DNA of 64,000 bases, taken from assembly GCA_009746045.1 (NCBI GenBank), contig RPFO01001034.1:466001-530000 (forward strand), given 5' to 3'. This document shows positions 1-64,000 of the stretch, in pieces. The translations under genes were made by a program, and so were the position numbers. Positions within the stretch are counted from its first letter, which is position 1. Every line of letters begins with the position of its first letter. The notes under the pieces are model-generated. The model had not been told where the DNA came from and made no database searches. It worked only from the letters and a program-made list of their open reading frames with translations. This DNA is from Mesostigma viride. Lineage: Eukaryota > Streptophyta > Mesostigmatophyceae > Mesostigmatales > Mesostigmataceae.

Positions 1-78
1 AAAGCACGCCGTAAAAAACTGCCGTCACACGAAGAAGCAGTACGTGCAGCCTACCTGTACCACACACAACCAGAATAC

Positions 79-195
79 TTGTCTCACTGGATACACGCCC
101 TATCTAATGGTTGTCTCACTGGATACACGCCCTATCTATTAGTTGTCTCACTGGATACACGCCCTATCTAATAGCTGTCTCACTGGATACACACT
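79..195. repeat. 32-bp tandem repeat, about 3.6 copies
   Basis: The unit begins TTGTCTCACTGGATACACGC and recurs at about 79, 111, 143 and 175 with one or two changes per copy. The core GTTGTCTCAC also occurs at 8197-8240 and 25497-25565, so the array probably grew from a dispersed element end. No coding meaning is seen. Confidence 0.8.
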
Positions 196-2407
196 TATCT
201 CTTTCATTCTCTTCGGGAACCCTCACTCCCTGCCCATCTCTCCACACCACCCCTGGTATACGTTCCACACAATTGACCGCTATGGGGTCAGCTTTATATT
301 GGGCCTAGGTCTGGATGCACGTACCGTCAGCTCTATGCTGACAACCAACCAGGGAATGGCATTCCACTTGGTGCTACTCCAGGTCCCCTTTAATCACCAA
401 CCACCGCACGCAAGTATGGTGTGCCAGCACCGCCACTGGCTGCTGATAAACGGCTGGTTGCTGACTAGTAAAAGCAGCTGATTCATCAGCCCCCTTGCTA
501 CTTAGACTCCCGCCCTTGCGCTGCTCTGCTACTGACGGCTATCGCCGGTAACAATCTTCCTCAGGAATTTCCCCTTTCAGCAGCAGCTACAAATATGGCC
601 ATAAACTTAGCCTGCCACCAAGCTGCTCACATGACCATCCAGGCACCTGCTGTTATGCTTTGCTGTCTCTCTTTCTCTTTGTCTAATTAAAAGTTGTCTA
701 CCGGTCACAAGAAACTGTGCCAGGGAAATCCAGTTCCAGCAACCCCGCCTGAAGCAAAAGGGACAGGATTACCTGCTAGTGACTGCCCCGTGCCTAATCC
801 GCAACAAAGGCGCTACATAGTAGTCAATCAAAGACAAACCACAACCCAGCGCACATTATAACGAGAAACCCTAAAACGGAACCTTGCTAGCCTGTCCTTG
901 CTAACATCGGAACTGGGACCTGCCCCCATCATGCATCCCTGCTGTTCAACCCTTCGCCGTCCCTGACAAAAAAGATATGGCAGTGCCAATCACCAGCCCA
1001 TCGCTTCTATATTCCCCAGCCCATCACTTCTACATTCCCCAGCCCATCACTTCTATATGCCCCAGACCACCACTTCATTCACCCAGGCCACCACTTTGGT
1101 TATGCCTCGCCCCAATGCGCCAAGTCGACGCTGAGGAGTCTAGTTTTCGTAAATTCAACAGATGGATTCGTGCTGTTGCCGAGAACCAAACTGCTGCACC
1201 CGTGCATCACCTCGATTCCGCTCTCCCCCCGGCCACTTAGAGCTGAGATGGCATACCGCACACCCCTAGGATGGCATGAAGATGCAAGTACACAATAGTC
1301 AAATGGCCCCGCAACACCGCATGAGCCAACATGGCCTAGCGGTAGCTCATGAACTAACAAGAAACCTGGGAAGCACTACGGCCAAGGTCAGCAGTCGCCA
1401 AGGTCAACAGTCATCAAGACTCCTTTCTGCAGACCACGACGTGCCTCAGCCTGGCCCCTCATTCATCATCCATTGCCCATCGCCGATCATCCATCCCTAC
1501 TCAAAGAAATTTGTACCATGTTACTCCCCCGATGGAGGCAAGGTGTTCAAATGAATGGATACGTCGCCTGGCTGCCTATCGTTTCCAACATCCCTTGGCC
1601 TAATGGCATTCCTCACCTGTAGTCAGACACAGATAGCCTCAAACTCTTCCTAGCAACGATTGCTCCGGTAAAGCGTTCCCCATTCATGCATACATGGTGA
1701 GGTCAGCCCCACACCAAAAGAAGATGATGCCACTATCTTTCTTTCTTTCTTGCCTCCACCCAGATTCTAGCGCAGCACCCTCACAGCCCGCCCAAGATGC
1801 ATCCGCCATGCCAATCGGACTGCAACATCTCCCAAAGGGGATAACCGACACCAACTCATGACATCACAACACCATAACATGCCTCTCCATATGGTATGCG
1901 TCAGGGATCCAAGCCAGCGACACTTCCGAAGCAACCTAAAGAATACATGACCCCCCCATTCCACTAAAGATGGGCACAGTGCGGTGCAGTGGACCTTGCC
2001 TGCACCCTCACGCATGATGACCGTGAAGCTGGGCACGGCCCAGACAACCAGGCTGCGGCCGCCTCACGGAAAAAGCCTCACATATGGCTATTTTACAAGT
2101 ACGTCATCTTGCCTGATCCACTGCATCCCCCTCAGGACAAAGTCAGACGCCTCTTTCAACCCCATGTCAACAACTGAATTCTCACGCACTCACGTGATGC
2201 AGTCCTATTGATCCCCTGGTCCGACGGTCGATGTGCCCGACACCCCCCTCACAACGCATGCCTGAATCCACTGTCTTCTCGCAAAGGGGCCGGATTAGGA
2301 AAATAATGGCGGCATCCGATCTTAGTGGCTGATCATGGCAGCTAATCCAACGCCCTCGCTCCCTATTTCGGTCTACGCGAAGACTAGGAGACATGACTTT
2401 CACTCAC
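196..2407. other. no exon recognised; left part of RPL11 gene or its flank
   Basis: The missing last third of ribosomal protein L11 was looked for on the minus strand here and not found, so this stretch is probably a long RPL11 intron with the final exon(s) beyond the left edge. It holds a degenerate repeat of about 24 bp around 985-1075 (CCCAGCCCATCACTTCTATA type). Open frames are short and show no family resemblance. Confidence 0.4.
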
Positions 2408-3955
2408 TTGATCCCCAGGTCGATGTGCTCCTGGATACCGAAGCCGAAGCAGCCGGTATCGCTGAAGTTCTGCCGCAGCAGCTCGTACTCCTTCACCTTG
2501 AGGCCCGACTCGATCAGCTGCATCGCCTTCTCCCCCCGCAGCGTCACGTGGCAAGAGATCTTCTCACCACGGCGGATGCCAAAGGTACGCACCGTGTAGC
2601 GGGCTGTGGGCGAGAAGGAGGAGGAAATGGGGGGAGAGTGGGGGAGGAAGAAAAAGGGGGGGGGGGAGGGGGCAGAAAAATGAGGGGGGGGGGGAGAAGA
2701 AGGGAGGGAGGGAGGGAGGGAGGGAGGGAGGAGAGGGAGGGAGGAGGGAGGGAGGGAGGGAGGGAGGGAGGGAGGGAGGGAGGGAGGGAGGGAGGGAGGG
2801 AGGGAGGGAGGGAGGGAGGGAGGGGGGGGAGGGAGGGAGGGGGGGGCGAAGACACGGCAAAGAGGGAAGGAGTCCAATGCGGGCGGCAATGATGTCGTGT
2901 AAGACACCAGGTAAGGGGGGGGAGGGGGGGAAGAGAAAATGGGCAGGCAAAAAGGAAAGAGGGCGGGAGAAGAGAAGAAAAGACAAGCCACGCTGTCTGC
3001 CTGTAGTGAAGATGGCGCGTGATTATCATTTGGAGGTTGGGGGGTAAAGGTAGCCTGGCAAATAACCTACGAATTACACCCGTCAAATGCTTCTGGGTCT
3101 AACTAATTTATGGCCATAGACTAACAACAACAAACCATCAGATTAATGGGGATCATAAGCTTCTGTATTAGGTAGGCTTATACACCACTCACCGGGATGC
3201 TGCCTTGACTTGCTAATAAAACAGTGCAATGCTCAACGGAATTATAAGCACAATTGCAAATCCCACGAGCGCCAAATCGTCAACAGAAGAGGGGATTCAT
3301 GATCGTTTGTAAGACTAACTCGATTCTAACAATAACGAAGGTGGCAACATACCCTTGGAGAACACAGGCTGCTGTCCCGACAGCTGCTCAAGCACCTGCG
3401 AGCATAAGAACAATCATTGGCGGATACATGTCGATCAGGAAGACTGCTACCCTAGACGGCATGTCCTATGCATAAAGCAGGAATCTAGTGAGATTATAAG
3501 CATCGTCCAGCACCACACTTTACGAAATGAAGGCCGATACGGCCAATAACATATATGAGCAAAAAACACACTCATTACCTTCGCCGCGCGCGTGAGACGA
3601 TCTCCGCTCTCTCCCACAGAAATGTTCAGGACCAGCTTCTGGACCCTGATCTCCCGCATGGGGTTTGCCTTCTTCTTCTCGGACACCTACAATAATACCA
3701 CGCGCAGTACAATAAGACCATTCAATTTCATGGGATTAGAATGTAATGCCGGACGCAGAAACCGCAAGACCTACGGCAATTTTCATCCCGGTGGTAAAAG
3801 TAGCAGGTCTGTCCCTCTATGTACCACGGCGCCGCCTCAAACCATACTGCCCAAGAACCCTGCATAACATCTACAGCTTTAATCCCTCATCATCGACGTC
3901 GTCAAAAGAATAGCCTAGCATTTTCACCACTTCTTCAGACATGGCTGCTTACCAT
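2408..3955 (-). CDS. RPL11: 60S ribosomal protein L11 (uL5), 5' exons, partial
   Basis: uL5 is part of the large ribosomal subunit central protuberance and contacts 5S rRNA. Four minus-strand exons are seen: ATG alone at 3955-3953 (donor GTAAGC), 3686-3579, 3395-3353 and 2603-2408. Each border has GT/AG and the frame is kept (phases 0, 0, 1, 2). The peptide reads [20 protein letters not shown], then [20 protein letters not shown], then a segment ending [13 protein letters not shown], which is diagnostic of eukaryotic L11. About 116 of the usual roughly 175 residues are present; the C-terminal basic part (normally after GIK) is not in the window. The start codon sits alone in the first coding exon. 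Intron 3 carries a long GGGA tract. No disabling change is seen, so I take it as a real gene cut by the window edge rather than a pseudogene. Confidence 0.93.
2630..2860. repeat. (GGGA)n polypurine tract in RPL11 intron 3
   Basis: The plus strand is almost pure GGGA repeats at 2699-2835 with poly-G flanks. On the RPL11 sense strand this is a pyrimidine tract ending shortly before the acceptor of exon 4 (2604), so it may extend the polypyrimidine tract. The long open frames of poly Glu/Gly/Arg or Pro/Ser are products of the repeat. Confidence 0.9.
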
Positions 3956-4270
3956 GGCTGCCAGGTGCTCCGGACTATGGTGGTGCCTGATAGAGGCCTC
4001 AATCGGGCGGAGGCGGCTGCTTTTGTTCTCGCTCGACGCTCCCTTCCCTTCTGCCCCGGCTGGCCGAGTGCGCGCGTCGCTATGCGGGGTGCGGCCGGGG
4101 GCCACGCGCGTCGCGTCGCGCGCAAGAAAATGCCGCAAGCAGCCAGCAGGTAGCAAAAAACCGATGTATGCACTGCAGCACGGCGTCCGTAGTCCGTGCC
4201 TTACCGTAGTAGGGCACAGGAGTATGGCGCGGCGCCCACAAGCCACAGCAGACAGCAGCATATTATAACC
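3956..4270 (-). promoter_or_regulatory. probable RPL11 5' UTR and promoter region
   Basis: This GC-rich block (about 4000-4150) lies directly upstream of the lone ATG exon of RPL11 on the minus strand. No TATA box or defined element can be assigned with certainty; the placement rests only on the gene model. Confidence 0.35.
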
Positions 4271-4737
4271 TGGCATATAGATTAAAAATATAATTACTTA
4301 CAGCAGAGTGAAATCACTCAAACCAAAGCAAACGCCCAGCTATAAACCTATATACAGAGCCATGTCAAAGCTCTATATATGTATATATGCCTATTTCTTC
4401 GAGGTTCTTCTTCTTTTCGGGGTTTTCCTTATGTTGCATGCCAATCTCACCTCCGTAATCGGTAATTCCTCATTCCCAATCGGGTTCATTTATGCCTGAG
4501 CAAACTGCTTACTGTACACCGCCCGCATTCCATACATACGTCCGCTTTTTCAATTTCCCTCTACTTACCGTAGGTGGTTCAATTTCCCCGACTCCCTGCC
4601 GCCTCTGACATTTCCCGTGTTATTATTACGATGCGCTCGGACCGGCTCGGACTTTTTTATCAATTAATTATAAGTAATCGAGGGGGCTTTTAAATATATT
4701 ATGTTTGTGTCTGTAGTGTAAAGCGCATCCATGTTAC

Positions 4738-5106
4738 AAGACCATCATGAAAAGGAAGCGGACATGTCTGAATCACCGACGAAAAGCCTTGTGGACGGGC
4801 CATGAATTTGTGGCCGGAAACTATTTATGATCACGAGAAGGGCAAAGTTACCAATGATCACTCATTTTTTGTTCTCGATGACCAGGGCAAATGGGCGAAG
4901 TGCAAGGCCTGCCGGCATGTCGAAACAGGACGGCAGATCACCATGAGAAAACCATATGCAATCGGGGCGCTGAAACAGCACTTGATGGAATGCGGCCACG
5001 CCCAGAACCTTTGAAAATGGAAAATGGAGCCCAAGCAAACCACAATCAATTCCCTCTTCGCCAAGGCCACCACTGGTACAAAGCAAACGACACGAGGGTA
5101 AATTGA
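4738..5106 (+). pseudogene. degraded BED-like zinc-finger fragment, transposase-type
   Basis: The reading is broken: a short frame from the ATG at 4764 stops at about 4803, a second frame from 4802 gives a 70-residue piece with WAKCKACRHVE followed by ALKQHLMECGH, and a third continues with MEPKQTTINSLFAKATTGTK. A C-x2-C pair followed by a spaced H-x-C/H cluster is the layout of BED fingers at the N-terminus of hAT-type transposases. No catalytic transposase region follows, so this is at most a relic. Other C2H2-like relics are possible. Confidence 0.35.
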
Positions 5107-6389
5107 CGCAGTGTTCATGGAAGATGGAAACTACCGCGCTACCGATGTTGACAGCGGTATCTAAAGCTCTCGGGTGACCGCGCAATCAAGAAGCTACAAT
5201 CATTCAGCACAGCGTAAGCTCATGATATCCACTGGGTAGGTACGTACTAAGCGCGGGGGATGCCTACTGGTTAAGGGCTCGTTACGCACACGCTTGATAT
5301 GATCGTGGTCCCCTGGGAATCGGAACCGTTTGGCCTAGACCCCGGGGCACGATTGAGCATGGGGGCACCACGATGCGGTGCCCCCTGCAGAGATCCATTT
5401 CTGTGCGACAACACGGTGTTCGAAACCGTCCTGCTACACCGGCCATGTCCATTAGTGTGTGTGACACTATTTGCCTATCGACTGTTGGCGCTGCCCCAAT
5501 TGTGGCGAATGTTCCACGCGCTAATCGCGAACACACACTGTTTGCTGTGTATTAGTTGCCGTTATGCATGCTTGAAAAGTGGATGCACTTCCCGGTGCCG
5601 TGAACCTGCAGGGAGTCAGCAGAAGCGCGGCTTCATGTCCATTCCGATGAAACAAGCAGTTTCCTCCAACTATCACAAGCCATTTTGTAATCTCGGAAGT
5701 AAGAAAAACGGTTTAAAAAGTTAATGACCGGGAAAAAAAAGTTTATGACCGGGAGATATCGCAAGTAGCAATATAAATTGCTAACTCGCACAAATATATT
5801 TGTAACACTAATTGGCATGGATGGTGTACCTGGGCTTATGGTACACACATGCCATGACAAGCGAGAGGCCGGGGGGGGGGGGGGGGGGGGGGGGAGGAAG
5901 GGATCGAGAAGAAGAGCAGGAGGTGGCAGATACGCAAGTCTTGGCCGTGCCGAGCCCCACATGTAGGTCGTGTTAACCCCCAATTTCAGTCGTGTTAACC
6001 CTAGATAGCAATGCAAGACAAGAGCTGTATCTGGGCCCAGGGGGGAAGGGGCCCGTGCGGATGATCCCGAGGGCAGGTTACCCTGTATTCGCGCATGCTA
6101 CCCCTTCTCTCTGAGCGCGAGTCATGGGAATAGTGTTCGTTGGATATACGCGCATGTGGTTTGTGCGTGGGCCCTTCATCGGTGGGTGGCCAGTGCATGA
6201 CCTTGTGGGTCGCGTGGGCGGGTGGGAATGCACAGAGAGGCTGGATGTTTCTCTTTTTGGCCGGGGATAGAAACCTTCCCAGTGGGCAGGGTTTGGGGGG
6301 GGTTGAAGGTGTTTTGGAGCTAGAACAGAAGCCTATCCGGGCGGAGGGGCCGGGGTGATTGGTAAAGGGCGCCGGACGAGACCACCCTC
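5107..6389. other. no gene recognised; poly-G run
   Basis: Nothing coding is recognised. A 23-base poly-G run lies at about 5872-5894. Open frames on both strands here are short or low-complexity and do not resemble known families. Confidence 0.5.
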
Positions 6390-7830
6390 TTCGAGGACAC
6401 TGGGCACGTACGTGCAGACATGGCTTGACTGCCTGGCTATCGAGGCCCGTGCAGTGGGGCTTGAGGTCAGCAAGAAGACAGAGGCTCTGGCGATAATTTG
6501 GGCTCACCCACCCACCGCCAGCCTATCTCCTTAACGGCTCTCGAGTCCTGTATCGGGACCGCGTCAAGCTGCTGGGCAGCCTGCTTCCCAGCTGCGAGGC
6601 TGATGTGGACCACCGCAGCTCCCTCGCCTGGCACGCTTTACGCCATTACCGGGCCCTGTGACGCAAGCCCCTTAGCAAGATCGAGAAACAGGACCTGTTT
6701 AAGGTCCTCGTCCTTCCTGTTCTTACGTATGGAACGCCGCACATTTGAAAGTGCTGTCCTCCGGCTTTTTGCCTTTGCGATGTGTGCAGTTCTTGGACGT
6801 TTGGAATCATGGCATGGCTAACGTGATGACTCAGACTAGCTACCTTTTCAGTGGTTTTCCATTTGCGGGTATTTCCTCGTAAATGGTGGGAGAGCGATCG
6901 CAGCAATGGTGCTCACCACTAGACACTCCCGGCCAGTTAGGCTCGAAACACACGCCCTGATCAAGCATGCTGTTTCCGGCCCCACCGTCTAGGTCATCTA
7001 GTCGCTCTACACGTAAGCCAGCCATAATTTCAATGCACAAGGATACACATTTCCATCACCATTCATCTTCATCATCCTGAACGACTCGAACACGCGGACA
7101 AGATAACGGCAGGCTCGAGCTACCATGGTCCGGATTCTCCCGATTTCTGGCCTGCGCTGGTTGTCTCCTTGGTATGGGGCCGAGACGTGGACCCTCACCG
7201 GCCGCCGACCTGGCGCCCGCAAGCTGGACAGCGCGGTCACCAACATGCTGCGATCCATTTCCAGAGTAGGATATGCTGCTCATGTCCGCTATGAGGGTCA
7301 CCTTTGTACCTTGGCATGCCATATATCACCAGCACCATTAAGCAGCGGCGCCTGCAGCTCGTAGGGCACCTAGCTCGCACCAACCAGGTAGACACCTCAC
7401 GTGGCCCCCCAGCGGGACTGCGACCAGCTCAGCCAGGCCGGCACCTCCTGACGTGGGCCGGCCTGGCCCCGTGATGTTAGACGCCGCAAGGCCCGCATGC
7501 CTTCAAAGAACAGCTAGTAGAGGACATGGGGGGGCTAGGCCTCTCTGTGATTTGGAAGAAGATGATGGACAAGGCCAAGCTAGTGGGCCTGGGCAGGTCA
7601 TAGAGGACAACGAGCCCCCCCCCGTGCGGAAGCGCCCGCGTGTGCAAACCCGCGGGAGGCACGCCAGACAGCTCCCCTAGGGTAGCGTGATGTTGTTGGC
7701 TTTAGATAGATGTTGTAGGTAGCTGATGTAGATAGATTAGACTAGTAGGACTGTTTGCACCCATCCATCCATCCATCGGGGTTAATGCTCCGTGACTCCC
7801 CAACGGGAGCACGAGTCTAATTAATTAATG
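6390..7830 (+). pseudogene. non-LTR reverse transcriptase relic (family 2) interrupted by a 439-bp element
   Basis: Fragments of the RT C-terminal half are read in shifting frames: WLDCLAIEARAVGLEVSKKT near 6420, VKLLGSLLPSCEAD near 6565, DLFKVLVLPVLTYG near 6700, then YGAETWTLTGRRPGARKLDS from 7172 and VGHLARTNQVDTS near 7360. The order matches the better kept RT at 50.9 kb. The frame is split by a foreign element at 6733-7171. The 3' end has CATC repeats, then a stem-loop at 7791-7813 with lower arms CGTG/CACG, upper arms CTCCC/GGGAG and loop CAAC, then TAATTAATTAA. Stops and frameshifts make it inactive. Confidence 0.8.
6733..7171 (-). mobile_element. 439-bp dispersed element, copy A, inserted in an RT relic
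   Basis: It is flanked by GTATGG at 6727-6732 and 7172-7177, a 6-bp target-site duplication; removing the element and one copy restores the RT reading LTYGAETW. Related copies are at 18412-18857 (+), 8441-8615 (-) and a fragment at 8112-8150 (+). On the minus strand it starts CAAGGAGACAACCAGCGCAG and ends GCGGCGTT. No terminal inverted repeats and no coding frame are seen. The class is unknown: a SINE-like or non-autonomous DNA element are both possible. Confidence 0.7.
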
Positions 7831-8111
7831 AGTTCATTATAGTTGTCTCTCTTAATGGATCAGCGACATGTATTATGTTTGTACGTACTCAGTCGACTGC
7901 TCTCCTGCATGGGCATTGGGCGACTCGATCCCGCCACAAATTACGAGAAGGACTTCCTAAAGGTGCCGGATTAATTAGTCTCGTGTCCCTGTTGGGGGAT
8001 CACGGAGCACTGAATTTCCCGATCAAGATATCAAGGCACTGAATTCCCCGATTAAGATATAGTTGTATGGTTGTCTCGTTGATAGTGGACGTCTCCCCAA
8101 GACATCAATAT

Positions 8112-8150
8112 CAAGGAGACAACCAGCGCAGGCCAGAAATCGGGAGAATC
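8112..8150 (+). mobile_element. terminal fragment of the 439-bp element (copy D)
   Basis: About 39 bases starting CAAGGAGACAACCAGCGCAG match the terminus of copies A and B and then diverge. Confidence 0.65.
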
Positions 8151-8339
8151 AATATGTACATCTTCCACGGCGTTGGATCGCCATGCGTCCAGGCATCGTT
8201 GTCTCACTTCATAAATGTTGTCTCACTAGTTGTCTCACTTCATAAATGTCCACAGCTAGTCTAAAAATATGGGCCTCAACTGAGTTAGGCCTCAAGCTAA
8301 TCTTGCACGCAAACTATGCCTACCAAGCTTATTATATTT

Positions 8340-8930
8340 CCTAGGATCCACAATTCAGGTGTCGTAGTCTTTGACAATGTCCGCCCAACGCTGCTTATCC
8401 TGCATATCCGACCATATCTAGCCCGGCTCTACACATCCTATCTAGTCGCTCTACACGTAAGCCAGCCATAATTTCAATGCACAAGGCTACACATTTCCAT
8501 CTCCATTCATATTCATCATCCTGAACGACTCGAAAACGCGGACAAGATAACGGCAGGCTCGAGCTACCATGGTCCGGATTCTTCCGATTTCTGGCCTGCG
8601 CTGGTTGTCTCCTTGATATCTGAGTAAGAGGGGTGGAGCGGATGACGCCAACAGCATCTTTGCTGTGCATGTGGCCAAATCATGTCGCTGTGTGTTATAT
8701 GTTGGCCACCACGTCGCCTTACCCTGGCAGGGCCTGGCAACGTAAAAAGATATCTCCAAGGCTGGCCAGTCGGCAAGGAACCAGCAGGGCTCTCATCTGT
8801 ATCAACTTGATTAGTACGGGCTAGATGGCCAGCAAACTGTAGTCTACGCTGCCTAAAAATATCAGACACACGGGGCATCCCACCATACAACGCCGCCAAG
8901 TGGCGGTGTTCGCCGTACTTCACCCCCAAG
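8340..8930 (-). pseudogene. RT C-terminal relic, split by copy C of the 439-bp element
   Basis: The minus strand from about 8930 reads GGMPRVSDIFRQRRLQFAGH and then LARTNQVDT, the C-terminal region shared by RT copies in this window. The reading stops at the element at 8441-8615 and resumes at about 8430 with DKQRWADIVKDYDT, comparable to DKTRWKKIVKAHT in the relic at 21.2 kb. It is frameshifted and inactive. Confidence 0.7.
8441..8615 (-). mobile_element. 439-bp element, copy C, truncated
   Basis: The plus-strand text from TCTAGTCGCTCTACACGTAA to GGTTGTCTCCTTG matches copy A at 7000-7171 with about 5 percent difference. The half corresponding to 6733-7000 of copy A is missing. It interrupts an RT relic. 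Confidence 0.8.
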
Positions 8931-9075
8931 ATATACTTCTACTAGTTATGTCCTAGTAACCGTACCATTCAAGGAGGCGGATATACAACATATTGTCATC
9001 AATCCCGATAACGGAGTGGGGTCCAGCCTGTACAACCGCCTCAAGACCTTGCGCTCAACTGCCGTGGATGAGTTG

Positions 9076-12000
9076 CTACGTCTGGGACCTTGCGGTTTGC
9101 TGCAGTGCCAGGAATGAGGCAACGTGCAGCAGCACCGAGATGGCCATCAAGAACAGCTGCTGGATCCACCACTTGCCACCACCAGGGGATTCATAGTTAT
9201 ATAACTGTAGATATGCCTCGGTGTCTAATTCAATGTCCGACAAGGATGCTTCCGATGACATGAATGTTGCCGCGGTCGCATTGGCAGTCTGGCCTAGCGT
9301 GAGCGTGACCCCCTCCGGAAGGAGGTCCAATAAATAAAAGTCCGAGACTCGCAGTGTTGATGCGGGTATTTCGACGCACATCAGCCCAGCAAGCGCGTAC
9401 CGAATATAGCTCACCCACTGCAGCCAGCGTGCGCCGTACGGCATGTCGTCAATACGCACAAGGAATCCACTGAACACGAAACTAACCGCCGACACGGTGG
9501 CTCCCGCCACAAAGGCTATGTCCTGGTTGGGCGCCAGGGACGCGCAGAGCTGGACTGTCTGGGACCCGATCAGCTGCGTGGTCGCGATCAGGATGACGAT
9601 CTTGAAGAAGGACCCGTGCAGTCGGGATAGGAAGTAGGTGCCCAGGATGAATAGGGTGGCACTAATTGCAGCGACGGCAGTCTCCCAGATCATGTAGGTA
9701 ATGTAGTAGGGGAGTGGGGAGTACAGCCGCGATGCGCAATCCTGCAGGGACCCATGCAGCATGCATGCATACCATGGACGCACAACACAACAAATTAGGC
9801 AGGTTCAATAATCGAGGTACCCATGAGGTTGGTAGTCCCAGATGAAGCGGTCACGTGGTCATAATTAATCAATAGTCTCGAGAGGCCATTGTTATTGCTC
9901 ACACAAACATGAGGAAGAAGTACTGGTTGGTAGCGGTGATCACAGCAGCGTTAAATAGGCGGCTTTGACCAGGAAAGCAGCCAGGTAGATGTCCAGAGAT
10001 ACTACACAAACAGCAAGGAAGGATGACCCAGTGGAACAAATGCCTGATGGGAGTTCTTTCCAAGTCTGCCGGTCATCTGCCGTGCAAGGCGACACGCCGC
10101 AGCTGTCACCCTTATCGTTAGCATATGGAACAAGCACCATCTAGCGGCAGAGCGGAGTGTGTCGCTGAACACGTTTTTTAACATCACGCGTTTGGACCTT
10201 GCCCCAAGCCTACTAGAAGAAAATATCAACTACTCTCTCGCAAAATGACCCGACCATACTACAAACTATTAGGTAGGAAGCGGCTGTGGCGTACGTGAAA
10301 CAGAGCCGCAGTGGAGTTGAAGAAAGGGTGCTGCAGGAACTGCCCTTCCATATCACTTCTCGATAAGATATTGATGACTCTTGCGTACCACTAAAGTAGA
10401 ATATACCTATGAATATTGCATACGAAGCAAGAACTTCCTTCTTTCTGCCTGCATTATGCAACAGTTACCTGTCGCTGACACGGACCGTGCAAACTTGTCA
10501 CTTACCAGATGGATACAAAAAAGCTCCAAATGAACAGGCATGTAGAGATGATGGGGCCCGATGAAAGCACGTACAGAAAAGCACACAGAGTCAATGGGAG
10601 CCCTTTGTTGCTTTACATGTAAATCCTCGTATCAACTCTAACCTACAAATAATAATAATAAAAATTTCAAATAATAATAGTAGTAGTAAAAATAATCAGG
10701 TCTCCACCGCGTGTCACAAGGCCCCAACCATCCACTCACGACCACCTGGAGGCAAGTGGCAGCACACCCACCTGGAGGAAATGTGAGCGGTCCGTGATGA
10801 ACAGGGACATGCTAGCGAATGGCATCAGTGTGACGGCGAACACGATAAAGAAGAGCATGCCCGACCGGCTGACCACGTTGTCCATGCCGGCATTCGCGGC
10901 GCCCACCAGCAGGCCCACGATGGCGCCCATGAGCACCCGCCCACCCACGTTGCCGGGGTTCCGCACGTGCGCGCGCAGGCTGTGCCAGAACAGATGCTGG
11001 CATTGATGGAGGAAGCCGGAGGCGGGCCGGCCGGGGGCGTCATGCCGACGGGGGAGATGTCTAGGGTGGACTGGGTGGGTGGAATGCCCTGTCAGCTTAT
11101 CGCTGAGCGCGTGCAACATGACGGCCACTTTATCTGCGCAAGTACAGGGGTGAGGTCAGAGCGCACAGAGGGCAGCAAGAAGGGCCTTTCCTGTCAATGG
11201 AGGGAGGAGTTTTGCGAGGGCGTGCAATTGCATTCATGGTTGACTCGTTAGCTGCGGACACACCAAATGTTGACTCATTGCCACCAGGGCTACACCAGGG
11301 TGCACCAGGGAGGTGTATCCTTATCTGCGCAGAGGGGTACTACAGAGGGAGTAGGACCGCGACAGGGCAGCAAACGATGCGGCCGCCTAGGATGCGGCCA
11401 CAATGCGATGGACACAATAGGGGCATGATTGGAGGGACCCTATAGAACTGCCAGGGCCAGCCAGTGGACTAAAGATGAAGCAACCTGCTGCAGATACCGT
11501 ATACCCTAATCGACTCGTCCAAACTAAATTTGATGCATCACTTACCTGGTCACTGCAACCAAACACGCAAACACACAACAGGAATAACACACAATTGAAT
11601 ATAGTAAACAGTGATTATCACGCTCATTGATAGTAAGCAGTGACTATCACGTTCACTGATAGTAAGCAGTGACTATCACGCTCATTGATAGTAAGCAGTG
11701 ATTATCATACTCATGGATAGGAGCAGCAGCCAAAACCCGCACCAGAAAGGGACAGCAGAAGCGACAGCAGAACTAAGTTGCTTTAGAGTTGCTACAAAGT
11801 TGCTGCAAAGCTGCTTCAAAGTAAGTAGCTGTGTTCTTACCGAGGCTATCATTAAGGTAAGTGGCAGCAAAGAAGCCCGGTGAAATTTTTGGTGCCATAC
11901 TGGATTCGAACACATGACCTCTCACATGATTTCGCGACTATAGGGTCACCTGATCCGAAGGCATCCCAACTGCAAAAAACCTCTTTACTGGAGAGCGGTG

Positions 12001-15000
12001 CGAGTGTGTCTGAAATTCTCCAGTATGAACCAGTGGATCAAATCTAACTGCTAGCCCCATGGGGCCGAATGTGAGTAGGAATACTACTCACCGGGTCACG
12101 CAAGGCGGAAACCGTGCAAAGCTGACTCCAGGCTGACCACGGCTGTATTCTGCCTATCAAATAAGGCCTACCAAGAGTGAATACAGCCTTAGGCTGGCTG
12201 TTATATTTGGGTTACCAAGGCCAGAAGAGAAAACGGCCCGGGCTGGTTGGCCCCACGCGCAAATAGCGGTGACCTCTTACAAAGTCCCAGTCGTCTCGCA
12301 GAGCAAACCACTCTGTTAGGCTCAGTTAGGAGGCAGGCGACCCTACCAGCTACCACAGCAGGCAGCAGTGACCTTGTTTCACATAACCTGCTCTGACCTT
12401 GTCTCTATGTGCTCTGTTAGGCACGGCAAGCAGGCACACCAAGGCAGGCAGACAGCGCTGACGCGGTTTCACAGAACCTTGTCTCGCCCCCTTCGCTTGG
12501 CTTTGAATTTGTCTCTATGTGCTCTCTTAAGGCAATGCAGAGCTGCAGGGCGAAGAGAATGTCAAGTTTAAAACCAAGTGTTGCCTCCCTGCCATTCCTG
12601 AACCGTCCATGAACTGGGCCCCTTCCATGAATTTGATGGGATATGGCCAGGCTGCTCTACATGGCCATGCTCTAAATGGCTGATCTACTGTCCACGTTGA
12701 TTGAATAATCAATGTATTACTACGTAGACCGCATCACGCGGGTACCGAGAAAGGAACCTCCGACCCCTATACACACCAACTACTGTCCACATACTGACTA
12801 ACTTATGGCGAACTAGTTATGCTGGCTGGTGCTTATGCTGGCTGGTGCTTATGCTGGCTGGTGCTTATGCTGGCTGGTGCTTATACTGGCCGGTGCTTAC
12901 GCTGGCTGGTGCTTACGCTGGCCGGTGCTTATGCTGGCTGGTGCTTATACTGGCTGGTGCTTACACTGGCTGGCGCTTACGCTGGCTGGTGCTTATGCTG
13001 GACGGAGATTTCAAAGGTGCAGATGGCATTATCAACGAGACAACATTGGATTACACCCGTATACTATTTATACTATTATGTGAAAAAACTCTTCACGGCA
13101 TACATACCTGGTGCTTGCATCGCCAGCGACTCCAACAGCATCGGCGTCGATACCGGCTGCAGCGCTCGATTTCTAGCGGCCGCCACCACCGCCATCCACT
13201 TGTACGCGTATGCTGCCGCGACACGCATCTCCCTGGCGGCGAGCCTGGTTGCTACCAGCCGCAACTCCCGCAGGGCCATCGCGTGCTGCTTTGCGCTGAA
13301 GGAGGCGGAGGAGCGACCAATGCCTGATGAGTAGGACGCAGAGGAGATGACGTCGAGGACGAAGTCGGCGTGGGATTGGCCAAGGGGCAGCGACAGGCTG
13401 AACGCGCGCTCAAAGTGTGGCATCTGCATCGTGTCAAGCAAGAGCAGGAAACGATGTGTAATAACAAGTGAGGAAGGGTCACAGCAAAACGCGCCCTCAC
13501 ATGGGGGGGGAGCTGGGGGGGTGCAAAAAGGAACAGGGGGGATGAGAGGTGGGGATGGTGCGGGCAGAAAAGCACACCGAGTTTATGATATCGAAGAAAA
13601 GGTCGGCAGGGATGGGAAACACCCACCCTCCCGTCCACCAGCCGTCACCACCCAGAGCTCGCCCCGTCTACCAAGCACATACCTGTCCAATTGTATCAAA
13701 CAGCTAGGTACCCCCAAACCCTGAACCCTCCAACCCACGATGCTCCTTCTTTCTCTCAGGCCCTTGGACCATGGCTTACCCGTAGCAGTCATTACTAATT
13801 GCAATATCGAAGTCTCGTAAGTTGCCCTAGAACATTCACGAATGCTCAGCCACGCCTACTGAGCTTTAAGCCACGCAAGCGGGGGGGGGGGACAGGTGCC
13901 ATGCGCATGCATGTGCACATGCACACATGCATGCATGCACGCGCGCAAACACACGCGCACACACCCTGCACAAATGCACACAAACGTGGTCAAGCAGACA
14001 GACAGACATGCATAAACACGCATGCATTCACCAGCGGTTAGCCCAGCCACCAACTGCCCATTTCAAATGCACCAACGTGACAGATCACTGACCCGCCAAT
14101 CCCAGCTAGCCCAACTAATAGGCTATACAATAATAACACGACAGATAACAACTGACCCGCCAATCCCAGCTAGCCCAACCAATAGGCTATACAATAATAA
14201 CACGACAGATAACAACTGACCCGCCAATCCCAGCTAGCCCAACTAATAGGCTATACAATAATAACACGACAGATAACAACTGACCCACCAATCCCAGCTA
14301 GCCCAACTAATGTGCTATACAATAATAACACGACAGATAACAACTGACCCACCGATCCCAGCTAGCCCAACTAATAGGCTATACAATAATAACACGACAG
14401 ATAACAACTGACCCACCAATCCCAGCTAGCCCAACTAATGTGCTATACAATAATAACACGACAGATAACAACTGACCCACCAATCCCAGCTACCCCAACT
14501 AATGTGCTATACAATAATAACACGACAGATAACAACTGACCCGCCAGTCCCAGCTAGCCCAACTAATAGGCTATACAATAATAACACGACAGATAACAAC
14601 TGACCCGCCAATCCCAGCTAGCCCAACTAATAGGCTATACAACAACTTTTTCCTAATCCAACCCCTAAAGGGGTTGCCTTGAGAAGCAGTGGAATAATAA
14701 CACGGCCACAGATAACAACTGACCAGCCGATGAAACGTAATCAAACAAAGGAACTTGCCGATCACGTCTCGTGCAACAACGCTTGCAGAATATTGCACAA
14801 GGTCAGAGCCCATCAGCCGTAGGCATGCGCCAGCAATATTCCCCCACCCCCCTTCCCGTGCGCATTCTCATTGGCTTGCCAACTTTCACAACAAGCACGG
14901 TGTCCAACGTCCCAGCAACAAGCAGCACCGCTGGCACAGCATCGCCCAAAGCATGCGGCCACACCATCTTTTGCCGTGGCTGAACAGTCATTGTCCAGCC

Positions 15001-16248
15001 CCTTTATCATTCGGAATCTATTGAACCACCAAACCTGTTAGATCCCCCTGGTGGAATATCCCACCCACCCACTCGCCCCATTTCACTTACCCAGCACTAC
15101 CCCCCCCCCCCCGTTCCCCCGTCGCCCCTTCCACATACCCAGAATCAATCATCCATCTCCTACCCCCCCTTACCCATTCCAAGTACCCAGCACTGCTCAT
15201 CTTTCCCACCCTTCCTTCTTCCCACACAGCATCCCGTCCTGCGCCCCAGCTGTGCCAGCATTTCCTTACCCCCCTTCGTCTTAATTTCCCCCCCAACCCC
15301 TGCACGTACCATGCCGGCCTCCCCCCCGCAGTAGATGGTGTGACCCATCGCCAGCACCAGCACGTCATCCACCAGGTGCCACATGCGCGGGCTGGGCTGG
15401 TGCAGCGTCAGCATGATGGAATGCCCATGCTGCCGCGTGAGCGCCTTCAACACCCGCATGACATTGAGCGCTGAGGACGAATCCAGGCCCGAAGTGACCT
15501 CATCCAGGCAGAGCAAGGGGCTGCCACCGACGACAGCGACACAGATGGCCAGCCGGCGCTGCTCGCCCCCCGACAGCCCGGTCAGGGAGAACCCTCCAGG
15601 GAGCAGCCCCCCCACGAGCGTGGCGCGCGACTCCCACAGCTTGACGGTGCGGAAGAGCTCCTCCACCTTGGCCCGTTTCTCGGACAGGGGGAGCGCCTCT
15701 GGCAGCCGCAACTGCGCGTGGAACATCATCACCTCCTCCGCAGTCATCATGGGAGGGAAGTTGTCGTGCTGGCTGGCCCAGGAGACGGTCAGGTCCGTGG
15801 GCTGTTGCGCCAGCACGTTGGCGCCGTTGAGGTACAGCTCGCCCGACATGGCGAAGGTGGAACCCCGCATGGATAGGTAGCGGAGCATGCTGGTCTTGCC
15901 GCAGCCGGAAGGGCCGATGACAGCAAACAGGGAGCAGGGGCGCACATGGAAGTGAAGACGGTGGAAGATGGTTTTGCCGGCGGAACCTCGAGGCTTTTTG
16001 CGACGGACAGCCGCCGTCCAGTTGAACGCGATGACGCTGCAGGGCGGCACGGTGGTCTGTGGCGTGGTGTCGGGGTCATCTGCGCGGAATAAAAGATCTT
16101 CCATCGCTTGGAGTGTCAAGGGAGACATGATTGTCTCCGCAGGGTCTTTGCGTGCTGAAGTGCGCGCTTTCCTCGGGGAACCATCTGGGATCGTTGAGGC
16201 AGGCAATGTCATGCTGGACACCATAGAGTCCCATCTCTCGCCAGACAT
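9076..16248 (-). CDS. ABCG-type half-transporter, complete, 4 exons
   Basis: Predicted plasma- or endomembrane ATP-driven exporter of the ABCG/White family (NBD then TMD); the substrate cannot be told. Exons on the minus strand: 16248-15310, 13423-13108, 11070-10772, 9741-9076. Borders are GT/AG, phases 0, 1, 0, and the sum is 740 codons with stop (739 residues, usual for half-size ABCG). Exon 1 holds Walker A GPSGCGKT (residues 112-119), Q-loop Q160, signature LSGGE (225-229), Walker B LLCLDE (245-250) and H-loop H283. Exon 2 has the linker ADFVLDVIS. Exon 3 begins the membrane domain (RNPGN, then two TM segments). Exon 4 has four more hydrophobic segments, including YYITYMIWETAVAAISATLF and QLFLMAISVLLHVASFLAL. 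Six TM segments fit the family. ATG 16248 was chosen because the open frame upstream has no ATG. Introns of 1.9, 2.0 and 1.0 kb hold tandem repeats. No lesion is seen. Confidence 0.92.
11603..11712. repeat. 31-bp tandem repeat, about 3.5 copies (ABCG intron 2)
   Basis: The unit resembles GATAGTAAGCAGTGACTATC plus ACGCTCATT. Copies start near 11597, 11627, 11658 and 11689. Confidence 0.8.
11884..11962 (-). other. possible tRNA-like relic with a B-box-like motif
   Basis: The minus strand contains GTGTTCGAATCCAGTATGGC followed by ACCA, resembling a tRNA T-arm plus acceptor end (B-box-like GTTCGAATCC). A convincing A box, a paired acceptor stem and a paired T stem are not found. It may be a tRNA-derived SINE fragment or a decayed tRNA, or chance. 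Confidence 0.3.
12822..13010. repeat. 16-bp minisatellite, about 11 copies (ABCG intron 2)
   Basis: The unit ATGCTGGCTGGTGCTT is repeated with T/C and G/C variants. Since 16 is not a multiple of 3, all three plus frames cycle through the same hydrophobic peptide and stay open, which explains the overlapping open frames here. It is intronic to the ABCG gene on the other strand. Confidence 0.9.
13895..14010. repeat. CA/CATG-rich low-complexity stretch
   Basis: Alternating CACA, GCATG and CGCG dinucleotides follow a poly-G run at 13881-13891. It lies in ABCG intron 1. Confidence 0.75.
14088..14650. repeat. 64-bp tandem repeat, about 9 copies (ABCG intron 1)
   Basis: The unit begins ACTGACCCGCCAATCCCAGC and continues through TAGGCTATACAATAATAACACG to GATAACA. 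Starts are spaced by 64 bp (about 14087, 14151, 14215 and so on). Copies differ at a few positions (GG/TG in TAGGCTA, CCG/CCA). The copies abut without spacers, so this is not a CRISPR-like array. Confidence 0.92.
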
Positions 16249-18411
16249 GTTAGAAGACGACGTCGACGTCAGTGGGCTTCCTGCCCCTACCGGCAGGCTT
16301 TTCAAGATAACTTACAACGTAATTTAACCCATGTTACGCTCAAGCAAGTTAGCCTTCAATATACCAATCCATACAACAGCAAGCTCGTCTGGAAACTGCC
16401 GAGGCGTTGACTGCATAAATTTTTCTAGCTATACAGCACTGATCCCGGCAACCTGCCCAAACTATGGTTCAGGCTGGTCCCTCGATAAATGGAGGCGAGG
16501 CTTATCACCCATGGTGGGCTTCCTGGTTTCGGTATAACGAAGCCATCATCTACGATTACCTGATAGGTGACCATGAAGTAATGCGCAGTTCGGTCCGTGC
16601 TGGCCAAAACAATGCAAGTCATGCAATGCGGAGCAATGGGCACTTGAGTGAAAAACAACCCCGTGCTGACTCAAAAATGCTGCTCGTTCTCGAGCAGCAT
16701 TGCTCGTGCTCGAAGTACACACAAATTCCTGCATGCCGGCAACCGCTATGAGACTACGAGCAATCCGCGTTATTTAGAACGTGACGTAATTTGCTGGCCG
16801 TGCACGTGATGTGAGGACCGACTGACGACTGACTGATGAACATTTGTTTGCAAGCTTGAAGTCGAGACGAAAACTAATCGACTTCCTTTTACCATACAAG
16901 CGCCGCGTCAGCACCTTGGGAGTACTTCGTCGTCAACATGGACAGCTGGAATGACACGGCTGCAGCACAGCTGTGCTGTGGCATCTTGCGCCAGAAGTGG
17001 AAAAATATATTTTTCCTGACCCCTAAGGCGTAAACTTCGGCCAGGCTCCGGCTGCCAATTGGCTGCTTTTGACTTCCGAAACCTCGTTCTAGGTCCGGCA
17101 TAGGCATGGCTTCTACGCATAATAATAAATATTCTTGCTCTGGAATATCTGCCTCTACAGCTGTAGAATGGGCAGATCTTCACGGATGCTCTATTCAGCT
17201 CAGTTTGTTATTTTATTATATCTTCACGGGTGTAATTAGTAAGTGCCCTTATGGCCGTCTCCTGATGATGCAAGCTGATCGAGGTCATCGTTGTATACAT
17301 GCGTGTGTTGACGGCTTGGGCAACAACAATTCAACGGTACGGACGTGCACGGGAAGCCATCTAGCGGGTTCGTACGACATCATGCAGGCAAATAGGTCGG
17401 CAGCTCGACGCCTGCTACTGTACGTAGAATGACGGATACTGCGTGACCCGCGGAGCCAAACTACTCACAGTTTGCACTTTGCAGCCAACAGGCCGGTCGT
17501 CTGCCCATGGGGCTACCGAATTGCGGTCTCGGGTCTGAATACCAGCTATAATTCTATGCTTCCTGGTTGTCTCCTTGATAATTCTATGTTTCCTTTCCAG
17601 GCAAACGACTGATTAAGTGGGATATGAGGGTCTCCAATTAGAACTCTACTGGTATGTTTTGGAATCGCGGAGCCTGGGCAGAGCGTTTTATCTCGTGCAT
17701 CATTTTGTGGCCGTAGACCCCGTCGCACGCGTATGCATCCGTTTTCTTAACATGTTTACTTGATTAAGTCCCCAGCTCCGGTTAATGAGGGGACAGAGCA
17801 AGCTTGCTAATTTATGGGCTGCAGGCGCATGGCCGGAAATGTGGCTCCCTTAGTTGGAGAACGCGGTATGGAGTTGGACAGTGCTGTGTGCTGACTACTG
17901 AGACATGGATGCAACCTAGCTCACTGTCGAGTGAGTCGCTGATAATAAGGATGGGTTTATCGGCCTTACTAACTAGAACTGGGCAAAGCAACCACTTTAT
18001 GAAAGGGGTGGCCTTGCGAAGCCTAGAATGCAAGCTCCCTGATCAGCATCGGCCCCTTTTGTGCCAAGAAAAACTAAACTCGTGCCAGCACCCCAATTCA
18101 CGGAGAACTAACTTGCCCTGTGATGGCCAATGGTGAATGGGAGCAGAAACTACCTAATCTATTCCATCATGCGCCTACCTGCCCATCTCCTATCTAGTTT
18201 ACTACGGCCCAATGTGGCGAGTGGCTAGGCCCTGCCTTGTGCAGCACTGTCTGTGCTAGCGCCCAAAGCATTTTTCCCGGTCAGCTTCGATCTTCCTGGG
18301 TGGGGATTTTGTTGGCTTTCACCCGTCACCACCAATGCTTGCCCGGTATCGATGGTCAGCATCAGTAAACTTTGATGGTCTATCCGTAGCACATCGATGG
18401 GGCAAATACAT
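16249..18411. other. no gene recognised; upstream flank of the ABCG gene
   Basis: The first part must contain the ABCG 5' UTR and promoter, but no core element can be assigned. GGTTGTCTCCTTGATA, the terminus of the 439-bp element family, occurs alone at about 17562-17577. Frames are short and unremarkable. Confidence 0.45.
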
Positions 18412-18857
18412 CAAAGAGATAACCAGCGCAGGCCAGAAATCTGGAGAATCCGGACCATGGTAGCTCGAGCCTGCCGTCATCTTATCAGCGTTTTCAAGTC
18501 GTTAATTCAGGATGACGGAAATGAATGGAGATATGAAAATGTGAAGCCTTGTTCGCTGAAATTATGGATTGCAAACAGTAAGAGCGACTAGATTACCTAT
18601 AGATGGCGAGGCCAGAAGCACCGATCTTGCGTGATCAGGGAGTGTGTTTCGAGCCTAACTGGCCGGAAGCTAGTGTCTAGTTGTGAGCACAATTGCTGCG
18701 CGATCGCTCTCCCACCATGTAAGAGACAATACCAGCAAATGGAAAACCACCGAAAAGGTCTAGCTAGTCAGTCATGCCATGTTTCAATTTACGTCCAAGA
18801 AAACTCACACGGTGCAAAGGCAAAAACCCGTATAACATCACTTTCCATTTGCGGCGG
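18412..18857 (+). mobile_element. 439-bp dispersed element, copy B
   Basis: It starts CAAAGAGATAACCAGCGCAG and ends near TTGCGGCGGG. It aligns along its full length with the reverse complement of 6733-7171, with more divergence. It lies directly before an RT relic starting at about 18886. Confidence 0.7.
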
Positions 18858-18885
18858 GAACCAAATTAACGCCCACGTATCAAGG

Positions 18886-19925
18886 AGACCTCCCTGCATG
18901 ATTGCTGTCATCCGCTCGCTGTACGAGGGCCAGGTCGACCACCTCGGTGCGCACTCAACACGGCAATACCCCGCCATGTCCACAGCAGACAGGCGTCTGG
19001 CTGGGCTGCGTCCTGTCACTGTACCTGAATTCATTATTGTAGTGGATTATGTTGTGTGTCAAGCACGTGCCCGCTTCGCTGGCATTGCTGGCCGTGCCCC
19101 TGGCCTCAAGATTCAGAATGAGCCCGGGGAAGGGGGGCTGACTAACGTAAGCAGAATTTACTCGCTGAGCTCATTTATGCCGACGACATCACGCTCATTG
19201 AGAGGTCACGGGAGTCTGCCCAACTTTGGCTGGACTGCCTGGCTCTCGAGGCCCGCGGGCTGTTGGTCTCGAAATCGATAGCCCCAAGACGGAGGCCATG
19301 GCCCTCGCCCCTCGACCTGGCCCTCTCCCCCCCCCGAGCTCCGCCTGCATGTTAGAGGACACCCCAGTTACCTTCCCTGCTTAATTCCGGTCACTTCAAG
19401 CTGCTCGGTAGCTGGCTCCCCGACTGCGAGGACAACATGACGCCCTGGATTGGTATGGCCTGGGCCCAGCTCCACGAGCACTTCAAAATCGCTGGTGGAG
19501 CATGCAACCCCGCTCTGCCCCCGACTGTCAACCGCGATCCCTCTTCAAGGTCGTCATCCTGACGATGCTGACGTATGTCCAGAGCCGAGACGTACGCGGA
19601 CGCTGATGCAGGAGCTGGGGCAGCAACCCAACGGCGCGGTCGATCACTAATATCGGCTACGCAGTGCGCTCAGTATTCCATTTAGCCTTCACATTAGCCA
19701 TGAGGATTCGTATGCATGCTGATTTACCATATGCTTCCCATATTATTAGGCACAGGCGCCTGGGCCTAGCCGAGCCGGCAACTCGCACGCACAGATCAGG
19801 TAGACACGATGGATAGCTCAGCATGGCACAAAGCCCGCCCAACCTGGGCGTTCTGTTGTCACATGGCGTGCCCCGGGCCGAGCGCGGCCCGGACGCCACC
19901 CGTGGACTTCCCGAAATAGGCTAGG
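18886..19925 (+). pseudogene. non-LTR reverse transcriptase relic (family 1)
   Basis: Frames give MIAVIRSLYEGQVDHLGAHS near 18897, then FIIVVDYVVCQARARFAGIA and GRAPGLKIQNEPGEGGLTN, then AELIYADDITLIERSRESAQ in another frame near 19165, FKLLGSWLPDCEDNM near 19395 and LHISHEDSYA near 19690. The order equals residues 125-480 of the RT at 50.9 kb. Several frameshifts and stops are present. The 3' end is cut at about 19925 by a family 3 tail in reverse orientation. Confidence 0.85.
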
Positions 19926-20010
19926 CATTAAAGTAAATTAAAATTAAATTTGTAACATATCTCCGTTGGGAGTACAATGAAGCACATATCCCTGAGAAGG
20001 GGCATATGGC
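19926..20010 (-). mobile_element. family 3 LINE 3' tail, reverse orientation
   Basis: AT-rich TAAATT repeats precede a CTCC/GGAG stem with loop GTTG (reverse of CAAC) at 19955-19978 and then CACATATCCCTGAGAAGG, matching the tails at 21036 and 55949. The lower stem is decayed. Confidence 0.6.
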
Positions 20011-20439
20011 TTGTGATATGTACATTCTGGGCTACTTCCTGCAAGGGTAGGGTGTAAACTACACCTACTCTGGGTGCACAAAGTGCACCTGCACCACTAT
20101 CTATCTATGTATTCCAGCACCTAATTAAGGTGCGGACATAGCTAGGGTGGAAGATCATCATGGCTAAACAATGGCTACTAGGGCATGCATGGCCGGCTTC
20201 TCAGCAGCCGGAGAGTAGCTCTCTGCATAGGCAGAGCTTGGCTTAGTTGGCTAAATTCTTAATGCATCATCCATGGGGAGTCCCACTATAGGCGCACATG
20301 CGCGTAGGCGTCGAACCTGAAGGTCGCAGCAATGATATTTATAATATCCTTCACACGATCTGCACTTTCACTCGTGACTGGCGACGCAATCGACGCTTCA
20401 AACGACACGTGTAAAGGGTTGTCGTAAGCTGCGGCATCT

Positions 20440-20875
20440 GTGCGGCACCTCCTGACGTGGGCCGGGCCCCATGATGTTAGACGCCGCAAGGCCCGCACCT
20501 TCAAAGAACAGCTAGTAGAGGCCGGACATGGGGGGCCTATAGGCCTCTCCGTGATTTGGAAGAAGATGATGGACAATTAAGGCCAAGTGGGCCCAGGTCA
20601 TAGAGGACAACGAGCCCCCCCCCGTGGGGAAGCGCCCGCGCGTGCAAACCCGCGGGAGGCATGCCAGACAGCTCCCCTAGGGTAGCGTGATGTTGCTTAG
20701 TTAGATAGATGTTGTAGTTAGTGATGTGGTTTAGATAGATGTTGTAGGTAGCTGATGTAGATAGATTAGACCGGTATGACTGTTTAATTGCACCCATCCA
20801 TCCATCCATCCATCCATCCATCGGGGTTAATGCTCCGTGACTCCCCAACGGGAGCACGAGACTAATTAAGTGCCA
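20440..20875 (+). pseudogene. family 2 LINE 3' end
   Basis: It matches 7425-7830: LLTWAG, FKEQLVEAGHG, GLSVIWKKMMDN, then RQTAPLG stop. The untranslated end follows with TAGATAGATGTTGTAG repeats, CATC repeats, the stem-loop at 20836-20858 (arms CGTG/CACG and CTCCC/GGGAG, loop CAAC) and TAATTAAG. Confidence 0.8.
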
Positions 20876-21009
20876 TAAGAGGTAGCGCGCGCCAGGTTGA
20901 AATCCTGCCAGAAACACAGTCCCGCCTCCCCTCTAGCCTAGGCTCCACCACGCCCTTAATTCCTAATTCCTGGACAACCCACATAACGTTGTCTATATTG
21001 CGCAAGCAT

Positions 21010-21540
21010 TAAATTAAATTAAAAATTAAATTATAACATGCCTCCGTGGGGAGGTCATGTAGCACATATTTCATGATGGATGGGGTGGAGGAAGCCGCGT
21101 GATCGAACTGTCCTAACTCTATCTAGAAAATCCTACCTACACTACTCATCAAAACGCCTCCTCCGCTTGGGGGGAGGTGGCTTGCCCACAGGGTCCGGGG
21201 CGTGTGCGCCTTGACAATCTTCTTCCACCGCGTCTTGTCCTGCATGGCAGTCCAAAGACGGGAGAGAGAGTGGATGCGGTGCTCAAACTGGGCTGGGACC
21301 ACTAGGTCGTCCAGCAACATCTGAACGTAGTTGGTGACAGGTTTCCCTACCCTTTTGGGAATGTCCTTGGGGCCAGGCCAGGTCAGAATGTGCCGCGCTG
21401 GCTGTCCAAGCCGCTGGGGGCCGGCCAGACCAAGGGTGGTGTCGACCTGGCTGTTGCGGGCAAGGTGTCCTACAAATGCTATCCTACGCTGCCTAATCTC
21501 GTCTGAAACACGAGGCATGCCATGATACAAAGACTCTGAT
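21010..21540 (-). pseudogene. family 3 LINE 3' end with open C-terminal RT frame
   Basis: A minus frame from 21530 gives 135 residues: MYHGMPRVSDEIRQRRIAFV, then GHLARNSQVDTTLGLAGPQR and RLWTAMQDKTRWKKIVKAHT. It corresponds to the last quarter of the RT. The tail stem-loop lies at 21036-21060 (arms ACATG/CATGT and CCTCC/GGAGG on this strand). Confidence 0.8.
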
Positions 21541-21639
21541 GACGGAGCGCAAGCATTCTTGGCTACATATCCATGGCAGCACCGAGCGACCCGCCATCGC
21601 TATAATGTATCCCGCTGTGTGCGGATGATCTAGCTCACG

Positions 21640-21990
21640 GACGTGACGTACATGTACAACCTACCCACAGCAGTTGCTGGCTGACGTAGTGGTCCCAGCC
21701 CCAATGTTTGAACATCGCATTCACTCCCTCTCTCTTGCTTGGACTGCTATGCAGGACAAGAAGAGGTGGAAGACCATTTTCCAGGCTCATACGCCCGCCC
21801 CTGTGGGCAAGCCCCCTCCCCCCAAGCGGAAGGGGCGCTTTGCTGAGTAGAATAGGTAGGGTTTTCTAGATTAGATTAGCTTAGAGTTAGATTAGTTCGG
21901 TTTCGCGGCTTTGCCCCCCTCCATCCATCCAAGGGAATATGTGCTACATGATCTCCCAACGGAGTCATGTTATAACTTAAATGATTTAAT
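21640..21990 (+). pseudogene. family 3 LINE 3' end, forward copy
   Basis: The text after 21680 encodes an RT tail-like sequence in shifting frames (PAPMFEHRIHSLSLAWTAMQ, then DKKRWKTIFQAHTPAP). A CATCCATCC run and a stem-loop at 21946-21970 follow (arms ACATGA/TCATGT, CTCC/GGAG, loop CAAC, one bulged T), then TTAAATGATTTAATTTAA. Confidence 0.75.
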
Positions 21991-21992
21991 TT

Positions 21993-22400
21993 AATGCCAT
22001 GGCAGCCCCCTGGCATGTCTGTAACCTGGAGGTGCATATGGTTCGCAAGGATATAGGTGGCAGATGTAGATAGATTAGACCGGTAGGACTGTTTGCACCG
22101 GCCCATCCATCCATCCATCGGGGTTAATGCTCCGTGACTCCCCAACGGGAGCACGAGTCTAATTAATTAATTAATTAATAGGTGGCAGCCTGGCAGGTAG
22201 TCATGAAGGAGACCACCCCCAAGTCAGTGGGGCCTCCGCGTGTGACCCATGTTTGGCATTCACAATGCTTCGGGCCGTGGTGCGCCCACAACCCTGTAAC
22301 TAGGTCTTAGATAGCTAGCTCCATCCATCCCATCCCATCCCACCCCACTCGACTGTACATACTGAGGACTTATGCTCACGTAACGCGGATACGTGTTAAT
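21993..22400 (+). pseudogene. family 1 LINE 3' end split by a family 2 micro-insertion
   Basis: It matches 52288-52525 of the intact family 1 copy: CCTGGCATGTCTGTAACCTG, then after the insertion GGTAGTCATGAAGGAGACCA, GTAACTAGG and CCATCCATCCC. It ends with a hairpin near 22377-22395 with arms CACGTA/TACGTG where the intact copy has CACGTG/CACGTG, a paired change. Confidence 0.8.
22064..22177 (+). mobile_element. 114-bp 5'-truncated family 2 tail with 11-bp TSD
   Basis: It is flanked by ATAGGTGGCAG at 22053-22063 and 22178-22188. The insert consists only of the family 2 3' UTR: GTAGATAGATTAGACCGG, CATC repeats, the stem-loop at 22133-22155 and TAATTAATTAATTAATTA. This marks the true 3' terminus of family 2. 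Confidence 0.88.
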
Positions 22401-22420
22401 GAATTAACCAAGGAGATTAA

Positions 22421-24900
22421 GGGGTCCGGACGGACCTGCCCCCCCCAAAATTGAATACACATGTTTTGCACTCAATACCCATGCTGGCAATGCAAATGAT
22501 GATGGGGGACCATAAATATGACCCTTGGGCATGCATCCCACTACTTGTTGAGTTCAAGGCCCATCACAATACATGTGCATGGGTCTTATTGCACCCACAG
22601 TTTGCCGGATCGTTAGCCTGTCCTTTTAGCTAGCCGCGCCCGATTGCAGCTGTGGCATGCCTTTGGCATGAAGGAGACTGGGGGTCTCTGCCCTTTCTCC
22701 TGTAGTGCACACACAGGGATTAAAAGCACTTCGGTGCTCCGTGACTCCCCAACGGGAGCACGAGTTTAATTAATTAATTAATTAATACATGTGCAGGGAG
22801 CTAAATCTGGCAACGACACGTCCTACAAGCACGGATTGCCTAGGACAACCCCCCCCCACTTGTGTACCAAACACCATATTTTGACCAAATCCCCACCCAG
22901 ACCAAAGAGTGGAGCTAATTTGCAGCACCAAAATCGCACGTCTGGGCATACTTATGCAGTTTACCGAAAAATACGTCTTTTTTGTGACTAAAAAAAAAAA
23001 ATCAAATCAAATACGCATGGGTTGGGCCCAGGGAGATAAAATTAACTTCCACAGGGTGGGAATATCAATGGCACCAATTTTCAGCTCATTCTTACCACGT
23101 ATGTGAACAGTTATGTTCTTTTGTATGAAAAAAAAATGCACGAAAATACGGTTTTATGCCAAATGGCTGCACCAATCACAACCTTGCCCACCACCAAGTG
23201 GGGCAAACAAGGTGCCAGCAAGTTATTTATCATGCAAACTATCTTGGAATGAAAATTCAGGTCATTCTGAGCTAGACTGATGGCATAAACTAGTGTCCTC
23301 AACTGCCACCCCTCAACCCTAGTATAGACTGGCATGAGCTCAAACATAACCCTTTTCATCACCTGCCCACCACAAATCATCAGAATCCTAACATAGACGG
23401 CTGCCAATTGAGTTATACAAACAGCCACCAAATGCAGGATCAAGCTGAGCATGAGCCTTGAGTACTAGAGAGGTCATTCATAGCATGCAGCACCACACTA
23501 TGGTAGCATAGTTGGCAATCTTCATTGGTAATAACAGAAATGTTTAGAGGCCCAAGCAACGTTCAATAGCAACAGAAACATGTGGGATTAGATGGGTGAC
23601 TCGTACATGCTAGCCACAACCCACACCTCACCATGGTTGTAAACCATGCTCAACAATAAGGTGCATAAACAGCATGCTCATATACACGTGCTATGCTGAC
23701 TTAGAGTAGAGGATGATGCCTCAATCAAGTGAATCAACCAGCAATAATAACACAATGTTCTAACCCTGCAGGTTCACATCACCCCGTTCAAAAACCAACC
23801 AACAAAACAGAACTGTAAGCGCAAACACGAAATACAGCAAAGCCATAAGAGAAATGGCTTGCAGCCATCCTCATAAGCATGGCTAGCATCCTTGAGAGCA
23901 CATTGATTGTGATGCATAGTGGCTGTGATCCACAAATCTAAAGAGAACACACACGTAAGCATAGCTTACACATATACAAAGCATGGCCAGCAAGAGAAGT
24001 ATAGCCACCTTGTTTCCCAGCACGTTGAGACGCACGGTTCATATGCTCGCCAGCTTGTTGCATGCCGCCCTCGAGGCATGCCGGGGTACGTGTTGAATAT
24101 GCAATATAAGCACTCTGCCATCCAAATCCTTCCATATATCATTACATTAACGTAGCAGCTTACCTTGATATTACCCAATCCTAGACAGGATTTCAGAGCT
24201 TGCCACGCATAACGTAAGCGAATCGGTTGAAAGCTGCCGGAAAACTAGAGACGTGCATGCAGCAAGCGGCGAACAAAACAACGCACCCTTCCAGGAAACC
24301 GTGCTGAAAGCTTAGAATAAAGGGATTTCTAAACGCAATAGACTTCGGGGGTAACCACTGGATAATAGACGTACAATGGCATGCTATCTTTCCTGACAAG
24401 GCGCGCAAGAAATGCCAGCCACCCATGGACGGGTTGACAGCGCATAAAGCAGGACCTGGCGTTTTCTTTCCGAAAATGACGAGGAAAAGTAATAAAATAA
24501 AAGGTTCTTTAACATTTTCAATCTCCCCGTTAATGAACGTTGCTTTCTGCATCGATAGGGACTAAGAACCTTTGTAATTATCGCTGTAGGCATGTATTGC
24601 TGCTTATTCGTTGCGGCAAGATTTCCGGGCCAGACCCCCTCGCAAACGCGGATGAAAAATGGCATCGATCTCGTCAATAATGCATCTTCGGCTACGCAAG
24701 ATCATGATGAAACTTTGATTTGACGCATCTGCATAATTTTCTGCGGTCTCAGTATTGCCATATTACTGCATTTATTACCTAACGCACGTCGCCATGGCCA
24801 ACTTGGCGCAAGGGTTACGCGCATCGTGCACCACAATTTCACGTGCCGGGTACCGGCGCGAATTTTTTGGCGCGAACTAATTCCGGTCCGTCCAGGCCCC
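22421..24900. mobile_element. non-autonomous TIR DNA transposon with TTAA flanks, copy 1
   Basis: TTAA flanks the element at 22417-22420 and 24901-24904. Ends are GGGGTCCGGACGGACC and, reverse complemented, GGGGCCTGGACGGACC (14 of 16 match). TTAA target use is typical of piggyBac and Kolobok families. The second copy at 41522 shares about 60 bases near the left end (GGACCATAAA, GGGCATGCAT, CACTACTTGTTG) and about 120 bases at the right end (GCACGTCGCCATGGCCA, GTGCACCAC, GGCGCGAA). No transposase frame is recognised. It contains a SINE-like insertion at 22580-22783. Confidence 0.75.
22580..22783 (+). mobile_element. 204-bp SINE-like retroposon with 12-bp TSD
   Basis: AATACATGTGCA occurs at 22568-22579 and 22784-22795 as a perfect target-site duplication. 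The element starts TGGGTCTTATTGCACCCACA and ends with the stem-loop at 22740-22762 (the same as LINE family 2) and TTTAATTAATTAATTAATT. The head shows no tRNA A or B box, so its origin is unknown. Copies are at 60109 and 60336. Confidence 0.88.
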
Positions 24901-24904
24901 TTAA

Positions 24905-26560
24905 CCACGTATGCCAAAACATCATTTATACTGTAGCGACGCGAACTAGTAATGGCTGCCCAGCTAGATATGAGACAAAGAGTTTCATACATGAGCAGTT
25001 TTGGGACTTGACCTACAGAGCATGCCGTGGTAGGTGCAAGCCATTGATCAGTGCAGGTGAACTGCCACCAGATACGGGCGGCGCCGGCTGCTAAAAACAA
25101 TAAACGTGACGGAGCATAGTCTACGTCGCGTTCATGGTCTACGATAGGCAAACGATGCAAGAGTTCAACAAGAGCTTCAGTGAAATCAGTACAAAAGAAA
25201 CATGCTTCGGATTGTGAGAAAGTAATAGAAGACAAAAGACTCCCACTGGTATTTTTAGGCAGCCAACTTGTGTACGTTGGCGGAGACTGTGTATCTTTTG
25301 CTGAGTTTATTGAGATAAAGACAAGGACCGTTTGTCTGTCATATCATATTCATTGATTTGTGGTATGCATGCCCCGCTGTCTTACATTACCAGAGTGCCA
25401 TATTTGATATGTCACAAAGCCAACAGCTAATCTGCCACCCGATGTCATTCGAATCCCCGCTCCCGCTCCCGCTCAACACAGCACATGATTGCTTTAGTTG
25501 TCTCACTTCATATCCATGAGGCAACACGGCATATCAAGGAGACAACACGGCATATACTTGTCTCACTCAACATGATAGTACAACTGTGCCTGCTGGTTGC
25601 CTCACTTGGTCCCTTGATGAGCAGGCATGTGCAAACAACGTCATCCTAAACTGCACTAGTCCGCAATCTTATTGGAGAAGTGACCCCAGCTGTCACCCTC
25701 ACAAAGGTTCGTGGCCCTCCGGTCTGGCATCCGCAGAAAAGAAAGATACAGGTGCAGGGCACGGCTTGCATGCACACCATAAGAGTAGCTGTCCATGATG
25801 ACATCGGTACAAGGCCAGAGAGAGGCCTGTCTGGCGACAGCATACAGCCGGAGAGATCGGTAAAAAGTTGCAACAGCAACAAGTCAAACAAATCCCCCAC
25901 TCATCTCAACTTGCGAAGCAGAGGTCATTATTTCATCTTGCGGAAATAGCAAGAAATCGCATGCTCTGTGTAGTCAATCAAGGCCTCGTCCTAGGCCGCA
26001 AGTGAACAACCAATGACAAGCTTGGGACGACACCAGGAGCTATTCTAAGCCAACGTGGTACCTAATTACCATGCACAATGATGGCTTCACACGGACGCCA
26101 CTCCATCATCGTGCAAGGCTATGCTTCTGCTTGTCCCGCAGCACGCTTGCCAGTGGCCATTGCCTGCCGGGCGGGGAACCAGCCCGCCCACAAGGGGCAA
26201 TAAGGCATCCGACCGCCAGTGCCACTCGTGCGACCTCTCCAGGTCCACAAGGCAGGAGAACCCCTTTTAAATTCTGTTGGTCTAGCACGCAGGCAACACC
26301 TAGAATGCAAGGGTTCAGGACTGTTGCCCGGAGCTTCTTAGCAAAATGTTGGAGAACGGGACTCGGCTTAGGTCGAATGCCAGCCAAGCCTCTTGACACC
26401 CGCTGCTGCCACGTGGACCTTTTGCCTGCTCAGCCGGACCAGCGTCGGGCAGTCGAAAGTTGCTCACGTGGCATCCCCGGAAGGCACTAGGCAGACATCA
26501 ATGTTGCACTCCTCAACAAGAACTTGGCCACCTGTGCTCACGTTGGCTGCGCCTTGCTTC
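24905..26560. other. no gene recognised; downstream flank of PFDN2
   Basis: A 177-residue minus frame at 24702-25235 overlaps the end of the TIR element and resembles nothing known. At 25497-25575 GTTGTCTCAC and its inverse GGAGACAACACGGCATAT alternate, a small cluster of the motif also seen at the left edge. The part near 26100-26560 may be PFDN2 3' UTR. Confidence 0.4.
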
Positions 26561-26959
26561 TTACACAAGGACGCCCTGCTGCTGCGTTTTCTCGGCCTTC
26601 TGGCCATCGTTCTGCTGGCCTTCTCCCCTCACCCGGATTTTGTATTTGGACTGGAAGTCCGACAGTTCCTTTTTCTTCAACTCCAACTGTTCCCCGTACT
26701 TCTTCAGCACCTCTTCAATACGGTTCATGTTCTCGGTCACGGCGGGCAGGACCTCTCCCACTGTTCGCTCGACCAGTACGGCGCCGATAAGGCGATAGCA
26801 CTTTCGTTCCTTCTCCATCGGCCCCATGGCTGCAACCACGAGCTTATGTTCGTTGAACTGCGCGTCCAGGGTGTTCATTTTCGTCCAAAGCTGATTGAGC
26901 TCCGTTCGCAGCTGGGTGAACTTGGCAACGATGGCATCGGAATTCTCGGGCTCCGACAT
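26561..26959 (-). CDS. PFDN2: prefoldin subunit 2, complete and intronless
   Basis: A beta-type subunit of the hexameric cytosolic prefoldin co-chaperone, which passes unfolded actin and tubulin to the CCT/TRiC chaperonin. The 132-residue frame has an N-terminal helix (ENSDAIVAKFTQLRTELNQL), the central beta-hairpin with the family-diagnostic KCYRLIGAVLVERTVGEVLP, and a C-terminal helix (NRIEEVLKKYGEQLELKKKE) that would form the coiled coil. It ends with a short acidic/polar tail, close to the 110-155 residues usual for the family. ATG 26959 was chosen: the frame is open only four codons further, without another ATG. The gene is unusual here in having no intron; a retrocopy is possible but no poly-A tract or TSD is seen and the frame is intact. 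Confidence 0.93.
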   Translation of the reverse strand: MSEPENSDAIVAKFTQLRTELNQLWTKMNTLDAQFNEHKLVVAAMGPMEKERKCYRLIGAVLVERTVGEVLPAVTENMNRIEEVLKKYGEQLELKKKELSDFQSKYKIRVRGEGQQNDGQKAEKTQQQGVLV

Positions 26960-29570
26960 CTTCAAATACAATCAAAGCAACGGCCTAAGCGCTGCCGTGC
27001 ATGTAACGCTGGTTGATGAGGTCGGCGACTGGTGCACGTGGAGCGGGTAGCCCACCGAACTAACCCAGCAGTGCGTGCATAAGTTGATCACCTGTACTGC
27101 GGCCTAAAAGGCTGTTGCGATGCAGGCCTGGGTGACTTGAAATCCTAGACCATTTACGTTAACAAAAGAAATTGTCCGCCCATCAATTTGATGAAAAAAT
27201 GCTAGTGTACACGTATTGCACTGCGTTCGTTTTGTACAGTATACATACGTACGTTAAATGTTCATGGCATTGGCATGAGGCATCGCGCCACAAAAGCGGC
27301 ACTGCGGGGTATAACCATTCGGGGCACCAGCAGGGGGTATCTAAGGGCCCTTCAGGTGGCCTGTAGCTCTAGGCGATACTGTACTGTAGTTTCTACTGTA
27401 CAGTATAGGCCGACTCTCGATCACGTGACACTATAATTGCCAGAGATAGTTAGTTTTCCGGTGAGATAGTTAGTTCATTGGCGTTACTGCAACCCGAAAC
27501 TCCGCAACTGCCAACCATTATCTATTTGGGTGAGTACATTGGGTTGTACACTCCCAAGAATCCGTTCGGGAATCCATAATCGGTCAAAGGCGCGCCAATA
27601 ATTGGCCGGTGCTATGCAGTTTAGACAGTTACTGGGTTACTGATGCTGTCATCATTAGGTAATCAAGCCACTGCGGAAGGCTCTGCTGACAGGCAGCTGC
27701 CCGGGAGGGCTATGAAATCCGTACTGGCCCCGCTGACTTCTCGGTGAACGGCCAGCCTCGCACAGGGGTTGTAGCTAGTAAGCGTAATCAATGACCGCTC
27801 ACCTGGCATTTTAGATCGCGTTGTCGGAAGGAAGCCAACTGCCAAGTCGGGCACATTTCAGCCCAACACCAATTTGGGGATAGATTGCCACGGAGCTATG
27901 GCTGCCTTCACCGCAACGAAAACCATGGGCCAAGCGGCACGCCAGAGCGTTTCTGGGCAGGAAAATCAGAAATTATCACTCCATTTAATGGAATGAGTGT
28001 TAAGGCGGTGATCGGGCCGCTTTTTTTTGACTCGCTGATTATCTTAATTTAGACAAATATCCCAAGTCAAATCTGGGCTAAAGTATTTTTAAACTGAAGG
28101 ACTTTATTGGAACTAAAGCCTGATAGCTGGGGATAGTATGTTATATTATAATATGTATATGGGGGGGCACTTGACAGCATGTTAAGCGTCATCTGCAACA
28201 TGTGGACGTGGGTGGCGCGGCAGTAATTTTATTTCCCCCATCTGCCTCAGGGAAATAGTGGAGTGTTTCTACTCTACACGTACTTAGCGCGGACGTATCG
28301 CGCCCGTCGTCTTATTTTGTAGTATATTTCACGAAGGTCGCGGAAGTCTGCAGGGCTGATTGCTGCAATTGCGAGGCTCTACGTGAATGCAGCCGGTAAG
28401 TACGAACTCAGGGAGGCGGGAGGCGGCTGATACTATCGCTTTTCCCATTGGTGTGCATCCTCACAAAGTGGCTTTCCGTCGCGGCCACTTTTCGCTCCAC
28501 CTCCCGCTAACCTTACTGCCTTTCATTCTCTTGCTACCCCAGACTAATGTGGAAATGTTTTGAACAGTTGTAGGCCTGGCTTAGCACCCCCCAAAAAAAC
28601 GTTCCGGTCAGGTAGCTACCGTATTCCCTGGGAATCGCAATCCCCAGATATACCGAATTTGGGCAGCCCACATATGATACCTGTTTTGCTTCTGGATAAA
28701 TTTGAAGTTGAGGCCAGCCATCACCACCTATCTGATCTGGCTCGTGGTACTTAGAGACTAGCTTACGGTTTGGAGCAATTTGATTCGACGGTCACGAATC
28801 TCAGCGGAGCTCTGCCATGGGCGGCCCTGACGTTTGAGGGGGGGATGAGCCACGTGTTGTTGCCATTAGCAGCGCTAGGTTTTGGCAGCATGGCTTCCCC
28901 AGACAGTTTGCCCCCTGGCTTCAGGGTGAGGGAGACTCTGCTTTTCATAGTTTTAAAAACTTTTCAGCTTGAAACTTGAAGGACCATTTTGAGAGGTGGT
29001 CTCTTCATGTCACAAGGTGTTACGTGGCGCATCATCTATACCACCCCTTCTTCTGTACCCAGTATAATTGGTCTTCTAATGCCGTGGTTTCACCGACACA
29101 CGCCCTCTCCTTCTACTCTCCCTCCTGCTTTGACTCCTCTCTCTGTGGCACCCCCTTCCTTCCCACCCCCACCCCCACCCCCACCCTCTTCCAACCATAT
29201 CTCTCTTCCCCGCCCCCCCCCTCCCCCCTTCTCTTTTCGTGTGCATGGCGGGGCATGCGCAGGGGTGTGGATTTGGTGGCTGCACCCCTGGGCATTGCGT
29301 GACAGATGCGTGTAGAGAATGGGAGGGTCCTGGTCTCCAACCAGTGCTGCACATTTCGCCCCGTCGACTACATTCAAGGTCGCCACCGGCTTCTAGATGA
29401 GGTGCGTTCATGCCATATCTCCTGCCGATGCTGCAAACGTCGCCCCGTCGACTATTTTCAAGGTTGCCACCGGTTGGTACATGAGGTGCCGCCTAGTAAA
29501 TGAGGTGAGTGCAGGCCACCTGATCCTCTGTGGTTTTTGGCAAATGCTGAATTTTTAATTGGCTCATTCT
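26960..29570. other. intergenic; one strong hairpin and a duplicated 97-bp spaced block
   Basis: 27377-27405 is an inverted repeat with a 13-bp stem (one mismatch) around a TTT loop. At about 29349-29402 and 29446-29500 two copies of a block reading RPVDYIQGRHRLLDEV and RPVDYFQGCHRLVHEV both end in GAGGTG. They could be parts of an unrecognised exon. Other frames are not convincing. Confidence 0.45.
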
Positions 29571-29571
29571 G

Positions 29572-30005
29572 AATGCCAGTGTCTCTAGTTGTGTGCGGCG
29601 GTGTGTGCCGAATGCCAGTGTCTCTAGTTGTGTGTGGCGGTGTGTGCCGAATGCCAGTGTCTCTAGTTGTGTGCGGCGGTGTGTGCCGAATGCCAGTGTC
29701 TCTAGTTGTGTGTGGCGGTGTGTGCCGAATGCCAGTGTCTCTAGTTGTGTGTGGCGGTGTGTGCCGAATGCCAGTGTCTCTAGTTGTGTGTGGCGGTGTG
29801 TGCCGAATGCCAGTGTCTCTAGTTGTGTGTGGCGGTGTGTGCCGAATGCCAGTGTCTCTAGTTGTGTGTGGCGGTGTGTGCCGAATGCCAGTGTCTCTAG
29901 TTGTGTGTGGCGGTGTGTGCCGAATGCCAGTGTCTCTAGTTGTGTGTGGCGGTGTGTGCCGAATGCCAGTGTCTCTAGTTGTGTGTGGCGGTGTGTGCCG
30001 CACAG
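29572..30005. repeat. 39-bp minisatellite, 11 copies
   Basis: The unit starts TGCCAGTGTCTCTAGTTGTG and has only one or two variable bases (TGTGCGG versus TGTGTGG). Because 39 is divisible by 3, it stays open in two plus frames and one minus frame as 13-residue periodic peptides. No other coding sign is present. Confidence 0.95.
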
Positions 30006-30319
30006 TGTTTACCAGTCGCATGCTCTTGTGGAGTTGGCCTGCTGGCAGTGCTAGGTAACATTTTCACCATCGTGCCTTTGCTTCCGGTCGCAGGGGTGTG
30101 ATCGCAAAGTAATTCCTTCTTGTCAAAGTATTCCTTCTTTTCAAATATGCTTGTTGCCGGTTAGGTGCTACAACGCTAGCAGGGATTTAGGGGTAGCTGT
30201 GCAGATGTTTGGGTGTGGGGGAGGGTCCGGAGGGAGGGCTGGCTTCCTTTCCCCACTGGTTAGCCTTTGCCAAGTGGGCATTGGCAGCAGTGTGATAACT
30301 GCAGCTGCACCTGATCATC

Positions 30320-30321
30320 AG

Positions 30322-30368
<47 letters not shown>

Positions 30369-30370
30369 CG

Positions 30371-30407
<37 letters not shown>

Positions 30408-30443
30408 GAGCACACACAAACGCGCTCCCACACACACACACGG
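30320..30443. repeat. (CA)n microsatellite with CG-rich interruption
   Basis: CA dinucleotides at 30320-30365, GAGCGCGCGCGCG, then CA again to about 30443. Confidence 0.95.
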
Positions 30444-30713
30444 ACCCATCAACCAACCCAACCAACCCTTAATGTTGAGTAAGCTGCAAGTCCGAGCTGT
30501 ATTTTTGCCACCACAGTCACTGCCGCTTATATCACTGCTTGCTCGCCGTCTGAAGCCTTTTGGTGGCTGCTGCCTCCTATCGCGCTGGATTGCCCTCCTC
30601 CTCTCCTGCTTAATTGCTGCTGTCTCCTGCCCTCTTACGTGGCAGGGCAAGCGACAGCAGGCACATTGCGTCACCCTGTGCACCCACCTGTGCTGTGGAT
30701 ACCAGCATTCCAC

Positions 30714-30870
30714 CTCTCCTTTGTCGCCTCTCCTTGGTCGCCTCTCCTTTGTCGCCTCTCCTTTGTCGCCTCTCCTTTGTCGCCTCTCCTTTGTCGCCTC
30801 TCCTTTGTCGCCTCTCCTTGCGGCCTCGCCTTTGTCGCCTCGCCTTTGTCGCCTCTCGTTGCGGCCTCTC
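30714..30870. repeat. 14-bp minisatellite, about 11 copies
   Basis: The unit CCTCTCCTTTGTCG is repeated, with later variants such as CCTCGCCTTTGTCG and CCTCTCCTTGCGG. Confidence 0.92.
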
Positions 30871-31016
30871 CCTGCGTTGCTTGCTAATATTGTTTTGTGC
30901 TACTGACAAAATCTTTGGGGGGGGGGAAGTAGCAAATACTACAGTACTGTTGGTAATATGCCGGAAGTAATATAATGGAAGCATTGCCGCACGCTTTCGC
31001 TATGCCGAAGCTTTAT

Positions 31017-31200
31017 TGCACCCACAGTTGCGCCCGCACCATGATGCGGAGAGAGCGCTCTGTGGCCTGCCCACTTAGGGCAGTGAGAGAAGCTAGGGCG
31101 CCCTCCCTCCCTCTCGCTGTGTACAGGGGATTGAAGGTTCCTTTATTGGTACTCACGTGACTCAGTCTACGTGATAGTTAATTAAATTATTTATTAATTA
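31017..31200 (+). mobile_element. SINE-like element variant carrying the family 1 LINE tail
   Basis: The head TTATTGCACCCACAG equals that of the 204-bp elements, and GTACAGGGGATTGAAGG parallels their CACACAGGGATTAAAAG. The 3' end instead reads GGTACTCACGTGACTCAGTC then TACGTGATAGTTAATTAA, like the family 1 LINE end (TGCTCACGTGAC, GTCACGTG). No clear TSD is found. Confidence 0.6.
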
Positions 31201-31675
31201 ATTGATTAATTTATTAATTCATTAGTTAATTAGGCGTGAGAGTGTCGTGCAGCAGTGTCCTTTCCTTGCCTGGGAGTTGGGTGTCCCACATCACCCTGTG
31301 CAAGGGCTTGCGCAACTTGTTTATAGTTTATTTAAAAACAATAATAAATTCTTTTTTTTTGTTTCTTTTTTTCCCTCGCTTCTTCTGCCGGAAATCTTTT
31401 GTTTCCTTCTCGGTTTTACAATGGCTTTTGAGTGTTGAGCGTTTTTTATGCCGCCTCACTTCGTGTTGCCTGCCAGCTTGTGTTTTGTTCTAACGCACGC
31501 AATGGCTTTTGCCTCTTGCCGTCATCCGCGTCTTTGTTCATGCGATTTGCTGGTTATGTGTCCTCAGAAATTTGATACTGACGCCAGCCACTTTTCATCG
31601 TAATTAAGCCGTTGGCGCTTCTGTGGAATCATTTACAAGAGGAGACAGCGCGGTCAATTGCTTCGCCAAGTCATC

Positions 31676-34600
31676 ATGAATCCTAGTAATGATGGGTATG
31701 TCTTTTTTTTCTTTTTGAAATTCAACTTTGACATGTTTCATGGTATATGCATAATAGTATGTTCAACTCATCGTGATTTGTGTTTCTTGTGCTCAGCGCA
31801 TCGTGATTTGTGTTTCTTGTGCTCAGCGCATCGTGGATCCTGATGCTGGACACGCCCTTTGTAATATGCACGTCCTTTGTCATGTGCGATATTGATAGGC
31901 TTCATGGCGCAAGCTTCAACCTTGTCAGGGAGCACCAAAACATTTTCTCTGCTCTAGGAAACCTCTTACCCTACCCATACGCCGGCTGCAGCACTACTGG
32001 TAGCCAGCTATCACCCTACCCATACGCCGGCTGCAGCACTACTGGCAGCCAGCCATCACCCGACCCATACGCCGGCTGCAGCACTACTGGCAGCCAGCTA
32101 TCACCCCACCCATACGCCGGCTGCAGCACTAGTGGCAGCCAGCTATCACCCCACCCATACGCCGGCTGCAGCACTAGTGGCAGCCAGCTATCACCCCACC
32201 CATACGCCGGCTGAATTTTTTGCTGCAGCCAGCAATCAGTTTCCACTTGTATCGTCCGTTTCTACTTGCCATGCCTCTTTCGTACCTTTCTCATCCTCAC
32301 CAATGCTATTATTTGTGCTTACATACCTCTTTCGTACCTTTCTCATCCTTACCCATGCTATTATTTGTGCTTGCATACCTCTTTCGTACCTTTCTCATCC
32401 TTCAGGTAAGGATGAATGAAAAAAAAAATAGCATGATGATGCTATTCTTTGTGCTTACATACCTCTCCATTCGATATCCTGTATGGGTGAATCCTCACAG
32501 AGCGGTGCCGTCGGTGGTGACGGGTAACCCCGTTTTGGGGTCCAATGTAGGCCCCCCGGGCAGCTCGCCGCTCAACCTAGGCCCCCTCGCGGTGCCGTTG
32601 GACAGAAACTCCACCTCTGTCTCCGACAGCACAACGCTCGGGACACCTGCCGTGTGGTCCCTGAGCCCTCCCCAGTCGGACCTGCGGGGTTTCCCCGACG
32701 GGGCGGCGCCTGCGTCCGCGATCTTGTACCCACCTGCGACGAGCCGGATGGTGGCGAATGACAGGATGTTGTTCGGACAGATCCCGGCGCCCACGTACGT
32801 TTGTGGTGGTTGCCTGTCTATACGTGTGTGTAGTTGTGTGAGATTGAAACTTGGCCATGTGAGAAACTATTGCTTAGTCATGGTTGCGTTGCGAAGCTGC
32901 AGAGCATGGAACCCACTGGTCACTATATCTGTTGGGCGGTTGCCTTGCAAATCCATGGCATGGAACCCACTGGTCACCATACTGGTCACTATATCTGTTG
33001 GGTGGTTGCCTTGCGAAGCCATGGCATGGAACCCACTGGTCACTATATCTGTTGGGCGGTTGCCTTGCGAAGAGGCACGCTGTTGCGTGTGCGTGCACCT
33101 GTACAAGCGAGGGGTATCCCTTTCGCTCGTGCCGGTCGCTTGGGAGTTGGGAGGACCCAGAATGAATTGGCAGTACCAATCCTGTATACCGTAACTCTCT
33201 TGGTTGTGCCCTACTCACAACATGGTAATTCTGTATACCGAAACTATCTTGGTTGTGCCCTACTCACAACATGGTAATTCTGTAACAGTACCAATCCTGT
33301 ATACCGTAACTATCTTGTATGTGCCCTACTCACAACATGGTAATTCTGTAACTACTGACCGTGCACGCTTAGGTAATGAAGCACATAGCCATGGGTTCAA
33401 TTGTTTGCTCTTTTTTACATGAATGTTTTAAGCTTGTGCTGTGCATGTTTGTTCTGTTTGTTTCTATACCATACGCACCATGCCCCCTCCACGAGCAGAT
33501 GCCTGTACCAACCATGCCCCCTCCGTGAGCAGATGCCCTTGCTGCTGGCATCCTGTACACATGCACGCGTCCTCTGTCGGGTCCTGCCCTTGCTGCTGGC
33601 ATCCTGTACACATGCACGCGTCCTCTGTCGGGTCCTGCCCTTGCTGCTGGCATCCTGTACACATGCACGCGTCCTCTATCGGGTCCTGCTAATCAATAGA
33701 GGGTGCCCTGTGCCCTATGTTATCCGCAGAACACACCTATTTCAGCAGGCATGTACTCATCTATGGGCATATTCTGTTCCTGCTACAGGCATTATACGAG
33801 CACATGCCCCATGCTATACGCGGAGCATGCCTATCTTAACACACTATGTTCTGTGTGCTATTCCTTTTTGTTGGTATTCCTGACTCGTTCCTCGTGCAGG
33901 TGCCCCATGCTATACGCGGAGCATGCCCAGAACGGCCGCCGCGTGGCCGTGGAAGCGCTGCCCTTTGAGTACTTGGATCTTGTAGTAGAGAACCATATAG
34001 TGACCTCCTTTGTAACCGTCAAGGCCGCCTGGCGCTACGGCGCCCACATCGGCGCGGGGCAGGAGGGATACCTGGGCAACACCCTGCTCGCGGTTCCGTT
34101 CCAAAAGGCAAGCTTTTGTTCCCCTTCAGCTTGGGTGGCTGTGTGTGTGCCTCAGTGGATGCCTTGGCATTTCCACCAGGTCGGCGCCCACCGTTTGCTT
34201 GGGTGGCCTGGTGTGTGCCTCTGTGGATGCCTTTTTCCACAAGGTCTCCTGCTTGGCTGCGGGTGCCTCTGCATCTCTGCCGAATGGCTGGCACTTTGCT
34301 TTCTTGCCCTCTCAGCGTCAGCTGCTGCCACTGCCACCACCAGCCCTGCCCTTGTCTGGAACATTCGTGGCAATAGATTGGTGGCAATAGATTGGTGGCA
34401 ATAGATTGGTGGCAGTAGATTGGTGGCAATAGATTGGTGGCAATAGATTGGTGGCAATAGATTGGGGGCAATAGATTGGTGGCAATAGATTGTGGCAATA
34501 CGTGAATGGCATATTTTCACCCATGCTGCCATCGCCACCACCACACAAGGACAGTGGCACATCCTGTGCCATTGCTAAGGCAACTGCCTCCTACACAGTG

Positions 34601-37600
34601 GCCATGGCCATTGCTACTGCCATGGCCTTTGCCTTAACCAGTGATTGTCAGCTACAGCTTCGCATGGTGGTAAATTTATGGGAGTATCACACAAAGCCAA
34701 GTTTTGGGTATGTGATGGGCAACCTTCTCCTTCCTGTATGCTGCCCGTTGCTTTCGACGTGCTTTCCTAAACCCTAAACCCTAAACCCTTCATCCCCCAT
34801 CCCCCTCTTGTCATGGACATTTTGATTGACTGCCGTCTCCTCGCCAAATATGCACACGCCGTTTGCGCCCACGCACTGACGCACTCACGCACCCTGCACC
34901 CACACACATCTCATCCCGTGCACACCCAAACCTCCCCGCCCGTACAGGCGACGCTGACGGATGTGTTTGTGGAAGACCAAGACGCTGACAGCTGCTACAC
35001 GACCGCCATCATATCCACTGCGGAGGCCGCGGAGCTCAACGTGATGCAGAAGCCAGCCAGAAACGGCAGCGGTGCCGTCAACAGCAGTAGCGGGGCTAGC
35101 CCCACAGGCGACGGCGACGGCGCCACGGGTTCGCCTGAGCAACTGGAGCAACAAGCGGAGCTGGCATCATTGCTGCCGCATAGCCCGGAACTGTTCAAGA
35201 TGATCATACCTGACGTACGTCTCTGGCACCCTCGTATAGAAGCACCCGTGTGTGCCCTGCCCCCTTCATGCATCGCTCCCTTGGGTACCTTCCCGTGAGG
35301 GCTCCCCTCCTTAGAGCGCCTTTCCCCCCCCGTCTTTACCCACTCTCCCTTTGTCCCTTGCCTCTTCTCCCTGTCGTCTCCCCTTCCCTGAAAGCCCTCA
35401 TCCTCATTGCACGTTTCTGCGAGGCAAACCTGTCATCTGGAGCGATATACGTATGGGAGTGATACATATGGGAATTGGGAGTGATACATATGGGAGAAGC
35501 GAGGTCGTTATTAAAATCCCCCCTTTTCCTGTGGTACCCATTCTCAGGACCCTACCAATGTGTGACCCCAAGGCCCGCAGTGCGAGCCGCGTGGGCCTTG
35601 CGCCATGGACAGTTGATTCTTCGATCCACCCACCTGCCTGCACGTTGATACGTCATTAACCTGCCTGCACGGGTCTAAGTCATGACCTGCCTGCACATTT
35701 TGTAAGCCATAACCTGCTTGCACATTTCTAAGTCATCGTGCTTCTTTCTGCCCCTGCAGTCGCCCTGTGGCTCGCAGTGCAGACGGGCGGACGCTGTGGC
35801 TCACAGCGCATCTTGACCCTTTCTAATCCCACAACCTGCCTCTCTTTGCACTAGTTGACTGCCCTCTAGTTGACTCCTCTAGTTGACTCTCATATTGAGG
35901 CCCTCTTCCACCCCTACCTGTGATCGTTCCGACTCCTATTGAGACCCTCTACCACCCATACCTGTTATCGTTCCGACTCCTATTGAGACCCTCTACCACC
36001 CCTACCTGTTGTCGTTCCGACTCCTATTGAGACCCTCTACCACCCCTACCTGTTGTCGTTCCGACTCCTATTGAGACCCTCTACCACCCCTACCTGTTAT
36101 CGTTCCGACTGCCAGCAGTGCAAATCGGGAGGCCTGCTGACCGTGACCATCTCCTGGTTCCGTTTCACCCATCCACCCATCCACCCACCGACCACCCACC
36201 CACCCACCCACCCGCCCGCCCGCCCGCCCGCCCGCCCACCCACCCACCCACCCACCCACCTACCCTGACCTTCTTGACTTGATTCGCTCCCATGTCGACT
36301 CCTTTGCCCACAGTGCAAGCCCGGCGGGCTGCTCACAGTGACCATCTCCTGGTTCCAGCCGCTCGAGTTCACGCGCGGTTGGTACGCGTCCCGCGTGGCG
36401 CTGGCCATCCCGCGCAACTGCTACCCTCCTGACCGCGTCGCAGTCAGCCAGTTTGTGACCGTGCGGGCGGTCATCACCACGCCCCTGGACGAGCCGGTCA
36501 CCTACCTGGGGGACAGCCACCCCATGAAGGTGGGCAGGCCATGCTTGCTTCTCAAGCTCATGTTGGTTTCGTATCGTTTCGTGAGACACAGCTCACCTTA
36601 CCTGGGGGACAGCCACCCCATGAAGTGGGCTGTGGGCGCCCGCGAATGTCGCTCGGAGGCTTGTAGTTGGGATGAAGGAATAAACGGTCACGTACCTGCG
36701 GGACAGCCACCCCGTGAAGGTGTGGGGAAATATACCTAGTATGGTAGCATGTGTGTCAAGTGTGTGTAGTCCCTTTTTAGTAGGGACTGGGGTTGGGTTT
36801 AGTGTGGAAGGGAGAGTGTAGGATGAGGGAGAGAGTGGTCAGCGACTTGGGGGCCAGCTACTCCGTAAGAGTGGGCAGGGCATGCGATCCCGTTCGGTTC
36901 AGATGGCACACTAGAGTTTAGGTCAAGCGCTTGAGGGACAGCTACCCGTTTAGGTCAAGTGCTTGAGGGACAGCTACCCGTTTAGGTCAAGTGCTTGAGG
37001 GACAGCTACCCGTTTAGGTCAAGCGCTTGAGGGACATCTACCCGATGAAGGTCGGCCGTGGGTGGGATTTGGTGGGTCGTAAACCCTGTATTGCATCGAT
37101 ATGAGACCCTAAATCCTGCTACCCTCGTATTGCATCGATATGAGACCCTAAATCCTGCTACCCTCCTATTGCATCGATATGAGACCCTAAATCCTGCTAC
37201 CCTCCTATTGCATCGATATGAGAACCCAAATCCTTAACCGAACGGGGGACAGGCGCCCAAGGTGGGCATCCCATGCCATCCGTTCAAGCTTTGTTTTCGG
37301 CTTCCTATGGTCCTGTTTGCCATGGTTTGCTCCGATTGGCATCATATGGTTCTGTTGACCATGGTACGTCTGGGGGGCAGTCACCCCAGGAAGGTGGGGC
37401 CGGTTAGGACTTGGTGTTTGGGGGATGAAGGGGAAGAGCGGCCCCATTTGGGGGGAACAGCCACCCATGAAGGTGGGCACCGCACGGCAGCCAGTCTGAT
37501 TTGACGTAGATGCAACCCGCAGAAAATGCACTTTTGCTCGGTTACCTGGCTCTAGTCCCATGCGACCAAAGAGGGGGTAATCAGATGGTAATGGAATAAG

Positions 37601-40600
37601 GTAGTCACCAGGTGGTAATCAGATGGTAATCGAAATAAGGTGGTAACCAGGTGGTAATGAATAAGGACGCTTCCTCTGCTTTTACACGTTAACCTTGCTA
37701 GGTCATTACCTGCGGGGTCCCCATCCATGGTTCCTAACTATGCTCCCTAACTATGCTTCCTAACTATGCTCCCTAACTATGCTCCCTAACTATGCTCCCT
37801 AACTATGGCCCCTAACCATGGTCCCCAACTACTGCCCTATCTGTGTGGTAACTATCCCTAACTACGGTCACTTTCCATGCATCGATTGCCCACGCCACAG
37901 GTCATGAGCAGCCTACATGGCCGCATCGAACTGATCGTTGACAACGGCGTCGAGTGGAAGAACCAGGACTTCGTCATCGCCCACGCAGTAAGGGCGAGCT
38001 GAAAGAATCCTGATCGCTTTGTTAATTGCCATCTGGTGGTACATGAGAGCTGTTGTACTAACTGCTGTTTGAGACTCTGTCATCGCCCACTAGGTGAGGC
38101 CTTTCTTGATCATCCTGTTGCGACTGTTTCTGGCTGTCAGTTGTCTGGGGGGTTGTAGGCTGCAGAACCAGGACATCGTAATCGCCCACACTGCGACTCT
38201 TCGTTCCGCCACCATGATGTCGCGCTGTTCTCCTCCTGTTTGGGGGAGTGCCTGTTGTTTGAAGTATGGGTAGACTAGCAGAATCAGGAGTTTGTGATTG
38301 CCCATGCAGGATGCGGTGACGTATTCACTGCGCCGTGTTCACCCGCAGGCTGCTCGTTTCCACCCGCTTGCAAGTGCTTTTCGTTGCTTGTGGGACTTGC
38401 AAGTGCTTGTGGGACTTGATGTTGGTGGGGAGAAAAGAAATGTCTCTATCTTGGTATTTTTGCTTGAGGGGCGTCATGTTTGGGGTACTGTAGGTGTTTT
38501 AAATGGCTCTTTGTTGGTTGGCGGTTTGTAAGTTCATGGCGAGGTGGTTGAACTGGCAGAACCAGGACTCCGTGATCACCCACGCGGACGAATTCTTTTT
38601 CTATTATTTGCCTCTATCACATCTGTTTGTCCATTGCTGGTGGTGGCTTTACAGAGCACCTTCGGCCAAGGCTACACTTGAAGTGCTATCAGTGATTTTT
38701 ACACGAGCAAACCTTTCCCGCAAAGTGACTGCCAAACAACTGAATCAAAGCTCTTCTCTCTCTCCCCCCCAAACCCCAAACCCTTCTCCCCACCACCACC
38801 ACATACAAACACAATATTCACCCTCCCTTCCCCCCTCCTCCCCTGCCCCCCCCCCCCGCCCTTGGCTCTGTCAGGTGTGGTCCGAAGGCATAGTCGGCGC
38901 GGCCAACTTTGAGCGTGCCATGGCCGCCTCCGGCATGGACTCCCGCGACTCCCTGTGCATCTCCCTGGCACCCCCCAGCCCCAACCATGCCACCGTGAGT
39001 CCCCTCCCATGTACACGCACGTTGCCCCTCAAGCCCCTCCCCCCCATGTAGACGCGCAAGGGCCTTTTCCCCCATGTGCACACACAAGGCCCTTTCGTCC
39101 GCTAGAGCGCCCGCCTTTAATACTGCGCCACTGCGCTACTGTACTGTTTGCTGCTCTGAGCTGTCAATGGCATGTGAGGTCCCACCTGCTTGATCTGCGA
39201 CCATCATTGCAAGTGTCCCTCAGTCCCTGCATACTGCACAGCGCAGTATATGGTTTAGGGTTTGTCCCTGCGTGTATGATTTTCATCCTTTCACGGCATA
39301 TATGTTTCTGCATATAGATGGTTTTCATCCGATCGCTGCCAGTCCTTTCGTCCTGTGGCTAGGATCCCTATCGTTTGGCCACCAGTCGCTATCTCATGGC
39401 AACCGCTCCTACTATATCCATGTATTTGATCCCAGCATGATTCGGCTGTTTTGGCGATCACATGGCCAGATATCGCTACCTCGTGGCTAGCAATCCCTGC
39501 CGCATGGATGTTCGTCCCTATCTTGTGGCTACCAGTCCTAATCCCGTGCAACATATTCACAATCCAATCCTCTTCACATTTAATGAGGGATTGCCTGGCG
39601 AAGCCGAAGAGGACCTGCGTCCCAACCTCATGGCTATGCTCCCTATCTCATGACCAAGGGTCACTATACCATGGCTGTTGGTCACTGTACGTTGCTTCCC
39701 CCTCCGGTGCAGACCTTTCCTCGCTCCGTCATCTTCCTGGTCGACCGCTCCGGGTCGATGGACGGAGCACCGATGCAGTACGCCAACGAAGCGCTCGTCA
39801 CCGCCCTGCGCTCGCTCACGGTAACCGCTTGTGATATGTATCGGAACTGTAAAAGTGGCGGTGTGCTTGCTTGTGGTAACTATGATACACTATACTCCCA
39901 GTACTATACTATTGCTTGTGGTAACTATGATGTACTATACTCCTAGTACTATACTATTGCTTGTGGTGACTACGGTGTACTATACCCCTAGCCAAATGTT
40001 CATTTACTGTGTTGGGAGCATAAAAATGGTGCTGCGATTTAGCATTGTAGGTATAATTCTGGCACCCTTGCACAAGGAGTGCGACTGCCTTGCCTTGGTA
40101 GGCTGTGGAAAGCTCGGACGTTGCATGCTGGCGGAGGCTTTGCGTTCAAATTGATGGGGTTGTACCACGGGTAGCACCCCTTCAACCGTAGGAGCTTGTC
40201 GGAACGTCCCCGACAAGGCCTTAGGCCTTTGGACGCAATTTCGCAAAGGCCTGCAAATGCTGTGTGGTAGGGCTGTTAAGCTGTCAGCAAAGGTCGGGCC
40301 TTGGGCTTAAGTTGGCAGTGCTTTCGATCATCACCTGTTTAAGGCGTTCTCAGTGTCACATGCTTGTGCGCTCCAATCAAGGGTGACGGAAGCTGTTAAG
40401 ATGCACAGGTTAGGGCGTGTTGGCGGACTTTGCTTTTTAGGCTTGGATCAGCTAGCCCATGGTGTGTGGGCGGAGGTATACTGACAGCAGGCGTGGCGAC
40501 ATTGCTCACGGCAGTGGCAGGCCAATACCCACCTCAATGAGGGCAACATGAATGGGACAGCTCTTGTCAATAAGGGCATCATGCATAGGACAGGACTCGG

Positions 40601-43600
40601 GAAGATTGGCTTCCATCCACCCCCCCACCCATTCACCCTCGCACCTGTCGACCCGCTTTCGCTCTCACATGGTTTTTATGTTTATGAAACATAATTTAGT
40701 TTTCTGCTGGTGCCTAGCGACCTGCCTGCTCAGCTAACTATTACCCGACCCCCGTGCACAGTATCCTTCTGCTGCCTCCGCAACCGTGCGACACGGTCAA
40801 CCTACCTACCACGTGACCCCCTCATCCCCCTCCCTTGAAGCATTTTACTTGGAATTCTTGTGCTGGCGCACCAGCCTCGCATCGTGTTCAACATTCGACC
40901 TACCTACCATCTGACCCTCCCATCCCTTTGTTTTTTCTTTGAATTCTTGTGCTGGCGCACCAGCCTCGCATCGTGTTCAACATTTGACCTACCTACCACC
41001 TGACCCTCCCATCCCTTTGTTTTTTGTTTGAATTCTTGTGCTGGCGCACCAGCCGCGTGACGTGTTCAACATCATCGCGTTTGACCACGAGCAGGCAGCG
41101 TTCTCAGGGCGGATGGCGGAAGCCAGCGCGGCCAACGTGGACACAGCGACGCAGTGGGTGGCCGAGACGTGCGTCGCAAGGGGTCTGACCGACATCCTCA
41201 CACCGATGGAGCAGGTGGGTGCTTAACAGCAACGTACTACCTCCGACGGGGGGCGTGTGCTTGCCTTGCAACATTATCGCAAGCAAGGGTTGCCTTGCAA
41301 CGCCGTAGATAATGCGTTTGCAGAATGAGCCTTAGGCGACGTTATCGCAAGCAAGGCGGAGAGGGGTTTGCCTTGCAAAATCGTAGTGTGCTTGCGCATT
41401 GAGCTGTGTGTTTTTTACCATCTATGCGCCCATGGAGCAGGTGGGTGATTTTACCGGTGTAGCTGACGCGATGGAGCACGTGGGTACAAATTAAATAACA
41501 TAAACTGTGTATGCACATTAAGGGGAGGGTCCCATAGAAATATATCAAAACTTACCCCCCCTAATAACTACAGAAATGCAACTGACAACCACTGAATGAT
41601 GTTTGGGGACCATAAACATGATGTTTGGGCATGCATACCACCACTTGTTGGGGGTACTACCCCCAGCCATACACCGGCTATGAGCTAAAAATAGAAAAAA
41701 ACGCTGTCCGGGGCACATCTTGCCCAGAACAGTGGGAGAACCAGTTGCATGAAAAAAGCACACCCCATATAAAAATGTCATGGGACATTGTTTCTACCTA
41801 ATTGGATCAACAAAATCAGCACATCCCTTTGAGTTATTAATTTTTGGGCCAAAAATACGCTTTTTTAGGCGGGGCGTCCCCATACACACTCATAACACAT
41901 CAATTAGGCCTGAAAAGCACAAGTCAAATTCTGTCATGACCATAGAAGGCACTGTCAAAGTTTGGTGGCATTCTGAGCTCAGCTGTAGCAGTTATTAATT
42001 TTGGCAGTTGGCCACCTGTGCAGACGCTAAGGAAGGCATTAGTGAGTATTAAGGCACACTAACACTTCCTATGCCATCCAAAAGGCTCCTGACCATGCCC
42101 AATTCGACCACAATGTACAAGGAGGTGGCTGGGCACGTCATGTGCCCTTGCCTTACCTCGACACGGGCAACCTGTTGCGTGTGTGCACAACAATGAGGCA
42201 GGTAGCTCTACATGCCTAGCCAACACTTCTAAAGCATATTCCAGGTTTATGGTGTGGGCATCATCCCAAAACCAAGCTCAAACACACCCTAGAAAGCCAT
42301 ATCCACTAATTGCCCAACAAGGGTAACAACAGACAGTCCACAGAGAAAGCAGAATTATCATACATGCTGCTTGCCAAGGCTTCTTACCATGGTTACCTTG
42401 CCTTGCTAGCATATGAATTAGGGCTCTCCCATTTTAGTGGGAGAAAGGCCAACAAGACAACGATAACCCCTACCTACGTGCAGTTCCACCCATGCAGTAT
42501 GCCCCTCAGAAAAACCACTGCCACCTTTCTTTCCAGCGCAATTGTTTGCCAAGAAACAAACTCAAGCTTGTGAGCCTCTAACCACAATGAAGCCTCTGCT
42601 AAGAAAGGCCGCGTCAATATTCACACAAAACTGAGTGCTGTTAGCAATCTCCTTCCAAGAAACCACTCAGCAAATCCCTGACAACTTGACGATATGCCAC
42701 GGTCACGCTTTGACACATCCCAGCCATGCAACGTACATAAAAACCACTGAAAGGTGCCAGGAATCTGGCGATGCGCAGCACGGAATGGCATTATACCTGG
42801 CGCTAACTGCACGGAAAGAAGCCGAAAACTTGCGTTGATAACCCATAAAGGAAGCGAAACATTCATAGGGTCACGTTGATCACACGATCGTACCATTACC
42901 GGAATTGTCCTTCGCCCAGCGGCGCAAGAAAGAACAACCTTCCATGGAATAATAAGACGCGCATCCCGCGAGCCTGGAGAGTGTCTTACCGATCATGACG
43001 GAAATCTTGCCGAAACCCAGCAAATTTTTTAAAGCTTTACCAATAACGATTTAAACGCATCCTTGACGCTAGGTAAAGCCCATAAAACCTGACAATCACC
43101 GCCGCCAGCGTGCATTCTAATTTATTCCTCTCGACGAAAACATCAGATTGGACCCCCGTGGCGATGGTCATCAGTAAAATCATCGACACTGCAAAAAACG
43201 CGAACTCCGCTACGAGGTAGTATCATTTACTCATCGTCTTTAAGATTCGCTCAGTTTCTCTGCATTCCGCAAGCTATCTTTTTCTACTCTGCCTGAAAGC
43301 ACGTCGCCATGGCCAGCTCCGGTAGGGGTGCGCGCACCGTGCACCACTTTTTCACGGTACGGACGGGTACCGCGAATTTTTCGGCGCCAAAATATTCGCG
43401 CCGGGACCGTCCCCTTAAATAACGTATTAACATAAAGCATTAAATTATTCATGGATGACGCACTGGTGGGTATAAAGCACTCAAGCGCAGTGGAGATGTG
43501 TGACTCTGCTCTGCTCTTGCATGCGGAGCAGGTGGGTTTGAATAGCCAAGCTTCTTGAAACAGGTGCGTTTGTGCTGGCGTGCGGAACAGCAACTTGTCT

Positions 43601-43985
43601 GCTCGTGGGGCAAGTAGCCAGGGGAAAGAAGCGGGGGGCAAGTAGTGCAGGTCTCACGTTGCGGGAAATGACCCTGCCTGCCTTTGTGATCACCCTTATC
43701 ATCACATAATCGTTATAAGTATTCATATCCTTGCATGTAGAGCTGCCATATCCCCTGTTTTGTAACCCCCTTCTGTGCTCAGGCCACGGCGGCGCTTCCC
43801 CTTCACGATACCTCCACTCAGTTTAGTCTTAAAAGCAATTGAAAGCACGTGACCGCGTAGCATGGGTACCGATACAGGAATCCTTCAACCCTTATATACA
43901 ACGAGGAGGAAGGGGCTCGCTAGCCTCTCTCTCTTCTCTTATACTGCCTCAAGTGGGCAGGCCACACACCTCAGCTCACAGTAGC

Positions 43986-44019
<34 letters not shown>

Positions 44020-47000
44020 GTGCCATGTTTTGATATCTTGCGTCGGCCACCCACCTCAGCTCACAGCACCTTGTGTGTGCGTGTGTGCCATGTTTTGATA
44101 TGTTGCGTCGGCCACCCACCTCAGCTCACAGTAGCTTGTGTGTGTGTGTGTGTGTGTGTGTGCCATGTTTTGATATCTTGCGTCGACCACCCACCTCAGC
44201 TCACAGTAGCTTGTGTGTGTGTGTGTGTGTGTGTGTGCCATGTTTTGATATCTTGTGTCGGCCACCCACCTCAGCTCACAGTAGCTTGTGTGTGTGCGTG
44301 CCATGTTTTGAGATCTTGCGTCGGCCACCCACCTCAGGCCATGGCCATGCTGCAAGACCCAGAGGCACCCACGCCCCAGGGCTCCGTCCCCTACATCTTC
44401 CTCATCACCGATGGCGCGGTCGAGAATGAGCGGCACATCTGCCACGTGGTCATGCAGCGGCTGGCGGCCAACCAGGGCTGGACCCAGAGCCCCTACGGCA
44501 CAGCGCCGCGAATCTCCACGTTTGGCATCGGTGTGTGCGTGCAAGCGGATTTTTTTTTGTTACCATTTTCTTATATTACTTATAACTTTCATAGTGTTAT
44601 TTGTGCCAGGAGCCAATATGGCATAGCGCCGCGCATTTGGCATCGGGAGTCGAGTCCAATTGCCGAAATATTGTTTTAGCATTGTGCAATAAGTTTCTCT
44701 CAACAGCCCCCGCATTGCGTCGCGTAGCTTTACATCCGTGTGTGCATGTGGTGGGCTCGTAAGGTACTGCCCGGGTTGAATGCTAACGTTAGTATTAGCT
44801 TGTTCCATGATCCCTTAGGGCACTATGCCCAGTATTCCTGCGTTTCGCACCGGTGTGTGAGGATTTCGTCTTTAGTTTTCCCAGCCTACTTAATTCCTTG
44901 TGTAACGTTGCATCTTTTAGTTTGTTTCATCTCAGCCAATGCTTTGCTCTCATCGTCTATTCAACCTGCGCTCGGGGTCTATTCTACCTGCTCTCGGGGA
45001 CTTAACTACCTGCTCTCTATCTTAGTGCTTGTTGATCTTTGCATAAAATCATACTACTGGAAGTAATTTTTTTGTGGGGGGGGTGTAAGAGTCTCCATGA
45101 ATGTCTACCTTAATGCAGTAGTTTCTTTGACTGTTTCCCTCTACCTGACCCGTGCTCACCACGACACCTGCCCCTTTGGCCGCGTGCGCGATCGCCCGAG
45201 TGCTATCCCGCGAGCAGGCCAGCGGTGTAACTACTACTTCCTGAAGATTCTCGCGGAGAAGGGCCGCGGCCTGAGCGATGTCGCCTTCACCAACGACCGC
45301 CTCCGCATGCAGATGGATGGCCTCCTCCTGGCCGCCGCCACGCCCGTTGTGACCGACATCACTGTGAAGGGGCTGCCCCACGATGCGGAGCTTTACCCTT
45401 CCCCGCCCCCCGACCTGTTCGTGGGCGCGCCAGTGGTGATCGCGGGCAAGTACCGAGGGGTGCTCCCGCCGACGCTCGCGGTGGAGGGGCGCATGCCAGG
45501 GGGGGGCGTGTGGCGCAGCGAGGTGAGTCGTGACGTGTGCCATGAATCGTGGCTTGTCATGACTTTACACCCATTCACTCCCAAGGATCTTCGGTCTTTA
45601 TTGGAGCAAGAAAGGGACTGGGCCATCCTTAATGAGAGGCAAGGCTGAACCGAAAAAAACTTGGGGGAAACTTACTGAATAATAGGCTGGGAGGAACTTA
45701 GGACAAAATGATGCACTTAAATTTTATGAGAGCGTGCTTCCTTATCATGCGCATAAAGAAGGCGGGGGTGGGGAAAGGGGGGGTGGGGAAGGGGGGTTGT
45801 GGAAGGGGTTTGTGGTAGGAGGGTATGAAAGGGGAGTATGGAAGGGGGGGATGGAAGGGGGGTGAAGGGGGTTATGGAAGGGGGTTTGAGGCAGGGGGTC
45901 AAGGAACGTGGGTTGTTGTCAAAGGGCTTTTTATTTACATCCCGTTCATGGGAAGCATTGTTTGCTCTTGGGTTGTGGTGTCAATGGGAGTTTCAAACTG
46001 GGATTAATGGGTATACCGCATGAGAGCTAAATATAGAGAGTAAATCATGAGAGCTAAATATAGTCCTTCCCCTGGATCCCTCTGCCCTCCATCGTCTGCT
46101 GTCGTTGCGTCGTGGTTGCCCCCCCTGACAGATGGGAGCGCTGCCAGCCCCCTGCATCCCATTGCACAAGGTAGGGGCATTTACTTTGCGTTGATTGCAC
46201 AAGGGAGCGAGGTTCCATGCATTCACCTCTTACCGATCCGCTTGCATGGAAATCCAAAAGATTTTTCGTGAAGACTTGTTTTCAACACCATAGGTCAGGT
46301 TATAACGTTTCTGACCACTACAACAGCTCGCCACTCCCTTTCCCCTCAATTTCTCGTCTTTTCTTTCTGCCTATCCCGCGCCTAACTCTGCCCTCTCTGT
46401 GGCCCCCGTGCGCCTAGGCACACATTCCCAGCACTCACTCTTGATATCAGCGCTGAGATATGCATGCCCCCTAAACGATACACAATAGCCACCAGCTGCC
46501 GACCTTCTCTTCTAATCCCGGCCGTGCGGTTCACGCGCCCAGATTCCATACCTGGCGCATCTGCACCATACTTTGCACCATCTTCGTTGTTTCATGCACC
46601 GTGATGATGTGTCTACGCAGGCGTTCCTGGTAGCAGCAGATCTGTCTGACTTGTCCATCCTTCCCCCACCCCCCCACCCGCTCATGGCGATCCATCACTC
46701 CATTTATTTCTGATGTAGGTGTTCCTGAAGCAGCAGATGGACCTGCTGACCGCCAAGTGCTGGCTGGAGGGTAGCGACTCGCTGCGGGAAAAGGTGAGCC
46801 GTTATTCCCACCAGGGGCACGTGCATAGTTGGAGAGATGGCGCGGTTGTTTCCATGTCGCCGACGAGACCTTGACATCCTATGTTCAATGCCACCAGTCT
46901 ACTTTATGCCCCTAAGTAGCCTTTATGTTATGCTATGCCCTCAAGTATCCTTATGCTTTGCGATGCCCCTAAAATTTCCTTATGTTGTGCTATGCCCCTA

Positions 47001-49260
47001 AGTAGCCTAATGTTATACGTTTATGTTCGCTGCTTTGCACAGCCTAAGTAAAAGTGGCAGGCAGAAACGCGAGCTTTCAATTGATTGGGTCACCACCCAC
47101 CCACTGGTGGATGATCTGAGCATCCCCAGCTCCATCCCCTGCAACGTTTTTTTGAGCAAACAACAAAGTGTCCCTTTAGTGTGCTTCACCGTTACTGGCA
47201 CCCACCACCCGTGTTAAGGCGACAAGCTGAGCATCCGCGAGCCGGCTCCCATCTCATTTGTTATTAGTTATGACACGATAATTGTGTATGAACGGTGTCT
47301 GTTGCCTACCGCCAATAGGTGGCCTGTGAGTTCCCATCTGATTTGTGACTATCGTGCGTCGAATTGTGAAAATGTCGTAAGATCTGATACTTGTGCTTCA
47401 ACTGTTTACTGTCGCGTACTGCCAACAGGGGGAGGAGCTGAGCTCAGCTCTTCCACCTGTCGGTTCCCCTCCGCGAGGGAAGAAAAGAGCAGCCGCAAGT
47501 CGGTGCCCAGTATTTGCTAACAGACATGCGTATTATCTGGTGGTTGCTTCTGTAACTGCTGCTGCCACTCGCAACAGGTGGAGGAGCTGAGCATCCGAGA
47601 GTCCATTCCCAGCGAGTACACGCTCATGGTCAGCTTCAAGACGACGAAAGAGAAAAAGGAGGAGATGAGCCGGGCACGCAGGATGTCGGTACGTGTGTCG
47701 GTAGATACTAAATGTTGGTGCATGGGGGGGAGTGCGGGGGGGGGGGGGGAGGTAACGATGAGGGAAATGGGGTTGGTAATGCATGGGGGGGGTTGCAAGG
47801 AGAACCATGGAGCAGATTACCAACGGTGACGAGAGTGGTGATGGTGGTATGTCGTGGGATATAGTACGGGCAGACCAACATAGGCTGTGTTGCACGTCGT
47901 TAGAGCAGGTGACACTGACGAAGCTGTTTGTACGTGTTGATACATTTGTGCGCTTTTTTTTTTTTTTTAAGCGTGAAGCAGTGGCTGTTCATACGGTGGG
48001 GGTCGGGGGGGCTGGAGGGCAGGACACGGGGGCTGTCCACACGTGGGTGTGGGTAGATGGGGTGGGGAACCGAGTAGTGCCGGCTGCCAGTTCGTGGGTG
48101 TTGTGTGTGTGACCGGGGAGGGACGAGATTGCAGCAGCGTGGGTGTGTTCGTGCAGGGCCAAAAGCTAATTGCACACTCGTGGTTCTCTGAACATAGTTT
48201 CTTTACAGTGAGATGGAAGGGTAGCCGCTATAGCTAGGTTATAGGGTTCACGTGCCATACATTTTTAGGCCACTGCGGCCTGGTCCGGATCGGCAGTGAC
48301 ACAAGATTAGGCCAATTTTTCTGGCCAGGTGGCAGGAGCTACGTTGCGAAATTAAACCTGCCACTTTCTAGCTTTCTTTGTCAATGACGTAGTGATCAAC
48401 TCGATCTAGGTTATTTCCCTCACGCAATATGTCACCTAATAGCCCCGGCAGACTTTTACATAAGCCGCCGGCAGTTGGAACGCCAAATTGCGTCATCTGT
48501 TCAGACGCAAATTTTCGCGGCGAAAAAATGCTGTCCGGGCCAAGGCCGCGTGACACGCAAAAAAGACAAAAACAAACCCACCTAGCTAAGGTCGGGGTCT
48601 TTTCTTTTCCCGCCCACCCTGTCTGCGTGTTTGGGGGGTAAGGCTTGCCTTTGACAAGCAATAAGTGTTCCCATGAGCATCGGCGGCCGGAATGTGGCCT
48701 GCCTTCTGCATGTGCTCCACTCATTGTCTTAATAAAGAGTCTGGTTACCCTGGAGTTCCACAGTTAATAGAAATACCATATCAGTATGCTTCATCCGTGT
48801 GCACACATACCTCCTCAGACGTATATCAGCACCACCGCGACTCCTCGCGAAGGTGACCCCCTGGGGGTTGGGGCCACTTTTTGCAACAAAGCAAACAACA
48901 TAAGCTAACAAAATTTACCTTGGTTAGCTCAATGTCATATTTGTTTGCCACCCACCCTCGCCCCCGTCCCCCCATCAGGGCAAGAATGTAAAACTTGCAT
49001 CCGCCATCCTCGGCGGTGCCGGCGCCGTCCTGCTGGTCTCCGGCCTCATGGTTGGGTTTGGCAGTGTTGGCGATTCCGCTGTTGCTGTGGGAGGGGCCGC
49101 GGTCACTGTGGGCGAGGCGGTGGGGTCGGCTGCGGTGCAGGGCGGCGACTCTGGGGGTGGGGGGGATGACAACTGCTGCGATGACTGCGGCGACGGCTGC
49201 AAGGACTGTGATGGCTTGGGCGAAGGCTGCGGCGATTGCATAGCCGCTGGTTGTTTCTAA
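31676..49260 (+). CDS. VIT and von Willebrand factor A domain protein, 14 exons
   Basis: Exons: 31676-31695, 32501-32794, 33900-34107, 34948-35214, 36314-36529, 37901-37987, 38875-38994, 39713-39820, 41053-41214, 44338-44530, 45218-45522, 46719-46793, 47578-47688, 48979-49260. They sum to 816 codons with stop and every join keeps frame. The VIT domain lies in exons 3-5 (VENHIVTSFVTVKAAWRYGA, LTVTISW). The vWA domain lies in exons 8-11 with a complete MIDAS-type DRSGS (D415, S417, S419), FLITDG (D519) and TFGIG followed by CNYYFLKILA. A helical part (LLTAKCWLEG, PSEYTLMV) follows, then a glycine-rich segment and a tail with 8 Cys in 29 residues. This order matches plant VIT/vWA proteins of about 750 residues; the cellular role is not known to me. 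Intron 3 has a GC donor (AAG|GCAAGC). Ten of 13 introns are phase 0. Exon 1 (7 codons) is the least certain; further 5' exons are possible. Introns are packed with minisatellites and copies of exon edges. Confidence 0.9.
31770..32214. repeat. two minisatellites in VIT/vWA intron 1
   Basis: A 30-bp unit (CATCGTGATTTGTGTTTCTT plus GTGCTCAGCG) lies at about 31770-31840. A 45-bp unit (CCCATACGCCGGCTGCAGCA and on), about 5.5 copies, lies at 31970-32214 and stays open in two frames. Confidence 0.9.
32885..33690. repeat. three minisatellites in VIT/vWA intron 2
   Basis: Units: CATGGAACCCACTGGTCACT type, 3-4 copies, 32900-33070; CAATCCTGTATACCGTAACT type, 3 copies, 33175-33355; a 54-bp unit with GCTGCTGGCATCCTGTACAC, 3 copies, 33537-33690. 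Confidence 0.88.
33710..33833 (+). repeat. two echoes of the start of exon 3
   Basis: 33805-33831 is identical over 27 bases to the exon 3 start at 33901-33927. 33710-33740 is an older copy that reads CPMLSAEHTY where the exon reads CPMLYAEHAQ; five codons differ only by synonymous changes. Confidence 0.85.
34366..34495. repeat. 14-bp minisatellite, about 9 copies (VIT/vWA intron 3)
   Basis: The unit GTGGCAATAGATTG is repeated head to tail with rare variants. Confidence 0.92.
34766..34790. repeat. interstitial plant-type telomere-like repeat
   Basis: Three and a half CCCTAAA units lie in intron 3, a short tract that need not mean a chromosome end. Confidence 0.85.
35620..36262. repeat. minisatellites in VIT/vWA intron 4
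   Basis: A unit of about 32 bp with ACCTGCCTGCAC, 4 copies, 35625-35735. A 45-bp unit with TATTGAGACCCTCTACCACC, 4-5 copies, 35890-36110. A (CCCA/CCCG)n run at 36176-36262. Confidence 0.9.
36116..36161 (+). repeat. echo of the exon 5 acceptor and start
   Basis: CAG then 43 bases aligning with 36311-36356. It translates CKSGGLLTVTISWF against exon CKPGGLLTVTISWF; five differing codons are synonymous. The copied block includes the acceptor CAG, so it could act as an alternative acceptor. Confidence 0.88.
36599..37480 (+). repeat. serial echoes of the exon 5 donor edge, and minisatellites (intron 5)
   Basis: The true edge is GGGGACAGCCACCCCATGAA then G|GTGGGC at 36509-36535. Echoes lie at about 36599-36632, 36690-36725, 36842-36890, 37369-37400 and 37447-37478. 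A 34-bp array (GCTTGAGGGACAGCTACCCG) at 36920-37040 looks like a further amplified echo. A separate 39-bp unit (CATCGATATGAGACCCTAAA) lies at 37090-37225. Confidence 0.8.
37561..37850. repeat. GGTAAT-rich and 17-bp repeats in VIT/vWA intron 5
   Basis: Degenerate AGATGGTAATCGAAATAAGG units at 37561-37665; CTCCCTAACTATGCTTC type, about 6 copies, 37731-37830. Confidence 0.8.
38066..38587 (+). repeat. four echoes of the exon 6 donor edge (intron 6)
   Basis: The true edge at 37955-37987 encodes KNQDFVIAHA. Echoes: about 38075-38096 (DSVIAH then stop), 38160-38197 (QNQDIVIAHT), 38279-38310 (QNQEFVIAHA) and 38552-38585 (QNQDSVITHA). In the third copy nearly all nucleotide differences are synonymous. 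Confidence 0.85.
39290..39990. repeat. degenerate repeats in VIT/vWA introns 7 and 8
   Basis: A decayed unit of roughly 30 bp (CATGGCTA, CAGTCC, TATC motifs) spans 39300-39700 before exon 8. After exon 8 a 45-bp unit (ACTATACTCCCAGTACTATA), 3 copies, lies at 39880-39990. Confidence 0.65.
40770..41000 (+). repeat. two to three echoes of the exon 9 acceptor edge (intron 8)
   Basis: AATTCTTGTGCTGGCGCACC then AGCC precedes exon 9 at 41030-41053. The same block plus coding-like CTCGCATCGTGTTCAACATT occurs at about 40852-40905 and 40938-40990. An older, weaker copy lies near 40785. The copied acceptors are intact CAG. Confidence 0.88.
41424..41486 (+). repeat. two echoes of the exon 9 donor edge (intron 9)
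   Basis: CCCATGGAGCAG|GTGGGTGA (41431-41450) and GCGATGGAGCAC|GTGGGTAC (about 41468-41487) copy the true edge CCGATGGAGCAG|GTGGGTGC at 41203-41222. Confidence 0.8.
41522..43414. mobile_element. non-autonomous TIR DNA transposon with TTAA flanks, copy 2, in VIT/vWA intron 9
   Basis: TTAA at 41518-41521 and 43415-43418 brackets ends GGGGAGGGTCCC and, reverse complemented, GGGGACGGTCCC (11 of 12). It is related to 22421-24900 at both ends; the middle has diverged or been deleted. No transposase is recognised. The right end is CpG-rich with TTTTTCGGCGCC and TTCGCGCC. Confidence 0.72.
43960..44342 (+). repeat. five-copy array with TG runs and the exon 10 acceptor
   Basis: Units of about 65-78 bp: CCATGTTTTGATATCTTGCG, TCGGCCACCCACCTCAG, then CTCACAGTAGCTTG and a (TG)n run. 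The last unit ends in the true acceptor CACCTCAG|GCCATGG of exon 10 (44338). So the acceptor region has been amplified; each copy holds an intact CAG. Confidence 0.9.
44608..44655 (+). repeat. echo of the exon 10 donor edge (intron 10)
   Basis: AGCCAATATGGCATAGCGCC then GCGCATTTGGCATCGGGAG copies 44489-44532, with an internal deletion of about 9 bases. Weaker traces may exist near 44710 and 44850. Confidence 0.7.
45740..45900. repeat. GGGG-rich degenerate tract in VIT/vWA intron 11
   Basis: Repeated GGGGAAGG and GTATGGAAGGGG words; no coding meaning. Confidence 0.75.
46612..46650 (+). repeat. echo of the exon 12 acceptor edge (intron 11)
   Basis: CGCAG|GCGTTCCTGGTAGCAGC then AGATCTGTCTGAC copies GTAG|GTGTTCCTGAAGCAGC then AGATGGACCTGCTGAC at 46715-46750, with indels that break the frame. 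Confidence 0.75.
47105..47470 (+). repeat. three to four echoes of the exon 13 acceptor edge (intron 12)
   Basis: The exon starts VEELSIRESIPSEY. Echoes: about 47107-47145 (VDDLSIPSSIP), 47221-47256 (DKLSIREPAPIS), 47317-47342 (decayed) and 47423-47470 (GGGGAGGAGCTGAGCTCAGC). Confidence 0.75.
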
Positions 49261-50086
49261 GACGACATAGGTTCAATGTGTGTTAGAACGCTGGGAGGGT
49301 TGATGGACTGAGAAGACTTCTTGCCCGTTGGCGTGACGATTATAGTTTGCGCCTCGTTTCCTGTTAGCCCCCGCAACATTCCACTTTGGCTTCCGCGACC
49401 GTTGTTGGCATGTTACTATCCCACTTCAGGATTTCAAGGGTTTCGGTACGAAGCCTTGTCAGAAAATGTGGACGTTCTCTGCGTGCCCTGTACATAGGAC
49501 TGCGCCCCGGTAGCACAGGTGTTTATATATACAGCAGCCCGTCGACGTATTGTGTGCATGTTCGATGCATTGCGTTGTAATGGAATGCTGATGGTTTCTG
49601 GTGTCAGGTGCACGGTTACCGAATCCAATGTGCGGAGGAACGGTGCTCGGGTGAGAGGGAGTGGCGTGCTCCCTGGCGGCGCATTCTGTATTCCTTTATG
49701 GCCTAGCACTTATGCTCACGTGACGCAGTTACGTGTAAATTAATTAATTAATGGCTTAGCAGTCATGCCCACCCCACTGCAGCGATTAATGAAAACAACC
49801 AGCGCAGAACTGAGGTCGATCGCAAGGGAACTTGACTTTGCCACAATGCCACAACTTTCTCAGGTTTCGGGGAAGTGGATCTATCTTACTTCTATACTAG
49901 AATTGTCTGTTGTAGTATCGAGTAAACTTAAGTACTTGCATGTCATTATTTAATTAATTCATATACACGTGACAGCGTCACGTGAGCATAAGTCCTCAGT
50001 GGGAGGGGAACATGGGATGGAATGGATGGTGTAAGCTATCTAGGTCCTAGTTACAGTGTTGCGGGCCCGATCCTTGGAATGGGCGC
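49261..50086. other. VIT/vWA 3' flank with two family 1 LINE tails facing each other
   Basis: The + tail has a hairpin at 49717-49735 (CACGTGAC/GTTACGTG) then TAAATTAATTAATTAAT. The - tail has a hairpin at 49966-49984 (CACGTGAC/GTCACGTG), followed by TCCTCAGTGGGAGGGGAACA and further text equal to the reverse complement of 52440-52500. 49285-49700 shows nothing recognised. Confidence 0.7.
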
Positions 50087-50724
50087 AACGGTGAAATAAA
50101 TTGTGTATTTGGCTTGTTGTCATAGTCCGCACTTTGGGACTCATTTCGGGACTTAATTTGGGGATTGTCCCTTGGTCAGGACTTTTGTATGGAATAATGA
50201 TAGTTTGTGTGATTCGGACTAGTCATTTTGGGCCGAGGTTGATGTATGAGATCTTCTAGGGGCCGGTGCAGTCGCGCCGCGCTGCGTACTTTACAGCTGG
50301 TTGAGATCTTGTACTCATGCGTGGATTCTGTATGCGAGGGTCGATGTCGACCCGACGATCTTGTGTGGATTGTTTCGGAATACTCTGGAAGGTCAGTGCC
50401 ATGTCGGCGCCACTTGCCAGCTTGGTGGCAGGCCTAGGTGAAATTGGTCCGAGGACGAGAGTCTCGTCCTCTTGGTTCGATGAATGTAAAGTGCGATGAA
50501 GCCTACACATTGAACCTCGGGCAACTATCCATTTGTAATTGGTCTTGCTAGCCATTATAAGTGTGTATTAAATAGCTTGGCATCAAGTCGTGGTGCCAGA
50601 TATCTCACGACCCCAGTCGTGAAGCGCAATCTGCATTAGGCCACCTTGATTCTTCCTAATACCGGCACAGTTGATCTTTCGCGACGTAGCTCAGGTTTAG
50701 GTGTAAATCCGGGCACGGTACATA
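50087..50724. other. no gene recognised; 21-bp palindrome
   Basis: 50451-50471 is a perfect palindrome with arms GAGGACGAGA/TCTCGTCCTC around one base. TGGTGCCAGAT near 50591 recalls a primer-binding site, but no LTR pair was found. Confidence 0.5.
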
Positions 50725-50912
50725 CAGGGGTGTGGGCACCACAGCCCGAGTCGCTATGAATGCCATACGCGGTCACACGCGGAGCCCATGAGAACATGGG
50801 ATGAAATAGATGATGCTGGCTATCTAGTTCCTAGTTACAGGATTGTGGGCACCAGGGCCCGAATCGTTATGAATGCCAAATTAACGCTGTCACACGCGTA
50901 GCCCCCACAGAC

Positions 50913-52451
50913 ATGGGGTTGGTCTCCTTCATCACTACTGTTATGCTGTACAAAAACAAAGGTTCCCCTGACGACCCCGCCAACTACAGAGGAGTCTGCA
51001 TCCAGAGCGCCGCACTTAAGTTGTTCATGCGCATGATCCTCAACCGCCTTCGTTCTGCTCTCGACTGTCACCTTGGGGAAAGTCAAATGGGCTTCCGTCC
51101 TGGGCGCAACACCGTCATGGCCATCTTCGTCGCGCGTCGCCTCTTCGAGGAAATCGCTCTCCTGCAACCTGGTGAGTTTCCCGCCATCCTGATCTTCGTC
51201 GACTTCATCAAGGCTTTTGATTCTGTCCTCTGGGACGCTCTATGGGCTGTACTTGCTCGCGCTCGCGTCCCCACTCCCCTGATTACCGTCATCCGCACGC
51301 TGTATGAGGGGTCCACCACTTCGGTGCGCACTCAGCACGGCATAACCCCGCCCTGCCCACTGCAGACCGGCGTCTGGCAGGGTTGCGTCCTGTCGCCGTA
51401 CCTGTTTATTATTGTAGTGGATTATGTTATGCGCCAGGCACGTGCTCGCTTTGCTAGCATTGCAGGCCGTGCCCCTGGCCTAGCGATCACGAACGAGCTT
51501 GGGGAAGGGGGGCCGACTAACAAGCAGAATTTACTAGCTGACCTCATTTATGCCGACGACATCACGCTCATCGAGAAGCCGGAGTCTGCCCAACTTTGGC
51601 TGGACTGCCTGGCGCTCGAGGCTCGGGCGGTTGGTCTAGAAATCAGCCCCAAAACGGAGGCCCTGGCCCTCGGCATGGCAGGGCCCCCACCCACACTCCG
51701 CCTCTTAGACGATGCCGAGGTCAACTACCCTACTTCAGGCCGCTTCAAGCTGCTCGGCAGTTGGCTTCCTGACTGCGAGGACGACATGACGACACGGATC
51801 GGCATGGCGTGGGCGCACCTCCATGACCACCGCCGCTGGTGGAGCAACCCCGCCCTACCCCGGATCGTCAAGCGTGACCTCTTCAAGGTCGTCATTCTGA
51901 CGATCCTGACCTACGGCGCCGAGACGTGGACACTGATGCAGGAGCTGGAGCAACGACTCGACGGCGCCGTCACCAAGATGCTGCGCAAGGCCCTTAACAT
52001 CCCCTTTGGTTTGCACATTAGTAATGAGGATTTGTACGCTGATTTGCCCTATGTTTCCCACATTATTAGGCACAGGCGCCTGGGCCTAGCCGGGCACCTG
52101 GCCCGCACAGATCAGGTAGATACATCAGATAGACTAGCTGGCACCAAGCCCGCCCAGCCTGGGCGATATGTCCTCACCTGGCGTGCCCCCGGCCGCGCGC
52201 GGCAGGGCCGCCACCCGTGGACTTTTCGTGATAGACTCGGCATGGACATGTGCTACACTAGACGTGACGGGCTCACCCCCGGGCAGCCTCCTGGTTTGTC
52301 TGTAATATGGAGGCAGATGGTGCGCAAGGATAGATGGCAAGTAGTGATGAAGGAGACCACCCCCAAGCCTGTGGGGGCTCCGCGTGTGACCAAGTATGGC
52401 ATTCATAGCGATTCGGGCCGCGGTGCCCACACCCCTGTAACTAGGACCTAG
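50913..52451 (+). CDS. non-LTR retrotransposon reverse transcriptase, 5'-truncated, open
   Basis: The 512-residue frame carries RT motifs FVDFIKAFDSV (catalytic D97), GVWQGCVLSPYLF (153-165) and LIYADDITLI (D215, D216), then the thumb/C-terminal region with YGAETWTLMQELEQRLDGAV and HRRLGLAGHLARTDQVDT. The first nine codons (50913-50939) belong to the older LINE on the other strand, so this start is an accident of insertion. The element's own coding sequence begins inside the RT at codon 10, lacking the endonuclease and RT motif 0, so it cannot be autonomous. It has no stop or frameshift and is the youngest-looking copy here. RNase H and CCHC finger are not seen. Confidence 0.9.
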   Translation: MGLVSFITTVMLYKNKGSPDDPANYRGVCIQSAALKLFMRMILNRLRSALDCHLGESQMGFRPGRNTVMAIFVARRLFEEIALLQPGEFPAILIFVDFIKAFDSVLWDALWAVLARARVPTPLITVIRTLYEGSTTSVRTQHGITPPCPLQTGVWQGCVLSPYLFIIVVDYVMRQARARFASIAGRAPGLAITNELGEGGPTNKQNLLADLIYADDITLIEKPESAQLWLDCLALEARAVGLEISPKTEALALGMAGPPPTLRLLDDAEVNYPTSGRFKLLGSWLPDCEDDMTTRIGMAWAHLHDHRRWWSNPALPRIVKRDLFKVVILTILTYGAETWTLMQELEQRLDGAVTKMLRKALNIPFGLHISNEDLYADLPYVSHIIRHRRLGLAGHLARTDQVDTSDRLAGTKPAQPGRYVLTWRAPGRARQGRHPWTFRDRLGMDMCYTRRDGLTPGQPPGLSVIWRQMVRKDRWQVVMKETTPKPVGAPRVTKYGIHSDSGRGAHTPVTRT

Positions 52452-52544
52452 ATAGCTTATACCATCCATTCCATCCCATGTTCCCCTCCCACTGAGGACT
52501 TATGCTCACGTGACGCAGTCACGTGTCTATTAATTAATTAATTA
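50939..52544 (+). mobile_element. young family 1 LINE insertion with 8-bp TSD
   Basis: ATCACTAC at 50931-50938 and 52545-52552 flanks it; removal rejoins the older minus copy at GGCAAGTAGTGATGAAGG, as read in the younger copy itself. The 3' end has CATCC repeats, a hairpin at 52507-52525 (CACGTGAC, loop GCA, GTCACGTG) and TATTAATTAATTAATTA. Confidence 0.9.
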
Positions 52545-54659
52545 ATCACTACTTGCCATCTATCCTTGCGAACCATCTGCCTCCAGATTACAGACAAACC
52601 AGGAGGCTGCCCGGGTGTGAGCCCGTCTCATCTATAGGGTAGCACATGTCCATGCCTAGTCTACCACGGAAAGTCCATGCGGGTGGCAGCCCTGCCGCGC
52701 GTGGCCTGGGGCACTCCAGGTGAGGACAAAATGTCCAGGCTGGGTGGGCTTTGTGCCAACTAGTCTGTCTGATGTGTCTACCTGATCTGTGCGGGCCAGG
52801 TGCCCGGCTAGGCCCAGGCGCCTGTGCCTAAGAATATGGGAAACATAGGGCAAGTCAGGGGACAATGAGTTAATGTGCAAACCAAAGGGCCTTTGTGCAC
52901 CATCTAGCTTGATGATGTTGCCGTCCAGTCGTTGCTCCAGCTCCTGCGTCAGTGTCCAGGTCTCGGCGCCGTAGGTCAGGATCGTCAGAATGACGACCTA
53001 GCTTGAAGAGGTCACGCTTGACGATCCGCGGGGTAGGCGGGGCTCCACCAGCGCGGCGGTGGTCATGGAGTTGCGCCCACGCCATGCCTAATAATCCGTG
53101 TCTTCAGGTCGTCCTCGCAGTCGAGAAGCCAACTGCCGAGCAACTTGAAGCAGCCTGAAGTAGGGTAGTTGACCTTCTTGGTGTCGTCTAAGAGGCGGAG
53201 TGGGGGCCCGGGGGGCTGGGCATGCCGATCGAGAGCCAGGGCTTCCATTTTGGGCCGGGCTGATTTCTATACCAACAGCCCGAGCCTCGAGCGCCAGGCA
53301 GTCCAGCCAAAATTGGGCAGCCTCCGGCTTCTCAATGAGCGTGATGTCGTCGGCATAAATGAGGTCAGCTAGTAAATTCTGCCGGGATTCCGAACTGATC
53401 GAATTCGGGTCGGCCCCCCTTTAATTCCCGAGCTCGTTCGTGATCACTAGTAGGCCAGGGGCACGGCCAGCAATGCTAGCAAAGCGGGCACATGCCTGCA
53501 TGGCGCATAACATAATATCCACTACAATAATGAACAGGTACGGCGACTGGACGCAAACCTGCCAGACGCCGGTCCAGATGACAGAATCAAAAGCCTTGAT
53601 GAAGTCGACGAATGTGATCAGGATGGCGGGAAACTCACCAGGTTGCAGGAGAGCGATGTCCTCGAAGAGGTGGCGCGCGACGAAGATGGCCATGACGGTG
53701 TTGCGCCCAGGACGAAAGCCAATTTGACTCTCCCCAAGGTGACGGTCGAGAGCAGAACGAAGGCGCGGTTGAGGATCATGCGCATGAACAACTTGAGTGC
53801 GACGCTCTGGATGCAGACTCCTCGGTAGTTGGCAGGGTCGTCGATCAGGGGAAGCTTTGTTGTTTTTGTACAGCATAAAATACGATATACGTAGTATAGC
53901 TGTGCTGCCACTCATGCAGGAATCGACGGCGCGTCGGCAAGCAGGATCCGGTTGCAGACGCCATTGAAGCAGAAGAAACCCCGTGAGCGCCGCGTCAGTT
54001 TAGAGCTCCACCCGGGCGGGGAGCTGGTCAGGTCCTACGGCGGCTTAGAAGCGGAGTTGCTAATTGGCGGCGGTGCTCAGCTCGATCTCGGTGAATGGCG
54101 GTAGCTCGGTGGGGTCGGCCAGGGGTTCCGTCAGGGGCGGGTACACGGTGTAGTCCTGCTCAGCGGCGGGCGGCGTGCCGGGCGGCGCACGGACGCCCGC
54201 AGGCGCCAGGCGGGTGGCCGCATGGGGCCAAGAGGCGGAGGCGGCGGGGGCCGGGGCACCGAGCAGCCGGGACTGGGAAGAATACCTCTCAGTGGTCAAG
54301 CTGCTGCTGCGGTGAGCCAGAGGGCGTCGACCGCGGCGCCGGCTGCACGCCGCCGGCTGGCCGTTGGGCGTGACGCAGGCGGATCCAGGCGTACTTGCCG
54401 TGCTGGTCCTTGAGGTAGGCGAATTATTTGCCAACATGGAGGTCCTCCTGCTCCTCGGTCGCCTGCCGGATGGCCGAGTTGTATTCGTCTTTGAGGCGGG
54501 CGTACGTATAATAGCGGGCGGGGGCACGGTTGTTGCGCAGGCGGCTTGCCGGGCCTGCATGGATGAGGGCGGGGAGCCGGTGCAGGGGCGGGCGGCGGAG
54601 GGGCAGCAGGGCCCCTGCCGCGGGCAGCTAGGTTGCCAGCGAGGTGCCGAAGGGCCGAT

Positions 54660-55310
54660 GCCGGGCCGGCGGCAGGATAGAATGGATTATGCTAGCTATC
54701 CAAGTCCTAGCTACAGGGTTGGCCCGAATCGCTATGAATGCCATAGTAACGCGGTCACACGCGGAGCCCCCGCAGACTTGGGAACCGTGGTCTCCTTCAT
54801 CACAACTTCAATGCCTGGCATCTGACTATCCTTGCGAACCATCTGCCTCCATATTAAAGACAAACCAGGAGGCTCGCGCCCGGGTGTGCCCGTCTCATAT
54901 AGGGTAGCACATGTCCATGCCTAGCTAGTCTAGTCTATATACAGTGACGGAAAGTCCACGGGTGACGGCCGCACGCGGCCTGGGGCACGCCAGGTGAGGA
55001 CAAAACGCCCAGGCTGGGTGGGCTTGGTGCCAGCTATAGTCTATCTGATGTGTCTACTTGATCTGTGCCGGCAGGTGCCCGGCTAGGCCCAGGCGCCTGC
55101 GCCTAAGAATGTGGGAAACATAAGGCAAATCAGCGTACAAATCCTCTGACATTACTCATATATGTGCAAACCAAAGGGGATATAATAAGGGCCTTGCGCA
55201 GCATCTTGGTGACGTTGCCGTCGAGTCGTTGCTCCAGCTCCTGCGCCAGTCATCAGGACAGGTCTCGGCGCCGTAGTAGGTCAGGCCGGATTTAGTCACT
55301 AGAGGGGGGC
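54660..55310 (-). pseudogene. family 1 LINE 3' half, reverse orientation
   Basis: The text GCTATCCAAGTCCTAGCTAC onward is the reverse complement of the 3' UTR, and 54830-55300 that of the RT C-terminal part (VSHILRRRRLGLAG-like, many indels). The terminal hairpin is missing at 54665. Confidence 0.78.
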
Positions 55311-56519
55311 AGGATAGTCACTAGAGGGGGATATAATCCTCATCTGATGAGCTGTCCTCTACTGTAATGGCAGACGAGGCGGTAGTGTAGCGGCTATCCT
55401 CCGACGGAGGGGCAATAACCTCCACCTGCGAACTTCCATACCCTGCATTATAGCGATGATATCTTCGAGCGGTGCCTTGTGACAGTCTGCCGCCCGGGAC
55501 GTGATTAATTAATAATGTTGGATGTAATTTATACTTCCAACAGCTGGCTGGGGTACCCACCCCCCTGATTGCTGTCATATCCGCACGTTGTATAATAAGG
55601 GGTCGACCACGTACTTCGGTCCGCACTCAACACGCCATTACTGACCCCGCCATGTCCACTGCAGACCGGCGTCTGGCAAGTAAGTATAAGTAAGTGCGTG
55701 AACATGCACTGAAGGCAAGCCACGGAGTTCCCAATTAGGTACTTTTCTACGCGGATCGATACTTTGAACACCCGAGAAGGCAAGCACGGCGCGACTCACT
55801 CGCCCAGGTCTGGATTACGTCGCAGATATATCTATAGCAACTTCGCGTCATCCGGACTATCCATGACAACTGTATGCAGCCTCAGCCAATGATGATGACG
55901 GGTGTGGGGAGTAAATTAGTTAATTAAGTAATTAGTTTATAGTTAAGAACATACCTCCATGGGGAGGGTATGTAACACATATCCCTTCGAAGGGGCACAT
56001 GGTTTTTAACATGTGCATCCTAGCTAGGCGACAACCTGCAGTTGCACTTCTGTACGCGTATTTGAGTGCCACTCAAATACAGTGCCGACAGCTGATATCT
56101 CAGTAGAGTATTAGTTTTGACATTGGGATATAGTAGTATACCGATAGGTCTGAGGATGCGGACGGCGCGGCTTTCTACTCCCCCAACCACCGCCCTGACA
56201 TCGTAGTTTCTGGACTTTGAGGGAGGCGGCCGGCACTTGCTCATTGACGTTTCTGTGGCTCGCCCGGGCTTGGCTCTTTGCGCCCATGTGGTTTGTAACG
56301 GCTTCCCCGCTGGGTGACGCATGAAAAATGGCTGACGGCGGTATGGCTGCCGGCGGAGCTCAGATCTTTTGCGTCTGAGCCCCAAATTCAGTCAGATTAC
56401 TTGCATTCGATGCGCCTTTTAAAGACGCACCCGCCAGTATAATCGGTTACGACTAAAACGCAGTATTGACAACGTTACGCACGTGACAAGCAGCTATTAC
56501 GACTCCAAAAGCCAAGCGA
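55311..56519. other. LINE scraps; otherwise unrecognised
   Basis: 55545-55685 (+) is an RT scrap (VPTPLIAVI, TSVRTQHAIT, TADRRLA). 55949-55973 is a family 3 tail on the minus strand with lower arms ACATAC/GTATGT. A minus frame ending near 55321 (ITVEDSSSDEDYIPL) is of unknown origin. 56020-56385 (-) is an unrecognised 121-residue frame. Confidence 0.5.
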
Positions 56520-56522
56520 GGT

Positions 56523-57905
56523 TTGGAAAAGGAGCTTTCCGGCTCCCAGCCCAACCCACTCGCCATCGTCCTTGCCCAGCCGTCTGGGCCCGCCAACCCA
56601 CCGCCAGCATACCCATCGCCCAGCGCTTCGCCCGAGCTCAAGAAACCCTGCGCTGCACGAACACAAATGGCGAAAGGACCTACCAGATTACGACCGCTTT
56701 TCTTTCAGCAACTGGCTGCAACTGACCAAAGAAGAATGCGCCGAAATAGTGCATTTCTTAGCACAGGAACGCAAGCTCCATGGGGCCGTAGGGCACATGA
56801 TTCCCCGCCGACGACCTGGAGGCCGCCGTTCCTTGCCAGGCCAGAGCTCAACCACCGCCTCGCTATATCATGTGCAGCTTCTTCCAGCTATACCTATGTA
56901 CAAAATCGCCGCCAATATCCGCACCCCAGCCCTGGCAGCCTGCGCGGCCGACAGCCACATCAGCTTCCTCCCTCTGCAAGGATGACATCCGAGCAGTGCT
57001 GGAGGAGCACGTGACCTGGCCGTTGGCCAAGAAGCTGACCTCGCTGAACACGACACTCAACACGGTGCATGGAGGCCCGGGTCTCCAATGTGGAAACCAA
57101 GGTTGTCCACAAGCTCCAACCCCAGTTCACGACGCTGCACACCACGGCGCAAGCATCTGAGACACACGCTGCACAGTCTTGTCTCTCGCCTAAACCAGGT
57201 GGAGGGCAAGTGCGGCGTGCTCATGAAGAAGCTTGAAGCCATCACCGCCCACACCGAGGCCCTGGCCTCACAGGTCCCAAAGATAGCGGAGCAGACGGCC
57301 ACCATCGCATCCCATGCAGCCACCCCGCCGGCAAGATGCTGGCGACCACCTGCCCCTCTCCTATGCGGACCTGCTGCGGACAGCGACCGCCTCAACTACC
57401 GACGCCATCGCTACGAAACTCCAGGAGCTTGAAGACCTTCGCCAGGCACAACAACGGGAGGCCACCGGCCGCGCCCGCGCCGTGACTGCCGGGTGGTGCT
57501 GCGTCGCTTCCCCCAGAAGCCAGGTGAGACGTCAACCACCCTTGCCGACGAGCTTAAGGACCAGCTCCTTACCCTCATGGGCCTGGTATGCACGGGTGAG
57601 GTAGAACTGCGCGGGTGCCACCGCCTTCCCCACTCACGGGACAAGGCGGCTCCCCCACCATGCAGTCCTGCTCACCTTCCCCTCCCGTGAGGACAAGCAG
57701 CGGTTCCTTTCTCGTCGGAAGAGGTTGCACGACCTCACCTGGAGGCTGGACGACGACCTGACCCCCGCCCAGCAGCAGCAGCGACGCGACCTGTGGCCGG
57801 AATACCTCCGCCACAAGGAGGACCCCCAGAAGCCCAAGGGGTACTAAAGGAGCGGGGACCTGCTGATGATCAACCACAAGATGTGGACGCCCCATGCTGG
57901 CTAGA
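56523..57905 (+). pseudogene. L1-like ORF1 copy 1, frameshifted
   Basis: The start MEKELSGSQPNPLAIVLAQP leads to a proline-rich part, then in other frames HKWRKDLPDYDRFSFSNWLQ, a helical region (MKKLEAITAHTEALASQVPK), LSYADLLRTATAST, DAIATKLQELEDLRQAQQRE, and an RRM-like part CRVVLRRFPQKP with ELRGCHRLPHSRDKA and LTFPSREDKQRFLSRRKRL. A coiled coil followed by an RRM-like RNA-binding domain is the layout of L1 ORF1 proteins. At least four frameshifts are present. The MITE found in copy 2 is absent here. Confidence 0.75.
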
Positions 57906-58109
57906 ATAGCTTGAATAGCCCTAGCTTGTATCCATTGGTAGTCACTGCCGCCATGGCAGCCATGCATGCCTAGAATGTTTGCCTAGCTGTGCCATACCTA
58001 GCCACGTGCACCGCCAACACACGGTACGCCACCAGCCATAGCCTTAGCTTAGTCCTTGTACAGCCATGCTACGTCCTGGCTATGCTCAGATTACTTGCCC
58101 ACGCTCCTT

Positions 58110-59881
58110 GTCATGATATATACCCATCGCCAAGCGCCTCGCCCGAGCCCAAGAAACCCTGCCACGAACACAAATGGCGACAGTGGCTACCAGATTACGA
58201 CCGCTTTTCTTTTCAGCACTGGCTGCAGCTTACCACAGCAGAATGCGCCAAAATAGTGCGTTACTTAGCACAGGAACACAAGCTCCATGGGGCCACAGCG
58301 CCCATCCCCGCCGACAACCAGGATGCGTTCCATACTAGGCCAGAGCTCCAACAACGCCTCGCCATCCTGTGCAGCTTCTACCAGCTACCTATGGCCAAAA
58401 TCGACGCCAAGATCCGTGCCCCAGCCCAGCCTGCGCGGCCGACAGCCACCTCGGCTTCCTCCCTCTGCAAGGATGACATCCGAGCAGTGCTGGAGGAGCA
58501 CGTGACCTGGCCGTTGGCCGAGAAGCTGACCTCGCTGAACACGACGCTCAACACGGTGGAGGCCCGGGTCTCCAATGTGGAAACCATGCAAGGTCGTCCA
58601 CAAGCTTCAGCCCCAGTTCACGACGCTGCACACCGCGGCGCATGCAGGCATCTGAGACGCACGCTGCACTTGTCTCTCGCCTTACTGACCAGGTGGAGGG
58701 CAAGTGCGGCGTGCTCATGAAGAAGCTTAAAGCCATCACCGCCCACACCGAGGCCCTGGCCTCACAGGTCCCAAAGATAGCGGAGCAGACGGCCACCATC
58801 GCATCCCAGCCACCCCGGCTGGATGCTGGTGACCTCCCGCCCCTCTCCTATGCGGACCTGCTGCGGACAGCGACCGCCTCCACCACCGGGCCGGGCCCAC
58901 TTCAAATGTTCCGCCGTCCAAGCCAAGTGTGTGACACTTTTTCGCTATTTTCGCAAAAAAAAAAAATAAAATTTCGCACGAGTTCGCGTGATTTTCGCGT
59001 GATTTTCGCAAAAATTTCACACATTTTCGCACGATTTCGCACGATTTCGCACAATTTTGCATGATTTCGCACGATTTCACATGGATTTCAACCAAGGGTC
59101 GTTTTGGGGAGTGACGTTTGACAAAATTTCGCATGAATTCACACACGTTGTGCGCATCAAAATTTTTTACCGTCGACATTTTTCACATGAAATTTCGCAC
59201 GATTTCAGCAAATTTCGCACAAATTCGCACGATTTCAGCAAATTTCACACGATTTCAGCAAATTTCGCACAATTTCGCACGATTTCGCACGACGAATCAC
59301 TCTGCAGAGTGACGATCGTCGAAAAAGTCAAAAAAACGACAAAAAGTGTCACACTTTTCGGAACATTTGAAGTGGGCCCGGCCACCGACGCCATCGCTAC
59401 GAAGCTCCAGGAGCTTGAAGACCTTCGCCAGGCTCAACAACGGGAGGCCACCGACCGCGCCCGTCGCGACTGCCGGGTGGTGCTGCGTCGCTTCCCCCAG
59501 AAGCCAGGTGAGACGTCAACCACCCTTGCCGACGAGCTTAAGGACCAGCTCCTTACCCTCATGGGCCTGGTATGTACGGGTGAGGTAGAACTGCGCGGGT
59601 GCCACCGCCTTCCCCACTCACGGGACAAGGCGGCTCCCCCACCAGTCCTGCTCACCTTCCCCTCCCGTGAGGACAAGCAGCGGTTCCTTTCTCGTCGCAA
59701 GCGGTTGCACGACCTCACCTGGACGCTGGACGACGACCTGACCCCCGCTCAGCAGCAGCAGCGACGCGACCTGTGGCCGGAATACCTCCGCCACAAGCAG
59801 GACCCCCAGAAGCCCAAGGTGTACTGGAGGGGCGGGGACCTGATGATCAACCACAAGATGTGGTCGCCCCCAGCGGGCTAG
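58110..59881 (+). pseudogene. L1-like ORF1 copy 2, interrupted by a 495-bp TIR element
   Basis: It starts inside the protein at YPSPSASPEPKKPCHEHKWR, continues through DDIRAVLEEHVTWPLAEKLT and the coiled coil, and meets the insertion after STT. After it, one open frame runs from DAIATKLQELEDLRQAQQRE to DLMINHKMWSPPAG stop at 59881, covering the whole RRM-like half without lesion. Its 3' flank of about 220 bases matches that of copy 1 (57905-58110). No ORF2 follows. Confidence 0.78.
58889..59383. mobile_element. 495-bp TIR element (MITE-like) with 4-bp TSD
   Basis: Flanks ACCG at 58885-58888 and 59384-59387. The 25-bp terminal inverted repeats are perfect (starting GGCCGGGCCCACTTCAAATG) and continue imperfectly with AAGTGTGACACTTTTT. 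The interior is a minisatellite of TTTCGCACGA and ATTTCAGCAA words. Copy 1 of ORF1 has the uninterrupted site (ACTACCGACGCC). The superfamily is uncertain; EnSpm-like or Academ-like short TSDs would fit. Confidence 0.9.
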
Positions 59882-60108
59882 AATAGCTTGTAGCCCTAGC
59901 TTTACTTCAATGGTAGTCACTGCATGCCGCCATGGCAGCCATGCTTAGAATGTTTGCCTAGTTGTGCCACCTTACCTAGTGACACGTGCACCTCTAACGC
60001 ACGGTACACAACCAGCCATAGCCTTAGCATAGTCCTTGTACAGCCATGCTACGTCCTGGCTATATGCTCAGATTACTTGCCCACGCTCCTTGTTATGATA
60101 TGCTTACA

Positions 60109-60319
60109 TGGGTCTTATTGCACCCACAGGCTGCCGGATCGTTAGCGTGTCCGTTTAGCTAGCGCGCCCGAATGCAGCTGTGGCATGCCTTAGGCATGAA
60201 GGAGACTGGGGGTCTCTGCCCTTTCTCCTGTTGTGCACACACAGGGATTAAAAGCACTTCGGTGCTCCGTGACTCCCCAACGGGAGCACGAGTTTAATTA
60301 ATTAATTAATTAATTGTTA
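60109..60319 (+). mobile_element. SINE-like element, second copy
   Basis: It starts TGGGTCTTATTGCACCCACA, has the stem-loop at 60268-60290 and a (TAAT)n tail. Flanks TTATGATATGCTTACA (60093-60108) and TTATGATATGCTCACA (60320-60335) look like a 16-bp TSD with one mismatch. It follows the ORF1 copy 2 flank directly. Confidence 0.82.
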
Positions 60320-60335
60320 TTATGATATGCTCACA

Positions 60336-60530
60336 TGGGTCTTATTGCACCCACAGAACTTGCCGGGCCGTTTATCGGGTCCGACTGCAGCTGTGGCATG
60401 CCTCTGGCATGAAGGCCAGAAAGGGGGTCTCTGCCCTTTCTTCCTGTTGTGCACACACAGGGATGAAAAGCACTTCGGTGCTCCATGACTCCCCAACGGG
60501 AGCACGAGTTTAATTAATTACTTAATTAAT
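60336..60530 (+). mobile_element. SINE-like element, third copy, tandem to the second
   Basis: Same head, about 85 percent alike, stem-loop at 60484-60506 with CATG instead of CGTG in the lower arm, tail TTTAATTAATTACTTAATTAA. It begins exactly at the right TSD of the previous copy. Confidence 0.8.
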
Positions 60531-61514
60531 GTGGTTAGTGCATCCCACGTGGCGGGCTACTGCACGGCGGATCGGGCTGAGGGGCCAAGCTCACGGCCTA
60601 TTATATGGCGACGTTGGGCACCACGTACCGTGTGGTGCCCTTTGTCTTGGAGGAGTTCGGGGCCGGATGGGGACCCTGACCGCCGGCTTCGGGCACGCTG
60701 CCTGGACCTGGAGGGCCAGCGCCCAGCGGGCCCCTTCGTCCGCGCGGACCTAGACATCGTATTGACGCCAACGCCTTTCGGTAGCGCTTACCCGGGCTAT
60801 GGCTGACATCGCAGAACGCGGCCGGGCTGACTTTGCGGCGCAGCACGGTTATTAGGCTGTTTTCTTCCATTCCGCGGTGTGGATTGCGTGTCCCATGCAC
60901 CGGCTGTAGTTATTTTGTGGTATCTCTTGTTCTTCCTTCTTTGGGCTGCCATGCAGAACAAGAAGCGGTGGCAGAAGGAGGGGGGACATCCAGCCAAAAC
61001 GTACAGCACACTCAGTCGAAGTGAAGGTGCTCACACGTTGTGAAGTCCTGTTGCCATCATTGTGTCAGATGTCGATTGCTTCCGTCAGCGATCGCCTCCG
61101 CAGTGGCGCGGACATCCCTTGGACAGGATTGCCAGCATGTAGCATCCCAATGCGCCAACATGGCATCGTACTGCGCCCACATAGCACTTTGGATGTACAT
61201 GTTTGGTGGGGAGTAGGTGATGCCTTCCACATATTCGCGATACGGCCAGCCTTATCCATACTTTATAACCGTGTTATCTACAGTTTTGGCTGCACCCTAG
61301 TGGTTGCAAAGTCAGACATTGGATCTGCCTTGTTTTTGGCAATGCTCATTCCCATGGCTAATAATCCTGGCTCAAGCACGTCAATTGTGCCACTGGCTGA
61401 CAACATGGCAGTCCGTAAGCCGTTGACAAGAGAGGTAGGGAAGGGCAGATGTGAATGGACAATGGGGCAACATGGTGGTGGGTGAGGAATGCGAGAACAG
61501 AGAGAGACGGGGGG
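60531..61514. other. unrecognised; possible retroelement scrap
   Basis: 60610-60780 gives TTYRVVPFVLEEFGAGWG and, in other frames, FGHAAWTWRASAQ; this may be an end of another retroelement. A 154-residue plus frame at 61021-61485 resembles nothing known to me. Confidence 0.3.
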
Positions 61515-62857
61515 AGGGAGGGGAAGGGGAAGGGGAAGGGGAAGGGGAAGGGGAAGGGAAGGGGAAGGGGAAGGGAAGGGGAAGGGGAAGGGAAGGGGAA
61601 GGGGAAGGGAAGGGGAAGGGGAAGGGGAAGGGGAAGGGGAAGGGGAAGGGGAAGGGGAAGGGGAAGGGGAAGGGGAAGGGGAAGGGGAAGGGGAAGGGGA
61701 AGGGGAAGGGGAAGGGAAGGGGAAGGGGAAGGGGAAGGGGAAGGGGAAGGGGAAGGGGAAGGGGAAGGGGAAGGGAAGGGGAAGGGGAAGGGGAAGGGGA
61801 AGGGGAAGGGAAGGGGAAGGGAAGGGGAAGGGGAAGGGGAAGGGGAAGGGGAAGGGAAGGGGAAGGGAAGGGAAGGGAAGGGGAAGGGGAAGGGAAGGGG
61901 AAGGGGAAGGGGAAGGGGAAGGGAAGGGAAGGGGAAGGGGAAGGGGAAGGGGAAGGGGAAGGGGAAGGGGAAGGGGAAGGGGAAGGGGAAGGGGAAGGGG
62001 AAGGGGAAGGGGAAGGGGAAGGGGAAGGGGAAGGGGAAGGGGAAGGGGAAGGGGAAGGGGAAGGGGAAGGGGAAGGGGAAGGGGAAGGGGAAGGGGAAGG
62101 GGAAGGGGAAGGGGAAGGGAAGGGGAAGGGGAAGGGGAAGGGGAAGGGGAAGGGGAAGGGGAAGGGGAAGGGGAAGGGGAAGGGGAAGGGGAAGGGGAAG
62201 GGGAAGGGGAAGGGGAAGGGGAAGGGAAGGGGAAGGGAAGGGGAAGGGGAAGGGGAAGGGGAAGGGGAAGGGGAAGGGGAAGGGAAGGGGAAGGGGAAGG
62301 GGAAGGGGAAGGGGAAGGGAAGGGGAAGGGGAAGGGGAAGGGGAAGGGGAAGGGGAAGGGGAAGGGGAAGGGGAAGGGGAAGGGGAAGGGGAAGGGGAAG
62401 GGGAAGGGGAAGGGGAAGGGGAAGGGGAAGGGGAAGGGGAAGGGGAAGGGAAGGGGAAGGGGAAGGGGAAGGGGAAGGGGAAGGGGAAGGGGAAGGGGAA
62501 GGGGAAGGGGAAGGGGAAGGGGAAGGGGAAGGGGAAGGGGAAGGGGAAGGGAAGGGAAGGGGAAGGGGAAGGGAAGGGAAGGGGAAGGGGAAGGGGAAGG
62601 GAAGGGAAGGGGAAGGGGAAGGGGAAGGGAAGGGGAAGGGGAAGGGGAAGGGGAAGGGGGAGAAGGGTGGGAGGGGGAGGCAGGGGGGGGAAGGGGGGAA
62701 GGGGGGGAAGGGGGGAAGGGGGGAAGGGGGGGAAGGGGGGGAAGGGGGGAAGGGGGGAAGGGGGGAAGGGGGGGAAGGGGGGAAGGGGGGGAAGGGGGGG
62801 AGGGGGGGGAAGGGGGGGAAAGGGGGGAAGGGGGGGAAGGGGGGGAAGGGGGGGAAG
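61515..62857. repeat. 1.3-kb polypurine tract, (GGGGAA)n then (GGGGGGAA)n
   Basis: 61515-62660 is built of GGGGAA and GGGAA units, 62661-62857 of GGGGGGAA units. All three plus frames (Gly/Lys, Gly/Glu, Arg/Gly) and three minus frames (Pro/Phe, Pro/Leu, Pro/Ser) are open for over 500 codons, which is an effect of the 6-bp unit lacking stops. It may lie in an intron or 5' region of the kinase gene that follows. Confidence 0.93.
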
Positions 62858-64000
62858 GCCAAGGAAAAGGCCAAGGAAAAGGCCAAGGAAAAGGCCAAGG
62901 AAAAGGCCAAGGAAAAGGCCAAGGAAAAGGCCAAGGAAGCAGAGGAGCTGAGGGCACAGCTGGACACTCTGGAAAGCCGGCAGAGGGAGTTCGACGCCAG
63001 TATAAGGAAGCTGATGACGGAGGCACAGGAAGCCGCACAAAAGCTGGCGCATTGAATACTACCCCGAGGCGGCCGTGTTGCCAGAACGGGCCAATCGGCT
63101 AAGCAAGGCGCTCCCTGGTAGTGCCGGCAAGGGTAGCGATGACACTCATCGACCCTGACTGGTCCCTGGCATGTTTCCGCGACGGCATGGGGCAGCCGTT
63201 GGGAAGTTCCATTAAGGTCAGGGTGGTGGAGGATCGAGAGGGGTGCACGTGGGTGATCAAGGAGCTGTGTCAAGAGAGGGAGCTGAGACGGGAGGGCGGG
63301 CGGTTGCAGGCGTGCAGCACCCGCTGGTGATCCGGCTGGAGCGGATTTTCTTCGACCGAGGCCTGGCCTATCTGCAGATGCCTTACTGCAAGAACGGGAG
63401 CCTGCGCGCCTGGTTCGAACGCATCAAGGCGAGGACCCTGGATGGTCTACCACTGGGCTTGGAGGAGCGCCAGCAGGTGTGGGCGACGAAACGGCAGGTC
63501 TTCCAGGCAGTCGAGTTCATCCACCGCAAGGGGGTGGTCCACCGAGACCTGAAGCCGGAGAACATTCTTCTGCAAGACGATGGCCAAATCGCGCTGTGTG
63601 ACTTTGGCGTCAGCCACGATGTCAGTAGGGCCTTCCAGACCACCCTGGCCACCCAGCTTGGCGGCTTTACAGTGGCCTATGCCGCCCCAGAGGTGCTCAC
63701 TTCCCAGCCGTCGGCCAAGCAGTGGCCCTTTGCGCAGGACATGTGGTCCCTGGGTGTGATGCTGCTGGAGATCCAGACAGGGTCCCTGCCGCCCTGGAAC
63801 GTTGTCGCCGGCCGCCTGGAGGCCAGACAGGGCAGGCGGGTGGCCGTGGATGCCAGCTCGACGGGCGGCCCATCCCAGGGTGATCCCTGGACGTCTGCGT
63901 TGCGGGGTGTGGCATCCAGCCTCCTTCACGTGGACCCTGCCGACCGGCCGTCTGCCAAGGACGCTCTTAGTGACCCGCACAGTTTCCTTGCACGGGACCT
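62858..64000 (+). CDS. coiled-coil protein kinase, N-terminal part frameshifted, C-terminus beyond window
   Basis: A 12-bp repeat (AAGGCCAAGGAA), 7 copies, encodes KAKE repeats, followed by the coiled coil [20 protein letters not shown] ending at 63055. Then [20 protein letters not shown] (another frame), [14 protein letters not shown] with WVIKEL as probable beta-3 lysine (third frame), and from 63318 an unbroken kinase core: [13 protein letters not shown], catalytic loop [14 protein letters not shown] in LCDFGVS, APE in YAAPEVL, then [15 protein letters not shown]. Substrate class (Ser/Thr) is inferred from HRDLKPEN. The glycine-rich loop is weak. Three frame changes within about 270 bases mean a pseudogenised 5' part, missed tiny introns or sequence errors; the core itself is intact up to the window end. 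Confidence 0.75.

Follow-up and report, generated by a model that had tools for sequence, protein, structure and literature searches.

Worn copies of exon edges in the introns of a VIT/vWA gene and of other genes of Mesostigma viride

The introns of a 15-exon VIT/vWA gene of Mesostigma viride were found to contain copies of the exon edges that they adjoin, and such copies were also found in other genes of the same assembly. The copies are local, touch the exon–intron border and decay neutrally. The gene lies in nuclear DNA, in a stretch of 64,000 nt (the window; contig RPFO01001034.1). In the main test, each border was searched with 50 exon and 6 intron letters under stricter scoring and compared with 400 dinucleotide shuffles. 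According to this test, 9 of the 28 exon–intron borders of the VIT/vWA gene scored above all 400 shuffles (p = 0.0025), where 0.07 would be expected, so that the similarity was clearly above chance. An earlier note on this DNA had named ten borders with edge copies. Nine of these were recovered, each at p = 0.0025. At the tenth, the start of exon 10, the array repeats intron letters only and stops at the border, and the exon edge itself gave p = 0.17. Table 1 lists the features.

The joined protein of the 15 exons showed 98% identity over the full length to the EukProt entry jgi/Mesvir1 Mv02046-RA, and the sole disagreement was exon 12. In the spliced alignment with Mv02046-RA, 12 of the 14 model introns were exact, and the two introns around exon 12 were fused into one. 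Homologues retained residues matching this exon, which may therefore either have been overlooked by the Mesvir1 annotation or be skipped in some transcripts. With a Bryopsis homologue (41% identity) as the guide, exon 12 was recovered with its start displaced by 6 nt; one spurious intron and displaced borders of exons 9 and 10 were also produced, and hence trust in such homologue-guided models is limited. The intron at the end of exon 3 was of the GC–AG type (AAG/GCAAGC at 34101–34113). Exons 12 and 13 of the earlier note correspond to exons 13 and 14 of this model.

The remainder of the window was also surveyed. The ABCG gene matched Mv02044-RA. A Pfam scan of 10 open reading frames between 5 and 31 kb gave no family; in a second Pfam scan of 10 open reading frames, three matched (ABC transporter parts and reverse transcriptase) and seven were without any family. 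One Rfam scan and one tRNA scan returned nothing, and a flanking-locus scan gave an RZ zinc finger and a HECT match under its cut-off. A reverse transcriptase domain (PF00078) was encoded by the open frame at 50835–52451, and similar broken pieces continued to approximately 55300, as judged by eye. By eye, two near-copies of one frame were present at 56500–59850; the second was interrupted at approximately 58890–59380 by a TTTCGCACG-rich stretch that has inverted ends. At 61519–64000, AGGGGA six-base repeats extended over more than 1 kb upstream of an open frame that, from its motifs, appears to encode a protein kinase.

Table 1. Exons, edge copies and arrays of the VIT/vWA gene (positions in the window).
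Feature	Position	Strand	Basis
VIT/vWA gene, 15 exons, 828 aa	31676–49260	+	exon model, spliced alignment
Exon 3, GC donor at end	33900–34107	+	exon model, spliced alignment
Exon 5	36314–36529	+	exon model, spliced alignment
Exon 6	37901–37987	+	exon model, spliced alignment
Exon 12, 39 nt, in-frame, skipped by Mesvir1 model	46132–46170	+	supported by homologues
Exon 3 start copy, 79%	33710–33733	+	border search
Exon 3 start copy, 91%	33797–33831	+	border search
Tandem unit spanning the end of exon 3, displaced 72 nt from the real border	34171–34241	+	repeat comparison
Exon 5 start copy, weak, 79%	35573–35596	+	border search
Exon 5 start copy, 46 nt, 85%	36116–36161	+	border search
Exon 5 end copy with donor, 95%	36593–36630	+	border search
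Exon 5 end copy with donor, 92%	36685–36722	+	border search
Exon 5 end copy, 76%	36837–36878	+	border search
32-nt array, unit a worn exon 5 end copy	36916–37044	+	repeat and border search
Exon 5 end copy, 83%	37028–37056	+	border search
Exon 5 end copy, 79%, some intron flank (p = 0.001)	37244–37268	+	border search, flank test
Exon 5 end copy, 90%	37370–37398	+	border search
Exon 5 end copy, 93%	37452–37479	+	border search
Exon 6 end copy, 89%	38073–38090	+	border search
Exon 6 end copy, 92%	38164–38189	+	border search
Exon 6 end copy, 80%	38280–38309	+	border search
Exon 6 end copy, 88%	38554–38585	+	border search
Intact tandem array of 89-nt units spanning the start of exon 9 (at 41053)	40843–41072	+	repeat and border search
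Exon 9 end copy with donor, 95%, 19 nt aligned	41429–41447	+	border search
Exon 9 end copy with donor, 94%, 17 nt aligned	41469–41485	+	border search
75-nt array ending at exon 10 acceptor, without repeated exon letters	44005–44337	+	repeat search
Exon 10 end copy, 81%	44610–44636	+	border search
Exon 10 end copy with donor, 89%	44841–44859	+	border search
Exon 13 start copy, 87%	46619–46641	+	border search
Exon 14 start copy, 87%	47103–47125	+	border search
Exon 14 start copy, 94%	47225–47241	+	border search
Exon 14 start copy with acceptor, 95%	47423–47443	+	border search

The nine borders were the starts of exons 3, 5, 9, 13 and 14 and the ends of exons 5, 6, 9 and 10. The end of exon 5 was the richest, with seven copies in addition to the array derived from a worn copy, and the end of exon 6 had four. 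The copies at the end of exon 9 were short. Each unit of the 89-nt array at the start of exon 9 included 20 exon letters. The 72-nt unit at the end of exon 3 had only 9 exon letters; its intron part was 80% alike over the aligned columns, and it was more worn. The 75-nt array before exon 10 contains TG runs. The rule that the used splice site is always the outermost one was true by definition, since any copy within an intron lies inside the used site.

Chance and composition were ruled out as the source of the copies by the dinucleotide shuffles and by the mid-exon and wrong-intron controls. Mid-exon queries gave 1 positive of 108 at p ≤ 0.01 (chaperonins 1/62, and 0/62 at p = 0.0025; HSP70 family 0/46). 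When the edges were compared with wrong introns, a score of at least 27 was reached in 2 of 2060 pairs (1/1528 in the VIT/chaperonin set and 1/532 in the HSP70 set). In a laxer test with exon-only 36-nt queries and shuffled introns, six of the 28 VIT borders gave p < 0.01, and for five of the six the score clearly exceeded that of every other intron in the gene. Inverted copies reached p ≤ 0.01 at two of the 28 VIT borders, one of them from a palindrome, as judged by eye. The enrichment of echoes at exon borders, which the earlier note had proposed to examine, depended on the treatment of repeats. With all local repeats counted, the echo fraction was 21% at donors, 36% at acceptors and 26% in the deep intron, and it was 0 from 50 nt into the exons; thus, with the young arrays counted, the exon edges were not clearly in excess over the intron interiors. 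With the arrays masked (score of at least 28), 20% of the VIT edge windows had an echo, compared with 2.9% of the intron-interior windows and none of the 248 exon-interior windows located more than 40 nt from a border. The contrast was smaller for the pooled VIT and chaperonin genes (edge 8.1%, interior 2.1%).

The copies had been considered a feature of one gene, which proved wrong. Chaperonin loci of the same assembly were modelled by spliced alignment (56 introns, 48–74% identity to the references). The p value was 0.0025 at 17 of 112 borders and at most 0.01 at 21 of 112, with part of these borders counted twice because the set includes two versions of CCT8. The two assembled versions (contigs C1641 and C887), with introns 1.4% apart, suggest unmerged haplotypes or a recent duplication in the assembly. 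In 2181 aligned intron sites, 31 substitutions (1.4%) separated the two versions, along with 11 indels, and in CCT8 intron 2 the border of a donor copy was lost through indels in one of the two versions. The HSP70-family loci (26 introns; a few models only 32–45% identical to the references) gave 4 of 49 borders at p ≤ 0.01, all in one DnaK-like gene (contig C1801), where 4 of 8 borders were positive compared with 0 of 41 in the other HSP70 genes (P = 0.0003). A GroEL-like gene (contig C1468) carried an intact young array, in which each 76-nt unit joins 20 exon letters to 56 intron letters. As the earlier note had stated, the RPL11 and ABCG genes of the window showed no such copies at p ≤ 0.01 (0/7 and 0/6 borders, with two RPL11 borders placed one letter off and weak candidates at p = 0.0125 and 0.02). 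In the pooled set, 34 of 202 borders were positive at p ≤ 0.01, with 2 expected. The VIT/vWA gene exceeded the other genes (9/28 versus 25/174, P = 0.03). In the VIT and chaperonin genes, 15 of 69 donors and 10 of 70 acceptors were positive.

A census of the VIT and chaperonin copies with a score of at least 27 gave 48 copies at 25 borders. The copies had 11–44 exon letters and a mean identity of approximately 88%, and 45 of the 48 reached the border within 3 nt. The nearest copy was located 85–250 nt from the border at 21 of the 25 borders (range 48–446 nt), and the median distance was 123 nt for the VIT, chaperonin and DnaK-like genes with the two young arrays left out. The clustering of nearest copies at 85–110 nt was weak (11 of 27, P = 0.04, four of the 27 distances being worked out by hand). 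A minimum distance of 85 nt, which was seen in the VIT/vWA gene only, was rejected according to distances of 48, 59 and 76 nt in chaperonin genes. The nearest copies were closer to the border than uniform placement would give (149 versus 359 nt, 23 borders). Moreover, 44 of the 48 copies were in the intron half adjoining their own border, and none was beyond 69% of the intron length. Evenly spaced families were observed at 85/172/256 nt (CCT5 intron 5), 95/190 nt and 96/190 nt, and 5 of 20 spacings were within 15% of the first (P = 0.015).

The decay of the copies was evaluated by codon position. The mismatch was 11.8%, 11.0% and 17.6% at positions 1, 2 and 3, respectively, and the differences were 21:17:39 in the VIT/vWA gene (four array or low-complexity matches left out) and 42:41:65 in the pooled set. 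An excess at the third position, predicted to be up to twofold, is what a free copy and an exon changing only silently should give; hence, the reading of the copies as translated alternative exons was rejected. The splice dinucleotide was retained in 38 of the 48 copies, and the neutral expectation was a fraction of 0.79. The codon positions and splice dinucleotides of the copies decay as if unselected, and it is unlikely that the copies are functional.

The earlier note had read the copies as tandem duplications across the exon–intron borders. This reading held for a few intact units; in most copies, the intron half was absent or too faint to be distinguished from chance. A tandem unit that crosses the border must carry its intron flank along. 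The search was anchored in the exon, with only 8 intron letters in the query, so exon-rich copies were favoured; the simulations described below used the identical search and share this bias. The intron flank was recognisable in the two young arrays. With these excluded and segments of the same intron as the null, p < 0.05 was found in 1 of 43 flanks at 8–30 nt, and in 0 or 1 of 41 at 30–60 nt in two runs. The likeness of flanks between copies was 1/38 and 2/35 under the same conditions. Under a laxer null that sampled every intron of the gene, p < 0.05 was reached by 8 of the 31 VIT flanks, of which the young array contributed two, and the intron-side identity in the VIT/vWA gene was slightly raised out to approximately 25 nt. 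The idea that the copies were decayed whole units was also rejected: the likeness of the segments lying between copies, in 12 of 37 pairs (p < 0.05) versus letter shuffles, vanished with the same-intron null, and that comparison is relied on for the intact arrays only. In the power test, the true flank was mutated by twice the divergence inferred from the edge and implanted into real introns. The detection was 75–82%, decreasing to 55–63% with heavier indels or substitutions and to 27–36% at 0.5 substitutions per site (8–30 and 30–60 nt). The near flank (8–30 nt) was predicted to reach p < 0.05 in 57–82% of cases at substitution/indel loads up to 0.35/0.12 and in 36% at 0.5/0.175. The flank fraction of the real data was 0.048 (VIT) and 0.083 (pooled).

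Simulations of several duplication modes were compared with these values. Uniform tandem duplication gave flank fractions of 0.11–0.42 in eight settings, the value of 0.11 occurring in one with short units (20–60 nt), and of 0.19–0.64 in 48 settings that measured the flank only and not the spacing. Nine settings with border units of 85–130 nt gave 0.35–0.52; six of these included conversion as a crude form of re-copying, and they left flanks recognisable in 35–50% of copies. Three settings in which short insertions were dispersed yielded no recognisable flanks (fraction 0) and the correct order of magnitude for the edge echoes, with a median nearest copy at 344–430 nt. With small indels added, the eight uniform settings gave flank fractions of 0.17–0.36 and a nearest copy at 48–85 nt; the short-unit settings (up to 70 nt) placed it at 48–50 nt, compared with 123 nt observed. 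With small indels added, the six border-unit settings gave flank fractions of 0.43–0.51, whereas the real fraction was 8%, together with a nearest copy at 96–110 nt and 1.1–1.6 copies per positive border (1.9 observed). None of the simulated settings reproduced the flank deficit and the spacing together. Border units of 75–130 nt came nearest to the data in frequency and spacing. The closest setting (border-crossing units of 75–130 nt, border rate 1, small-indel rate 0.35) gave a border frequency of 0.175 versus 0.179 in the pooled data, a median distance of 110 versus 123 nt, and edge/interior echoes of 0.062/0.022 versus 0.081/0.021.

Local duplication that takes in exon edges certainly happens. 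Either the intron half of a border duplication is lost unusually quickly, or some process copies exon edges specifically. We favour, tentatively and with somewhat less than even confidence, the reading that the copies are non-functional leftovers of border-crossing local duplication, the intron half of which was then lost faster. On this reading, short tracts are duplicated again and again in the introns of this genome, and a unit of approximately 70–110 nt across the border would be duplicated in tandem; a few young cases still show such a unit intact, and for the others it is inferred. The added splice site would fall inside the intron, the outer site would stay in use and the duplication would be tolerated. 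The intron half would turn unrecognisable much faster than the exon-edge half, and our guess is that the edge may persist because the exon, which selection holds fixed, serves as the donor for repeated short re-copying by gene conversion or template switching. The border contact of 45 of the 48 copies, which is required of a border-crossing unit, argues for this reading, as do the young intact units (76 and 89 nt), the similar spacing of the older copies (median 123 nt) and the faint flank signal of the VIT/vWA gene under the all-intron null. The excess of simulated over real flanks (43–51% versus 8%) and the power-test expectation set against 1 of 43 argue against it. If plain neutral tandem duplication across borders were sufficient, the old flanks would have decayed and the edges would be visible since the exon is conserved. 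Locality, border contact, neutral decay and the young intact arrays would all be accounted for, and the large proportion of indels in introns (11, compared with 31 substitutions, in CCT8) and the single short-unit setting with a flank fraction of 0.11, near the real 0.05–0.08, are consistent with it. However, the flank fraction never fell below 0.19 in the 48 settings, and it was 0.35–0.52 in the nine border-unit settings and 0.17–0.51 in the 14 with small indels; units of up to 70 nt placed the nearest copy too close, and 57–82% of near flanks were expected where 1 of 43 was found. This explanation is already strained, and we regard it as improbable.

Edge-specific copying would transfer 15–45 nt of exon edge and a few splice-site letters into the adjacent intron, 50–250 nt away, without a larger unit. 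Anchoring at the splice site would suggest a process linked to splicing or to breakage shortly after the intron is entered. Flank homology beyond 8 nt is at chance once the two young arrays are set aside, in a test that does have power; this, the dispersed-insertion settings and the exon interiors without copies are in its favour. However, the copies are far nearer to the border than uniform insertion would place them, whether calculated (149 versus 359 nt) or simulated, some evenly spaced families fit tandem units, and the VIT flank signal, with identity raised to approximately 25 nt, is not expected from it. We know of no enzyme for such copying, which was also counted against it, and this explanation is considered rather unlikely. 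In the form of a hitherto unrecognised Mesostigma process that copies edge modules into the adjacent intron (approximately 15–45 exon letters and up to approximately 8 splice-site letters, the rest of the intron being left behind), typically placing them approximately 100 nt from the border and perhaps anchored by splicing or by intron breaks close to it, it is a possibility that we hold as doubtful. If true, such a process would seed the introns of many genes with worn splice-site look-alikes. Selection might instead keep the copies because they tune splicing, whether as decoys, as alternative splice sites or as exon-like enhancers: an exon edge with its splice site is what the splicing machinery reads, the edge copies outlast their flanks, and they cluster in some genes (the DnaK-like gene compared with the other HSP70 genes). 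The merely neutral retention of the dinucleotides and the CCT8 donor copy that lost its border in one version make this quite improbable. It is most improbable of all that the copies are scars of intron birth, through exonic tandem duplication (Rogers model) or introner-like elements. The strong differences in echo content between genes are such as genes with new and with old introns might show. However, the copies sit near their own border, not at the far end as birth of the Rogers type predicts; only 3 of 2415 pairs among 70 VIT and chaperonin introns were alike (blastn, E ≤ 1e-5), all between the CCT8 versions, and the edges matched introns of other genes in only 1 of 1528 and 1 of 532 trials. 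Of the proposal in the earlier note that introns may lengthen or arise by this route, lengthening is plausible because every copy adds letters, and the arising of introns is unsupported.

The pattern was compared with known systems. In the potato RdRp gene, a tandem duplication across an intron–exon boundary created a new intron, once and with the intron part intact (PMC4974935). There, as here, the 3′ portion of an intron and the 5′ portion of the exon after it make up the unit; unlike that case, the Mesostigma copies are old, lie within existing introns at many borders of several genes and mostly have no recognisable intron part. Human internal tandem repeats share the location at exon–intron boundaries, vary between recent paralogues and occur with novel introns or alternative splicing; in contrast to Mesostigma, worn copies of the exon edge only are absent from the available part of their description (PMC2812944). 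In Daphnia, direct repeats inside new introns were ascribed to repeated staggered breaks, and a passive route to longer introns was proposed. Direct repeats inside introns are common to both organisms, whereas those of Daphnia lie within young introns and, in the available part of the text, are not described as copies of exon edges (PMC4202315). Intron gain of the Rogers type also leaves exon sequence within an intron by tandem duplication; it would predict the start of the downstream exon at the 5′ end of the intron, and the reverse, whereas the Mesostigma copies are near their own border. A literature search of titles and abstract openings, with few subscription papers, found such copies described neither for Mesostigma nor as a feature of whole genomes.

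Direct evidence on the lengthening of introns, an old question, is scant. An exon fixed by selection provides a standard for counting and dating earlier copying at the edges of introns. Copying of edges without flanks, if real, would involve a new mutational process. Splice-site look-alikes in introns can be frequent and yet non-functional, which calls for caution in their interpretation. The edge-copy pattern is readily testable genome-wide, whichever explanation holds. Simple side-by-side duplication leaves most copies unexplained, and the edge copies in Mesostigma introns may show how introns grow.
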